A DNA stretch of 64,000 nucleotides from Capsaspora owczarzaki ATCC 30864. Lineage: Eukaryota > Opisthokonta > Filasterea. Where the stretch lies: contig NW_011887297.1 in NCBI RefSeq assembly GCF_000151315.2, positions 1,155,587 to 1,219,586 on the forward strand, read 5' to 3'. This document shows, piece by piece, positions 1 through 64,000 of this stretch. Every line of letters starts with the position of its first letter. The stretch's first letter is position 1. The position numbers were made by a program, and so were the translations under genes. The notes under the pieces are model-generated. The model was given only the letters and a program-made list of their open reading frames with translations, had not been told where the DNA came from and made no database searches.

Positions 1-1441
1 AGACCCCGGCACACAGCAACAATAGGAAGAGAAACAGTGGAGGAGAATGAAAAAAAAAAAAAAAAAAGGACGAAAAGGAGTTGAGTCGGAGGCGGACTTG
101 TTGTGGAGGTTGGCGGACTCGGTAGTCGGTCGATGGTTGTGTGTAGTGTCGAATAGAAGGCCTCACAAGCAAGCGAGCGAGCCCTGACGAGGTCATCGGC
201 GACACGCACCAAACGAAATCGTCCGAAACGAGGTTATTGAGAAAAAAAAAGCGAAAAATGATTTTTTTTTTTTTTTTTTTTTTTTTTGTGATGTAGATTC
301 GCGTTGAACAAGCATTTTGTGTGCATGACCACGGGAATCCACAGGAGGGACGCGGCGAGCCGTGCAAGCCAGCAAGCCACTAGCACAAGCACGCAACGGG
401 GCGCGGAGTGTCTCGGCCACCAGTCAGTGAATACACACCCCGCAGGAAGCTGCGCGCGAGAAGAAAAAAAATCATCAAAAAATAAAAAAATAAAAAAAAA
501 ATAAAAAAAGAGGCGAACCGCAAGGATCGCAATGGAAAAGGCGCCGCTGCTTTGCTCGCTTCTCCGACTGTCTGGAAGTGCGCGTCACCTCTGTCAATGG
601 ATGGGAGGGTGGATTCGACTTGGACGACCGCCCCGCGATAGAGAGAGAGACATAGAGAGAGAGAGAGAGAGGAGCAACAGGAAAAAGTGTTAAAGGCTGC
701 TGGTTGTTGTGTTTTGTTCGCTTTGTTCAGAAAAAAAAAAAAAAAGCAAAAGCGCGACATTGACTCAGAAGGCAACTCGAGAGCGGGGAAAAGACCAGTC
801 AGGCACCCCCATTTCTAGATGGAAGAGGGGGGGGTAGGAAGGGAAAGCAGCGGCCGTGGAAGTGGGGGCAGTGTGCAAAAAAGCGCAATGACAGCCTACG
901 AACAATTCCGACAAAGAGAGACTGGCCAAATATGGCGTCCCATTGCGGATGGTGGCAAAAAAGAGACGAGCGGAGGGAAATCAGATACCAAAAGGAGGTA
1001 TTAGATGAGAGTGATCATAGGAGAGGAGGTGATGATTGTCGAGGAATGGGTGCGCACCGAATGCTTCAACCAGTTTGACAACTCAATGATCTGCAGCTGT
1101 GCTGGATGTGGCCAAGCAATAGGCTATTACAAACTCGTACATTGCGTGTTGATGGTGCACTGCCGTCAACAGTCCAGCACTGACACTTTCCGCAAGCGAA
1201 TCTCCAATCAACAACAATGACAACAACCACAGCCCCACTAACGACAGCCATGCAGCCCAGCTTGAGCAAATCCATTGTTATACAAAAAAGAGATCAAAAG
1301 GAGGGAGGAAGGCAGCCAGCATCACAGAAAATGAAGATCAAAAGATCGTCCAACAAAAAGTTCGCTGCAAGCAATCCACATGCGACTGCTCCCAAATCCA
1401 CAAATCCAGTTCACACACTCATACACACATGCCGATACGCT
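1..1441. other. Gene-free, repeat-rich flank
   Basis: I see no convincing coding region here. The stretch holds purine-rich DNA, several homopolymer runs (a T run near 262-287 and A runs near 50-67, 463-508 and 730-745) and a GA dinucleotide tract near 641-672. Short open frames exist but consist of low-complexity translation of these runs. The right end (about 1,250-1,441) is the 3' flank of the EMC7 gene on the minus strand. A promoter or the edge of a gene outside the window could lie here. Confidence 0.5.
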
Positions 1442-2269
1442 TTATCGTTGACGGGGAGCAGTGGCACGGGCGTTGGCGGCGTTGGTGTTTCCGCTCAGGG
1501 CTGCAGAGAGCATTTGGGTCAGGTCGGGCATTTCGGCTGCGCGGTTCATGGGATTGTTTTCCTCCATTTGACGGCGCTCCTCGGGATCCATGTTTTCCAT
1601 CATCTTGGGCATGGCGTACGCCATGATGAGCATGACGCCCATCATCAAAACCATTGGGTTCATCAGCATGCCGCGAATGTCCACGCCCTCGCGACGTTGG
1701 AAGAACTGCGCAGCGCCACGCGCCTGCAGCTTGAGCGGGTAGGCAAGGTTGTCGCCAGTGATGGAGGACCCCAAGCCGGACTGCTGGCTGCTGGATTGCT
1801 GGCTGCCAGCCGCGGGTGCGGCGCCAAAGTAGGCTCGCTTGGCACGGACTCGGCCGTTGTGCTTGGAGCTCACTTCGACACGGACAGGCTCAAACATGTA
1901 CGACGGGTGGACGACCTCGAGCAGATGCACGCCGGAGGGCACATCGAGAAGCTCAAAGCTGCCGTCGAGACGAACGAACGCGGACATTGCGCCGCCGTTC
2001 AGCAAGACGCGCGTGTGCGCCTGCCACCCACCGGGAATATTCAGCCCAGGCTTGCCCACGAGAACTTCGCCCTGGACGCGGTAGCCCGAGGACGACGAAG
2101 CGCCCGCCGCGTCGTCGTTGCCACCTGCGCGCTGCTGCTTTGGCGCGACCAGCATCTCGAGCTCCTCATCGGCATCGTTGACGCTCGATGCAAACGCGAG
2201 TTGTGTGTGGCTTGTGAAGCAATCAAGCACCAAGAGTGCGAGGATGAGGAAGGAGGCGCTCCGACGCAT
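1442..2269 (-). CDS. EMC7: ER membrane protein complex subunit 7 (EMC7)
   Basis: Single-exon gene of 275 aa. EMC7 is the lumenal beta-sandwich subunit of the EMC, the insertase for tail-anchored and multi-pass proteins in the ER. The frame stays open upstream of 2269, but the chosen Met starts a clear signal peptide (MRRSASFLILALLVLDC) and the upstream part is only Phe-rich translation of homopolymers. A carbohydrate-binding-like beta domain follows (residues about 65-165, with a GGxxxAFVRLDGSFELLDVPSG stretch typical of the DUF2012 fold). Then come a hydrophobic segment (MNPMVLMMGVMLIMAYAMP) and the charged tail MMENMDPEERRQMEE, which is characteristic of the family. Length is close to the human protein (about 240 aa). 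The C-terminus is Ala/Asn-rich. Family assignment is firm. Confidence 0.9.
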   Translation of the reverse strand: MRRSASFLILALLVLDCFTSHTQLAFASSVNDADEELEMLVAPKQQRAGGNDDAAGASSSSGYRVQGEVLVGKPGLNIPGGWQAHTRVLLNGGAMSAFVRLDGSFELLDVPSGVHLLEVVHPSYMFEPVRVEVSSKHNGRVRAKRAYFGAAPAAGSQQSSSQQSGLGSSITGDNLAYPLKLQARGAAQFFQRREGVDIRGMLMNPMVLMMGVMLIMAYAMPKMMENMDPEERRQMEENNPMNRAAEMPDLTQMLSAALSGNTNAANARATAPRQR

Positions 2270-2791
2270 GAGTCGGGTTGTCAAAAAAAGTCGCGAAGAA
2301 AAAAAAAAAAAAAAAGTCGCGAAGAAAAAGAAGAAGAAACAGAACTGAACAAATGCAGTCAGAAGCAAAGCCGGAAGAGGCTGCTGCGATGGCAATTCAT
2401 CCATTCCGATTGATGGAAATATCGGCAAATATCATTGTCTGTCGAATTTTGTGGGGGGAAGAGCGGTTGCGGTTGTGGAGCTGATGGGGTGGCCAATTCG
2501 GTGACCACGAGTTTCAACAACCTGCAGTTTCATCACGAACGATCAGATCGACAACGATTCGCCTGGCAAAGTGTTTGTTCGTTCATGTATGTAGCCATTT
2601 CATATGCGAGCGGGTTGTAATCAGGGTGGGAGATTTTTAATATGTACAGGAACACCAGAAAAGAAAATTTGGGGTGACACAAAAGCAAATGACCTTCGCA
2701 CTTGCAGCGAACATTCAAAATGGAAAATCAAGTTACAAGACTTTTCAGTGCTTCTCCCAACACTTTACAAAGAACGCAAGCAGTTTCCGGT
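2270..2791. other. Intergenic: EMC7 promoter side and 3' flank of surface gene A
   Basis: No gene is supported. The left end, just upstream of the EMC7 start, carries a long run of A and AG repeats (about 2,284-2,345) that would be transcribed as a pyrimidine-rich EMC7 5' leader. The right end is the 3' flank of surface gene A. Both neighbours lie on the minus strand. Confidence 0.5.
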
Positions 2792-5700
2792 TTACGGAGT
2801 CGAGATCGAGTCCAAGGGAGCGGTCGAAAGCTGCACGTAGCCGTGCTCACGCTGGCGGCGACGGTAAACAATGCCCATTGCAACGCCAAACGCAGCTCCA
2901 ACAAGCAGGGTAGAGCAGGCGATGCCTGCAACAACAGGCAGGGCCATGCCAGACTTGTGGTTGCCAGTGGAGGCTTGGTTGGCGTTGGCCACCTCGCGAC
3001 GCATCACATGCTCTGCTCCGCGTCCAGCACCACGACGGACTGGCACAATGCCCGTGGTAGCAGTTGCGTTGATAATCACAGAAGGAGAGACGACCGCGGA
3101 GCCAGAGACAGTGTAGGTGACATTAATTGGAATTCCGGACGGTGACGCGGTGACGGCCGAAGCAGAGATTGCTGAGGCAGTCGCTCCGGAAGCAGAGATT
3201 GCAGAGGCGGTGACGGCAGAACCAGAGACTGCAGAGGCAGAGCCAGAGATGGTAGAGGCAGAACCAGAAACGGCAGAGCCAGAGGAGGCCGAAATAGCCG
3301 ACTCGACCGATCCAGAAACAGAAGCGGAAGCCGAGGCGGAGCCGGAAGCAGATACAATCGACTCGGATGCAGAGACAGACGCAGAGACAATCTGCGAGGA
3401 AGACACTCGGGCAGAGGCAGAGACAGAGGCAGAGGCAGAGGCAGAGGCAGAGGCAGAAACTGAACCCGAGATTGGCGGAATCGGGATAATGTTGGTGGCG
3501 GAGACGGTGGCTGGCAAGGAGCTCGAGGGGCTGACGCTGCACGATGGCGGGTTGAACGTCACTGGAGGAATGTTGCGCTGCGTGGACAAGCCAACAAAGT
3601 CGTAAACGCGATGCACCTCGTAGACGCGCTTTGGCGACCAGAATCCGTCGTCGGAGCATCCATCTTCAGACTCGCATGATGCAAACTTGGAGACCTCGAG
3701 GCGCCATGGGACATACAGGGCAGAATTGCTGTCATCAAGCGGCTTGATAAAGTAGAAGCCAAACCACAGCTCCGAGGTCTCGTCGTGACCAAGCCAGTAC
3801 TGTGCAACAAGGCCGTTCACGTCGCGTTCGCCGATGAAGACAGCCTTCACAAGGTCGAGGCGGCCAAAGAGCAGCACAAGCTCTTGAACCTTCTGGTCGG
3901 GAGTAATCGTGTTGCTGGCCGAGAATTCAACAGTGGTCTCGTTCTGCTGGACTTCGTCTGCAGGGAGGAAGGGGTTGAGGGACACGGGCAGGGTCTGAGA
4001 TGAGCAGGTGCCGTCATTGACAAACACAGTGTTCAGCTGGTTGGACTCGCCCAGGATGATCTTGCTCAAGGTGATGTCAATGCCGTCAAAGAAGGAGAAG
4101 CGGAGGCCGTCGGTGTCGTTGTTCCACCACGACTGCATCCAGCCCGTGGACGGGGTCACGGTGTCAATCATGCTAATGTACGAAACAAAGCGGGATGCCA
4201 GCTCGGGATAGTACTTGGTTGCGTTGGATGGGGGCGCAGTGCACTGGGCAAACTCGGGCAGGCTGAGTTCGCCCTTGGGAACACCACCACTGATCGAGAA
4301 GATGTCGAAGATCCAGTTGTTGACGATCAGACCCGATGTGGTGGCATCGGTGATTTCATCCGAGTTCCAGTTGAAGGCGCCAGTCGAGGACGAATTGGCG
4401 CTGCTGTCCGTGCTCATTTCGAGCAGCTGGAAGCGCACGGGCGTCGAGTCGAGCTCGACGCTGCTGGATGAAAAGGTCCAATCGGCGATGGCAAAGTCCA
4501 TGATGAGCAAGTACTGGCGAGCCTTGATTGTGGGTGTGGCGATTGGTTGCTCTGGCTCCGCAGAAGCAGAAGGCTGGTAGGTTCAACAACTGCCGAGGAG
4601 GGCTCAGCAGACCCAGAAGGTTCAACAACTGCCGACGAGGGCTCGGTGTCGAACCACGAGTTGCAGGCAATGTCGCGAACGAGGCGCTGGCCATTGTACG
4701 TGAGGTTGAGGTTGAGCTGGTTGCCAATCAGGTACAGATCAATCAGACCGTGGATGGTGAGCGGGGACGAGCTGAGCAGACGCTTGGCATAGTTGGAGCT
4801 GGTGAGCGCCTCGGGCAGGCCAAACACGTTGTCCGTCTTCTCGTTCACCAGCTCAATCGACGTGTCGGACGAGTCGGTCTCGTTGCAGCCGTACGAAGGG
4901 TCAATGGTGAAGGTCAGGTTGCGCGAGAAGGCCACGGCAAAGATGGACTGGTCGGCAAAGCCAGCGTTGGTCTTGACAATCCAGCCGTTCTCGGTCAGGT
5001 TGAAGCTCGATGTCTCGGTCGTCTCGGTGACAAACTTCCACGCCTCCCAGGTCAGAACAGACTCGGTGGAGCCGACCTTGGTGACGAGCACCTGGGCGTT
5101 GGCGGTCTCGGGGAAGACGGGTGCGGCAACCGACGAGCTGTCGCTCGAAGAGTCCAGCGGGCAGAAGGCAAGCAGACCAAGGTCGAGCGACGGGTTGGTG
5201 ACCCCAGTGTCAGTGAGCGGGAAGAAAAAGTTGTACCACTGCGTGAACGTGGTCGAGTCGGCGGTGGCATTGGCGCTGTCAAAGTCGCACGTCTCGTTTC
5301 GGCTCGCGCACAGAATGCCGTTCAGCTCGACCGCAGCAAGCCACTTGTCCGAGTTGTCGCTGTTAAACCAAGTCCAGTCGCTGTCCGGAGCGTAGATGGT
5401 TGCGTCGTAGGCAACGCCCGCCTTCTGGATGTTGGCGACCGTGAAGACGTTGCACGAGATGCCGCGGAAGATTCGGGTTTCTGAGCAACAAAGGCACGCG
5501 GATTTTCAGGGTTGAGACCAAAAAACAACGAGCACCAACATTGTCGAATTCGTGCCATGACAGCGCCGCACAGCCACTCACCATTGAACTCGGCAGAGCT
5601 CAAGTCGTGGTTGTTCACGAGATCGCGGTAGCCAAAGAAGAACTGACGCTTGGGGCCGGTGTAGTCGGCAAAGGCTGCGGCGTCCGGAATGAACGCCACG

Positions 5701-6250
5701 GGCTGGTCCTCGGTCGACTCGAGCACCTGGCAGCCTTGGGTCGCCGAGAGCATGGTCAGCTTGTCCTATGGATGGGTTCGAAGCAGTTGTAGTTGAGCAT
5801 GTTGCAACCAACAGCAACAACCCGAAAGTCAAAGTAAAATAAAAAATACAAAAAAAAAAAAAAAAAAAAGCAAGAGCGATGTGAAAACACAAAAAAAAAA
5901 ACAAAAGTAGGAACTGTGCGTTGTTTTCCAAAACAATGCACGCCCCCGAGGTGCCCCCCACATTCGCCAACTCGAAAACACAACGCACATGGGGCGAAAC
6001 AGCAAAACTGTACCTTGGATTGAATCAGGGCTTTGAGGCCATTGTCGGGACCGACAGCGCGAACAAGAGTCATGGGCGAATCGGTGCCGTCAAAGTTGGT
6101 CGGAATTGTGTGTTCTTCCATGAAGATGGATTGCTGATTGGCATCGAGCTCGGTGGAAATGCGCTCATTTTGTGAGAAATCGGGCAACTGGAGCGTCTGG
6201 GCAGACGCCAGCACCAAGCACGCAGCGAGCACGACAATCGTAGCACGCAT
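2792..6250 (-). CDS. Large type I surface glycoprotein, copy A (apparent frame break)
   Basis: Paralogue of genes B (23481-26564) and C (19194-22861); family function unknown. Exons inferred from copy B: 6250-6014, 5765-5582, 5480-2792. Exon 1 encodes a signal peptide (MRATIVVLAACLVLASAQ). Exon 3 holds the ectodomain, a Ser-Ala-rich stalk (encoded about 3,120-3,465), a transmembrane helix near the C-terminus (MALPVVAGIACSTLLVG...) and a short basic tail with YRRRQR. NxS/T sites suggest N-glycosylation. The summed exon length is not a multiple of three. The frame changes by two modulo three near 4,575-4,660, where a 39-nt EPSSAVVEPSGSA unit is repeated and where B instead has an intact reading. 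A small unrecognised intron, a real mutation or a sequence error could explain it. The first half is about 98% identical to B including introns; the second half is much more diverged. Confidence 0.75.
3120..3465 (-). repeat. Ser-Ala minisatellite in the stalk of surface protein A
   Basis: Degenerate 6-30 nt repeats, read on the minus strand as alternating Ser/Ala/Gly (SGSASASASASVSASAR and SAVSGSASTISGSAS types). They encode an extended, probably O-glycosylated stalk just before the transmembrane helix. Copy B has no comparable tract, only a short Ser/Ala/Val segment, so the stalk is a rapidly evolving part of the family. Confidence 0.8.
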
Positions 6251-6590
6251 TCTGCTCCGAACAAAACAAAACAAAAACCGTTGTGAGCGAAGGGTGTTTG
6301 TTCCTGGTGTACTGCTGCGCACAACCACGCCCCTCCCCCTCGAGCGAGATTTTGAAACACAAAGGGAGAGGCATGCCGTTGGGAGGAGGAAACTCTCATG
6401 CTCAAGCCGGGCGGGAGGAAGGGCTTGCAACCGGAAACACAAACACGTAAACAAACAATCGAAACGGAAAATACAAGCCGACAAAGAAGCCCTCAGCCAC
6501 CACCAAGCGGAACCAAGCGGCCTAGAACTTAATCATTACATTGTGGAATGAGCTGTCCGAATGTAGAGGGGCGAGCTTAAAAGGGCGATG
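4680..6590 (-). repeat. Left arm of a long inverted duplication (5' half of gene A plus promoter)
   Basis: This segment matches 23145-25075 in reverse complement. Exon 1, intron 1 (including its poly-T tract), exon 2 and intron 2 align without gaps and with only a few substitutions: two differences in exon 2 and three in intron 2 by eye. Outside the coding region the match extends through the leader and about 300 bp of upstream DNA. It fades near the TTTTAAGC element at about 6,575-6,585, whose counterpart lies at about 23,153-23,162. On the coding side, identity drops sharply after the residues NSWF. Edges are approximate. Confidence 0.85.
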
Positions 6591-6825
6591 GCGAATGGAG
6601 TGCGGATTGCCGTGCATTTGTTTTCCATCGCCGTGTTTCCTTTTTTAGGAATGTGCGTTGTGCGATCATGACGAATCGTGCTTTTTTTGTGATGCTTCAA
6701 GTGGCAATTGACAGTGTTTCACTCGCTATTGCAATGTGCGTGTCACGGGTGCGGTGCAGAATAAAACAAAAATACAAAAGCACACATCGAGGTTTTTAAT
6801 GAAAACAAAAAATTACAGGTTACAT
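6251..6825. promoter_or_regulatory. Upstream region of surface gene A and 3' flank of the O-FucT-like gene
   Basis: About 340 bp next to the gene A start (6251 to about 6590) is conserved with the region upstream of gene B (23145-23480), so it probably holds the shared 5' UTR and promoter. The conserved part includes the ATTCCACAATGTAATGATTAAG block (minus strand) near 6,520-6,550. Beyond about 6,590 no conservation with B is visible. No other gene is seen. Confidence 0.55.
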
Positions 6826-9229
6826 TTACAAATCGAGCTGGATCGTCTTGGCCTGCCGAGCCATGCGGGCCAAGGCGACTTGCTCCGACCAAGCAACATC
6901 TTTGGTGGCGTAGAAGACTGGAGCGCGGTTGCAAAGCTCACGCTCGACCTCCCACATGACCAGCGGTTGCTTGAAGAACGTGAGATCGTGATCCTCAGCC
7001 AACAACTCGCTCCACGTTGCGGCTTGCTTGGCGAGCACGCGAACATCCGCCGCATCCACGGATGCTAGATCAGCGAGGAGATCGGCGGTCGAGCTGTGCT
7101 TGAGGGTTGGATGCGAAATCGCTGCCGCCGGTTGGTGCAGTTGCAGCAGGTCAAGTAAACTGGCGGGAGGGCCGTTCAAGGCAATACCAGCAGCGAGATC
7201 GGGAAGCCGCACGAGGGGCAAGCTGTCTCGCCAGATCTGCACATCCGGATGCCCGTTGGGCATGTTGCTCACGAGAACAATGTGCGAAGCGTTGGAGCGA
7301 TCAATCGCTTTGCCGAGTTCAGCCGAGACGCTTGCGGCATTCGGCGAAGGCAGCATCCGGCACTTTTCAAGGGATCCGGCACCAGCAGCATTCTCCGGGC
7401 ATTGAAGGTTGGCAGAATCGAGTTCGGCATGGGCGTGGACACAGATGAGGCTGTCTTCAAACAGAAGCTCGACCGCGTCGGCCAAGCGCGAGACATGTTT
7501 GGACGGGCGCAAAAAGGCGGCTACGCGCAGGGCGTCATGTCCATCCTTGACGTCATCCTCGACAGAAGGAGATAGCAAGTACGAAAGCGGGGTTGACGGG
7601 AAGTGCACCGCGAGGAAGCGCGAGCTCAAGCACGAAACGACGGCAGAGCAGTCCGTTCCTGCAGGCAGCATGCCAGTCTCGAACGACCGCTGGCAGGCAA
7701 TGGGGTCGCTAGAAAGCAGTTGGCGCAGGTCGTCTGCGGACGTTTCTTCCGTCACAGGCAAGGCCAGAGTGCGAATCGGGCTGAACTGTCCGACATTGTC
7801 TCCGAAAAAGCCAGGGGTAAACAGAGGACTCATTGCGGGTTCCGGATCAAGCGAAACAAAGCAAAGCTCGCTGCTGGCGATGGCAGGGTCGTCCGGCAAC
7901 GTATCAAACTCGCTGCGGAAGGTCTCGAAGGCCACAGTCTCGACAAACTCATTGAGGTGCTTGACATCGAACAGGGTTTCGAACGGAAACGAGGCATACG
8001 CAGCGGACAAACCTGCATGCCGAGGCAAGACCGAGCCCGCAGGCGCAGCCAGCTGCCACTGAGGAGGAAGGGCGAGAGTGCGTTCGAGCCGGCGTGCGAC
8101 AATCATGCTCGCCAGCAGCTCCGAGCGAGGGTCTTGCGAAGCCAGCAAGGGCACAAGATAGCTGGGCGGAACTTGAGGTGTCAGCTTTGACGAGATTTTC
8201 ACAGTGGGTGTGAGTGGCTCGTGCTGGGCAAGCTCTTCGCCCTGCAGGCCTTCGATTTGCTGGTCGTCGCTCTGCTGGTCGACGCCTGCAGGATTCTTTG
8301 GCAGTAGTTCAGCAGGTTCAATTTGCGGCGGTTGGTTATCTGCGCTAGAAGAGTCTTCGGGCGTCGTTTCGTCGAGGTTGTTGTGTTTGAGCTGTTGATC
8401 AGATTCGAGCGGCGACTTCAAATCGTTGCCAAGGGCCTCTTGCTGCAAATGCTCTAATTGCGGCGCTTCAATCGTCGGATCTTGGGCTTCGCGCGGAGGC
8501 GGCATGCCATCGATCGGCCACGCGGCTGGCAATTGTTGTTGGTCATGGTTTTCTGTGGATCCCACTCCTGTCGCTTGTTGCTCGGCCTGCTCTCCGTCTA
8601 CTTTCGGTTGCTCGGCTTGTGACTCTTCTTTGAATTGATCACCTCGAGCCTCGCCTTGCGGCTGGTCGGCTTGTGGGGCGTTGGGCAATGCGACGCGATC
8701 GTTGTCCAAGGGCAAAGTGTCCTTGTGATCTGGGGTTGCAATTTCAATCTCTTGCCGAATCTCGGGCAGCGATGCCTCCTCCTTGCTCTCGGCTGTTGAG
8801 CCAGCATTGGATTCGATGAGGCCCGCATTTGCCGGAGCGTCGAACACGACAACGTCGTTCTCAATGTGCCAGCCTGGTCCCGACTCGACCTCTGCCGGCT
8901 TTTGGTCTTGTCGGAAGGTATTGCCATCTGCCTCGAAGCCAGGCACGAAAGCGGGCTCTGTGTGATACAACTTTGCAGGCTGTTGCTCGGGTGTGTCGGG
9001 CAGGGGGTGCCCTCGAACCCACTCCTCCTGGTCGCGCATTGCCTGCATCTTTTCTTCCGCAATTCCCTGATTTTGTTTTGAAGCAAGAAAGAACAGACAA
9101 CAACAATTGCAAACATGAGTGACAACTCAAACGTCGACTGATATCCTCAATAACGACCGAGCACTCCCCGATCCAGATCCACGCGGCAAAAAGCCAAAGT
9201 GTCAAAGCAATCAACAAAGGGCAGCACAA
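6826..9229 (-). CDS. Divergent GDP-fucose O-fucosyltransferase-like protein
   Basis: Two exons, 9229-9158 and 9066-6826 (phase 0), 770 aa. Exon 1 encodes a signal peptide or anchor (CCPLLIALTLWLFAAWIWIG), so the protein should enter the secretory pathway. The N-terminal third is Gln/Glu/Pro-rich and disordered. The C-terminal half resembles the POFUT fold (PF10250): a block with ASMIVARRLERTLALPP matches the family's early helix and RTLxLPP motif, and YASFPFETLFDVKHLNEF matches the segment before the acceptor site. A later strand, ICVHAHAELDS, sits where the family has the catalytic H-x-R motif, and here the arginine is absent. I therefore infer a family member that may have lost or changed catalysis. 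The assignment rests on recalled motifs, not a search. A lectin-like or other glycosyltransferase fold is the alternative. Confidence 0.5.
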
Positions 9230-9398
9230 TAGTCAAAAGGCAAAGCCCCAGTTCATTTCGTCGCATTTTTTGCATTCTCCAGATCTCCCCCGACTCTTTG
9301 TGTGCTTTCACGAGGCGGGGACTCGAGCAGAGGAGGATGGGTTCGGGGAGAATAGGGCGTTTTCCGACCAAAGAAGAAAAAAGAAAAAGTCCACGTTT

Positions 9399-9794
9399 TC
9401 ATGGAGTTCCATGACGATAGTAAAAGTTTCGCGCGCGCTTCGTTTCAACAACGAGGAAACACGGAAGCAACAGGTAGACAAATCCAGCAACCACGATGCG
9501 GAAGGTGGAAGGAAGCGCGAGGCCGCCGCCGGTGTATACCTGAGCCTGGTAGCGCGCGACAGCAAGAGCGGCGTCTTCGCGCTGCTGGGCTTGCTGGACG
9601 TCGTTCGCTGACTTGTAGCGGACTGCGGCAGGGAGCACAGCGCGCTGCTGCGGGGTCAAAGCACCGTGCGGCGGCTGCATGGTCTCGTTGCTGGACTCAC
9701 TCGAGCCCGTCCACGACGAAGCGGCGAGCAGCAGGAAGCAGCACACCAGACAGGCGGCGCCGAGCAGGGCGTTCCGTGCAGCCCTTCGACGCAT
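9399..9794 (-). CDS. Small membrane protein, unknown
   Basis: A 131-aa protein that I do not recognise. The Met at 9794 is preferred because it directly precedes a basic-then-hydrophobic N-terminus (MRRRAARN followed by LLGAACLVCCFLLLAASS); the frame continues upstream without meaningful sequence. The middle is a Gln/Ala-rich, probably helical lumenal segment with one NET sequon. A second hydrophobic helix (FRIVVAGFVYLLLPCFLVV) is followed by a basic tail ending in YYRHGTP. The topology would be a hairpin with both ends in the cytosol, or a signal peptide plus one helix. It lies head-to-head with GNPTG and tail-to-head with the O-FucT-like gene. An intron near the GTATAC at about 9,535 is possible but not needed. 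Confidence 0.45.
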   Translation of the reverse strand: MRRRAARNALLGAACLVCCFLLLAASSWTGSSESSNETMQPPHGALTPQQRAVLPAAVRYKSANDVQQAQQREDAALAVARYQAQVYTGGGLALPSTFRIVVAGFVYLLLPCFLVVETKRARNFYYRHGTP

Positions 9795-10448
9795 CTTGTT
9801 GTTCAGGTTCACTGCCACCCCCACCTTTTTCCGGTCGATACGTGTGCTGTGCAAGAGTGAGTGATGATAGGCAGTCAGGACGAAACGAAGGCGAGCCGGC
9901 GACTGCGAGCTGTTCGGCGAACGAAGCAAAATAACAGGAGTGCGCGAATGCGAATTATCGGTGATTGTTTTGACAGGTTTGGTTTTTTTTTTGATACTGC
10001 TGTTTACACGCGCTCGCTGCTGACGCGTGCTGGCATCGAGGAGAAGAGAACAGCGCAATGGAATACACAGTTGCATACACCCACTTTCACCGAGTCGGAG
10101 TGGGTGGTGGGTGGGAGCCAAGACGAAGGGGTGGGAGTCAAGTTGTCAATTCTTTTGTTTGCTGTAAAATTTTGGATGATCGACAAAACAACAAAGCGAA
10201 ATGCTTTGATCTACTGCTGCAGATCTATTGCAATGTGATGGGCGCATACTCATTATCGCTGTATGTCCAGGTGAGTCATAGAAGCTCGTCCAATGCAACC
10301 AAAGCACCGAGCACACCATCCATCACTCAAGTCTACCTTTGTTTTGTTTGCTCTTCATCGATGAATCATTCTCCGAAAACCAAATCAAAAACCCCGATCC
10401 ACTCTTCTTGAACATTCTTCTTTATTCATTCCCTTTGGTGGCTGTTCA
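9795..10448. promoter_or_regulatory. Divergent intergenic region before GNPTG
   Basis: 653 bp separates the small membrane protein (minus) from GNPTG (plus). I see no coding sequence, RNA gene or clear TATA box. The region presumably holds both promoters. A T run lies near 9,982-9,991. Confidence 0.4.
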
Positions 10449-11550
10449 ATGCGTCGGCTGGCAGTACTCGTTGCATTGGCGGTGGCTGCAGCAGCAGCAA
10501 TCGCAGTGCTTCCGCCGCCTGTGACTGCCGCCGATGCCGGCAAGGTCGTCATGCGCGTGGCTGCGGATCCCGTGGGCCAGTTTGGCACCGCCGGCTCGAC
10601 GGGCTCATCGGGCTCGTCGGGCTCGGGCTCAGGCTCAGGCGGCTCGGCGGGGTCAGGTGGCGGCTCGTCGTTCAACAGCGGCGGCTCCATGTTCCAGAAC
10701 GCCGGCACTCCGCTCAGCTCCAGCGTCGATCCCGAGCATCCCCATGGTACACGAGGCCATGCTTGGAAAGCGCGGAAGTTTCAATGAGGGGGGTGGAGGT
10801 TCGTGTCGCTCACTTGCACTCAATCCATGCTTTGACGTCTCGCAGGTCCGCCCGAATTACTGTCGCTCGCGGGACAATGCTTCAGCAAGCAACAAAGCAG
10901 GTAAACGTGCCTATTTGACGACTCCCGGCTTGTTTGGTGCGCTGGAGTCGTCATTTACAAAGTGACCCGATTTCTCACGTTACTCACCTGCTCACTTGCT
11001 CCGCGCTTTGGACTACAGTTACCGATACCAGTTCTGTCCGTTTGCAAACGCCACGCAGCACGAAATTTCGTCGCGATGGAACCCGTACAACGGCATTCTG
11101 GGCGTGTTTGCGCGGTGGATGACTGCCAACAACCAGTACGCCGGCCAGCACTTGACACACGGCGATGCATGCGCTCGGGGCGAGAGTCGCCAGGTCCGCG
11201 TGTTCTTTGCGTGCGGTCACAGCAACAAGTTGGTCGACGTGAGCGAGCCGGCGACCTGCCAGTATCGCATGTTGTTCAAGACGCCGCTCTTTTGCAACGT
11301 CAGCATGCCGGTTGATTCGTACGTGTTTGATTCGTTGAGAAGATTGGCGCGTGGATTATGCTCTGAAGCTGACTTGATGCATGTTCTATGCCTATTGGTT
11401 GACAAAACGCGAATACGCACTGCCAAAAGCAGCATGCTGTACGAGTGCGGGTTGAGCAGCAACGCAACGCTGCCTCCAGCGCTGCAAGAGCAGTTTGCAG
11501 CTCTCAATCGGGATTTCGCAGATGGAGCAAAGGTATGCGCCGGTCTGTGT

Positions 11551-11596
<46 letters not shown>

Positions 11597-12319
11597 TGGA
11601 AACAATTCAACTGACGCTCACAACTTCTGCGGTGCACACAGGGACTCGAGAAGGAGAAGCACGCTCTTCTCAATTCGACCAGCCTCTGCCATCCGTTCAA
11701 TGTGCGCCGAAAGCCAACAAAAGAAGGTACTTTATCGCTTGTTTGGACCACATCAATCTCTGCATGGTTGGCTTTTGCTATGACTCATCCGATGATGCTT
11801 GGGCCTGTTTAGAAACCGAGCAACGCTATCGGGAAGAATGCGCTCGGGCACACACAACTTCTGATGCTCTCACAAAGCAGGTGCGTACCTGAAAATCAAT
11901 CGGTTTTGAGATGGCCTTGAGCTTTCAGACTCATCCATCCGTTGATGGTTATGTCGCAGGTGGAAGAACTTCAAGCCCAGGTGCGTGCACTTCAAGCATT
12001 GCTAAACTCGACAGGGGCAGCGCAGTCCACGAACTCGGCGGCCTTGGCTTCGTTGGGTCAAAATGAGGACTCGTCATCAACCATCCGTCGAGCGTCCTCT
12101 GGCAACGAGCCAGCAGCAGCAGCAGCAGCAGAAAAACCTGCAGCAGCAGCACCGGCAGCACCTGCACCTGCCGTGGACGATCGATTGGACCTTCCAACAG
12201 ATCCTTCATTGTCGTCGTCGTCGTCGTCTGGTGCTTCCGCTCAATCGTCCTCTTCTGGTGATCAACCACCAGCAGCCATCCGCCAGCCTGTCGCTGATCG
12301 TGATGCTGACAATCTGTAA
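10449..12319 (+). CDS. GNPTG: GlcNAc-1-phosphotransferase gamma subunit (GNPTG homologue)
   Basis: Seven exons: 10449-10746, 10846-10900, 11019-11318, 11433-11532, 11642-11726, 11813-11880, 11960-12319 (421 aa). The gamma subunit binds mannose-rich glycans and supports mannose-6-phosphate tagging of lysosomal enzymes in the Golgi. A signal peptide (LAVLVALAVAAAAAIAV) and a Gly/Ser linker precede a segment matching the start of the human mature protein (PELLSLAGQCFS). The MRH/PRKCSH-like domain follows: YQFCPFANATQHE, RWNPYNGILGVF, HGDACARGESRQV and ACGHSNKLVDVSEPATC. These match human GNPTG nearly word for word. The late YREECARAH motif is also conserved. The C-terminus is extended by about 80 Ala/Ser-rich residues absent from human. 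The exon 4 acceptor could be 11430 instead of 11433. Confidence 0.9.
11552..11593 (+). repeat. 42-nt poly-T run inside a GNPTG intron
   Basis: An uninterrupted T tract in the intron between exons 4 and 5 (11533-11641). It is the longest homopolymer in the window. Many introns here carry shorter T runs, consistent with exaggerated polypyrimidine tracts. Confidence 0.9.
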
Positions 12320-12463
12320 ACAACCTCATCCAAACTAGTACATTCATCGATTGCTTTTCGCCAATGCAACTTCAGTCTCTTTTTTTTTTTTTTTTTTTCC
12401 ACTCTTTTTCTTTCCCCGTTTTTCGTTTTTCCCCCCGTTTTTGTTCTTTCTAAGTTTATCGTT

Positions 12464-15400
12464 GTGTTTTCTGAGTTGATGTCGCTGCGATCGCGCGCAT
12501 CGTCGTCTGCGGCTTCACGCGCAGCAGCAACAGCAGCAACAGCAGAGTCGACTGATGCTGCCACAGCCGACGCCACCACCACCACAGCGACAACCAAAGA
12601 CACTGCTGCTACTGCTGCTGCACCACGTCGCGGGCGTCGTCCGACCCGAAAAGCGGCCAACTCGGACTCGGACTTGGACAGCAAAGCCAAAGCAGCCAGC
12701 AAAGCCGAGAGCGGCGGCAGCGACGATGACGATGGCGATGATGAAGATGAAGATGGCGATGATGATGACGACGACGATGATGATGATGAGAATGGCGATG
12801 ATGATGGCGAGGACGGCACGGGCGACGAGGACGGCTCGAGCGGCGAGGACGAGGACGAGGACGAGGACGACGACTCGGCTGTGAGCGAGTTTGAAGACCA
12901 CCCGCGCCCCAAGCGCACTGCAGCTGCAAGCACTGCAGCGTCACTGAAGAGCAGCAGTGGCGCCGCAGCGACGGAAGCTCAGCCAGCAGCAGAGCCAGTC
13001 AAGAAGCGACGCGGGCGCCCACCTGGCCGACGCTCGCTCGCAGCAGCCGCAGCAGCCGCAGCCGCAGCAGCAGCAGCAGCAGCAGCCACAGGCACAAGCC
13101 CAGGAACAAGATCAGGAGGGGCGTCGGGGTCGGACGTCCGCACGCCCGGGTCGGCTGGCCCGCGCGGTGGAGCGCGATCAAGCAAGCCAATCCCGACGAC
13201 CAAGAAGGGCCGCAGCGGGACCAACACGGCTGCAGGGGCCATTGCTGCAGCGAGTGCGTCTGGATTCAATCTCGATGTCAACGCCAAGCTCAGAGTCCGA
13301 GGCGTCGTGCTGACCCGAGGAAGCCATCTTGAAGCAATGGACTCCTGGGGCAACTGGTGAGAGCCAAGCCGGAAAACCAAACCCATTACCATTACAGTTC
13401 TGCCAACCACCGAGAGAGAGAAAAGCGCAGACAGGAGGCGGGGGCGGGGGGGGGGCCGAAAGCGATAGGCCGAGGTTTTCTGTTTTCGGTTTCTTGTTTG
13501 CTCACTTTCAAAAAACCCCAACCCACATCTTCCACAGGTACGAGGCCATTGTTCGTGGCGTCGACGAGTCAGACAGCTCCGTCTGGGTGCACTTTTTGCG
13601 ATGGAGCGACAAGTACGACGAGTGGATTAACGTGTCGTCAAAGGACTGGCGACCACTGGCGCGCGCCCCGACCATCGTGAAGCGGAAGAAGAAGCCGAAG
13701 CGCCAGCGTTGGACCACAGTAGTGGTTCCCGCGAAAGGCGACGACAACGAAAAGTCGACGACGGCAGCAGAGCAGCGTGAAGCCAGCGCTTCATCGTCAG
13801 CTCCGCCGGTTGCCGCGGAAGACGCCTCCGCCTCATCTTCTTCTTCTAATAAGGGCCAGTCGGCCATGCAGACCTCGTCCAGCCAAGCTGCATCGTCCGC
13901 GGATGAGGCAGAACAGCCGCTAGGCGAGGCCAGCCGGCCCTCGCGGCGCAGCTCGCACAGCCGGACGCAATCGCCAACCACAGCAGCAGCAGCCAGCAGC
14001 AACTCTAGTTCCACCGACTCAAATGCAGGCAATGGGCGACGAAGGAGTGGCGCAGTCACCCCGACGTTGCTTTCTTCCGAGTCACCAACCCCGGTGCAGC
14101 ACCAACAAGACAGCATCGCGCAGGCCAAAACACCAACACCCGGTCGCTCGGCCTCCGCGTCAGCCTCCGCGGCCACTTCCCCAGCGGCTGTCGCCGTTCG
14201 CATGTCCCTTCCCGACTCTATCAGTCAAGCGCTTTGCACGCCGATTACGCCAAAATCAGTCCAAGAGATTCACTCGGCCATCTCGCCCGCGGACAAAGCG
14301 CACACTGGCAGCAACGACGCCGCGGGGCCGAGCGTTGTCCCAGCGACATCCGTCTCTGGAGGCGAACTGGATGCGCTCACACGACTCGGTCGTCTGGGCG
14401 TCAAGCTGCAAGACAGTCAAATCGCCGGTGTCAAGACGCTTGCTCCCGGTGCAGGTCTGAAATCCAACGCTTTGCAAGACCAGAAGGTCTATCTTTGCCC
14501 GTTTGCTGATTGTGGCAAAGAATTCCGCAAGCCGGCCATGCTCGAGACGCACATCAAGCACTATCACGCCGCCAGCGACCCAGTGACTGGTCCGTCCGAT
14601 GATCAGGATGCTGACCTGCGCAAAAAGCGTCCCAACGAAGACACCGGTGCCGGGAATGACAGCAGCAGCTTTGACGCAGAGTCGGTCACAGACAACGAAA
14701 TGTCACCCGTCTCAAAGCGGCCGCGACTCAACTCATCCGATGACACGTCCCTTCCAGAATTCTTTTCTGCCCACCAGCGAGTCATGGCTCGATGGCTCGA
14801 TCGCAAGCTCTACCCCGCGACTATCCGACAGGTCATGGAGGTAACAGCGCCTGTTGGTTAGCTTTTGGCTCGTTGTGCAATGATTCTCATTGTGGAGGGT
14901 TTTTTTTTTTTGACTTCGTTCCAAAATTTTTCTTGCAGGGTGGCTCGTGTGACATCTTGTTCGACGATGGCTTCAATAAGCTCGCCTCTCCCAGCAGCAT
15001 GCGGCACATGACACCAGCGGAATCGAGCCGCTACCCTGATCCTGCTGCGCCTGCACCCGCGGCTCCAGTCGCACCTCGCCAGCGACGAGGTCCAATCCCG
15101 CGAAAACGGACTTTGGATCAGGTATGTGTCCTGAAAGCAATTTCTACTGTGACAGAAGCCTTGTATCAACTTGCAAACTCAATCATGTCTTATTCATTTC
15201 TCTTCTCCAACGCCCAGGCCGATCTCGATGACGGCGAAGGTGTCATCGACATTGCCACTCTTCCTGCGTATCAACGAAGACTGCTGATGCAAGACGATGA
15301 CGACGACGACGACGACTATCATCCGACCTCAAACCCCGAGCCTTCGACCCGGAAACATGCCCCGCCCCCGCCGCCACCACCACCTTCTTCGCATCCGCAG

Positions 15401-16914
15401 CCGCAGTCGCAGTCGCAGCCGCGGCCCGAGGCACGACCTGACCCACGCCCGGCGACGATGCCGGCATCTGTTGTTGCGGCTGTGTTATCGGCGATCGCCA
15501 ACAAGCAAAAGGAGAAGGCGAAGGAGATGGAGAAGGACGGAGCTACGACGTTTGCGACCTCGGCATCCTCAGCGCCGGCGACACCAGCTGCTCATGGCTC
15601 TACAGTCGGCGCGTCGCCACAATCTGCGCCCCCATTGATTGGCTTGCCGCGAGGATCTGACAGTGCGCTCCACAGCCCAGGCAGTGTTGCTCGCGCACCA
15701 GTGCGCACAAACTCGGGGAGCCGCAGCCAACGGGAGACCACTGGCGAGCCGTCGTGGCTTGAGAATGGCCTCCCTGCTCTGTCTGACGCGGAGCCGTCGT
15801 CCTTGCCCAATTCGGGCGAAGGCTCATCGGTTGAGGACATTCGCGCCCGGTTGATTGCGCTCCAACAGCTGCAACACCAGCAGCCGCTGACCAGCCCTTC
15901 CGCACATTCCCGTCAGCCGTCGCGAAAAGCCGACCCGCCGGAAGTCGTCCAGTTTATTCAATCCCTCGTGCCCACTGGCGCACCTCGCGATGCGGGGACG
16001 GAGGATCTCGTCCTCTGCGCGTGCTCGCAGTCCATTGACGCCGGCCCGATGATCCAGTGCGAGCGCTGCAACACGTGGCAGCACTCAGACTGCCTGAACA
16101 TTGAGATTGACAATCTGGATTACTATCTGTGCTTCCGCTGCGCGCCCGAGCGATTTGTCTTCAACTCTGGCGCGGGGAAGCCTGCAGAGCCGTTTGCGCC
16201 AATTCCGACGGCATTGAGCGGGCTTGTGCCACGCCCAGTGATGGCGCCTCGCATGTTCACTGTCCGATCTGGGCAGTATTGCGATCTGTCGCGAATCGGA
16301 TTGGTGTTGGCGTCGACATCTGCTGCCCTCGCCACCGTGACCTCTGCGGTCCAGACAGCCGAAGTGCGAACCGATGGACAGCAGCCACAGCAGGCTGGTA
16401 CCGAACCTTCAGGCGCGATGGTGGCTGACGCTGCCGATCGACCGCTCGACACGTCGATCTCTGCCGCCACTGCACTCGCGGCCGACGAAGCTGAGGTTGC
16501 AGAGAAACCCATGACTGTTGACGAGTCGACTGACTCTGCGCAGCCAATGGAAATCGACGCGGCGAATGCAGGAGCCGTGGCTGCTCCGCCAGCGCAGGAT
16601 CCTTCTGTGAGCGAGCCGCTCATCTCGATTGAGCACTTGCTGCTCTTGCGCCAGGTCGAGCGCGAGCAAAAAGCGGCGCGTGCGCATCTTGCACGACTAG
16701 AAAAGGAAATTAAGAGTAAGTTACAGAAGAGGAGGTGGACTGCCGAGGTCCGTTTGATGTTCGAGAGCCAGTGCTAACGGCGGTCGTCCATTTTTTTTTT
16801 TTTTTTTGTGCAGATACTCGCGGTCTAACAATCAAGATGGAGCCCACCTCAACCGTGACCCACTTGTACAAGGCCTATGTTCAAGCGGGACACCTCGTGA
16901 CCACTCCTGACTGA
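12464..16914 (+). CDS. PHF20: PHF20-like Tudor/C2H2/PHD chromatin reader
   Basis: Five exons: 12464-13356, 13538-14840, 14939-15121, 15218-16715, 16814-16914 (1325 aa; a second Met at 12479 is possible). PHF20-family proteins are histone-methyl readers of MOF/NSL-type acetyltransferase complexes in the nucleus. Order seen: Ala/Ser and acidic low-complexity N-terminus; AT-hook-like RRGRRPTRK and KKRRGRPPGRR; a Tudor/MBT-like domain split by intron 1 (EAMDSWGNW then YEAIVRGV, VHFLRWSDKYDEWI); Ser-rich linker; C2H2 finger (CPFADCGKEFRKPAMLETHIKHYH); a second Tudor (RVMARWLDRKLYPATIRQV, ILFDDGFNKL); and a PHD finger (CACSQSIDAGPMIQCERC, WQHSDC, YLCFRC). A helical C-terminus ends at 16914. Human PHF20 carries the same modules. 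Only 144 bp separates it from GNPTG. Confidence 0.85.
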
Positions 16915-17051
16915 TTCGATGAACTTCGCTTTGCGCGTGATGATTCGTTTTGAAGTGTTTGTGCTTTGTCGATTTTGATTGATACTGTTTCTCCACTCGA
17001 TGGAGCCAAATGACGTCCGAGACACGCGCAGCAATGACACATCATGTTCAA

Positions 17052-18591
17052 CTATTGCGAGGCAGCGGCACTTGGTTGCTTGGGCTTTTGCGAGTTGTTT
17101 GGACGGGGCTTGGGAACGAGGTAGTTTGGTTTCTGCAAGCACACACAAACAACAATGGTTCAACGGCAATGAGCGCACCTTCGTTTCTCTTTCAACAATG
17201 GCCTTGTCAACAAGCGAGGCGAGCAATCAACAACACTCACAAGCTCTGGAGGACGGTTGTCTTTGCGAATGTTTTTTTGCCGGGAACGGTACTTTTTAGG
17301 TTTGATCTCTGTTACAGTGCCGTCCGGGTTGACCACAGTGCGAGGTTTGGGAGCCTGGCGGCGCTTTTGCGCTTGCTTGGCAGCCTGCACTTGAGACTCG
17401 CCGTCGAGAGCCTCGGTGGACATTTTGCCAGAAAAGTGACCAACATTTGCGTTCTGCCAGGTATCATCCATCGGAGTTGGCACCGACTTTGCCGCTTTGG
17501 AGGGAGTGTCGTCCCAGTTTGAGGCAAAGTCTGAGGCGTCCGCATCGGCCGGGAATTGCTCATTGGCATCGTTGCCAGATTCTGCGTCCTCCGTGTCCAA
17601 GCGCGGCTTGACGCGACGGTCTTGCTGGTGCTTGACGTCGGACGTCTTGTTGGGCTTTGATGCAGCGGTCGCGGGCGTTGCTGCTGCTGGCTTGGCTTTG
17701 GCGCTTTTAGCCTTACCGATGGAAGCGGTTTTGCTTTCCGAGGCATCCTCTTCCTCATCATCATCGTTCGCAGGTCGCTTGGTTCCCTTCCGACCAGCTG
17801 CAGGCCACCAAGCAAGTTGACAACGTCGGTGTGAGAATGTGTACAACCGCATGCCAGCAAACGTCAAACCAAAGCCTACTAACCAAATTGGGTGCTCGAT
17901 GGCGCCGGGCCAATGTCTGCTCGAGATGTGCCTGCCGATGGCTTGACATTCAAGATGCGGCGGGCCAAGCGCGTGTTGAGTTGAGCGTTCGCAGCGGCTT
18001 TGGCAGCGGCTTCCGGGTCAATCTGTTCGGCCACGGCGCCAAGGCCGAGTCTGAAGTGGATTCGATTCAATGTGTCAGCGGCGCGTGTTTTTTGTTTGTC
18101 AACCAATAAATCCAGAATGACGTTTTGATGATTTCGGGTTGTACAAAGGATCGTGATGGTTGGTTGCGGATCCGAGGGATGTGATCAGCGGGATGGATTG
18201 GGATGAGGGCACACATGGCACACAAAGTGTGAGTTACGAGCAAGGTCAAAGCATGTTCGAGTCTCTCGTCTCTCGCTTACCGTGCAGGGCGAGGCGCAGA
18301 CTGGTTGTTGCTAGAGCCGCCATTCACTTTGGCAGCAGCAGACGAGGCAGAGGAGGCAGAGAAGGCAGAGGAGGCAGGAGTGCTGGCTGGCTTGGTCTTG
18401 CCCTGTTGCTTGGACTTGGCACCGTCCTTTGCATCAGCAGCAGCAGCAGCAGTAGAAGCAGCAGCTGAGGTTGTAGCCGCAACTGGGGGCAGCGGCGCAT
18501 CGGGCTCGGGCGACAGCCACTGAGACACACGCGCACGGGCCGACTGAACAACCACAGGCGCGTTCACGCTTGGCTTCACTGTGGCAGGCAT
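17052..18591 (-). CDS. Conserved basic protein, unknown function (probably nuclear)
   Basis: Four exons: 18591-18281, 18050-17884, 17797-17241, 17132-17052 (371 aa). I could not name the family. The N-terminus is Ala/Ser-rich. A short block encoded by exon 2 (RLGLGAVAEQIDPEAAAK) looks like a conserved helix. The middle is acidic and Lys-rich (KRPANDDDEEED). The C-terminus carries a strongly basic motif, KKYRSRQKNIRKDNRP, followed across the last intron by KPNYLVPKPRPNN. This has the look of a conserved nuclear or nucleolar signature, but that is inference. An upstream in-frame Met at 18627 is possible. The gene converges with the PHF20-like gene and diverges from surface gene C. Confidence 0.65.
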
Positions 18592-19193
18592 TGCAAAAAC
18601 AAAACGAGAGTGGCTCTGTCTTCCCATCTCCGTTCACGAGGATTGCTTGCTTGAACAGGGGTCGGCCAGTTTGATTTTGTGGTGCTCAATACATGTATCA
18701 TCATCGTCGTTCAAAAGATGGCGATGCGAAATCGACTAAAACCAAAACCCAAGAATACAAGCTGAATGAGTTTGACAAGCTTCGGCACGCTTTCCCCCTT
18801 CTGTCCAGCGCTTCCTCCATCCCTCTCTTCATCCGATGATATACCCAACGCCCACACCGAGGCAGACGCCCGACAGCCTTCGACTCGTACAGGCGCTCTG
18901 TTGCAGTTCTGCACAAGGATCGAGTTTTGTTTTCGTGTTTGTTATTGTAAACAAATCCCAGCGTTGTTCTTTTGCGCCATGCGAAAGTCGACCTTCCTAA
19001 AGCAGCGCGCTTTTGGTGACGTTTGATGGGTGTGGCTCTTTGTTTTGAACATCACACGTCGATAAGCTATGGCGTTTCCATGCTTCCGCGTTCTCCTCGC
19101 TTTAAATTCGAATCGCTTGCCAAGTTAGGAATGGCAGTCTACATTTTTGACCCCTTTAACCCCTCACTTTCTGTGTCCTTTTCTTTGTTACGC
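18592..19193. promoter_or_regulatory. Divergent intergenic region before surface gene C
   Basis: About 600 bp between a minus-strand gene and surface gene C. No coding signal is convincing. An AT-rich patch (CTTTAAATTCGAATCG) lies near 19,100, about 95 bp before the gene C start, at a distance similar to other AT-rich patches upstream of the family. Promoter function is inferred from position only. Confidence 0.4.
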
Positions 19194-22100
19194 ATGCGCG
19201 CTCTTCTCTTGCTGCTGCTGGCTAGTTGCTTGTTGGCCGTTGCGTCAGCGCAGACGCTGGTGCTGCCAGCCTTCACCTCCAACTCTCGTATTTCGACCGA
19301 GCTCGACCTCCCAGACGAGCAACAGACCATTTTCATTCGCGAGCGCACCGTGACTTACAACTATGACTTGAGCCCAAACCCAATGACGCTGGTCAGCGTT
19401 CTGAGTGCCAGCACGAGCATTAAAGCCCTGATCCAAAGCAATGTAAGTGCTGGAAGTACGGAGTGTGGAGGTTGTACACCTATGGGGCGCTCAACTTACC
19501 TCATGTTACTGCTCCGGATAGACTGAATTTACCATGTACTCGAGCGCCTCGGGATGCTCTACGCTCGGCCCAGACCCGATTGCCTACATTCCTCTGGACT
19601 CGGCCTTCCCCGGCTTCACGGGCCCGAAGCGCAAGTACTACTTTGGTTTGCGCGACCTCTTCGCCAACAACGACTTTAGCACTGCAGTCTTTGATAGTAC
19701 GTGCAACTTTTGATTGCGGAAAGCCTGCTGATGATGTGATGCAGATGTACCAACCACGCCCGTCTGTGCCTTTTTTCTTCTCTCTTGTTGGTTCTGTAGG
19801 TCCACAAAACTTCCGAGGCATCAATTGCAACATGTTCAAGGTGTCCAACATTCAGAAGGCCGGATCGTCCTATGACGCTTTCATTTACGTGCCTGTGGAC
19901 CCTTGGATCTGGTATGCCAGCGCCCCGGGCGCATGGATTGCTGCTGTTCACTTTGTGGGAGTCATCTGCCCCGATGTGGCTGTTCCGTGTTCCGTCAGCG
20001 ATGCTGGACTCGTTCCTTTCCAGCAGTGGTACAACTACTTCTTCCCCATCCAAGACACTGCCGACACTGATACGTCTCTCGATCTCGGGCTGCTGGCGTC
20101 GTGCCCCTTGTTCACATCCTGCGGTTGTCCCGACCCTGTCGTCCCGACGGTGCCGTATCCCGTGTTTGCTCCGACCGTCACCGCCGAAGTTCTTGTTACC
20201 AACTATGGGCTGCAGCAATCCAACTTGACGTACGAAGGCTGGGACTTTGTGAGTCCGACGCCCATGAACGGGTTGCCTGCGGAAAACAGCTGGGTGGTCA
20301 AGTCCAACGCAGGATTCTTTGACCAGAGCATTTATGCCGTCGCCTTCACGCGCAATCTGATCTTTGAGCTGGATTCGACCTACCTGTGCAAGCTCACCGA
20401 TATTAGCGACAAGTCTGTGGCCCTGCTCAATCCCAAGCCGGACAACTTGTTCCAGCTGCCTCCTGCCATCATGGACTCGATCTACAGCCAGATCTTGCTG
20501 TCCAGCGACCCTATCGTTATCCACGGCTTGATTGACTTTTACATTATTGCCAATCAGCTGACCTTGACCTACAACGGGCAGCACGTCGTGCGTGGCATCA
20601 AGTGCCACTCCTGGTTTGCCTGGTTTGACACGCCCGTGTTGCAGAACAAGGTTGTTCCCACTCATCGCTACATTCTGACCATGGACTTTGCCATCGACGA
20701 GTGGGACTTTACCGAAAGCAGCGTTCAGCTCCAGTCGACCCCCGTTCGCTTCCAGTTGATTGACCTGCCGACAGCGCTGCCGACGTTTGATATCTCCATT
20801 CTGTGGGAGGACGACTGCTACGAAAAGGCCACGAAGGCCGGCTTGATTGCCAACTACTGGATCTACGACATCTTCTCCATCACTGGTGGGTTTTACCCTG
20901 TGTGCACAGACGTGGTGTACGACATGTGCAAGGCCATCGCGCCACCTGTCAAGCCAGAGTGCCCGACCTGCCCATGCCCAGTTTGCCCAACGTATCCCAC
21001 CTACCCGAACTACCCCGACGTGCCCCCTCCGATCAAGCCAGAGTTTGAGTGCTACATTAACGTGCACGACCAGGTCTCGGGCTACCAAAAGTTCTGCAAG
21101 ACGACCTACTCGAAGATTGTGCAGTCCTGCACCATTACCGTGTACCAGACAACCACCATCAACACCGTGGTCGTCATCAAGGGCAATGGCGAGTGCAACT
21201 GCAAAGGCAGCTACGAGCACTACAAGCCAGAGTCGCCGTGCGTCGCAGCCAAGCTGCCGAGTTATCTCGATCCGTTCGAGCCAGACTACAAATCGAGCAG
21301 CGTCAACCGGCGCGAGACCTTGCAGGCGCAGCAGAGCGACCTGATTTTCAACTCGACCAGCGATCCTTCCGTTGAGGACTTGACCCAGGACATTGTTCTC
21401 ATGTTTGGCCGCCTCGATCTCGTGAATGCATCCTTCATCGACAACCGCACAGTCGCTGGCGTTGTGACCCAGTACTGGTTGGGCTACGTGTCGACCACCA
21501 ATCTTTGGTTTGGCTTCTACTTTATCGTCACAACCGGCAACGCAACGACCAACACGAGCTACACTCCCTTCCGCCTTGAAGTGTTCCAGTTTACCACTTG
21601 TTCCCAGAACAGCGCGAACGGCACGGGCCAATGCTCTACCAGCGGCTTCCTGTCGGGGAACGGCAATCGCAACTACACCATCTTCCGCACGTACGATTTC
21701 ATCCATGTCACTCCTCCGGCGCAAGCGCTCCAAGCGCAAGACTTCAACCTGCCGTGCGTGTCTCCCAATCCATCTTATCCAGGCGTTCGCAGCTCCAGCT
21801 ACGCTCCCACTCCGTCCTACTCTTCGTACTCGTCCTCGACGTACAGTTACAATTCGAGCCGCACGGCGACGCCGACTTACAACACCTCGTACAGTTACAA
21901 CACGAGTCGCACGGCAACGCCAACGTACAACACTTCGTACAGTTACAACACGAGCCGCACTGCAACGCCGACTTACAATACCTCGTACAGTTACAACACG
22001 AGCCGCACTGCAACGCCGACTTACAATACTTCGTACAGCTACAACACGAGCCGCACGGCAACGCCAACGTATAACACTTCTTACAGCTACAACACGAGCC

Positions 22101-22861
22101 GCACTGCAACGCCGACTTACAACTCGACCTACAGCTACAACACGAGCCGCACTGCAACACCAACGTACAACACTTCTTACAGTTACAACACGAGCCGCAC
22201 CGCGACGCCAACGTACAATACCTCGTACAGCTACAACACGAGCCGAACAGCGACACCGACTTACAACACCTCATACAGTTACAACACGAGTCGCACTGCA
22301 ACGCCAACGTACAATGCAACTTCCCGGTACAACACGAGCCGCACAGCGACGCCAACTCACAACTCGACCTACAGCTACAACACGAGCCGCACAGCGACGC
22401 CGACTTACAATGCAACTTCCAGGTACAATACGAGCCGCACCGCGACACCAAGTTCGTCGCGCAACATTTCGTCCACAGTGTCTCGCTCGTCTTCCGTCCA
22501 GTCGTCAAGCCTGTCTTCCTCTCGCACTCCTGTTGTTTCCAGTTCGTCATCCGCTTACTCCAGCAATACTCCCATTCCGACAGAGCCGCCTAGGTCGAGT
22601 CACTTTGTTGAAGAGCCCGTGCTGAGCCCAACCGACAGCGTCGAAAACCGTCGCCGCGCGCTACGTGATGAAGAGCCGTGGAAAGAGCAAGCAGAGCAAC
22701 ACAGCGAAGGCAACAATCCGTCAGCCGTGATCCTGTCGGTGGCCTGCGTTGCGCTGCTTGCTGTCGCTGCTGGCACCATGTTCCGCGCAGTTCGTCGCCG
22801 CATGCGCCATGTCCGCTTTGCTGCGCTGCGCACAACCCTGAATGCAGTGGCAACCGTATAA
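19194..22861 (+). CDS. Large type I surface glycoprotein C, with mucin-like tandem repeats
   Basis: Three exons: 19194-19442, 19522-19696, 19800-22861 (1161 aa). Most diverged member of the A/B/C family, sharing its intron positions and phases, the signal peptide (ALLLLLLASCLLAVASAQ), the PxFxxNxRISTEL start, the FRGINCNMFKVSNIQKAG block and repeated SWF/MDFAI motifs. It has a private Cys/Pro/Tyr insert (CPTCPCPVCPTYPTYPNYP). Thirteen copies of a 16-residue Tyr/Asn/Thr/Ser unit follow, then a Ser-rich stretch, a transmembrane helix (AVILSVACVALLAVAAG) and a short Arg-rich tail. The repeats carry many N-x-T/S sites, so a heavily glycosylated stalk is likely. Role unknown; cell-surface coat or adhesion is inferred from architecture. 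The same-strand order C then B suggests tandem duplication before the inverted copy A arose. Confidence 0.8.
21843..22450 (+). repeat. 48-bp coding minisatellite, 13 copies
   Basis: Unit of 48 bp reading YSYNTSRTATPTYNTS with small variants (NST, NATSR). SRTATP occurs 13 times at 48-bp spacing, in frame, inside surface gene C. Synonymous differences between units show the array is not brand new, but the protein sequence is kept uniform. Each unit has two N-glycosylation sequons plus Thr/Ser for O-glycans. Confidence 0.92.
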
Positions 22862-23480
22862 ATCGCCACTTGAGAATTGCATCTGTCCGCTTTGTGACGT
22901 TGTGTTTGTGAATTGCATGTCATCCAATGTACAGCAGATTGAGCATGGATCTTGCAGCGATCGCCGATTTGTTTTGCCTCAGCCACATTGCATAGAGCGA
23001 GATTTGTGAACATCACCACGTGCGCTAGTGGCGAATGTTTCGTCATGGATGCTGTGATTCGCCATTTTTTCTTTATGAGGGCATACGCGATGGCGCAGCG
23101 CACAACAACAACAAACATAAACGCCACGAGAAACAACGCCGCTCCCCATCGCGTTTTTAAGCCCTTCGGTCCGCTTTCGGACGGCTCATTCCACAATGTA
23201 ATGATTAAGTTCTAGCCCATTCGGGGCTGCTTGACGGCTATCTGTGCATGCGATTGATTTGTTGGTTTGTGTGTGGTTTCTTATGTGTTTGTGTTTCCGG
23301 TTGCAAGCCCTTCCTCCCGCCCGGCTTGAGCATGAGAGTTTCCTCCTCCCAACGGCATGCCTCTCCCTTTGTGTTTCAAAATCTCGCTCGAGGGGGAGGG
23401 GCGTGGTTGTGCGCAGCAGTACACCAGGAACAAACACCCTTCGCTCACAACGGTTTTTGTTTTGTTTTGTTCGGAGCAGA
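22862..23480. promoter_or_regulatory. 3' flank of gene C and promoter region of gene B
   Basis: No coding region seen. From about 23145 the sequence matches the upstream region of gene A in inverse orientation, including a TTTTTAAGC patch at 23,153-23,162 and the GGCTCATTCCACAATGTAAT block at about 23,182-23,201. The conserved part probably contains the shared promoter and 5' UTR of A and B. Confidence 0.55.
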
Positions 23481-25075
23481 ATGCGTGCTACGATTGTCGT
23501 GCTCGCTGCGTGCTTGGTGCTGGCGTCTGCCCAGACGCTCCAGTTGCCCGATTTCTCACAAAATGAGCGCATTTCCACCGAGCTCGATGCCAATCAGCAA
23601 TCCATCTTCATGGAAGAACACACAATTCCGACCAACTTTGACGGCACCGATTCGCCCATGACTCTTGTTCGCGCTGTCGGTCCCGACAATGGCCTCAAAG
23701 CCCTGATTCAATCCAAGGTACAGTTTTGCTGTTTCGCCCCATGTGCGTTGTGTTTTCGAGTTGGCGAATGTGGGGGGCACCTCGGGGGCGTGCATTGTTT
23801 TGGAAAACAACGCACAGTTCCTACTTTTGTTTTTTTTTTTGTGTTTTCACATCGCTCTTGCTTTTTTTTTTTTTTTTTTTGTATTTTTTATTTTACTTTG
23901 ACTTTCGGGTTGTTGCTGTTGGTTGCAACATGCTCAACTACAACTGCTTCGAACCCATCCATAGGACAAGCTGACCATGCTCTCGGCGACCCAAGGCTGC
24001 CAGGTGCTCGAGTCGACCGAGGACCAGCCTGTGGCGTTCATTCCAGACGCCGCAGCCTTTGCCGACTACACCGGCCCCAAGCGTCAGTTCTTCTTTGGCT
24101 ACCGCGATCTCGTGAACAACCACGACTTGAGCTCTGCCGAGTTCAATGGTGAGTGGCTGTGCGGCGCTGTCATGGCACGAATTCGACAATGTTGGTGCTC
24201 GTTGTTTGTTGGTCTCAACTCTGAAAATCCGCGTGCCTTGGTTGCTCAGAAACCCGAATCTTCCGCGGCATCTCGTGCAACGTCTTCACGGTCGCCAACA
24301 TCCAGAAGGCGGGCGTTGCCTACGACGCAACCATCTACGCTCCGGACAGCGACTGGACTTGGTTTAACAGCGACAACTCGGACAAGTGGCTTGCTGCGGT
24401 CGAGCTGAACGGCATTCTGTGCGCGAGCCGAAACGAGACGTGCGACTTTGACAGCGCCAATGCCACCGCCGACTCGACCACGTTCACGCAGTGGTACAAC
24501 TTTTTCTTCCCGCTCACTGACACTGGGGTCACCAACCCGTCGCTCGACCTTGGTCTGCTTGCCTTCTGCCCGCTGGACTCTTCGAGCGACAGCTCGTCGG
24601 TTGCCGCACCCGTCTTCCCCGAGACCGCCAACGCCCAGGTGCTTGTCACCAAGGTCGGCTCCACCGAGTCTGTTTTGACCTGGGAGGCGTGGAAGTTTGT
24701 CACCGAGACGACCGAGACATCGAGCTTCAACCTGACCGAGAACGGCTGGATTGTCAAGACCAACGCTGGCTTTGCCGACCAGTCCATCTTTGCCGTGGCC
24801 TTCTCGCGCAACCTGACCTTCACCATTGACCCTTCGTACGGCTGCAACGAGACCGACTCGTCCGACACGTCGATTGAGCTGGTGAACGAGAAGACGGACA
24901 ACGTGTTTGGCCTGCCCGAGGCGCTCACCAGCTCCAACTATGCCAAGCGTCTGCTCAGCTCGTCCCCGCTCACCATCCACGGTCTGATTGATCTGTACCT
25001 GATTGGCAACCAGCTCAACCTCACGTACAATGGCCAGCGCCTCGTTCGCGACATTGCCTGCAACTCGTGGTTTGC
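23145..25075 (+). repeat. Right arm of the long inverted duplication (5' half of gene B plus promoter)
   Basis: Reverse-complement partner of 4680-6590. Non-coding parts (promoter, introns 1 and 2) are as similar as the exons, so the similarity reflects recent duplication or gene conversion, not protein constraint alone. Edges are approximate. Coding similarity to copy A continues at a lower level to 26564. Confidence 0.85.
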
Positions 25076-26564
25076 CTCGTTTGATGTTCCCGTGGTTGAG
25101 ACTGCATCGCCGCCCTCTAACGACACCGAGCCCTCGTCGGCAGTTGTCCAGCCTTCTGCTTCTGCGGAGCCAGAGCAACCAATCGCTACTCCCACGATCA
25201 AGGCTCGTCAGTACTTGCTCATCATGGACTTTGCCATCGCCGATTGGACCTTTACATCCAGCAATGTGGCTGTTGACTCGCCGCCCGTGCGCTTCCAGCT
25301 GCTCGAGATGAGCACGGACAGCAGCGGCGATTCGTCCTCGACTGGCGCCTTCAACTGGAACTCGGATGAAATCAATGATGCCACCACGTCGGGTCTGATC
25401 GTCAACAACTGGATCTTCGACATCTTCTCGATCAGCGGCGACGTTGTTGGCTCCGAATTGGCCCTGCCAGAGTTTGCCAAATGCAAGGCCGTTCTTTCGT
25501 CTTCATCAGCCTCCTCGAACACGACCGTGTACCCCGAGCTGGCGCCCTCGTTCATCTCGTTCATTTCCATGATTGACACTGTGACCCCCGCCGCCTCGTT
25601 GATTCAGACGTGGTATGACGATGATTCGGACGCTCTTCGCTTTTCGTTCTACGACAACCTCGAGCTCAGTGTCGCCAAGATCATCTGGGGCACATCAAAC
25701 CAGCTCAACACGCTCGAGCCCAGCCAGGGCAACTCGGCCGATGTGTGCAACTCGGAGGACTTGCCCGCGTCTCTCAACCCTTTCCTCACGCCTGACCAGG
25801 TGGCCAACCAAACAAGCACTGTCGAGTTCTCGGCGGGCAACGACCTCACTCCTGACGAAATGCTCCAGGAATTGGTGCTGCCCTTCGGCCGTCTTGACCT
25901 CGTCAACGCATCGCTTGTCGGCGAGCGCACCCTGTTTGGCCGAACCTCTCAGTACTGGCTCGGGTATGATGAAGCATCGAATCTTTGGTTTGGATTCTAC
26001 TTCTTGCAGTCCAACACTGGCGACGACGCGCCCGTCTACGTTCCCGTTCGCCTGGAGGTTTCCCAGCTTGCACTCTGCGACTCTGGTGCTGGCGGCGGCT
26101 TGTGCTCTGACAACGGCATCCTTCCCACCTCGGACAAGCGCTCATACACTGTGCACCGCTACTACGACTTTTTCGGCCTCTCAACGACAGCCCTCATTCC
26201 CAACGCCGTGTTCCGTCCACTGGAGTGTGGTGGCAGCAACGCTTCGTCGGCCATCGTCAGTGCTTCCGCATCTGTTGCCCCCGCCAGCTCTTCTGCTGTT
26301 GTCGAGCCCAGCGGATCGCCAGTTGAATCTGAACCTGTGGACGAGCCGCCGATTGACGCGCGTCGTCGTGACGTTATGAACAATCTCGTTGCTCAAGCAA
26401 GCCGCACCTCTGGCCGCCCGAGCCATGGATTTGGCATGGGCGCCGTCGCTGGAATCGCAGTCTCGACCCTCCTTGTCGGCACGGTCATTGGTGGTGCGAT
26501 TGTCCTGACTTATCGTCGCCGCCGTGAAACGTACTCTCCGATGTATGCGGTGTCACTCTCGTAA
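23481..26564 (+). CDS. Large type I surface glycoprotein B (intact copy)
   Basis: Three exons: 23481-23717, 23965-24148, 24250-26564 (911 aa), all in frame. Signal peptide MRATIVVLAACLVLASAQ; Cys-containing ectodomain with many N-x-T/S sites; repeated sub-blocks such as VKTNAGFADQSIFAVAFSRN and LLIMDFAIADWTF; a Ser/Ala/Val-rich linker; a transmembrane helix (VAGIAVSTLLVGTVIGGAIV); and a short YRRRRE tail. The ectodomain does not match any family I can name. Exons 1-2 and both introns are almost identical to copy A. From about 25,090 on, A and B differ by substitutions and indels. The family is probably lineage-restricted and surface-exposed (inference). Confidence 0.85.
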
Positions 26565-26919
26565 TTTCTGATGCAGTGCAGTGCCGTTCTCTTTGTCCTT
26601 TGCCATCTCGTTCTTTGGCAGCAGGGGATTTGTGTAAATGGGAGTAGCGTTTCGTGACCGCGCAGTTCCTTTCCGCGCTCTGTCGCTTGCTGATGCGTGC
26701 TCTGTTGTAAAGTAAAATCAAAACATTTCCCGTGACTTGCAGTCCTTTGTTTTTTTTCATGAAATAACCGTTTTATGAAGGAATATCAAATCAAAACACA
26801 TACGCGAGCACACGCGACAGAAAGCACAAAACAAAAGCAAACGCGAGCAGGAGCAGACATCAAGTCGGCAGAGTGAGATGCCAACAAAATCAAGCAAGCA
26901 ACACGCACAGCGGAGCAGA
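26565..26919. other. Convergent intergenic region (gene B and CD36-family gene)
   Basis: 3' flanks of two convergent genes. I see no gene. An AAATAAC and TTTTATG pair near 26,760-26,775 may belong to 3'-end formation on either strand, but this is weak. Confidence 0.4.
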
Positions 26920-29594
26920 CTACTCCCAGGTTTGTCCTTTGCCTAGGAGAGCCGAGTCTTCCCCTTGGTTGACATTGTATGCAGAAAGGTCAAGGCCAGA
27001 ACGACGCTCTCGAACGAGGAGTGCGACGAGAACGATGCAGACAAGAAGCATGATCGAGCCAAGTGCAATGCCGCTCCAGTGAACAGCGGTCGAGGCGATA
27101 AGCGGCGTGTACACTTGGTCTTTGAACTGGCCGGCAAGATCGGCCGTGATGCAAACACTCTCGTTGCCGTAAAAGATGGGGAGCATCGCGTACGGGGTTT
27201 TGCCCGTGCGGAAAATGTAGGGGTCGTTGCGAATCTCCATGTTCAGCTGCAGACGCTTGGCTGCCTGCATCAGCGCGCCCGTGATTGGCTCAATGTCAAG
27301 GTTGGTGTCGTGCCACTCGCGGACGGGGTGCAAACCGAGGACATTGGTTCGGTAAATTTCATCGCCGTCCAAAAAGTGCGGCTTGGAAGCAAAGACAGGA
27401 GCACCCGCCGCCGTGCTCATGTTCAACACACCAGATGGGCCAAAGTCGTAGAAGGCGGCGTTGTCGGGGTTGACTGTAGAATTTGCGAGCAGCATCGGGT
27501 CGATGGTGAAGCGCTTGAGTCGGATTCCCTCCACACTCACGTCTGAGTGGTAGAGAAGGTATGCAGAGCTATGGGTGGCAGGATGCGAAAGAAGAAGATG
27601 AAGCAGGAGTGAGTGAGTGTGTGAGAGAGAAGACTCGAGTGTCATCGTGGAGGTAAAGAGGAACAACATAAGCAAAACAGAACTCTGTCAAAGCTCATCA
27701 GCGCATACCGGTAAATAGAGTCGACGAAAACGGCTGCAATGAAATCATCTTGCACGTCTGGGGCAAACTGCGACGCGTCCGTGCCGTTGATCATGTTGGC
27801 ATACTTGGAGCCCCAGTAGGGAAGCTCAGTGAAGCCATCCCACTGAATGTACCGGACCACCTGGTTGATGTCTTCCTTGCCAGTGAGAATCTTCGAGTCA
27901 AACTGCCAGTCGGGAGCAGAGTCGTTCTGCTGCAAAGCGATGATGGGGTCGATGGTGTTGTCCACCAAGTGCAAGGCGGACATCAGGGGATCCTTGTAGC
28001 CCCAGAGAATTTCGCGGACGGGACGAGTCATAAAGTACTTTTCCTTCGGGAAGGCCTGGAGAAGACCGTCGATGGCCATCTTCACGGCCAGGCCCTTGGT
28101 GTAGAGCAAGCCCACAAGACCCTGCAGAGCGACAAAATCAGACACGGTGAGTGTTGAGACAGAGGGGCAATCAGCAGTCTTCCAGACAAACGTAGCCAAA
28201 GGAGCAGAGCAGACGTACGCAAAGGCCAAAGTTGATTGTCGTGATTTGATCGTCTTCCGTGTTCGTGCCCGACATTTCCTGGTTGAAAATGTACGTTTGA
28301 TGTTGGCGGTAGGTCAAGACGGTCTGATTGGCGTTCCACGTCACGTTGACCTTGATGCGCAGTTCACTTTGAATGATTGGATATTGGAGAGAGCAAGTGA
28401 GTACAGAGGCCTGAGCCACACGAAGCTATCGTCAAGTCAAAGGGATTTCTTACTTGTAGACATAGGGACCCATTTCGCGCACAAACGGCGGAGAGCCGTG
28501 GTCAAAGACTTCTTCGGGATTTTCCACGTTGAACATGAAGAAGGTCATGTAGATTGGAATGGAAGGGTTTTGCCATTGGTCGTAGAGCGCCGACGAGGTG
28601 CTTGTGAGCATGACGGACTGTGTGTCGCATCCAAAAATTCAAAGTTAGACTACATGCTCACAGTTTTTGGATGATCATCAACATCCGCTCCACACATTTT
28701 GAATGTTAGATTCGACATGGTGGTGGTGGTGGTGGGTGACCGATCATCATCTGACCCTGAGATTGTTGTTTTGGTTTTGTGTTTTCAGTGTATGTTTGAG
28801 CATTGCAAAAGCCGGTCTCTCTCTCTTTTCAAGCACTACGAAATTGCCGTCCCTTTGACCCTTGAGGTCAATACTAGTGACATGCCGACGCCGAGCCGAC
28901 AGCGGGGTGGACCGGCATATGGCTCCCGGCAGCACCACGGTTTTGCTAATGTGCAAGCCACACTTTGTCCGTCTCTCTCTCTCTCTCTCTCTCAGCGCTC
29001 AGCTCTCAGCTCTCAATGCAAGCAACTAAACAAACTCTCCTTCTTGTTGTTCACATGAATGCAATGATTGATTGAAACGAGACGGACGACCAAACACAAA
29101 ACCCGCCATCAAAAAAGCGACCGGACAAACTGAGGCAATGATCGGCTATTTGAATAAAAAAGAATCAACCGAAAGTTAAAAAAAAAAATAAAATAAAATA
29201 AAAATACAAAGAGCGAAAGAGGAGCAGCCACCGAAGCGAGCGACAGAGCGAGTGCAGCGGATGGACGACGATGAGAGTGAGAAGTGAAGGGACGGGAAGG
29301 GAAGGGAAGCGGAAGGGAGGGGAGAGAGAGGTGGAAGGGGATTGGAGCAGCAGCTGTCAGCCAGTCACAAGCCCCACTTCACTTCGACCACTTCGACCAC
29401 TTCGACCACCACTGCTACAAGTACGACGGAAAACTCACGTCTTTGACTTCCATCTTGACAAGCCAGTTGACGGCAGGGTCGATGGCAATGCCGACAGCGA
29501 GGAGAAGAGCGCCAAGCGCGCCCATCCAGATGGCGAGCCGCTTGCGAGTGCACACGCAGCAGCGACGACTTGAACCAGCCGCAGGAGCGCCCAT
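26920..29594 (-). CDS. CD36/LIMP-2 (SCARB) family receptor
   Basis: Five exons: 29594-29439, 28617-28454, 28366-28219, 28121-27709, 27568-26920 (509 aa, close to the usual 470-510). CD36-family proteins are two-pass membrane glycoproteins that bind lipids, lipoproteins or lysosomal cargo. The N-terminal cytosolic stub (Cys-rich, RRCCVCTRKR) precedes the first helix (LAIWMGALGALLLAVGIAI). Family hallmarks follow: FFMFNVENPEEVF, PPFVREMGPYVY, VNVTWNANQ, and near the end GAPVFASKPHFLDGD. The large ectodomain ends in a second helix (SGIALGSIMLLVCIVLVALLV) and a short tail, DSALLGKG. The acidic DSALL resembles an acidic dileucine endosome-lysosome sorting signal (inference). Intron 1 is long (821 nt). 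The gene lies head-to-head with cyclin H. Confidence 0.88.
28618..29438 (-). other. Long first intron of the CD36-family gene
   Basis: An 821-nt intron, much longer than its neighbours. It contains CT/GA microsatellite DNA near 28,970-28,995, a GGT run near 28,716-28,735, and A-rich and AAAAT-repeat DNA near 29,176-29,206. I see no coding exon or RNA gene inside. Confidence 0.6.
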
Positions 29595-29867
29595 GATTAT
29601 TATGATAGAGACAAGTAAAAGAAAAAGAAAAAAAAATATAGAGTGGATGATAGGAACAATTCAAAAGAAACGGCCATTCAAGAGCAGCGAGACAAGAATC
29701 AATCCACTGTGAGCAGCTGCTGTGGATTGACATTGGCTCACTCACTCACTCAGCCACAATTGACAACCCACGGTCATGATCCTGAATTTTACAGTTGCAT
29801 TTTTTGCAGGCTTTGTCTGAGAATTCCGAGCAACTGAGACAAGCCAGTCTTCTGTGTGCTGTTTTGG

Positions 29868-31200
29868 ATGGCGTTTCACGAATCGACGCAGCACTCGTTC
29901 TGGCTGTTCTCGAGCCAAGACGACCTCGCGCGGTTGCGAAGCAGCATCAACCAAGAGGCAGTCGACCGCTTGACACGGGTAACGTCGATGCGGGACGAGA
30001 CTGTCGAGATCGAGCCTGACAAAACTCACACGCGCTGCTGCTGCTGGATCACCGCACCACTCCGATCGACAGATCCATGCGACACACGGCACAAACGACG
30101 ATGGCAAGTACCTCACAAGCGAGGACGAGCAGCTGTACCTGGCATTCTATCTGCAGCAGCTTGCTGAGGCCGTCGTCCCGGCGTTTCCGTTTCCACTGGC
30201 AGTCAAGGTAGTTTGATCGTCGTGTTGTTGTGTTGTGTGATTGGGCGTATTGTTAGGTGTGCTGCAGCAATGCTCGCGCAGCACGAGTGGCACGCAATGT
30301 GCCGCGGTGATGATGCGCTTCTCACTCGTGTTGTTGATTCGCTGCAATCGCATACTTGAAGCGATTCTATCTCACAACGTCTGTGATGGACTATCATCCC
30401 AAGCACATCATGTAAGCCTTTCATCCTTCATCCATCGTTGGGATTTTAAGCCTCTGCAGTCCAAGGGTCTCCCTCAGTTTCCTCACAAAATGTTCACACA
30501 TGTCTTGCTCGACAGCTTGACTTGCTTCTATATGGCTTGCAAGACCGAGGAAATCAACATTGATCTAAGCGCATTTGTGACCAACCTTGAGCTCAGCGAA
30601 AGCGATTCCGCACTAATTCTGCAGCTCGAAATCATTCTGGTGCAGCGGCTACACTTTCATCTCGTCGTATTTCATCCCATGCGCTCGCTGCGTGGTTTTT
30701 TCTACGACGTCCGAGCGCGAGGCGCCGTTTCCCAAACAGCAGAGCTGGAGGCTGCGTACCGCGATGCCAAGGCGTTGATTGACCAGAGTTTCATGACAGA
30801 CGCGTGTTTCCTCGCTCCGCCATCGCAACTCGCGTTGGCCGCACTTTGCATCGCCTGTGCCAACCACGGCATTGATCTTACAAGGTGAGGTGGTTGGAGT
30901 GTGGCAGTGCGACTTTGAGTTGCACTCGGATACTGACTTTTTTTTTTTTGTTTCTCTTTTCTGTTTGCTTGCCCCTAAACCCGCCCTGGCAGTTACATTT
31001 CTGCCAACCTACAGGCTGCCGATAAACCCGAGCAGACTACTCAGCTGACAGAGTCGCTGGAGCGAGCAAAAACCTTGATTCAGATGAAAGCGACCGAGAT
31101 TGACTCTAGCAAGCTCAAACGTGTGGACAAGAAGTTGAAAAAGTGCCGCAATCCCGAGCTGGATCCTGATTCTCCCGTGTATGTTCCACCCGTGTCTTAA
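29868..31200 (+). CDS. CCNH: Cyclin H (TFIIH/CAK subunit)
   Basis: Cyclin H activates CDK7 in the CDK-activating kinase of TFIIH. Exons read as 29868-29978, 30073-30207, an exon ending at 30411, 30516-30884 and 30993-31200. The N-terminus HSFWLFSSQDDLARLR matches the conserved SSEEQLARLR start. Exon 2 gives the first cyclin helix (YLAFYLQQLAEAVVPAF). The third exon carries YLKRFYLTTSVMDYHPKHIM, the cyclin H cyclin-box signature. Then follow LTCFYMACKTEEI, the second box (TDACFLAPPSQLALAAL) and a Lys-rich C-terminal helix. The acceptor of the third exon is unclear: no in-frame AG precedes the AAIAYLKRF reading, while an AG at 30361-30362 would start the exon at CGATTC and drop part of the helix. 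Otherwise all joins keep frame. Confidence 0.85.
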
Positions 31201-31411
31201 AGTTGATTGTCTGCTTGGAGGCTGGCGAGGACTCATTTTTTTGATCCCAACTCGACAGATATGCAAAGGTGTAAACGAAGACGCCAGTACTCGCTCACGC
31301 ACAACATCTCTGGGCCAATGTAATATCAAGACGTTGTTTGTATTTGTTATTAAAACCAAATTATCATTGCGACAACATGTCCGTTCAAATTGGGTTGGAA
31401 GAAGAACGCTT

Positions 31412-34400
31412 TCAATCCATCTCATCGGAAAGCAATGCAAAAGCATTCGAGACTTTGGGCGCAGCTCGTGATGCCTTGGTAGTACTTGCGGCTGGCTCGT
31501 CATCAGTGTCCTCGTTGCTGGAACCGTCGCTGTCTTCTTCGCTGTCGTCGCCCTCTTCACTCTCGGCTGCCCTGTGATCTCGGATCTGCTCCTGCACTCG
31601 CTTTTCATGCTCCTTGGACGCAAATGTGCTAAACTTGACTGGCATCGGGGCAAGACCTTCGCGCTCAATCTGGTCTTTGTGCTGCGCGTAGAAGCCTGGC
31701 GGTTTCATGGAAAGGACGATTCGACCATCCACAGCCAAGCGCAGCAAGCTGTTGGCACCCCTGTACACATCGAGTCGCGCAGCCTTTGCCGTGCGGTATC
31801 CGCGCTTCTCGGCCCAAGCTGGGGGTATCAAACAAGAGCAAAACAACAATTTCATCATCCCATGAGTTTCAAACCATGCAGCACATCACACCTGTCGCAA
31901 AAAGCAAAGCAGCCTCTACCTTCGCAGATATCCCACGCAGACCACACGGGGTTGGGCTTGGCATTCTCGTCGGGGTCGGGATGCTGCTGCAAATCAAGCA
32001 GGCGGATCAGGTCGACGCGTTCGGCCAAAAACTTGATGACGGTGTAGGGTTCGCTGACTTGAGCGATCGGATAGATGGAAGCCAGAATCTGCGCAAACAG
32101 GTCAACTCAGCAACAACTCTGACAAGGCTGGGTCAAACCAACCCCCCAACCCAACCCAACCCAACAACTCGAATCACAAACCTGCACTTGCTTCGGAACC
32201 AATGACGGGAACACAAGACCAGGACAGTCGCACAGCCGGACTTGCGGAGTGAGAAAGATGGTCTGGAAGTGTTTGGTGTGGCCAGGCGTGCGGGAAGCGC
32301 TCACGACCTTTTTGCCCATGATTGCGTTGATCAACGAGGATTTGCCGACGTTGGGGTAGCCTAGAAGCAAGCGAGCAAAATGCACGTTGTTAGCAAAAAA
32401 AATAGCAACAGCATACAAAGAGAGAGACAGATAGTTTCACGCCACATACCAACAAACCCAATCGTCACCAAATCCTTGTGAACAGTCCGCTCATCGTCGT
32501 CCACGACACCCAGCGCAAGCTCATCCAATTCACCATCAGAGTCGCTATTGTCGTCATCCTCCAGCTCGTTATCGTTGTCTTGGTCTCCGTTGGACTCGTC
32601 GTCATTGTCGGCAAGCTTGAGGTTTGCAAACGCATCCGCGCCAGAGGCCGCTGCAAGCGCAGCAGCTGGGTCGACACCCGCCGACTTTAGCTGCTGCGTC
32701 CAGTCAATCTGTCCCGCGCTCTTGTTGATGGCCAAGTGAGCGCATGCACCAAGCACTTGCTCCACGCCGATCGCGCGCATGCGCTTCTTGCCAATCCTTG
32801 CCCGTTTTTTGCGGAAGACTGTTTGTGGTCGTCGGCCACCCAAACACGATGAGTAACACTCACAACAACCAGCACCATCACATCGACCAGAGAAAATTCC
32901 GCCATACCATCACGAATGTCCTGGACTGCCCACTCGGGATAGGACGAAAAGGCCGCAATGTGGAGCTCGGGAAACTTTTCGCGAAAGTACTTGATCCAGG
33001 CGGAGGTGACAACGGGGGAAACAAGATCAATCTTGTTCAGCACGAGTACTAAGTGCTTGCCTTGCTCCTTGACCACGTGCTGGTACAGCGAGGGTGGCAT
33101 GTGGAAGGCGGGGTGGCGAATGTCGGTAATCAGCAGGATAATGTCTGAAATCTCAATCACGCGCCAGAGCTGGCGCCACGTCTCGATGTTGTGCTCAAAG
33201 TAGCTCAGCTCGTCCACAGAATACTTGGCGTAGATCGCCTCGAGGTACTGACGGAAGCGCACTTCCTCGCGGCGCAGCAGATCGGCTTTGGACTCGGTGT
33301 GCGTGTAGTCCCAGGCGGGGCGTTTCGGCATGTCAATCAAGCTGCCAGGCTTGTAGATGTCGTCCAGATCCACTTCAAGATCAGTCTGTTGGGAGAAATT
33401 AGGATTGACGGATCAAAGTCGTTTTCCAAAGATGTGCGTGTGAACAAACAAAATGGCGCCAATTCTCTTACCACGGGCTTTGGCTTGAGTGGCTCTCGCG
33501 AAACGGCCTTTCGCCTCTCAATCTCGGCTTTGCTCTCCTTTTCGAAATGCAAGTTGTAGCTGGAGACGCCGTCACACGACAAAGCAGTGCAAGTTTGAGT
33601 GTTGTTGTGTTGGAAAATCGCAGATTCACCGCAAATCTCGACATGCCTCAACAGACGCCAACATGCACAATCATCATCGAAACCCCAGGACACAAACGTA
33701 CCGATTGGGATCATAGAGCGAGCTCCGGAGCGACTTGGAGACTGGTTGCGCATTCAACCGATTCACTCGCACCGAGTTGGCAGCGTCGCCGCCAGCACTG
33801 GCCGAAGTTGAAGCGCCTGCATCCAGATCTATAACGCCAGCCGCGTTTCCTGCAGCTCGCCTGCGATCGCCTCGTGCGAGAGTGGCTGACGATGATGACA
33901 CTTTAGCATCCGCCGCGTTGGTACCGCTACGTCGCTGGGCTTGCCCTTTGCCACCGCGCGCCGGTCCATGTGCGTGATGTGCATGTCTGCTACGGTTGCC
34001 AATGCTGCTTGAGGCGCGCGCTGTTGTCGACGCCTGGTTGTCTGCTCAGAGTGGAGTTACAAAAAGTGAGCATCGATGATGACACAATACGACTTGCGCT
34101 GTTTCGTTCCAGCCAGCCACCCGTCATCCCAAACAACCACATCAATCATGCACACGAAAACGCAGGCAAAACAACGGGCGACCGACCTTCGTCCTCGTGG
34201 CTGTCGTTCTGGGCCACTTGAGCATCAGCGGCGTCCGGATCGTCGTGCCCAGCACTGCCGTCACTGCCGTTCGCAGCACTGTCAATGTTGTGATGGATGT
34301 CGTTGTAGTTGTCATTGGTGTTGCTGTCGTTGTCATCATCGTCGCCGCCGCCAGCTTCACGCTTGCGCGCGCGCTTGTCCTGCAGCTGCTTTTTCTTTTG

Positions 34401-34427
34401 CTTTGCACTGAACGCCTTTGCTGGCAT
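31412..34427 (-). CDS. GNL1: GNL1, circularly permuted GTPase
   Basis: Eight exons: 34427-34187, 34041-33702, 33559-33472, 33385-32908, 32818-32450, 32360-32182, 32088-31920, 31818-31412 (756 aa; human GNL1 is about 607). The N-terminus FSAKQKKKQLQDKRARKR is nearly the human sequence. LYDPNRYNLHFEKES and RRPxW-type PKRPAWDY follow, then the YRG/HSR1 core: SYFEHNIETWRQLWRV, ISDIILLITDIRHP, G4 NKID, then G1 GYPNVGKSS and G3 DCPG. The G4-before-G1 order shows the circular permutation of ribosome-assembly GTPases. Extra length lies in acidic and Gly/Asp-rich linkers. The tail WAEKRGYRTAKAARLDVYR is conserved. Such proteins act in nucleolar or cytosolic ribosome biogenesis; that role is inferred for GNL1. 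It converges with cyclin H and is head-to-head with TMEM14. Confidence 0.93.
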
Positions 34428-34701
34428 GTTGTGAGATTAAGTCAAAAGTTTGAATTGAAAACAAAAAGGGACTGGTTTGCATCTATTCACGAATGGAAGG
34501 GATTCGGTGAACGAGTTGCAATGCGTTTCACATTGATCCAAAGTCAATTCAAAGTGCTTGCGTCTTCAATCTCAGAGCACACTGTACAGTGAGTTAGTTA
34601 GAGTACTACTGTACAATATTGACATCTCAAATTGACTACCCGGCATCCCATTTCTGAGAAACGCAGTCATTCTTCAAAGTCACTCAACTCCAACAACGAC
34701 C

Positions 34702-35472
34702 ATGCAAGTCTCGCCTCACGATCCCGCCGTCATCAACACGGCTGTTGGCGCGCTCGTCGCAATCGGCGGCATTGCTGGCTTTGCCAAGTCGCGCTCGGCC
34801 CCGTCGCTGATTGCCGGCGTTAGCTTTGGCGCCATCTACGCGTACTCGGGGTAAGTAAGCAGTAGGTTTGAGCGAGTCGTCCTATCGATCGGAACCCCCC
34901 ACTTTGGACGACTCTCGATGACTTGCATGAGCAGAGCCATGTTCGAGATCGCCCTTAGAGTTTGAGCGCTGGGGGGGGGGGTTCGGAAGTTGGTTCTGTT
35001 GTTCAATCTTGAACTCGTTGTGTATGTATTGCAACTCACTTCCCAATGCATTACGCTATGGTATGGACAGATACCTCATTGCGCATGGCAACCCTGTGCT
35101 CGGACACCAGATTGCAGCAGGTAACAGTGATTGTCAAACGAGGCCAATCTCTTCTGAGTCCTTGGTTCAACGTCACCAGCGCTTTCAGCTGCGATGATTG
35201 TGATCAAGTAGCTGGAGCCTTCACCACGATACCAGCATCCGCCAGGGTTGACTGTATCGGTGGTTGTTGTTGTTGCCTTTGAATTGCTCACCGACTTGCT
35301 GATCTTGTCGTTTTTGGCTTTTTTGTTGCCGCAACAAGGCGCTTCGCTTCTTCTCGCTGGCACGATGGGCACTCGCGCGCTTCGCACTGGCAAGTTCATG
35401 CCAGCGGGTCTTGTTGCCGGTATTGCTGTTGCGGCACTGGCCTACAACCTTCCCCGCGCCCAGCTGTGGTGA
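34702..35472 (+). CDS. TMEM14-family small membrane protein
   Basis: Three exons: 34702-34850, 35071-35120, 35339-35472 (110 aa, normal for the family). The family (TMEM14/FAX1-like) comprises small inner-membrane proteins of mitochondria or plastids; TMEM14C is linked to porphyrin transport. Visible features are Gly-rich helices: TAVGALVAIGGIAGFAKSRS, SLIAGVSFGAIYAYSG, SLLLAGTMGTRALRTGKFMP and GLVAGIAVAALAYN. The GxxGFxKxxSxPSLIAG signature and the RxxxTGKFMPAG motif are characteristic. Which TMEM14 member it equals cannot be judged here. Confidence 0.9.
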
Positions 35473-35653
35473 TTCGGAAAGCTGTTTTCCTGTGCGAGTC
35501 TGTTCCTCGCCCCAGATGATGGCAAAATGCAGACATCAATACACTGTTGCTAGATGTCCATCGCTTGATCTCTCCACTGCGATCGTCTTTGATATCATTC
35601 GGATTTTCGTCTTCACAAAAGCCAAAGTACAGTAAACAGCACAGAGTCACTCT

Positions 35654-35996
35654 TCAAGCAATCACGCAGCCGCCTTTTGCGCTATTTTTGCACTCTTCGC
35701 AGAATGCCTTGTCTTTCTATGAGCGTGGCGAGGCAGTTGCGAGTGAGTTGCAAATCCAAACTCAAACTCACAGCCATCCATTCTGATCTTTTGTTTCAGT
35801 ACCTTGACGAATGCTTCGCTCATTGTGAGCTGCTTTGTGCACTTGGCGCACTTGACGCAGGTTTCGTGGAAGGCCTTCTTGCCGAGCTTGACAAACTCGC
35901 CTTGGATGATCTTGCCGCAGCTGCCGCAGCGCTGGTCGTCCAAGAAGGTCGGGCGACTGGGGCCGCTGCCCGCGTTATCCGATGGGAATGGCGACG
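35654..35996 (-). CDS. Single-LIM-domain protein (5' exon not resolved)
   Basis: Two exons are clear: 35996-35803 and 35716-35654. Together they encode a Pro/Ser-rich lead (SPFPSDNAGSGPSRPTF) and one complete LIM zinc-binding domain: CGSCGKII, then H-x2-C-x2-C (HETCVKCAKC), then FCEECK with the last zinc ligand C in GGC, ending in GGCVIA. Exon 35996 starts two bases inside a codon, so at least one upstream exon with the start codon lies further right (within about 36,000-36,420); I could not choose it with confidence. LIM domains are protein-protein adaptors, often at actin structures. The gene converges with TMEM14. Confidence 0.7.
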
Positions 35997-37367
35997 CTGT
36001 TCAACACCCCCCCCCGCAGACAAAGAAACAAAAAAAGCCATCGCATTAGAACATGAGCTTTTTGTTGTTGGTTGTTATTGTTCAGTGAGTGCTGATCAGT
36101 CAGCGTCGTCGTCGTCGTGTAGTGTGGCTGAGGGCCTTTGCGGTGTTGTGGTTCAATTGAGCCAGTATCCGCGCTTTATCCCACGATTCCATCACTGTCT
36201 CACTCCAAGCACTACACAAGCACAAACCCCCTCCCCCTGCCAAACACCACTAGCAAAGGAAAGCTGAAGCATGCATGGGAAGGAGGGGGGATGGAAGTGA
36301 TCCACAACAATAACGGTTTGCGGTTCTGTTGAGTTTGGCTGCTTCATCTTCATCCCCTCTCCCCCGTTAATGGCTGTGTGTCTCCCGTCCTGCTTGATTA
36401 GGATCACGCGATTTGGCGGAAACCAAGCAAGACTGACGTGTGAAAATGCGGGGGGTTTTGGTCGGCTACACAGCCAACGGGTTTTTGGCTGCGTTGGATA
36501 CTGATTTTATCTCTATTTGGCGAGGTTTCCGAGTACTTTTTTCCTAACGGCGCTCCATACGGCGCGGTGAGTAATGGAAACTTACACATTCTGGTGTTTA
36601 GCTGTGTGTAAAAAGACTGCTTCGTTGGCAATAAAAAACAAGGAACTAGACCAATCCAAACACCGCACCATCTTAAGCTGTACAATGACAGCACATGGAG
36701 TACTCCAAACATCGCTATCACCTGGACTCCCTGGGGATCTCGGCGTAGGTCGAACCGTTGCAGTTTGTTGATCTCAACTGTTTTTGTTTTTTGTTTTTTT
36801 CCCCTCCCGAAGCCCCCGAAGAGCCCAGGGTCGTGTTTGTGTTTGTTGTGTTTTGCTGTGTTGTGTTATTTTCGGAGTCTGAGAAATTTATAATAGCTGG
36901 ACAGATGGTTGTTTACTCAGTCGTTTGTTCCATAGCTTGGCTGTCTTTTCAGAGTAACAGAGTACGTCGAGTCATGCTTCCGTGTCAAAGTACAGAGCGG
37001 CTAAAGTCCCCCGCAAGCCGCCTTGGCATGTGGATTGCGATTGTTTCAAGCATCTGGACACGCGCATCGTGGCGGCAGCGCGGGCCAGACGAGCACAGCA
37101 AACTTGAGCCGTTCACAGTTTTTTTTGAAACGCCAAAGCCAGTCCTAAAAACGATGGAGTCGCTGGATCAGCGTCAGCCTGCCGCGACCGAGCTGCGCGA
37201 TCTGGATCTGCAAGCATGGAATACTCTGAAAGCACTGCACCTGTGGCGGAAGACGGGGTGGGGGCGGGGGCGACTGGGGACGTACGAATACCATGCGGAC
37301 ATCATCGCCAATGCTTCGAATGCTATTGCTCACCTCACATCCGCTGAACCTTGGATCAGATTCTACC
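35997..37367. other. Region between LIM and LRR-kinase genes
   Basis: About 1.4 kb with no securely defined exon. It should contain the missing first exon of the LIM gene (minus strand) and the promoter of the LRR-kinase gene (plus). An open plus-strand frame from 36758 to 37435 looks non-conserved and overlaps the LRR gene's first exon in another frame, so I do not call it. C and G homopolymers occur near 36,006-36,016. Confidence 0.4.
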
Positions 37368-40300
37368 ATGAGTGGCAACAAGAAGACCGGCGAGTCCCTA
37401 GCCAAAAAGATCAAGGGCGCGCGCGGTGGCATTGAGCAAGTCACTCTGAATGCATGTTCTCTCTGCTCATCGCGTCTGCATTACTAACTTTTACTGCTGC
37501 TCGTGCTGCTAGATTTCGCGATCAAGAAATGGGTCCCAAAGGTGCACACGTGATTGCAGAGGAACTCAAAGTGAACACGACGCTGGTAGCGCTCGGGTAA
37601 GTCATGTTCATTTTTTTCACTCGCTTGTTTCCGTGTACTCATTGCATCTCTACAGCATGGGGCGCAATGCTATCGGCGATATAGGCGCACAATCAATCGC
37701 TGCAGCTCTCAGGCAAAACCATACGTTGACGCGCATCGTGTTGTCGTTTCGTTTTCGTTTTCGTTTTCCTGTGCTTGTTGCTTTTGCCACAAACTGGAAA
37801 CTAACCTGTCCTCTTTCTCAGCTTGTACAACAATGACATTGGCCCTGTTGGCGCAAACGAGCTTGCCACGGTGCTTGGCACCGAATCTTCCCGCTTGGCC
37901 ATTCTTGCGTACGATCTCTCTCTGCCCGCGTTTTGACATTGTTGGATGGTTTGTTGCCAGTCTAGAGCTCACATTGCGCCCGATGTGCACATGATTTAGG
38001 TTGTTTGAGAACCACATTGGTGATGAAGGTGCTATCGCAATGGCCCTTGCCCTTAAAAACAACAAGACGCTGACTCAGTTGTAGTAAGGTTCTTCTTCGT
38101 ACGGAGGTTGTGGCAACGCGCCTTGTCGCCATCGTTCTCAACCTTGATCTCCGGTCTGTTCGGTGCAGTTTGGCCAACAATAAGATTGGCGAAGTTGGAG
38201 CGAGAGCCCTCGCACTTGCTCTCCAAACCAACTCCAGTTTGACAGGATTGTCGTACGTCACACCCTATCGTTTATGCCGCTTCGTTTTCTGCTCGTGCTC
38301 GGCGCTACTTGTACTAACCTGTCCCCGCACGTTGCAGTCTCCATGAAAATAGTATCGGTGATGCAGGAGCGCTGGCGATCGCCGAGGCGCTGGCAGTCAA
38401 CACGTCCATGACTGAGCTCTAGTAAGTGTCTTGCTTGCTCGTGTTTTTGGCGGTGGCGGCTTGTTGCTTCTCGATCAGGCAAAAACGAACTTGATTTTGC
38501 TTCATTTCTCTCGTTGACACGGCAGCTTGCACACGAATGGCATTGGTGATCCGGGCGCGATTGCGATTGCCACGGCGCTCACCAAGAACAAGACCTTGAC
38601 TCGTTTAGCGTCAGTGACTCGTTTACAATAGCCGGCTTGCACTCGGGCTAAACGCTTACCTGTGCGCTTTGTTTGATTCGATCGATAGGCTGGAGCAAAA
38701 CAACATTGGGAAGGCTGGTGCCGAGAAAATTGCTGCCGCACTCAAAGAAAACGAAAGTCTGACCGAGTTGGAGTGAGTTTGTTCTGCCGTTTTCGCAACG
38801 CGCAGCCAGCTGGCTGATCATGAATCGCACAACCTAACTTGGCCGTTGTCATTCCTTCGCGATAGTCTGGGTGAGAATGAAATCCCGTCCGACGTTGTAA
38901 AAAAGTTCAAGGCGCCCAGCGATAAGAAAAAGTGCACCATTCGGTAAGTCTTCTACGTCCGGGCTTGTGTGTCGTGAAAAGACGGATTTCTCACTCAGTG
39001 TGCCATCTGGTCTTCCTGCTGTTTTTGCTTTCTGTTTGTGCAGCTTGGATCACCAGAAAAGCGCAAGGTGAGCAAAGTCCTAGACTGGCTTTTGTTTGCG
39101 TCATTGGAAGCCGAGGAGGGGTCGTCATCGAAAACTTTGACTCAACAACTTTGACTCGTTTCTTTTCCGTTTTCAGCGTCGTCCAGTCCGAGCCTAGTAT
39201 CGTTTCCATCGTCGGCAAAGCCACCAGCGGTTCATTAAAGTAGGTCGAAATGTCTCCAGATTGTGGTTTGTTTCTCAACCGCTGGTACTCATGTTTCGTT
39301 TCTATTGTTGCGCAGTTTGGAGAGCAAGAAGATTGCCGAACTTGCCATGGAAGCCATCTCGCGGGCTATCGTGACGAACGGGACGATCACAAAAATGAAG
39401 TACGCCGATTCGAGCAGACTTGCGTTACGTTTTTTTTTTTTACTTCCTTTGCCCGTTTTTGTTCATCGCCTAACCTGTGAATGTCTATGAGCCAGTTTGA
39501 AGAACAACACCCTCGCAGATATCGGTGCTAGACTTTTGGTCGAAAATTTGGTCGATAGCAAGCTGCATCTGAATCTTGTCAGCTTAAAGTAAGTGGACTT
39601 CTCATACCTATCCCCCCTCCAATTTTGTCTTGCAGAGTCGTTGTTGCTCATTTGCTGTCCGTCTCGTGCCACACACATCGTCAGCTTGGATTCCAACAAC
39701 ATTGGCAACGATGGAATGGGTCATCTTTGCAAGCTCCTCGAGGGGTCTGCTTTGCAAGAATTGAGGTAGCGTTCGTCCTTGCTTTGTCAACCGACGTATT
39801 CTTCAAATCGTTTGACTGACTCGCTTTCACTAGTCTGAACCATAATTGGATTGGTGATGCTGGAGCCCAGGCCATCGCGAGCACACTTACAGCCACCACT
39901 CGCAAGTTTGATCAAATGGAGCTCAGGTGAGAAGTTCAATGATCGACGCGCAGGTTGTTTCTCGGTGTGTGTTTTGAAGTCTCCTCTCACTTTTTTTGTT
40001 GACTTTTGACACAGGCTGAAGGGCAATCGGATTGGCGAATTGGGTGGTGACGCAATACTCCTCGCTCTGAAACCTCTGAGCACGCAATTCAAGCTCGAGT
40101 AAGTGACATGGCTGCATCTGTTGCAGGCGAGTTGCGGCGGCTGTTTTCCGACTGGCTCATCTGTGATTTGTGTCGAATTCAGCCTGTCCGAGAACAGATT
40201 GCCCGCGAGGTGCACGGAAAAGTTTGACCAGCTCAAGTCTGTCCTGTACGCTCAATTTTTATTTATTGATTCTTATGATGAATGTTTTTCGGTTTCGAGT

Positions 40301-42153
40301 CTTTTTGGGTTGGTGAAATTTCCTTTTTTTCGCGTCACTCACTTTTCACCGTTTCACTGCTCAATAGGGTTGACAAGCAAGACACGCCCCCACCCATCAC
40401 CACTCTTCTGGATCGTCTGCGCAGCTACGAGACACAAATGATGACAGACCACATGGAGTTTCGCTCGCTGTTCTTTGAGCTCGAATCCGCTCTGGCCGCG
40501 TCGAGCACATTTACCGAGAGGATTCTTGCCGATGTTGTGGTGCAGCAAGAGGAAATCTCCAAACTCAACCGGCAGATGAGCGCATGGCCCAAGAAGCTCG
40601 AGAAGGCGCGCATCAAACGTGATACTGCCGAGAAAGATCTCAAGACGAAAGAGCTCGAGTTGGAGGAGATCAAGACCAAGAATGAGGTACTCGAGTTTCA
40701 GATGAGCAAGGTTCGCAACAACGAGGAAAAGCTGCGATTGCTTGCGGAACAAGTGCAAGCTGCCGAAGCCCGACAAGCTGCCACCAATGCGGAACTCCAG
40801 GGAGCTCGCGGTGAAATAGGCCGTCTTCATACTGCATCGCAGAAGGCACACACGGATCTCACAGCTCTTCGAGCGGAGCTCGCTCGCAAGAGCACCGAAC
40901 TCGAGCAGGCGCAAGCTCAAGTACAAGCTCAAGCACAAGCTCAAGTACAAGCCGCCGCGCGTGCTCCTGCCGCCGTCCCTGTAACTGCCCCTTTAACCGC
41001 CCCTTTAACCGCCCCTTTAACCGCCTCGCCAGCCCGTGGTCCTACTGCTGCCGAGTCAACTTCACCTGCCATGGGTGTAGCAATCCCCAAAATTCCGCTC
41101 AAAGATCTGTCCAATGCGACCAGCCAGTTTGCAGACAACAACGCGCTCGGTAGCGGTGGTTTCGGCAAAGTGTACGCTGGTGTCTGGTCGCAACAAGTTG
41201 CTGTCAAGCGCCTGGCGAACCAATCCAACCAAGGGACTCAGCAATTCCAGGCCGAGCTTGAGGCCTTGTCGCGGTTTCGACATCCAAACATTGTCACGCT
41301 CTTGTGCTATGCCGAGGAAGGCACTGAGCGCTGCCTTGCGTATGAGTTGATGATCAATGGGTCTGTTCGCGATCGCCTCGACCGCAAATCCGGCAGCCCT
41401 GCACTGACTTGGCCGCAACGACACCGCATTGCGCGCGATGTGGCTCGGGCAATGGACTATGTACAAACCGCTTATCGTCAGCCGCTATTCCATCTAGATC
41501 TCAAAACGGCCAATGTGCTATTGGACGCTGAGTGGGTTGCCAAAGTTGCTGATTTCGGTCTCAACCGCGTTGCGCCGCTCAATTACGACGCGCACAACTA
41601 CATTCGGACGGAGACTGTGCAAGGAACGAAGGGCTACATGTGTCCCGAGTATCAGACCGAGGGCAAAGTGTCCGTCAAAACCGACGTGTACTCTTACGGA
41701 ATCATTCTGCTCGAGATACTGACAGCCAGAGCTCCCAACATGGACCTGACGGCTGATGTACGCAGAGTGTTCAAGCGAAAGCGAGTGATGAACGATATTC
41801 TCGACGCCGCCATCTCGTGGGACGCGGCAGATGCCGAGTCCGCCAATGACATGGGCCATCTTGCATTGGACTGTCTTGAGTCTCGAGTCGATCGGCCCTC
41901 CTTTGGTGTAATTCTGCGGCGGCTGATGGGCGAAGATCCTGATTCAGAGCCAGATGTCGAGGGCGAGCGAGCCCGCGAGTGTCTTGTCTGTGCCGAGGCG
42001 CCGACGACCGCCAAGCTCAATCCTTGCCACCACGCCTGTGTTTGTGTGTCGTGTGCAAAGCGGTTGATCGAGCTCCACTTGAGCTGTCCAGTTTGCCGAG
42101 CGCCAATTGAGAGCATGACCGAGGGTCAATATTCTCAAACGTACGTCGCGTGA
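37368..42153 (+). CDS. LRR / coiled-coil / Pelle-type kinase / RING protein
   Basis: About 1,065 aa. Eighteen exons after a provisional first exon (37368-37439): 37513-37596, 37656-37739, 37822-37908, 38000-38083, 38169-38252, 38338-38421, 38526-38609, 38689-38772, 38866-38943, 39044-39067, 39177-39239, 39316-39399, 39496-39588, 39685-39765, 39834-39926, 40015-40098, 40183-40245, 40368-42153. Nearly every exon is one 28-residue ribonuclease-inhibitor-type LRR (LxxNxIGDxGAxAIAxAL) cut in phase 2. Blocks of eight and six LRRs are separated by a Lys-rich spacer. The last exon holds a coiled coil (about 40,440-40,910), an Ala/Pro linker, a kinase (GSGGFGKVY, VAVKRL, HLDLKTANV, DFGLN, GTKGYMCPEY) and a C3HC4 RING (CLVCAE, CHHACVCVSC, CPVC). 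The kinase is IRAK/Pelle-like and non-RD. No transmembrane segment is seen. Exon 1 does not join exon 2 in phase. Confidence 0.85.
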
Positions 42154-42169
42154 GTGTGAGGTCGAGTTC

Positions 42170-42175
42170 AATAAA
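42170..42175 (+). terminator. Poly(A) signal of the LRR-kinase gene
   Basis: AATAAA begins 17 nt after the stop codon at 42153, followed by T-rich DNA and then a CA dinucleotide tract (about 42,236-42,270). Position and motif fit a cleavage and polyadenylation signal with a very short 3' UTR. Confidence 0.55.
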
Positions 42176-42236
42176 CTATTTATAAACTATTTATTCATAA
42201 CTTCTTGAAAGCGCAAAACAACAAAAAAAATTCTCA

Positions 42237-42269
<33 letters not shown>

Positions 42270-42341
42270 CAAAACATTTCACAAAACAAAACCGGACAAA
42301 CAATCAAAGATCCACAACATTTCAGTGCTACACAGCTCCTA

Positions 42342-44786
42342 TCAATCATCGGCATTTCGCTGCTGCGTATTTCGAGCAGTCAGCTGGCCACCTGGATTGG
42401 CACCTTCGTTTGTGGTAACGATCGTGTCCATGGCAATCTCTTCGTCGTCGTCGTCCTGCGACACTTGCAAGTACGGGTTGTCGGCGCCAGGGCGGAAGTG
42501 CACACTGGGTCAAGCGTCACGAGTAGATTATCGACAAAGTGAGCGAGGAGATGAACCAAACGAACAAACGAACAAACAAACAAACAAACCAAAAACACCA
42601 CGCCGCCATCTTACCCGATCCAGATGAAAAAGCCGAGCATCAGGAGCTCTTCAAACAGCTTGGCCAACCACTCGTACTTGAACGGCAAGGCAAGACGGAG
42701 CAACTCGACAAAAATCTCGTTGAGGAAGACGTAGATAAACACAGCGGCGTAGAGATAGCGGAAGAGCTTGAGCTTGGGGAGAGCGCGGTTGGCTGCGGGA
42801 TGACACGTCAGTGGAGTGAGCAGCCAAGAGATGAGACACACGATGCGACATCAGCGGGGGACAGAAAAGATACACACGCACATGCGCGACAGCTTTTTGC
42901 AACATACCTTTGCCGTCAACGCCGATCGAGCTGTGTAAATGCTTGATCGACCACATAATCATGACGAGAACAACACCACAGCTGATAATGTTCACCATCT
43001 TGTTGATTCGGTTCCACTCGGCGTGCATTTGATCGGACACGTCCAACTCTTCGGAAATGATGCTGGCACTGTTCGACAGCAGCTGCAAGCCCAGAATTCC
43101 CGCCAGCACGTACTTTTCTCGCGCCGACAGGTAGAACTTGATGAATGTGAAGCCGGCACCAATCATGGCAATTGCCACGAAAAACAGGCCAGTGCGGGCA
43201 AATCGGAAAATGTAGTAAAAGACTTGCCATGCCTCGTTGGCAGTGCCTTCGGTCTGAAGGGTGCGGTCGCGCATCTAAAGAGTTGGAAAAGGAAGAAAAA
43301 TGCAACGTGAACGGGAGATTTCACAAAAAACAAAAAAAAAACAAAAAAAAAAAAAACAAAACAATAAAGCGAGACAGCAAGCACTTCGGATCCAGTGAAG
43401 CAAAGTGTATTGCTTCTTTTTCAACCGTTGAAAACTCACCGCGAGCGAAAACGAGCTGCAGGCCTTCAAGAAAACCAAAACAAGCATCAAGTAGTGAATC
43501 TTGAAGACCATGTTGCGGCGACTGACCAAAATTCCCGTCCAAAGGATTGCCGCGCACACAAAGCAAACGGAAGTGACGACGAGGACGATTGGCAGAGGCG
43601 ATTCGCTGGCAGACAGGTAGTCGCGGTTGCCGGAGGCGTCGAGATTGTATTGCTCAATGTGCAACTGACAATGGGGGGAAGCAGAAAGAGCCGACAAAAG
43701 AAAGAAAAAACAAACATGATAGTGGTGAGCAACACAACGCACGCATGATTCAACGCCAAGCCAACGGTGCAGACGAAAAACACTACCTTCATGGAGACGG
43801 CAGAGTACGGAACAGAGGAGACACCGGTCGGGCTGGCCATGAGATTGTGGCAGTTAAAGAAGGCAACGTCGTACATGAACTCGGTTTGTGCGGTCGCTTC
43901 AATGACAATGGACTTTGTGCCGTTTGGGAAGACGGCGCTGGATTCGTTCTGAGCGACCTTGCCGACGCGCTTTCCATCGACCGTTCCATAGGACACGCGT
44001 GCCATGGCGTTTGCACCGCGGCTGATGGTCGTAAACTCGCCATTCGCGCTCAGCCACAACTGAATGACGTTGCGCTCTGGCACGGCCTTGATCGGGCAGC
44101 TGGTTTGGATGTACGTCTCAGAGTACATTGCGTCCGTTTCCGTGAGCCAAATGACAATCGCTGTCGGCGCGGTGGTCAACGGCGCGCCCGACAAGCTCTT
44201 GATCTAAACACAGCAATAGTGCGGTCAGTTTGTCAGCATCATGCACACTTGGTTCCAAGGCATAGAGGTATCGCTCAAGAGCCGGGTTTTTGAAATGTAG
44301 GTCTTTCCAATGCAGTTCCCCCCCCCCCCACCCCACCACACACTCTCGCTCAGCACCCCCAACACAGAATGAAGGGGCGCAAACATTTTGTTGCTCGTTT
44401 TGCAATGTGAGCGAGAACGACGGCCGCGGTCGAAGCGAGCGGTAACCGTGAGTTTGAAGCGTCATCGCTCTCCATTCCCGCTTCACCCCATTGCCCCTCA
44501 ACACCCCGACCACCCACCTCCGGTGGAGATTACTATTTGTTCAACATCAACAAAGGGAAGGGGACGATGACTTGTGGCTGTGGCTGGCGTGGTGGGTTGT
44601 CGTTTTACATTGTACGAGAGCAGCGTCATGTCGATGATGCCACGTTGGAGGAGGCCAAAGTTGGTGACTGCGACGCTCGCCCGTGTCGTCGACCTCGAGC
44701 GTGTGGATGTCGGCGCGTGCAAAGGGCGCGAGCAGAGAGAGCAGCAGCAGCAGCAGCAGCGGCACAGAGACCCGCTGCAAACGCAT
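42342..44786 (-). CDS. GPR107/GPR108-type seven-helix (GOST) protein, apparent frameshift in exon 1
   Basis: Six exons: 44786-44609, 44203-43787, 43664-43440, 43274-42908, 42792-42615, 42504-42342. GOST proteins have a lumenal beta-domain and seven helices and act in Golgi/endosome trafficking. Exon 1 has a Leu-rich signal peptide (VSVPLLLLLLLSLLAPFARAD) and then the family start (IHTLEVDD...; SVAVTNFGLLQRGIIDMTLLSYN). These two parts are in different frames: exon 1 is 178 nt where a multiple of three is needed, so an apparent one-base insertion (or two-base loss) lies near 44,675-44,690. Later exons are intact: lumenal domain (TAIVIWLTETDAMYSETY), KIHYLMLVLVFLKACSSF, GAGFTFIKFYLSAREKYVLAG, KMVNIISCGVVLVMIMWSIK. 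The signature GxGxxFxKxxLxxREK is typical of the Lung 7-TM family. Confidence 0.85.
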
Positions 44787-45222
44787 TTGTGTTTGAATAG
44801 AGAGAGAGAGAGAGTAAGAAGGGCAAAAAGTAAGACTGCGGGCTGATAACTTAGGAAGGGATGATCAAAGGCCAATGATGAGAGAGTTGAATGAGAACGG
44901 TAGTGGTTGTCGGGTGCTGCTGGTGCTTGGTGCTGGTGGGCGATGGGATCCGAAATTTGGACTTGCCGATTGACCGTTTCCCCAGTTCAGCTGGTTTGGT
45001 GTGCAATTTCAAGCCTTGAATGAATGTCATGGGGATACTTGTGTACATGCATTGCAGGTGCTCCGATCACCGATAGGACGTGTGCATCTTCCATCACTCG
45101 TTTCAAAAGTCAAAATTCACGCACTGCAGCTCGTGTCTCCATTTTTTATGTAATACAGTAGCATACATCCTCACGCATGCTTTAATAATAGTCTTACTCA
45201 GTCGTCCTCCACTTGCTGCAAG
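44787..45222. promoter_or_regulatory. Divergent promoter region: GPR107-like and ERA
   Basis: 436 bp between two divergent genes. A GA microsatellite (about 44,800-44,815) lies just upstream of the GPR107-like start. No coding sequence or TATA box is convincing. Confidence 0.4.
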
Positions 45223-47459
45223 ATGATGCAGCGTCTTGGCCGAGTCGCGCGGCCGAATCTCACTATTGGAGTGAAACAGCTCACAGCTTCCCAGACGAGC
45301 ACTGTCGGATATACTACGACGACGCCGCTACTGATGATGACGATGACGATGTCCACCCGATCGCAGTCGTCGCTGTCGTCGCTGTCATCGTCGCCGTGCG
45401 GCGGCTGCCAAGCGACGCGAGCTTCCTCCACTGTCGCCCGTCCCGCGATCGCCGTTTGGCAGTGAATCAGGCAATCTCTATGCACGAGACCGGGCAGCAG
45501 GAGCGCCAGGACAAAGGTCACGACCGCCTTCTGCCGCTGCAGCTGCTCCACGAGGATTGGTACTGGCGCGTCAAGCATCCCGCGAGCATGCCGCGCCATT
45601 ACCGAGGCCCATTGCAGCGCAGCAGATTGCATCAGTGCAGCCGGATCAGCTGGATACCAAGCGCGAGGGATCCGCGCCGTCCATCCCTGCTCCAGTTAAT
45701 GCACAGCCGCTCGTCAACCCGCCTGCCGCACAGCAACCATCTGCAAATGCACCTGCACATCTAGCAGATACTCCAGCGAGTCCAGCAAGTCCAGCGAGTC
45801 CAGCAAGTCCAGTTGGTCTGGTCAGCGGTGTCATCTCACGCCGCACATCGCCGCATCTCGTGTTGCCGGACGTCGATCCCGGCCTTCTGGTCAAGTTTGA
45901 GCAGCCCAAGGATTCCGAGCTTGTCCGAGTAGCTGTGATTGGTGCGCCCAATGCCGGAAAGTCCTCCATCGTGAACAGCATCGTCGGTCGAACGGTAACG
46001 CAGTTGTTTGCTGTTCTTCCTATTTGATTGTGTTGCTTCTACGAATGTTGACTTGACTTTTGGGGATGGTTTCAGGTCTCTATCGTGTCATCGCGGTCTC
46101 AGAGCACGCGGGAGCGCATCCTGGGAATTGCCACACGAGCTAATAAGCAGATGGTATGAAGGAAGAAGAATACTTTTTGCAAAACTCGAATGTCAATCTA
46201 ACTGTCGCTCCATCGGTGTCCGTGGCAGGTTTTGTTTGATACTCCTGGACTCCTGCGATTTAACTTTTCAAGAAGGTATAGTTGCTGCCTGCATCATAGT
46301 TCTGCTGAACAGCGAAACTGAAAACGAATTGCTTGAGCAGAATCCCAATCGGACGAGAACTCTCCCCAGAAAGTACCCGCGCCCTCCTCGAGGCTGATGT
46401 TTGTACGTTTGCCCTGTTTATTTGAAGGAGACCGAGTGAGAGACGACCGGTGAACTGCCTCTCTGACCTTTTTATTGTCTGGGTTTTTCGCCGTTCATTC
46501 ACAGCAATGGTGGTCTACGACGTCAGCAAGCCGCTCACGCCTGCTGACCACGATTTGTTTGCCGCCAGAAACTACCCTCGCGAGGCCATTCTAGTTTTGA
46601 ATAAGGTGAGTTCTCTGTTGTTCTTGGGACTTGTTTTTTTTTTTTGGTTCGCTTCGAGTTTAACACGCCCCTTTTTGCTTCTCTCTCTCTCTCGCTTAAT
46701 AATAGGTTGATCTAGCACCGAAAGCCGACATCCTCGCTCGCGCCGAAGAAATTGTCTCCAGGCCTGGCGCCAAGCAATTCGAGAAGGTTTTCCTGACCAG
46801 TGCCTCTGCACACGGCGGTGTTTCGGATGTGACGGTACGCCCTTTTGTTGGGTTGCCCCACACTCTTGCGTCCAATGCACTCAGACCACCTGGTCTCACG
46901 ATTGGCTCTTTGCAGGACTTTTTAATGACCAAAACACAGGCTGGGCCTTGGGAGGTTCCTGCCGACTATAACACTGACCAATCTCGCCACAAGATTGTGT
47001 GCGAAGTTATTCGCAAGCACATTTTCAACATGTTTGTTGCCGAGTTGCCTTATCGAGTTACCCAGGTTTGAAACATGACTTTGCGCTATTTTGTTGTTGT
47101 TCGCGAAACAATCTTGTGCTGACTGCTGTTGCCCGCTGTATTCTCCATTAAGGAAACGACTCGATGGCACGACTCTGACACGACCCTCGAGGTTTCGCAA
47201 AAGCTCATTGTGCCCAAGGCGTCCATGATGGTGAGGAAAACAACGTGCAGTGCGAAAACGATGCCCACGAAACTTGTCGCACTGCCTCTCACAGCTTGCT
47301 CATTTTTGAAATTCACAGAAAATCTTTATCGGAACGAATGGAGAAAAGATCAAAAAGCTCATGGCGCTGTCCGAGGAGGAGCTCAGCCGGATTCTCGGAG
47401 TGCAAGTCTATCTGCACCTGGAAGTCAAGTCACCCAAGGACTCCCGCAATCGCCGATAA
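45223..47459 (+). CDS. ERAL1: ERA-type GTPase, mitochondrial rRNA chaperone (ERAL1 homologue)
   Basis: ERA binds the 3' end of small-subunit rRNA and is needed for small-subunit assembly. Exons from the GTPase core on: an exon ending at 45994, then 46076-46153, 46229-46275, 46341-46402, 46505-46605, 46706-46834, 46916-47065, 47153-47230, 47319-47459. G1 is GAPNAGKSS, the switch region VSIVSSRSQSTRERILGI, G3 DTPG and G4 NKVD (across an intron); the C-terminal KH domain has KIFIGTNGEKIKKL, a GxxG-type loop. The N-terminus beginning MMQRLGRVARPNLT is Arg-rich without acids, fitting mitochondrial import. The join between this first segment (45223 to about 45,450) and the core exon is not resolved: the two frames differ and several acceptors are possible. 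METTL17 follows 150 bp downstream on the same strand. Confidence 0.88.
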
Positions 47460-47609
47460 CCCAGAGAGCCGCGCATACTATGAGACAAACCTTGATGTTG
47501 CTTTTGTTGCCGAGTTTCCATTTGTTATTAGCCTCATCCCAATAACATGTCAAACCCAAATGCGGAAGTGCTCAGAGCTCAGTTCCGATTCTTCTCCAAG
47601 TGCATTTGA

Positions 47610-50478
47610 ATGCTTCAACGCGGCTGCAACATGTTATTGCGTCCCGTTGTCAATGCAACCACCACTATTGCATGCTCCTCTCGATTGTGCTTGTCAACAG
47701 GAGCAATCGTTCCTGCTGTAGTAGTGGGTCGCCGAGACATGTCGTTGCCGACCGCTCAGACTGCGTCGCTGCATCGCCCGACTGCCACATCTGCGACTCT
47801 TACAACTAGTGCGCCAGGGACCTCGTCTTCATCGTCATCATCGTCGTCATCGTCGTCATCGCCGGCATCGGCCCGCGGCAGGATTGACGAGCTGCGCCAG
47901 TCACTTCGCGACACGAGGACGGTCCTCGACCAGAAGACGCAGCGCCAAGTCGCACAAGGCGATCCGCGCAGGAGCCGTCGTGCAGCTCAAGCAAAGAGCA
48001 AGGCTGCTCGGTTGCTGGAAGGCGAATCACAGGCGGACGCTGCTGAGAACAGGCCGAACGGGCACATGGACGACGATCGCTCAGCCGCCGAGGACGCGTC
48101 CATGCAAGGCAACCGAGCTCATGCAGATGCAGAGACTCTGACAATCGACCAAGAACAAGACGAAGCGTTTGAATACGAGGGCGACGACGCACAGCCAATG
48201 TCGCGAATTCCGGAGGGATCGTATCGACTCGGCTTGTCGGCAGTTCCAGACCCGTTGAACAAGGCACTCACGCGAGTCATGCACGGTGCGTCGTTGCTTT
48301 CTCGTTTGACAGCTGCTTTTGGATGTGTATTCATGCGTTGGACGGGACGCGAGTGGCCAGGAAACGGGCGGTTACCCACTAACTTGTCTCTGCTCGTTGA
48401 TTTCGGTTTGATTTGACTGACAGCCACCCATCGAGTACAGCTCAAGCAGGACATCCTGAAACTGCAGCACTTTTTGTCCCTGCGGTACAAGGCGAGAAAT
48501 TCTGCTGCAGAGCTCAAGCTCATTCAGAAAGACGTCGTGGCAAAGAGGAAGCAAGCCGAATTCCGGAGCCGCTATGCAATGCTACGCGAAGAATCACAAC
48601 TTGACCAAGAAGAGGAGATGGAGGAGGGCATGATGGACGAGAGCGAAATGGAAGCATCCGACCCGAACGCCGAGCCGTTGGAACTGTCGGACATCTCCGC
48701 GGACGATATTGCAGAGATTCAAGAGGTGGAGCTCGATGAACTCGCGTCTGCCAGTGATGAGGACGCACCAGAGCTACCCTCCCTGGAAACGAAGTTTAGC
48801 AGCATGTTCCGGCCTGTGCCATTGGAACGAACGTCCGATGAAATGCTGCTCAAGAAAATTGCCCACGCGCCAATCATGTTTGACGGCCGCGTTGCCCTCG
48901 CGCACGGCATTGCTCAGTCCGCCCTCGACTATGCTGCAGTGGACCGTATTGTGTCGGAGGTACGCCGCTGCCGTTGGATGGGTTCATTGGAGCTGCAGGT
49001 AGAACGTTTTTGGCTGATGGGACTGACCGAACACTTTTTGGCAGCTTGTGAAACGGTACGGGGACCAACTGAACCTTGCCTCTGTTCTTGATTACGGATC
49101 GTGTTTGGCCACGGGAAGCTGGTACGCTTGTTGCTGTTGTTTCGTTTCGTTTCGTTCTGTTCTGTTTTGATTCGTTTTGCATGATTGACAGCCAACCCAC
49201 CAATTCAATCCGATAGGGCTGCACGAGCGGTTTTGCCGTCATTCAAACGCGCGACTTTTGTCCACGTCTCTCAATCTGTTTTGGACTTGGTGACAAAGAC
49301 TTCGCGAGGTAAGGGTCAGGGGCGACTATCGAATTTCCGATTCACAGTAGCCAGTGGCCCCGAAACGCTCATTCATTTGCGGTACAGATTCTGAGCGACA
49401 GTCAACATTCACTGAACTCAGCTTGCGCAGCTTCTTGCCATCAACCTCATCGGTACGCGAGAGTGGTGTGTGGGTTGTTTCACGTTTGAGAAATTCATAG
49501 CTGATTCTGAATCGCTGGTTGTTTTCTTCGCCAATGTGTCAACGCCCACAGGACCTGGTACTCGGCGTCAACGCTCTTGCTGAGCTCGCGCCAGAACGAA
49601 AGCTGCCGCTGGTCGAGCAATTGTGGGAACTAACCGCGCCAGGTGGATTTCTCGTGTTGGTCGAGCATTCTGATCGACTTGGCTTTCATGACGTCATGGC
49701 CGCACGAAAGCACCTCCTGGAACTTGAACGTGCCAAGGCCAGTGAATTGGGCACGGCAACCCAGTGTCATGTGGTAGCGCCGGTAAGTTTATGGACGGTC
49801 TTGTAACTATTCCAGAATCACCTCATTTTTTTGCCTCTCTTCCCTCGCTATCTGAACAGTGCCCTCATGATAATGAGTGTCCGTTGATTGCTAGCATGTC
49901 ACTCGACATTTGCTCCTTCCGCCAACGAGCGCGGTTGAATGAATCACGAGTATGTTGTTTTCTTGCTGTCCGTACCTTTTGCATTGCTTGGAACCCCCAT
50001 GGCGTTGACTTTTTGGGTTGATGGAATCCTTCTTTGTTTTTTTTTCTGAAATCCAGACGGCGGTCAAGGCATTCCAAAAGTTTGGCTACTTTCCTTCGTA
50101 CTTTACCTATGTGGTGCTGCGGAAGGCCAGCCGAGAGGAGAAGCCTGTGCCACAAGCGACCTGGGCTCGGATTGTTCTAGAAGAACCGGCGCTACATCGA
50201 AATCAAGTTGCGACGCATCTGTGCACTGCGGAAGGTGGGTTCCGACGAGGGAAATAGGGGCCAAATGCGATTGAAACTGATGGGTGCTCACAGCTGATTC
50301 TCGACGTCGCGCACCGCTAGGTGAGCTCGTGCGTAACTTTACAGTGGGCAAAGCTGTTGGTCCTGCCTTGTACAAGGCTGCCAAGAGGCGATACCAGCAA
50401 GATTTGGTTCCGGTGGCCGAGTATCAACAGGCGATGAACAGTCTGCGCGAGCATCGAAATGCCCCTCGCTCTCGCTGA
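47610..50478 (+). CDS. METTL17: METTL17/Rsm22, mitoribosome small-subunit assembly factor
   Basis: Nine exons: 47610-48285, 48424-48998, 49045-49121, 49217-49308, 49388-49452, 49552-49782, 49860-49949, 50057-50234, 50294-50478 (722 aa). Rsm22 proteins carry a methyltransferase fold and an iron-sulfur or zinc-type Cys motif and bind the assembling mitochondrial small subunit. Seen here: a Met/Leu/Arg-rich start (MLLRPVV) suited to mitochondrial import; a Ser-rich and acidic N-terminal extension; the SAM-fold strand ASVLDYGSCLATGSW (a weak version of the usual DFGSGPGT); DLVLGVNALAEL; APGGFLVLVEHSDRLGF; and the Cys motif APCPHDNECPL, which is diagnostic. A late YVVLRK block ends the fold. The SAM loop is degenerate, as in many members. 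Confidence 0.9.
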
Positions 50479-50587
50479 GCACATGCCCACTCGATATTAT
50501 ATTGTGTATTGCCATGTATTCTAATTTCTATAAACTCGGTTTCCTCGCTCCTCAGTCCAATTCGTTCTTTACCGTGCTGTATATTCA

Positions 50588-51745
50588 ATGAGCTCGGTTC
50601 GCATCGAAGTCGCCGGGCGATCCGTCCAAGTCCGCGAAGACCTCTCGATCGACAGCACCGGCGCCAAAGTCTGGAACACTGTACGTGTCACTTTCTACTG
50701 CACTTCACTTTGCAACGTCAGCAGTCCAGTATACCAACAGCTGGAAGTGTGGACTTGCTCCCTCATGGCTCGGCGATTGAGCCAACGCACTCATGGTCGC
50801 CATCCGTCGTTCACAGAGTATTGTTCTGCTCCGGCACTTGGAAAAGATGCGCCGCAAGCTGAAGTACGATCAACCAGGAAGGCGTGTGCTCGAGCTTGGC
50901 GCTGGCTGTGGATTGCTTGGTAACGATGGATTTTGCATTGTGTATTGTGTGGTTGAGACTCTGAGACACGATGTATTGGCAACAGTCCAGAATAGTGTTT
51001 GGGCTTTGGTTGACAATGCATTCTATTGTTCAAAAAACGGCGATGGAAAGGAAAGGATTGAAAATTTGACCATTTCTGCTGTACTGCGACTATTTTGACA
51101 GGAATCAGTTTGGCAAGCATGGGCTGGCACGTTACAGTCACCGATATGGCCGTCATGCTGCCGTTGTTGCGCGAGAATGTTGCGCAGGCAAGAAGCTCTG
51201 TTGCGACGACAGATGAGCAAGATGCGTCCAGTAACACGACACGATTGGAAAGTGGCGGGACTTTGACAGTTCGCGAACTTTGCTGGTAAGCTGAGATGAA
51301 GAATCTGCCGTCCTGTCCTTGTGACACTTTGCGCAAACTCATGCTTGTACATAGGGGAGAGACAGATCTCTCCGAATTCAATGGGCCATTCGACTGTATT
51401 GTTGGCACCGATGTTGTCTTTCTCGAACGGCTGGTCGATCCATTGATTAATACGCTGGATCAGCTTGGAGACACGTCGACCAATGTGTTTATTTGCATTG
51501 AGCCGCGCAACGCTGTTGCGTACGACATGTTTCTGAAGCGAGCAGAGCAGTTGTATGATATCAAGCAGGTACAGCAAAGCGGGAGTTTTGGTTTGCATGA
51601 AGAATTGCTTTGTGGTCTGGCAACATGCTGACGATTGGACTTTCATCACTTGGCATAGTTGACACCCGACGCCGAGTTTCGAGATGACTTTGTCAAGCTA
51701 TTCCAGCTGCGGAAACGCTTTCTGGCAACGTCGTCCGACGAATGA
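50588..51745 (+). CDS. METTL21-type (family 16) protein lysine methyltransferase
   Basis: Five exons: 50588-50680, 50817-50919, 51102-51285, 51355-51568, 51659-51745 (226 aa, normal for the family). These seven-beta-strand enzymes trimethylate lysines of chaperones, elongation factors and VCP. The N-terminal strands lead to KVWNTSIVLLRHLEK (family pattern xVWDxxxxLxxYLE). The SAM-binding motif is VLELGAGCGLLGISLASMG with the acidic end VTVTD. The post-motif GTDVVFLERLVDPLI matches the D-x-x-Y/F substrate loop of the family. The late FICIEPRN strand fits motif III. The exact subfamily (METTL21A, METTL21D, EEF1AKMT3) cannot be decided by eye. It lies 109 bp after METTL17 on the same strand. Confidence 0.85.
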
Positions 51746-51894
51746 TTTGTTCATGTTAAAAATTGATATTATTAGTACTGTAGTACCAGACGTTCATCCA
51801 CGCCAACGATCCGGCAAATCCATTCAACTTGGAGCTTGATACTTTTCCTATAATAGTGCATGTTGAGCGCAGTCATCATTGCACAGGCGTCGTG

Positions 51895-52982
51895 ATGGCC
51901 GATCCGGCGCGACGAGCACGGGCAGCCAAGCCGTCGATGGACACCGAGCTGCTCGGCCGTCTCGTGCGACAAGTTGAAGCGCATAACAAGATTGTCGAAA
52001 CGCAAGAAATGTGGCGGCAGCACACCAAAGACGACCGCGATGCGCAGGAGGACAAGGCGGACGGAGCCAGACAGAGTGAACACCGGCCTGGCTCGCCGAG
52101 CACAAGTCGAAGAGGCGACAGTGATCAGCATGGTCATCGAGATTCAAGCCGTGGTCGGGATGGCGGCTCCACCCGAAGCCGCAACGAACGAGACGAACGA
52201 CGAGATGAACGAGATTCTGGCTCGAGACGTCGAGATTCTGGTGCAGACGACCGACGATCGTCGTCCTCGCGTGAATCGCATTCAAGACACTCGGCACCAA
52301 GACACCGGTCGGATGATGATCGCGAGAGGCGAAGCGACCAGCGGTGGGACGATCAGCGGGAACGAGACAAAGCCGACGCACAGAGGTAAACAAGGCGGTC
52401 ATAATGCGCCGTAGTTGACATTTGCAGTTGCAAGATTACAGGGTATGGTTGTGACGTTACTTTGCACGAGGGAACATTTGGTCTCACTCGATGCGGTGCG
52501 GGGGGGGTCTTTTTGCTATTTGCATTTTGACACTTTTTCCACAGAATTGCGCGTGCTCGACATCGTGTTGCTACCATGGACTTGGATGGGTATGGATTGA
52601 ACGCCCATCGATGTGCTTGAACAGTATATGTGAAGCTGGGCTGGCTGTACTAACTGCAGTGCGCACTACTTTTAGTTGGGACCACGGCGGTTTTACCATG
52701 TACAATAAGGATTCTGCACAGACCGCTGCTATCTCCCGCGGTCGCCGAAAGAAGAAGCGACGCTCGCGTTCATCGTCGTCCTCGTCGTCGTCTTCTTCAT
52801 CCTCAACTTCGTCGTCTTCGTCTTCGTCAGAGAGCGAATCCGACTCTGAATCCAGTCATCGTCGCAAGCACAATCGCCATTCTCGTCGTCGGCGCTCCCG
52901 GCGAAGATCCGAGTCAAGATCGAGATCCAGGTCAAGATCCAGGTCACCTCGAGCGAACAGCAAGCGAGCGACCGAGCGATAG
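51895..52982 (+). CDS. RS-domain protein, probable splicing-related
   Basis: Three exons: 51895-52385, 52545-52589, 52676-52982 (280 aa). The N-terminal helix (SMDTELLGRLVRQVEAHNKI) is followed by a charged Arg/Asp/Ser region. The short middle exon gives IARARHRVATMDLDG and joins to WDHGGFTMYNKD, which looks like a small conserved motif. The C-terminus is a classical RS domain: GRRKKKRRSRSS, a long Ser run, then alternating Arg-Ser dipeptides. RS domains mediate phosphorylation-controlled contacts in spliceosomes and nuclear speckles. I do not recognise the orthologue, so the role stays at the class level. All joins keep frame. Confidence 0.65.
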
Positions 52983-53272
52983 CAGCGGATTGTCGTTTTG
53001 TTCTTCAATACTCGATCATTTCTCTTCAGCTGGTCTCTCCCTCCCTCTCAATATGAAGTGATGCGTTCCAAGCGAATGTCAATCTCACGGATCATGGCTT
53101 GTACAGGTGCAGGCGCATCATCTGCACCACGATTTGCTCTGATTTTCCATCAATCGCTGCATTCAATGTTCAACGGCTTCAAAAACAATCCGTCAGCTTT
53201 ATTTTTCTGTTTCCATTTCTATATATTTCATCACTCCTGCTTTTTCGTTTTCGTGTATTCTGTTGATTGAGG

Positions 53273-55785
53273 ATGAAGCGCGCGGCAGATGCGTCTTGGG
53301 GTGAGTGTTCCAGCTCCTCGTGTTGAAACAACAAGAAAAACATAGGAACAAGCTCTCTCTCTCTCGCTCGTTCTCGGGTTGAGGGGCCGCGCTCGCGTGT
53401 GTGAGGCATTCATCAAGACAACAGACAACAGAGCCAGCGTCGTTGATCCACCTGCGGAAGCGCAAGGGAGGGGGGTTGGTTCAGTGCTCTGTGCAACGAG
53501 CAGCGTGGAGCTCTTCCCTCGCTCTCTCCACCTCTTCACCTCTCCCACTCTCGCTACATCCGCTTCCACTCCATTCAGCCTGTCGCTCGACGTACTTTGA
53601 TCATCAGTCAGCGACTAGTCTGTGCGTCTTGTGGTTGCACCCCCGTAACCCTAACCCTGCACTTCTGATACGAAACACTCAAATGAAAAAAAAAAAAAAA
53701 AAAAAAAGGCGGGAAAAGTTCAATATCTCAGCAACTTTGAGATTTTGTGTTTGAGATTCGAAACACTCAAAAACATGTCATGTTGATAGACATTAAAGTG
53801 GTGCAACGATGGATTTGAAGTGCATCCCTTTTGGTTCATGCTTCTCACCCTGATTTGTTTTGGCTTTGTTTTGTTTTGGTCTGAGCAGTTTCGGGTCGCG
53901 ATGGCAAGCCAGAGGCGCCGGAAGACCCCAACGAGACGGATGCAGCCAACCAGACAGCGTCCGCTGAAGAACTGGCCAAGCGCAATATTGCTCGTGCTGT
54001 CGGACGGAGTCAGTTGAATGCCGCCGCAGCAACAAACGGTGAGGCGCCCAAGCCTGCGATTCCCTTCGCATCGCCTTTTGCTTCGCTGTTGAATCGTGCA
54101 CCGGCACCTGCTGCTGCTGCACCCGCTGCTGTGCCTGCCCCTGTTGCTGCTGCTCCTGCTCCTGCCGCAACTCCTGCCGCAACTCCAGCTACCGCCACCG
54201 CCACCGCCACACCGCCAAAGCCAGTCAACTACTTTGCTCAGGCGCTCGCGGGCAACACTAGTGCACTGAAGGTTCCAGTCTCCATCATTCCGACCACATT
54301 CCGATTGCCCTCGTCCACGTCAAGTCCAGGCGGCTCGGCCTTCCCACCCCTTCCATCCTTCCTGAAGAGCGCGGCCCCAGCAGCAGGCTCCCCGACCGCT
54401 GCGGCTCCCCTATTCACGCTGTTCAAGCAAGGCTCCGCGGCTGCGGCCACCCCCGCGTCGCCATCGACGGCCGCAGCGCAATCTGCTGACGGCGAAAGCC
54501 CCGCAGCGAAAACGGCCGTCTCGCCTGCACAGCCCGAGGCCGATAAACAAGCAGCAGCAGCCCCTGCTTTGCCTGCAACTCCTGTGGCCGCAGCCACGAC
54601 GCCTGCAGCTGCCACCGCCACCGCCACCTCGCCAGTCGCTGCAGCACCCGCGACAGCCACGGCTGCAACCGCGCCTGCCGCCGCCCCCGCCGCAGAGGGC
54701 GTGGCTGGTGCGACCGCCACAAAGCCGCCGCCGCTTTCGTTTGGCAGCAAGCCCCTGTTCCAGTTTGGCACGGCTTCTGCCGCGCCCAGCTTCATGTTTG
54801 GCCGCAACACGATGGACCGCGTCTCTGCCTTGCCAACTGCCCCAAGCACTCTTCCGGCTCCTCCAGCCATGCTGTTCGGCAAGCCGTTCGTGCCTTTCGT
54901 CCGACCCGGCGGCGATGCTGCCAAGCCTGCAGCAGCAGCACCCGCTTCCAAGGACAGCAAGGACGACGACGACGAGGAAGGTGGTGATGATGACGAAGAG
55001 CAGAAGGAAGAAGGTGAGCCAGACGATTTGCGCTGTTGTCGTTGCCTGAGAAACAATGTCTCACACGTTGCGACACGGTTGCAAGCAGAGAGCTCCGGCC
55101 CCGTTGTGATGACTGGCGAGGAAGACGAGGAAACGGTGTATCAAGTAAGGCTTGAGCTCGAAAACACAAGCAAACAACGTTTCAAGTCATGATGCGTTGG
55201 TGTTCTAACGCGGTATCAATGCTTCTGTCCCTATTGTAGACACACGGCAAGCTGTACTCGTTCGACAAGGCCTCCAAGTCGTACAAGGAGCGCGGCGAAG
55301 GCTCAATCCGCATCAACAAATCGCCTGCGACTGAAACCTCCCGTGCATTTGCCCGTATTGGTGAGGCTTTCAGCATTGCATGTTGATGATGGGTGTCGGC
55401 CTTTAGCGCTCGAGACTTGAGCAAACTAACGTTGTTTCCCTCTTATTTCGATTTTCCGAATTTTCAGTCATGCGAACCACGGGTAGCCTGCGCGTCATTC
55501 TGAACGTCCGCCTGTACAATGGAATGCCCATTGACCAGGCCAACCCCAAGTCTGTGCGCATCACCGCGCCCGATTTCGAAACCAAAGAGTCGACCGTGTT
55601 CTTGATGAAGGTGAGTTGCGTTTTTTTGTCGCGACTGTTTGTGACTCCACTTTGCCCCGTACTCAGCTCTGCGTGTTCAACAACCACTGTTGCAGACGTC
55701 CTCCCAAGAAGGTGAAAAGTTGTTCAAAGCCATCAAGGATCGATGTGATGCCGAGCCAAAGGTGACCGCCGAGTCAAAGGCATAA
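53273..55785 (+). CDS. NUP50: NUP50-like nucleoporin with RanBP1 domain
   Basis: Exons: 53273-53300, 53889-55013, 55089-55144, 55240-55360, 55468-55610, 55696-55785 (520 aa). NUP50 sits at the nuclear basket and speeds importin-alpha/beta cargo release. The N-terminus MKRAADASW, followed by acidic residues and ASAEELAKRNIARAVGR, matches the importin-alpha-binding start of NUP50. The middle is Ala/Pro-rich with scattered FG motifs (LSFGSKPLFQFG, FMFG, MLFG). The C-terminal Ran-binding domain has GKLYSFDKASKSYKERGEGSIRI, MRTTGSLRVILNVRL and KSVRITAPDF. The 75 nt between 55014 and 55088 have splice-like ends but are also open in frame, so that intron may be retained as extra coding sequence. Exon 1 is only 28 nt and is followed by an unusually long 588-nt intron. 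Confidence 0.85.
53646..53657 (+). repeat. Two telomere-type units (TAACCC) in NUP50 intron 1
   Basis: TAACCCTAACCC occurs once inside the 588-nt intron 53301-53888, followed by an A run (about 53,686-53,708). The array is too short for an active telomere. It may be a scar of break repair or chance. The rest of the intron shows no exon. Confidence 0.6.
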
Positions 55786-55916
55786 CAGGATTTTAGTCTC
55801 TTTCTGTGGTTTTTGTTTGGTTTTGCGATTTGTGAGGTGAAGTAGAGAATGCATTCTTTTTTTCGTGACTGTTCAACACCAAACAACTATCGTGCGGCCA
55901 CAACATTGTCGGCATT

Positions 55917-57277
55917 TTATCGGTGAGATTCGAGCAGCGGCACAAAGGTCTGTGGATTGACGGCAAAAGACGCGAGCATCTCAATCTCGAGAATGTGCAT
56001 CGTGCCAGCGAGCACGAGCGAGTGCAACGGCGCGCCAAAGTCAGCCGTCAACAGCTCCTCCAGCGTGCCAGAAATGATGCGTTGATCGCTCTGGCCGACA
56101 CGTGCAAGCCCAGCAGCGATTGTCTTGCGATCATAGACTGGGGTTTCGCCTAGATAACACAACAGTTGTCGCATGCGACTGCGTGAGGCACGGTAATTGA
56201 CCGATAAAATGGACTGCGACAAGACATACAAAGAAAAAAATACATACCAGCATCGCGCTTCTTGTCTGACACTTCAAGAAGCTGCTCGACAGCTTGGTTC
56301 ACCGTCATGTAGCGCGGAGGATCGTAAACGACCTTGCCACTGTCACAAAAAAACAAAACCCAATGAACGACAAATCCGTTGCGAGAAACGATTCGCCGCA
56401 ACAGCGTTTGACATACCGCATCATCGCATCGAGATTGGGCTCCTTGACTTTGATATCGAGGAGGCAGAGCGAGTGCAGACCGCCCTTGACGTTAAAGGCA
56501 ATCTTGTCGTAAAAGCTGTCCGGGCGCCAAGTCTCGGTGAAGAAGCAAATCGAGACGCTCTGGCCGTAGTTGTACAACTGCAATCCGCAGCAGCCGATGG
56601 CGTTCATGATGGATGCATTGTGGATGACGCTGAACGGGATTCCGCGTTGCTTTGCCCGCAAAATCATATCGGTATGGGTGGTTGCGCTGCCAAGCGAAAC
56701 GAGCATCGAAAAGTGAGAACGAGAAGCCTGGATTGCCCCACGGACGAGCCTCGCACTATTTTTTTTCTTTCATATTCAATCGTGCATCAAACCAACAGAG
56801 ATGCGTACCCGAATGGATCGCCGACGACCAAGAAGGCAACGTCGTCCTCATGGGCGTTGTTCAGAATGAGGTCGGCGTTGCTCTCGACGGTTTCGCGGTC
56901 TGCCACCTCGATCTTCTTGTCGTACAGCTCCTCCTAATCAGCAGCAGCAGTCACAGTGAGTGTGGTTTGGCGGGGCAGCTTGAGGTCCGACCGAGATTTG
57001 ACTCCACGAGGGCGGCTCGTTCGTCGCTCCAGTCCACCATCAAGATCAAGCCAAGCAAACCAGCGCTCGGGCCAGAGTGCACTCATTCATCATCGAGCTC
57101 TAAATCACGGCTGATGAGGTCGAGCGACCCCAGACCACTCACAAGACGCTCCTTTGGCGTTGCCAGAATGCTCGTGTACATTTCGAGGAAGACACGCTTG
57201 CACTTGCGCACGGCCTCCAAGCCGCGCACGGTAATGTCCTTCTCGTCGCCGAGACCAAGACCAATGAAATACAGCAT
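55917..57277 (-). CDS. DPH5: DPH5, diphthine methyl ester synthase
   Basis: Five exons: 57277-57143, 56933-56809, 56686-56417, 56339-56248, 56149-55917 (284 aa, normal length). DPH5 performs SAM-dependent methylations of the modified histidine of eEF2 during diphthamide synthesis in the cytosol. Features: the N-terminal [21 protein letters not shown] start with the GxGLGD loop; [15 protein letters not shown]; the conserved [17 protein letters not shown] motif split by an intron inside the [26 protein letters not shown]; and the C-terminal [12 protein letters not shown] plus PLHSLVLAG. All introns keep frame. It converges with NUP50 (131 bp between stops). Confidence 0.96.
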
Positions 57278-58026
57278 TCTGTTCGAAAAAAAAAAGCCGG
57301 AGGGGGGGGGGACGAAACGAAAAGGGATTGGTTCAAAAGTGGAACTGAAAGACTGAGACTTGTCATGTCCGCATTTGGCTGGAGAGTGCGAGCACAAAAA
57401 CAAACCAAATGAGGCCACTCAAGTACTGTATTGGGGATTCAAAAGCTAGACTCTTTGTTGAGTTAAGGCTTCATTTGAAGCCGCTCAGGAAACAAGATTT
57501 TTCGCGCCCAGCCAAAGGTCAATGCAAAGTCAAAATTTCATATTGCTCCGACCGCCTCCATTCTTTGCACATCGTCTATATTAATAATACTGAACAAGAA
57601 TATGAAGAGAGCCAGATACGGGGTGGTCACCATTTTTTGTCCCGTTAAAAGGAGGGTTTTCTCTACCAACGATCGATTTCGCCGAACACTAAACTGCGTG
57701 TACTTGCAACGGTCCCGTGTTTTCGCAACGACATCGGTCAATACCCAAACGGTCACCAATGCACATTGGAACGAAAACTGTCGTTGCAACGGTCGTCGGC
57801 TGCACTTCAAAACGGTCTTGCACTTTGAAACGAAAACGAATGTTCACCAAAACGTTCCGCAATGTAACTTTCAACGGAGTGTGCATTTACAACGAAAGTG
57901 CTGCACGCTGGAACGGAGACCCTGCACATCAATTCCCCATTGTAACTCACTGTCGAGCGACCGCCGCATGGGATGGAATGTCCGCTTTGTCGTGAGCTCC
58001 AGCCGAATGGTTTTGAGGGGAAGTTG
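57278..58026. other. Region between DPH5 start and the LRR receptor 3' end
   Basis: 749 bp upstream of DPH5 (minus). No gene is supported. From about 57,700 to 57,925 there is an irregular repeat of short blocks such as GCAACGG, TGCACNTTNNAACG and AAACGAAAACG, recurring about every 25-35 nt. Some reads like scattered regulatory words, but it could be decayed satellite DNA. Confidence 0.45.
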
Positions 58027-60715
58027 TCACTTCATCAGATACACGGGATCGGCAGCGTTCTGCGATTCTGGCTGCTTTGGGCTGGGCTTGGCGGAGGTTG
58101 TGCCGTCATCCTCGATGCGAGATTCATTCGAATGGGCCAGAGGAGACATTGTCATTTCAATTGTCGTCTGATCGATGACGGGACTGGCAGGGTCCTTCGG
58201 TTGCATGACTGGACGGTGGGAGCGCCGGCGTCGCATCACGATGAAGACCACTGCAATGAGCGCAATCACTGCAACAGACGCAGCAGCTGCTGCTGCAGCG
58301 ATGACGACAACTGAAGATGAGGAGGAATCTTGGGAGCCGAGTTGTGCAATGGAAGATGCAGCGGAGGCAGCAGATGCGGATGCGGTTGACGCAGCAGAAG
58401 CCGAGAGCGCCGAGGTCGCGGAAACAAGCGACGCAACGGAGGCAGATTGCGTCGACGCGATGGAGGCAGCAGAAGCCGAGGTCGCGGAAACAAGCAACGC
58501 AACGGAGGCGGATTGCGTAGACGCGATGGAGGCAGCAGAAGCCGAGGTCGCGGCAACAAGAGATGCAATGGAGGCGGACGCGATGGAGGCATTTGAAGCG
58601 GGTGGAACACAAGATCCAGTCATCATGCCATAACCTTCATAACACTGAGTGCAGGGATCGGTGGAAGTGCAGGTCAGACTATTGATCCCGCAGCACGCGC
58701 CGGACCCAGAAGCATAGCAGGTGGCACAGGCTGTATCACACTCTGCAGGACAAATGTCAGTGACATGATCACACGAATTGCAGTCACTTCGAACCTTACT
58801 GTATGGATACGATGCATTGCCGTAGGTGCTTGGGGGAGCAACAGTGTTTCCACCAAAGGTGAAATTGTTGGGGCTCAGATATTGGAATGAATACGCCAAC
58901 GCCAAGCCATTTGGCAATCCCTTAAAGAGACCAGGGGGCAACGTGGTGAAGGGATTGTCTTCCAACGTCCTGCATGTACCTCCAAATACTGTAAGAAGCG
59001 AATCGAATACTTGCACGACGTGTGCTTGCTTACAGATAAGTCAGCGCCGTCAGACCTGTGAATGCGTTTGCGGGAATTCTGGTGATCTGGTTGCTGTCCA
59101 GATACCTACCAGAAAAAAGGTTGCAAACGTAGTGAGTTTTTTGTGCTTGACGGCTCCTGTCCCTTCTGGCTTACATATAAGTCAGCGCCGTCAGACCCGT
59201 GAATGCGTTTGTGGAAATGCTGGTGATTCGATTGCTGTCCAGATACCTACAGAAAAAGTTGGAACGAAGTGAGCCGTGTTGTGTGACTCTTCATATCGTT
59301 TCATACGTACAAAGTCTGCATCGCAGTCAACCCGGTGAATGCAGAAGCGGGAATGTTGCTGATCTGGTTTTTGTCCAAAAGTCTGCAGATGGAGTCGCAA
59401 ATGAGTGAGCTGGTAGTGTATGATTATTCATGACTTTTCTTGCTTACAAAGCTTCCAACGCAGTTAAGCCTGTGAAGCTAGAGGGTAGAATGCTGGTGAT
59501 GTGGTTGCTCGACAGGTGCCTACAGATAAAGTCGAGAACGAGTCAGCCGTGTGGCTGTGATGCTGTATATCTTAGTTTGCTTACAAAACAGTCAGCGCAG
59601 ACAGGCCTTCGAATGCGTTGGCCGAAATGCTTGTGATGGGGTTGTCATAGAGTCGCCTACAGATAAAATTGCGAGCGAGTGAGCTGTTTGCGTGATTCTT
59701 CATGCCATTGCTTGCTTACAAGGTCTTCAGCGCAGTCAGGGTTGTGAATGCAGAAGTGGGAATGCTAGTGATCCGGTTTTTGTACAAGAGCCTACAGATT
59801 GAGCCACAGTCGAGTGAGCCGCTTTTGTGTGATTCTTCATGGCTTTGCTTGCTTACAAGTCCAACAACGTAGTCACGCTTGCGAAGACAGAGGAAGGAAT
59901 GCTGGTGAGCTGGTTGTTGGATAGTTCCCTGCAGATCGAGTCGCAAACAAGTGAGCCATTTTGTCTGCAATTGTCAAGCCTTTGCTTACAAGAAATGCAG
60001 CCCAGTTAGACCAGTGAATGCGTTTGCCGAAATGCTGGTGATCTGGTTTCTGTTGAGACCCCTACATATCGAGTTGCCAACGAGTGAGTCGCTGGTGGGC
60101 GATTCAACATGTAGTTACATGCTTACAGCTCCAACACCGCGGTCAAGCCTGTGAATGCGCCATCCGAAATACTCGTGATCTGGTTTTCTTCCATCCTCCT
60201 ACACATGAGTAGCAAATAAGTGAGTTGTGTGTGCGATTCTTCAAGAGTTTGCTTGCATACAATTGTTCCAGAGAAGTCAGGTCTGAGAATGCAGAGGCGG
60301 AAATGCTGGTGATCTGGTTGCTGTCCAGATACCTGCAGAGAAAATCGAATGAGCTGTTTGAGGTGCAATTCTTCATGCTTTTGCTTGCTTACAGCCAAGT
60401 CAGCGCAGTCAGGCCTGAGAATGCGTAGGCAGGAATGCTGGCGATCTGGTTGTTGCTTAGATACCTATCGACCGGATGCCAAGCAATAGGTCAATGGTTC
60501 AGTTCCGTTCAATTTAACGGTCGCACGTACAGGGCTCGTGTGGTAACTGGAATGCCGCTTGGAATGGCTGTGAGAGATCTGTATTGGCAATCAACCCCAG
60601 TTCCCGAGCAAGTGCACATGCCAGGGTCACAGGCATTCGCTGCGTGTGTCAACTGGACGTGATAAGTCACGCAGAGCAGCAGAAGCAGTCCAAAGACAAG
60701 TCCTTTCGATATCAT
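58027..60715 (-). CDS. LRR transmembrane receptor with one exon per repeat
   Basis: Thirteen exons: 60715-60531, 60464-60393, 60332-60261, 60198-60127, 60061-59990, 59928-59857, 59791-59720, 59656-59585, 59519-59448, 59382-59311, 59246-59175, 59105-59034, 58969-58027 (639 aa, in frame throughout). Exon 1 has a signal peptide (GLVFGLLLLLCVTYHVQL) and a Cys-rich LRR cap (ACDPGMCTCSGTGVDCQ). Eleven 72-nt phase-2 exons each encode one 24-residue extracellular-type LRR (YLDSNQITSISASAFSDLTSL). The last exon has a final LRR (NPFTTLPPGLF), a Cys-rich module (CNSCDHVTDICPAEC, CCGINSLTC), a Ser/Ala stalk, a transmembrane helix (VVVIAAAAAAASVAVIALIAVV) and a tail of about 65 residues without a kinase. 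The tail has one Tyr near the end (DPVYLMK). Ligand and signalling partner are unknown. Confidence 0.88.
58390..58590 (-). repeat. Ser/Ala minisatellite before the transmembrane helix
   Basis: About three copies of a unit of roughly 69 nt reading ASIASTQSASVALLVSATSAS on the minus strand. They encode the juxtamembrane stalk of the LRR receptor. Copies are close to identical at DNA level, so copy number may vary between strains. Confidence 0.8.
59034..60464 (-). repeat. Tandem LRR exon-plus-intron array (11 units, about 120-143 bp)
   Basis: Eleven exons of exactly 72 nt alternate with introns of about 60-70 nt. The introns resemble each other too: most begin GTAAGCAAG, contain an ATGAAGAATC-like block and a CAAACAGCTCACTCG-like block, and end in CTGTAG or CTGCAG. 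The repeated unit is therefore exon plus intron, not just the protein repeat. This points to recent tandem duplication or continuing conversion between units. Confidence 0.85.
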
Positions 60716-61981
60716 CTGAGATCTGAGGATTTTAAGTGTCGCGAATCAGAGACATTGAACAAGTGAGTTGACGGCATTTCAGCATCACTCGCACGCAACG
60801 TCGCAGTGCTGAGAGCCAGCTGTGAGTGGATGGATGGGTTTCGAGTATTGTTCCAGTTGGAGCTGTGCGTTATGACGACATTGAACTTTCTCATATCCTA
60901 CGCTCTATTGTTTTTCTTTGTTCTCCTTAAAAAAACTTTAGACGGTTTTTTTTAAAAAAAAAAAAAAACCCACAGAGCAACATTTGAAGGGCGACCTGTC
61001 AAAAAAAAAAAAAAAAAAACCAGTTTGAAAGCTTTGTGCCCTTCCACTCAACCTTCGCAACGAAGCGTGCTGCCTGTCTGTCCATCCCCGCGCTCATCTT
61101 GAGAACTTTCACTGTTCTCGTAGACATAGTGTGGCCTTCAAGTGCGCGGAAAGGCGCGACCGATCATGTAGACTGTTGACAGGATCCATTTTTTTTTTGC
61201 CGATTTCAGGTTTTTTTGTTTTTTTGTTTTTTTGAAGTTGGTTTCCATTTTGTGAACGCAGGGCCTGCTGCTCCATTCGTTCCATCGCTTCCTCTGCTTG
61301 ATTCAACTAGCTCGTTGCAACCGACATCACCAGAGGTTCGGCGCGGCGGCGAAACACACGACGAAGCAAGAGTGTGCAGGATGGTGCCCAGAAGTCAGGC
61401 GTTGCGATGTTTTGTTGTTGACACAGTTTTACCCCCTCGCGTGCTCTTGTGAGATGCGGCTCCATTCAACCAAACGAAGCAAGGAGATCAAAGCAGACCA
61501 CCGGATTGCTCCTTGTGGGCTCACTTGCGTTGCAAACTTACAAAGAAAGCAGAAAGAAAAAGGAAAAAAAAAAAAGGAAAAACAAAAACGAAGGAAAAAA
61601 AAATGAGTAATCAGCTGTCTTTTCCGAGTGTTTACTTTTATTTTAGATCTAGTTTGGAACAGGCTAAAAACCCCGACTTTCATTGCCTTGGACAGGAAGT
61701 GGAAGACAAAGAAAGCAGGGAAATCATGAGTGCTCCAAAGCGCGACTGTCAGATAGACTCGTCATCCGGTTTAGGCGGGGAGAAGGCTGAGATGAACGGT
61801 GTGTCGCGCCCGTTGTGTGGTACCTCTTTTTAAAAGCGTTATGAACAACTTGAAATCAACAGAATGGATGCGGGTCTACTGTCTCGTTTACTGAGAGTGA
61901 AAATGACAATCAGACACTCTGCCAGCATCGAACCAGAGGTATCACTCAACAAGACAACGCGCACATGACATGTTCCAACTG
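60716..61981. other. Gene-free 1.27 kb upstream of the LRR receptor
   Basis: No coding region or RNA gene is convincing. The part next to 60,715 should hold the receptor promoter. Homopolymers are frequent: T/A runs near 60,950-60,971 and 61,001-61,019, T runs near 61,191-61,233 and A-rich DNA near 61,552-61,603. The right end is the 3' flank of the membrane protein gene at 61982. Confidence 0.5.
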
Positions 61982-63115
61982 TTAGGACTGCTTGACAGAT
62001 CGGCTAGCATTGCGCTTGGCCGCCTTTGACTCGACCACTTCAAACAGTTGCATCGGGAGGCTCGAAACGGCAAATAGGGCAACATTGGCAACGTAGAATC
62101 CAACTAACGGGTAGAGCCACTCGTACCACACGACCGAGCTGTGAAATGCGGCAGAAAACGGAAGCAGCGAGACGTTGCGGCCCAAAAAGTGAACCGCTGC
62201 AATGTAAACGGCAAACCCGACGGTGCCCAGTCCCAGCAAGACTGCCCAGGTGCGGAACAGCACCCAGAGAATGCTGGACTTTTCAGCCTTCGTGTACCGG
62301 TTTTCCGACAGCCAGACGTAGCACGGAATCCAAAGTCCGGGCAAAATAGGCACGCCCATCACGAGCAGCGTAAAGAACACGTCCGAAGTGAAAAAGTCAA
62401 CAAGCGGATAGTAGTGGCCGGCATACCACTCTTCGCCAGAGGCCGGGTACAGGAAGCGACGGTACCCAAAGCCGAGAATGCTAAACATGCACGCGTAGCT
62501 CGCAATCCACATTTGGTGCGCACCGAACGTCGAGCCGCCATTCCGGCGAATGGATCTGGTTGCCAGCGTGAATCCGAGAACACCAAGAAGGGTGTTTGTC
62601 GAGGCAAACAGCGCGGCCAGCGGTCCGGTGACATTGGCGTCGTTCTCAAACAGGTACATGGATTCCCATCCCGGGTAATCGGTGAGCAGCCATGCGCCAG
62701 ACGGCGCAAAAACGCACGACAGGAACAGCACAGTGTACACAAAGTACTTGTTGTAGCAGTACTCTGCCATCCAGGCGTCGATCGGAGCCAGCAGCAGCGC
62801 CTTGATTCCGCTCGAGTGATTCAAACTGGCCAAATTGCTCGAATGACGGGTCCAATTGTCGGCATCAGAACCCGATGCGCGCTGAGGTGCAGCTGTGCGC
62901 AGCGAGTCAGTGCTGCCACGAGCGGGTGAACGCGAACGCGAACGCGAGCGCGACCGCGATTGTGCGGGAGACGCGGCGGCTGCGTGAGAACGGCTGGAGC
63001 GTGAACCAGGAGGCGTTGTCGAATTGGCCGACCCGTCCAGCAGCAGAGCCCTGCCTGCGCAAGCTGCAAAGCAAGCGCCGATCGCAAACGACCAAAAGAC
63101 GTCGACTTCAATCAT
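61982..63115 (-). CDS. Multi-pass membrane protein, unknown family
   Basis: Single exon, 377 aa, starting at the Met (MIEVDVFWSFAIG) that begins a hydrophobic segment; the frame is open further upstream without credible sequence. After helix 1 there is an RS-like charged linker (SRSRSRSRSRSPARGS). About six more hydrophobic segments follow, e.g. YFVYTVLFLSCVFAPSGAW, PLAALFASTNTLLGVLGF, MWIASYACMFSILGF, VFFTLLVMGVPILPGLW, AVLLGLGTVGFAVYIAAV and LVGFYVANVALFAVSSL. I do not recognise the family, and no transport or enzyme motif stands out. The C-terminus is Lys/Arg/Ser-rich and probably cytosolic. It is head-to-head with the GST-kappa-like gene. Confidence 0.7.
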   Translation of the reverse strand: MIEVDVFWSFAIGACFAACAGRALLLDGSANSTTPPGSRSSRSHAAAASPAQSRSRSRSRSRSPARGSTDSLRTAAPQRASGSDADNWTRHSSNLASLNHSSGIKALLLAPIDAWMAEYCYNKYFVYTVLFLSCVFAPSGAWLLTDYPGWESMYLFENDANVTGPLAALFASTNTLLGVLGFTLATRSIRRNGGSTFGAHQMWIASYACMFSILGFGYRRFLYPASGEEWYAGHYYPLVDFFTSDVFFTLLVMGVPILPGLWIPCYVWLSENRYTKAEKSSILWVLFRTWAVLLGLGTVGFAVYIAAVHFLGRNVSLLPFSAAFHSSVVWYEWLYPLVGFYVANVALFAVSSLPMQLFEVVESKAAKRNASRSVKQS

Positions 63116-63434
63116 GCGTCGTTGAAATGGAACTGAACGAGTGAGACTGAGACTGAGTGAATGAGACTGAGTGAATCCAATTTGGCCAAATTTTTCAAAT
63201 GTTTGAATTGAATGGTGATTTTCGATTGTTGCGGTTCCATTGCCAGCTGTGCAAGCGTAGTATCTAGAGATATCGCATACCAAGGAGCGAGTAAACCCGT
63301 AAAAAACCAGCGGATTGCGACGATGCGCGGTTGCTTCTCGACCCTGGCTGACGTGGATCATCGTTTCAGTCCTGAAATTTCCAAGCACTCCATCATTCGG
63401 TCTAACATTTGTCTCCTTGTTGCTTCCAGCAAAA
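63116..63434. promoter_or_regulatory. Divergent region: membrane protein and GST-kappa-like gene
   Basis: About 320 bp between two start codons in opposite directions. It contains a short GAGACTGAGTGAAT direct repeat near 63,140-63,175. No gene is seen; it presumably holds both promoters. Confidence 0.4.
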
Positions 63435-64000
63435 ATGCCGGACGTTGTGTTTTACTATGACATTGTGTGCCCGTACGCGTACATGGCCTCGCAGCTCATC
63501 GAGGCGGCCGCGGAGCGCTGTCGGAACGGCTCGCGGGTTGTCTTCCGCCCGGTGCTCCTCGGAGCGCTTTACAAGGCCACCAGCGCGCCTCAGGGCAAGG
63601 ATGGCTCTGCGTCCGACGTCATGCCGGCCAGCAAGAAGGCCATTGCTGCGGCCGATCTCGCGCTGCTGGCCGTGCGATACAACATCCCGCTTCGCTTCAA
63701 TCCGATGCATCCCGTGCGATCCCTCAACGCAATGCGTCTGCTCGCGGGCACCAAGAACGACGCCCATCGTCGTGCATTGACACATGCATTATATCGGTAC
63801 CGAATTTCCTATTCGTCAGAGTCTCGTTCTTTTTTTTTTTTTCCGGTTGACCGATGATTTTCACTTCCGGTTGCTCAACTCTAAATCGCTCCGATTGTAT
63901 GCATGGAAAATGCTGTCAGGGCGTACTGGGTCGATGAGCAGGATATTTCGTCCGAGGCGACGTTGCAGCGGATTGCACAAGCCAGCCTTGGCGCAGAGAC
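63435..64000 (+). CDS. GST-kappa / HCCA-isomerase-like thioredoxin-fold protein (cut by window end)
   Basis: Exons 63435-63796 and 63920 to beyond 64000. The DsbA-like kappa class uses glutathione in mitochondria and peroxisomes; bacterial relatives isomerise 2-hydroxychromene-2-carboxylate. The start MPDVVFYYDIVCPYAYMASQ has the strand plus D-x-x-C/S-P-Y-x-Y signature, here with Cys where animal GST-kappa has Ser. VVFRPVLLGALYKAT matches the RPxLLGxxxK motif, and IPLRFNPMHPVRSLNAMR matches the F-P-x-N-S/T-L segment. After the intron, YWVDEQDISSEATL matches the conserved W-x-x-x-x-D-I block. The combination favours a GST-kappa/HCCA-isomerase-type protein; which substrate it uses is unknown. 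The C-terminal end lies outside the window. Confidence 0.85.

Follow-up and report, generated by a model that had tools for sequence, protein, structure and literature searches.

Whether recognition of a ligand, phosphorylation and ubiquitination can be housed in one protein of a unicellular relative of animals is the question raised by a locus of Capsaspora owczarzaki. The locus occupies positions 37368-42153 on the plus strand of the window, that is, the whole 64,000-nt stretch of contig NW_011887297.1 that was analysed and to which all coordinates refer. The explanation favoured here, at a probability of about 0.5, is a cytosolic receptor-like scaffold that is encoded by one gene and that would cluster, phosphorylate and ubiquitinate. 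If the product is indeed one protein, recognition, phosphorylation and ubiquitination would be coupled on a single chain.

The gene model spans the whole of 37368-42153, from the ATG at 37368 to the stop at 42153, and comprises 19 exons that encode 1063 amino acids; the spliced frame is open throughout and reads across 18 predicted introns, 17 of them GT-AG and one GC-AG. The first-pass annotation had placed ribonuclease-inhibitor (RI)-type LRRs, a long coiled coil, a Pelle-like kinase and a C-terminal RING in this order on one protein, and had proposed a domain search. That order was recovered on the plus strand in the spliced model, and a Pfam search of the spliced protein returned LRR_6 (1.4e-37), PK_Tyr_Ser-Thr (7.2e-40) and zf-C3HC4_3 (1.4e-10) on the same chain. 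All 17 internal exons have a length that is a multiple of three, and nine of them measure exactly 84 nt; exons were searched for under the condition that each end be in phase 2, and the preservation of frame was thus imposed rather than found blind. Exon 12 was taken from this phase-constrained list; exon 11, judged from its splice signals, was set by eye, as was the intron 3 donor. Splice scores are low at two donors (introns 3 and 15) and at three acceptors (introns 1, 4 and 14). The predicted first exon (37368-37435, plus strand) is joined to the second by the GC-AG intron with its weak acceptor; the donor GCAAGT at 37436 is the best of the four in-phase GT/GC donors and agrees with the consensus at 4/4 positions, as against 1/4 for the sole in-phase GT donor, GTCCCT at 37394. 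Translation could also begin within exon 2, at an ATG at 37530. At the other end, a hexamer scan located an AATAAA 3' of the stop (42170-42175, plus strand); AATAAA and ATTAAA were the only two hexamers scanned, and on the plus strand of 36001-43000 they recur only at positions 36630 and 39234. A scan of 42100-42300 for bacterial promoters and terminators was uninformative.

The N-terminal part of the product is an array of RI-type LRRs that is spread over about 15 LRR-like exons, mostly with one repeat per exon. A first block is formed by exons 2-10 (37513-38943), each with one LRR and seven of the nine 84 nt in length, and is matched by Pfam LRR_6. It is separated from the second block, exons 13-18 (39316-40245, from the exon search and splice model), by a 29-residue insert without an LRR signature, which is encoded by exons 11 and 12 (39044-39239) in the pieces 39044-39067 and 39177-39239; all three segments lie on the plus strand. 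Two LRR exons are clearly shortened, namely 38866-38943 (78 nt) and 40183-40245 (63 nt). The RI-type array of the first-pass annotation stands; against its count of 14 repeats, 15 LRR-like exons are counted here, two of them shortened. A six-frame search with an LRR-RI signature, composed after the repeats had been seen, gave 10 matches in 37501-40260, the same number over the window as a whole, and none when 37501-40260 was resampled 300 times under a Markov-1 model. When the LRR part was compared with PDB sequences, the best matches, among the 60 of 81 listed, were a ribonuclease-inhibitor-like protein and MOP84A, followed by ribonuclease inhibitor, 5irm/5irl (which we take to be rabbit NOD2), LRRC34, DRC5 and NLRP3; RanGAP1 was also among these 60.

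The exon layout recalls that of human NOD/NLRC genes. In most of these an LRR exon corresponds to a single repeat of 28 residues, and the LRR exons of NLR genes preserve the frame, as far as the available text of PMC6642158 describes them; the Capsaspora gene is alike in its RI-type LRRs and in having mostly one 28-residue repeat per frame-preserving exon. The 84-nt repeat exons were considered as proof of kinship with NOD genes, and this was dropped. Elsewhere in the window, an LRR gene on the minus strand (near 60.5-59.0 kb) likewise devotes one exon to each repeat, with ten such exons of 72 nt found, so the repeat-per-exon arrangement is not special to the kinase-RING gene. According to the predicted model, the frame would survive the skipping of any LRR exon. 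Exon skipping has been reported to diversify sensors in the case of human NLRP3 (PMC6642158, available text), and the frame-preserving LRR exons would offer a test of such diversification outside animals.

The single-gene model depends on intron 18 (40246-40367, plus strand, GTACGC..AATAG, predicted), which joins the LRR exons to the kinase exon. Its 122 nt exceed the length of every other intron (59-109 nt), and its donor is a mediocre one, at the 84th percentile of the GTs in the window. The in-frame join is itself no better than chance, with 24 of 72 candidate GT-AG pairs keeping the frame open; the frame would likewise be kept with donor 40309 and acceptor 40425. The length of the intron, its donor and the chance-level join would suit two adjoining genes, one for an LRR-only protein and one for a coiled-coil kinase-RING protein whose start would be one of the ATGs in this region, for example 40282, 40438 or 40453. 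In-frame ATGs for the exon 19 frame exist at 40282, 40438, 40441 and 40453, and this frame is open back to 40282, inside intron 18, with a codon score of +0.20 over the 29 codons of 40282-40368. What speaks against a division is that the unspliced LRR frame meets its first stop only at 40439-40441, within the kinase exon, and that the two coding parts would be just 122 bases apart. The plus strand has no AATAAA or ATTAAA from 39240 to 42169, and an AATAAA does follow the kinase-RING stop, at 42170. In addition, codon bias is +0.35 over the initial 60 codons of exon 19 read in frame (other frames, -0.18 and -0.19); these codons begin 23 codons before the first ATG of the exon, and the 23 look coding. 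Codon bias leaves the join undecided, since intron 18 itself scores +0.20 from 40282 in the exon 19 frame, and the three frames of the intron score +0.12, -0.06 and +0.11. By judgement and not by calculation, it is very probable that the LRR exons and the kinase-RING exon make up one gene, and quite unlikely that they belong to two.

Exon 19 (40368-42153, plus strand) is a single open frame that carries the helix, the kinase and the RING. The helix, or coiled coil, is assigned to residues 515-664 (40504-40953, plus strand) from AF2 and a heptad test. Run on exon 19 without an alignment, AF2 modelled a helix of about 150 residues at a pLDDT of 81-89 over residues 540-649, with lower values at both ends. 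This was the only confident part of a model with a mean pLDDT of 50.1; the kinase and the RING were not folded in these alignment-free runs, and the kinase by itself reached 39.1. In a home-made test, the heptad score of residues 506-690 was matched by one of 300 residue shuffles.

The kinase domain covers residues 725-984 (41134-41913, plus strand; Pfam and PDB matches). Among the best 60 of 2352 PDB matches to a kinase-RING query, FERONIA (1.7e-50) is accompanied by BAK1, BRI1 and SYMRK, with IRAK4 at 3.4e-41; CTR1 and RIPK2 are the last two of these 60, behind the RLKs and IRAK4. This ranking places the kinase, as judged from its sequence, in the RLK/Pelle (IRAK) family. A tyrosine gatekeeper is typical of IRAK, and the Tyr of CLAYELM at residue 791, which aligns with a Tyr of FERONIA, may be the gatekeeper here. 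IRAK proper differs in having an N-terminal Death domain, for which the Capsaspora protein has no Pfam match at E <=0.05. Searches with exon 19 only against PHROGs (one kinase family) and PADLOC (24 families, with the mad6, at 5.1e-52, and PD-T4-6 models first) were set aside as general kinase likeness; the PADLOC matches all fall on the kinase, save for that of JetC, which is weak and lies on the helix.

The first-pass annotation was right in calling this kinase non-RD, since its catalytic loop (41491-41514, plus strand; splice model and motif scan) reads HLDLKTAN, with HLD instead of HRD. Non-RD kinases usually have no need for activation-loop phosphorylation, and some are only weakly active. 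The loop might thus be read as that of a pseudokinase or an allosteric switch that merely regulates the RING, but the G-loop GSGGFGKV, the lysine of VAVK, the helix-C-type glutamate of FQAEL, HLDLKTAN itself, DFG and CPEY are all there, and a solely regulatory kinase is accordingly held to be improbable. The intact catalytic motifs make it reasonable to suppose that signal emission and ubiquitination could proceed from one chain.

The chain ends in a C3HC4 RING at residues 1005-1052 (41974-42117, plus strand), which is identified by zf-C3HC4_3 (1.4e-10), by PDB matches and by the pattern of its zinc ligands. The ligand set is complete (CxxC..CxHxxxCxxC..CxxC from residue 1007), and the PDB matches are led by MGRN1 (1.1e-6), followed by CGRRF1, a herpesvirus RING and MDM2, with the cIAPs later and weaker. 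Ligands and matches together assign it as a putative E3 ligase of the C3HC4_3 type, to which MGRN1, MDM2 and IAP belong. C-terminal RINGs of this type commonly act as dimers. NACHT, NB-ARC, CARD, Death, TIR and SAM are absent from the nine Pfam families that match the protein at E <=0.05. The cytosolic appearance that had been ascribed to the protein is borne out by the lack of any strongly hydrophobic stretch, the highest 19-residue Kyte-Doolittle mean being 1.16.

How such a chain might work can be outlined from its parts. The LRR horseshoe would bind a ligand or partner, and the long helix would dimerise or cluster the chains. Clustering may bring the kinases together for trans-phosphorylation and, at the same time, pair the C-terminal RINGs, which could then ubiquitinate their own chain or the substrates of the kinase. 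An immune-sensor role for an LRR-kinase-RING protein is only a guess from its domains, and it is one option among several because RI-type LRRs occur in ciliary proteins and RanGAP too. The immune reading is further weakened in that a kinase and an E3 module already share a chain in other proteins, such as KEG. A rival proposal gives the protein no part in immunity and makes it a scaffold with housekeeping or cytoskeletal duties that has both kinase and E3 activity, for example in cilia, trafficking or the cell cycle. LRRC34, DRC5 and RanGAP1, among the 60 of 81 listed PDB matches of the LRR part, fit this proposal, as does LRSAM1, an LRR-coiled coil-RING ligase that is also a neuropathy gene (PMC7874611, available text). 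Nothing specific speaks against a housekeeping scaffold. A general consideration does count against it, namely that receptors often carry RLK/Pelle kinases and RI-type LRRs, and it is judged possible, with odds somewhat short of even. The receptor-like scaffold remains the preferred reading.

A bolder version of the receptor-like reading is that the protein is a single-chain innate-sensing circuit outside animals, in which a NOD-RIPK-XIAP (or TLR-IRAK-TRAF) relay is fused in a unicellular animal relative. Animals split such tasks among NOD2, RIPK2 and the IAPs, or among TLR, IRAK and TRAF6/Pellino, and the NOD/NLRC pathway likewise employs a kinase and a RING of the IAP type. The Capsaspora protein differs from NOD/NLRC with RIPK2 and XIAP/cIAP in that no NACHT or CARD was found at the Pfam threshold given above, the kinase is closer to RLK/IRAK than to RIPK2, and all parts are on one chain. 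A fused relay of this kind, in which an NLR-like horseshoe with frame-neutral, spliceable repeats would be joined to a kinase of the IRAK/Pelle type and a RING of the IAP type, is rather unlikely.

Several known proteins share part of this architecture. LRSAM1, described in the available text of PMC7874611 as an LRR-coiled coil-SAM-PTAP-RING E3 ligase with six LRRs, is alike in carrying an N-terminal LRR, a coiled coil and a C-terminal RING on one chain, and its LRR is tied there to pathogen or substrate recognition; it differs in having SAM, for which the Capsaspora protein shows no match at E <=0.05, and in lacking a kinase. In choanoflagellates, the available text of PMC6040629 describes Kinase TLRs and Kinase TIRs in which LRR and/or TIR are joined straight to a kinase, a proposed bypass of recruitment, and states that no evidence for IRAK or MyD88 was found. 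The direct pairing of LRR with kinase is shared with the Capsaspora protein, but the Kinase TLRs have their own transmembrane segment and TIR (PMC6040629), and here there is neither a TIR match (E <=0.05) nor a strongly hydrophobic stretch; that text does not mention a RING for them. If the product is one protein, such a cytosolic version with its own E3 would represent a second shortcut beside the choanoflagellate pairing of LRR or TIR with kinase (PMC6040629, available text).

Comparison can also be made with plants, and the protein is like FLS2 and BRI1 in combining LRRs with an RLK/Pelle kinase. Those receptors have extracellular plant-type LRRs, a membrane span and no RING, whereas the Capsaspora protein has RI-type LRRs, a RING and, by its Kyte-Doolittle profile, neither the signal peptide nor the membrane span expected of an LRR receptor-like kinase. 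Many immune LRR receptor-like kinases are non-RD. The LRRs of LRSAM1, for their part, are of another type than RI. KEG and the plant U-box kinases are earlier examples of a kinase that shares its chain with an E3 module. The U-box kinases, with the architecture USP-coiled coil-RLK/Pelle kinase-U-box, have a coiled coil, kinase and C-terminal E3 module in the same order as here; they differ in that they lack an LRR array and that the U-box is without zinc ligands, all of which are present in the Capsaspora RING. Parts of the order are thus known from LRSAM1, LRR kinases and kinases with a U-box, while the four-part combination of LRR, helix, kinase and RING appears unusual.

No description of an LRR-kinase-RING protein was met among the listed literature matches, as judged by titles and the beginnings of abstracts. 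Relatives were sought with six 8-residue peptides per scan in virus and prokaryote collections, an approach that brings only close relatives within reach. Pattern matches of exon 19 peptides to viral_contigs (five) and genome_contigs (six), and of LRR-part (nine) and kinase-RING-part (four) peptides to viral_contigs, were not confirmed by tblastn in any case; with collections of this content and a method of this reach, the lack of relatives says little. Outside the gene, tblastn of the protein against the window gave only matches at the level of chance (E >=2.6), and the window had no tRNA or Rfam matches. The window also contains a CD36-family gene (Pfam), a LIM-like ORF recognised by eye, a surface LRR gene and short introns.

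Splicing could vary the linker between the LRR part and the long helix of the LRR-kinase-RING protein, because within 40246-40425 the reading frame is also kept by a donor at 40309 and by an acceptor at 40425. The next coding stretch downstream of this gene lies in convergent orientation (42654-43274, minus strand) and encodes a GOST-type seven-transmembrane protein (Pfam, 6.1e-9).

The second LRR gene of the window (60464-58027, minus strand) encodes a surface protein whose repeats, of the NQITSISANAFTGLTAL type, are carried one each by ten 72-nt exons. As judged by eye, the repeats give way to a region rich in Cys and in Ser/Ala, after which come a hydrophobic segment and a short tail.

A gene whose product looks secreted is present in near-identical copies on a three-piece inverted repeat (4280-6457 and 23274-25445), the arms of which are 92-99% complementary and 16.8-20.6 kb apart, and a related ORF is found at 19424-22861. 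Further minus-strand matches are a CD36/LIMP-2 family protein (26923-27687; Pfam, 3.4e-51; PDB match to LIMP-2, 5.2e-23) and diphthine synthase (55920-56174; 5.8e-9), the latter involving an 85-residue piece of an ORF.
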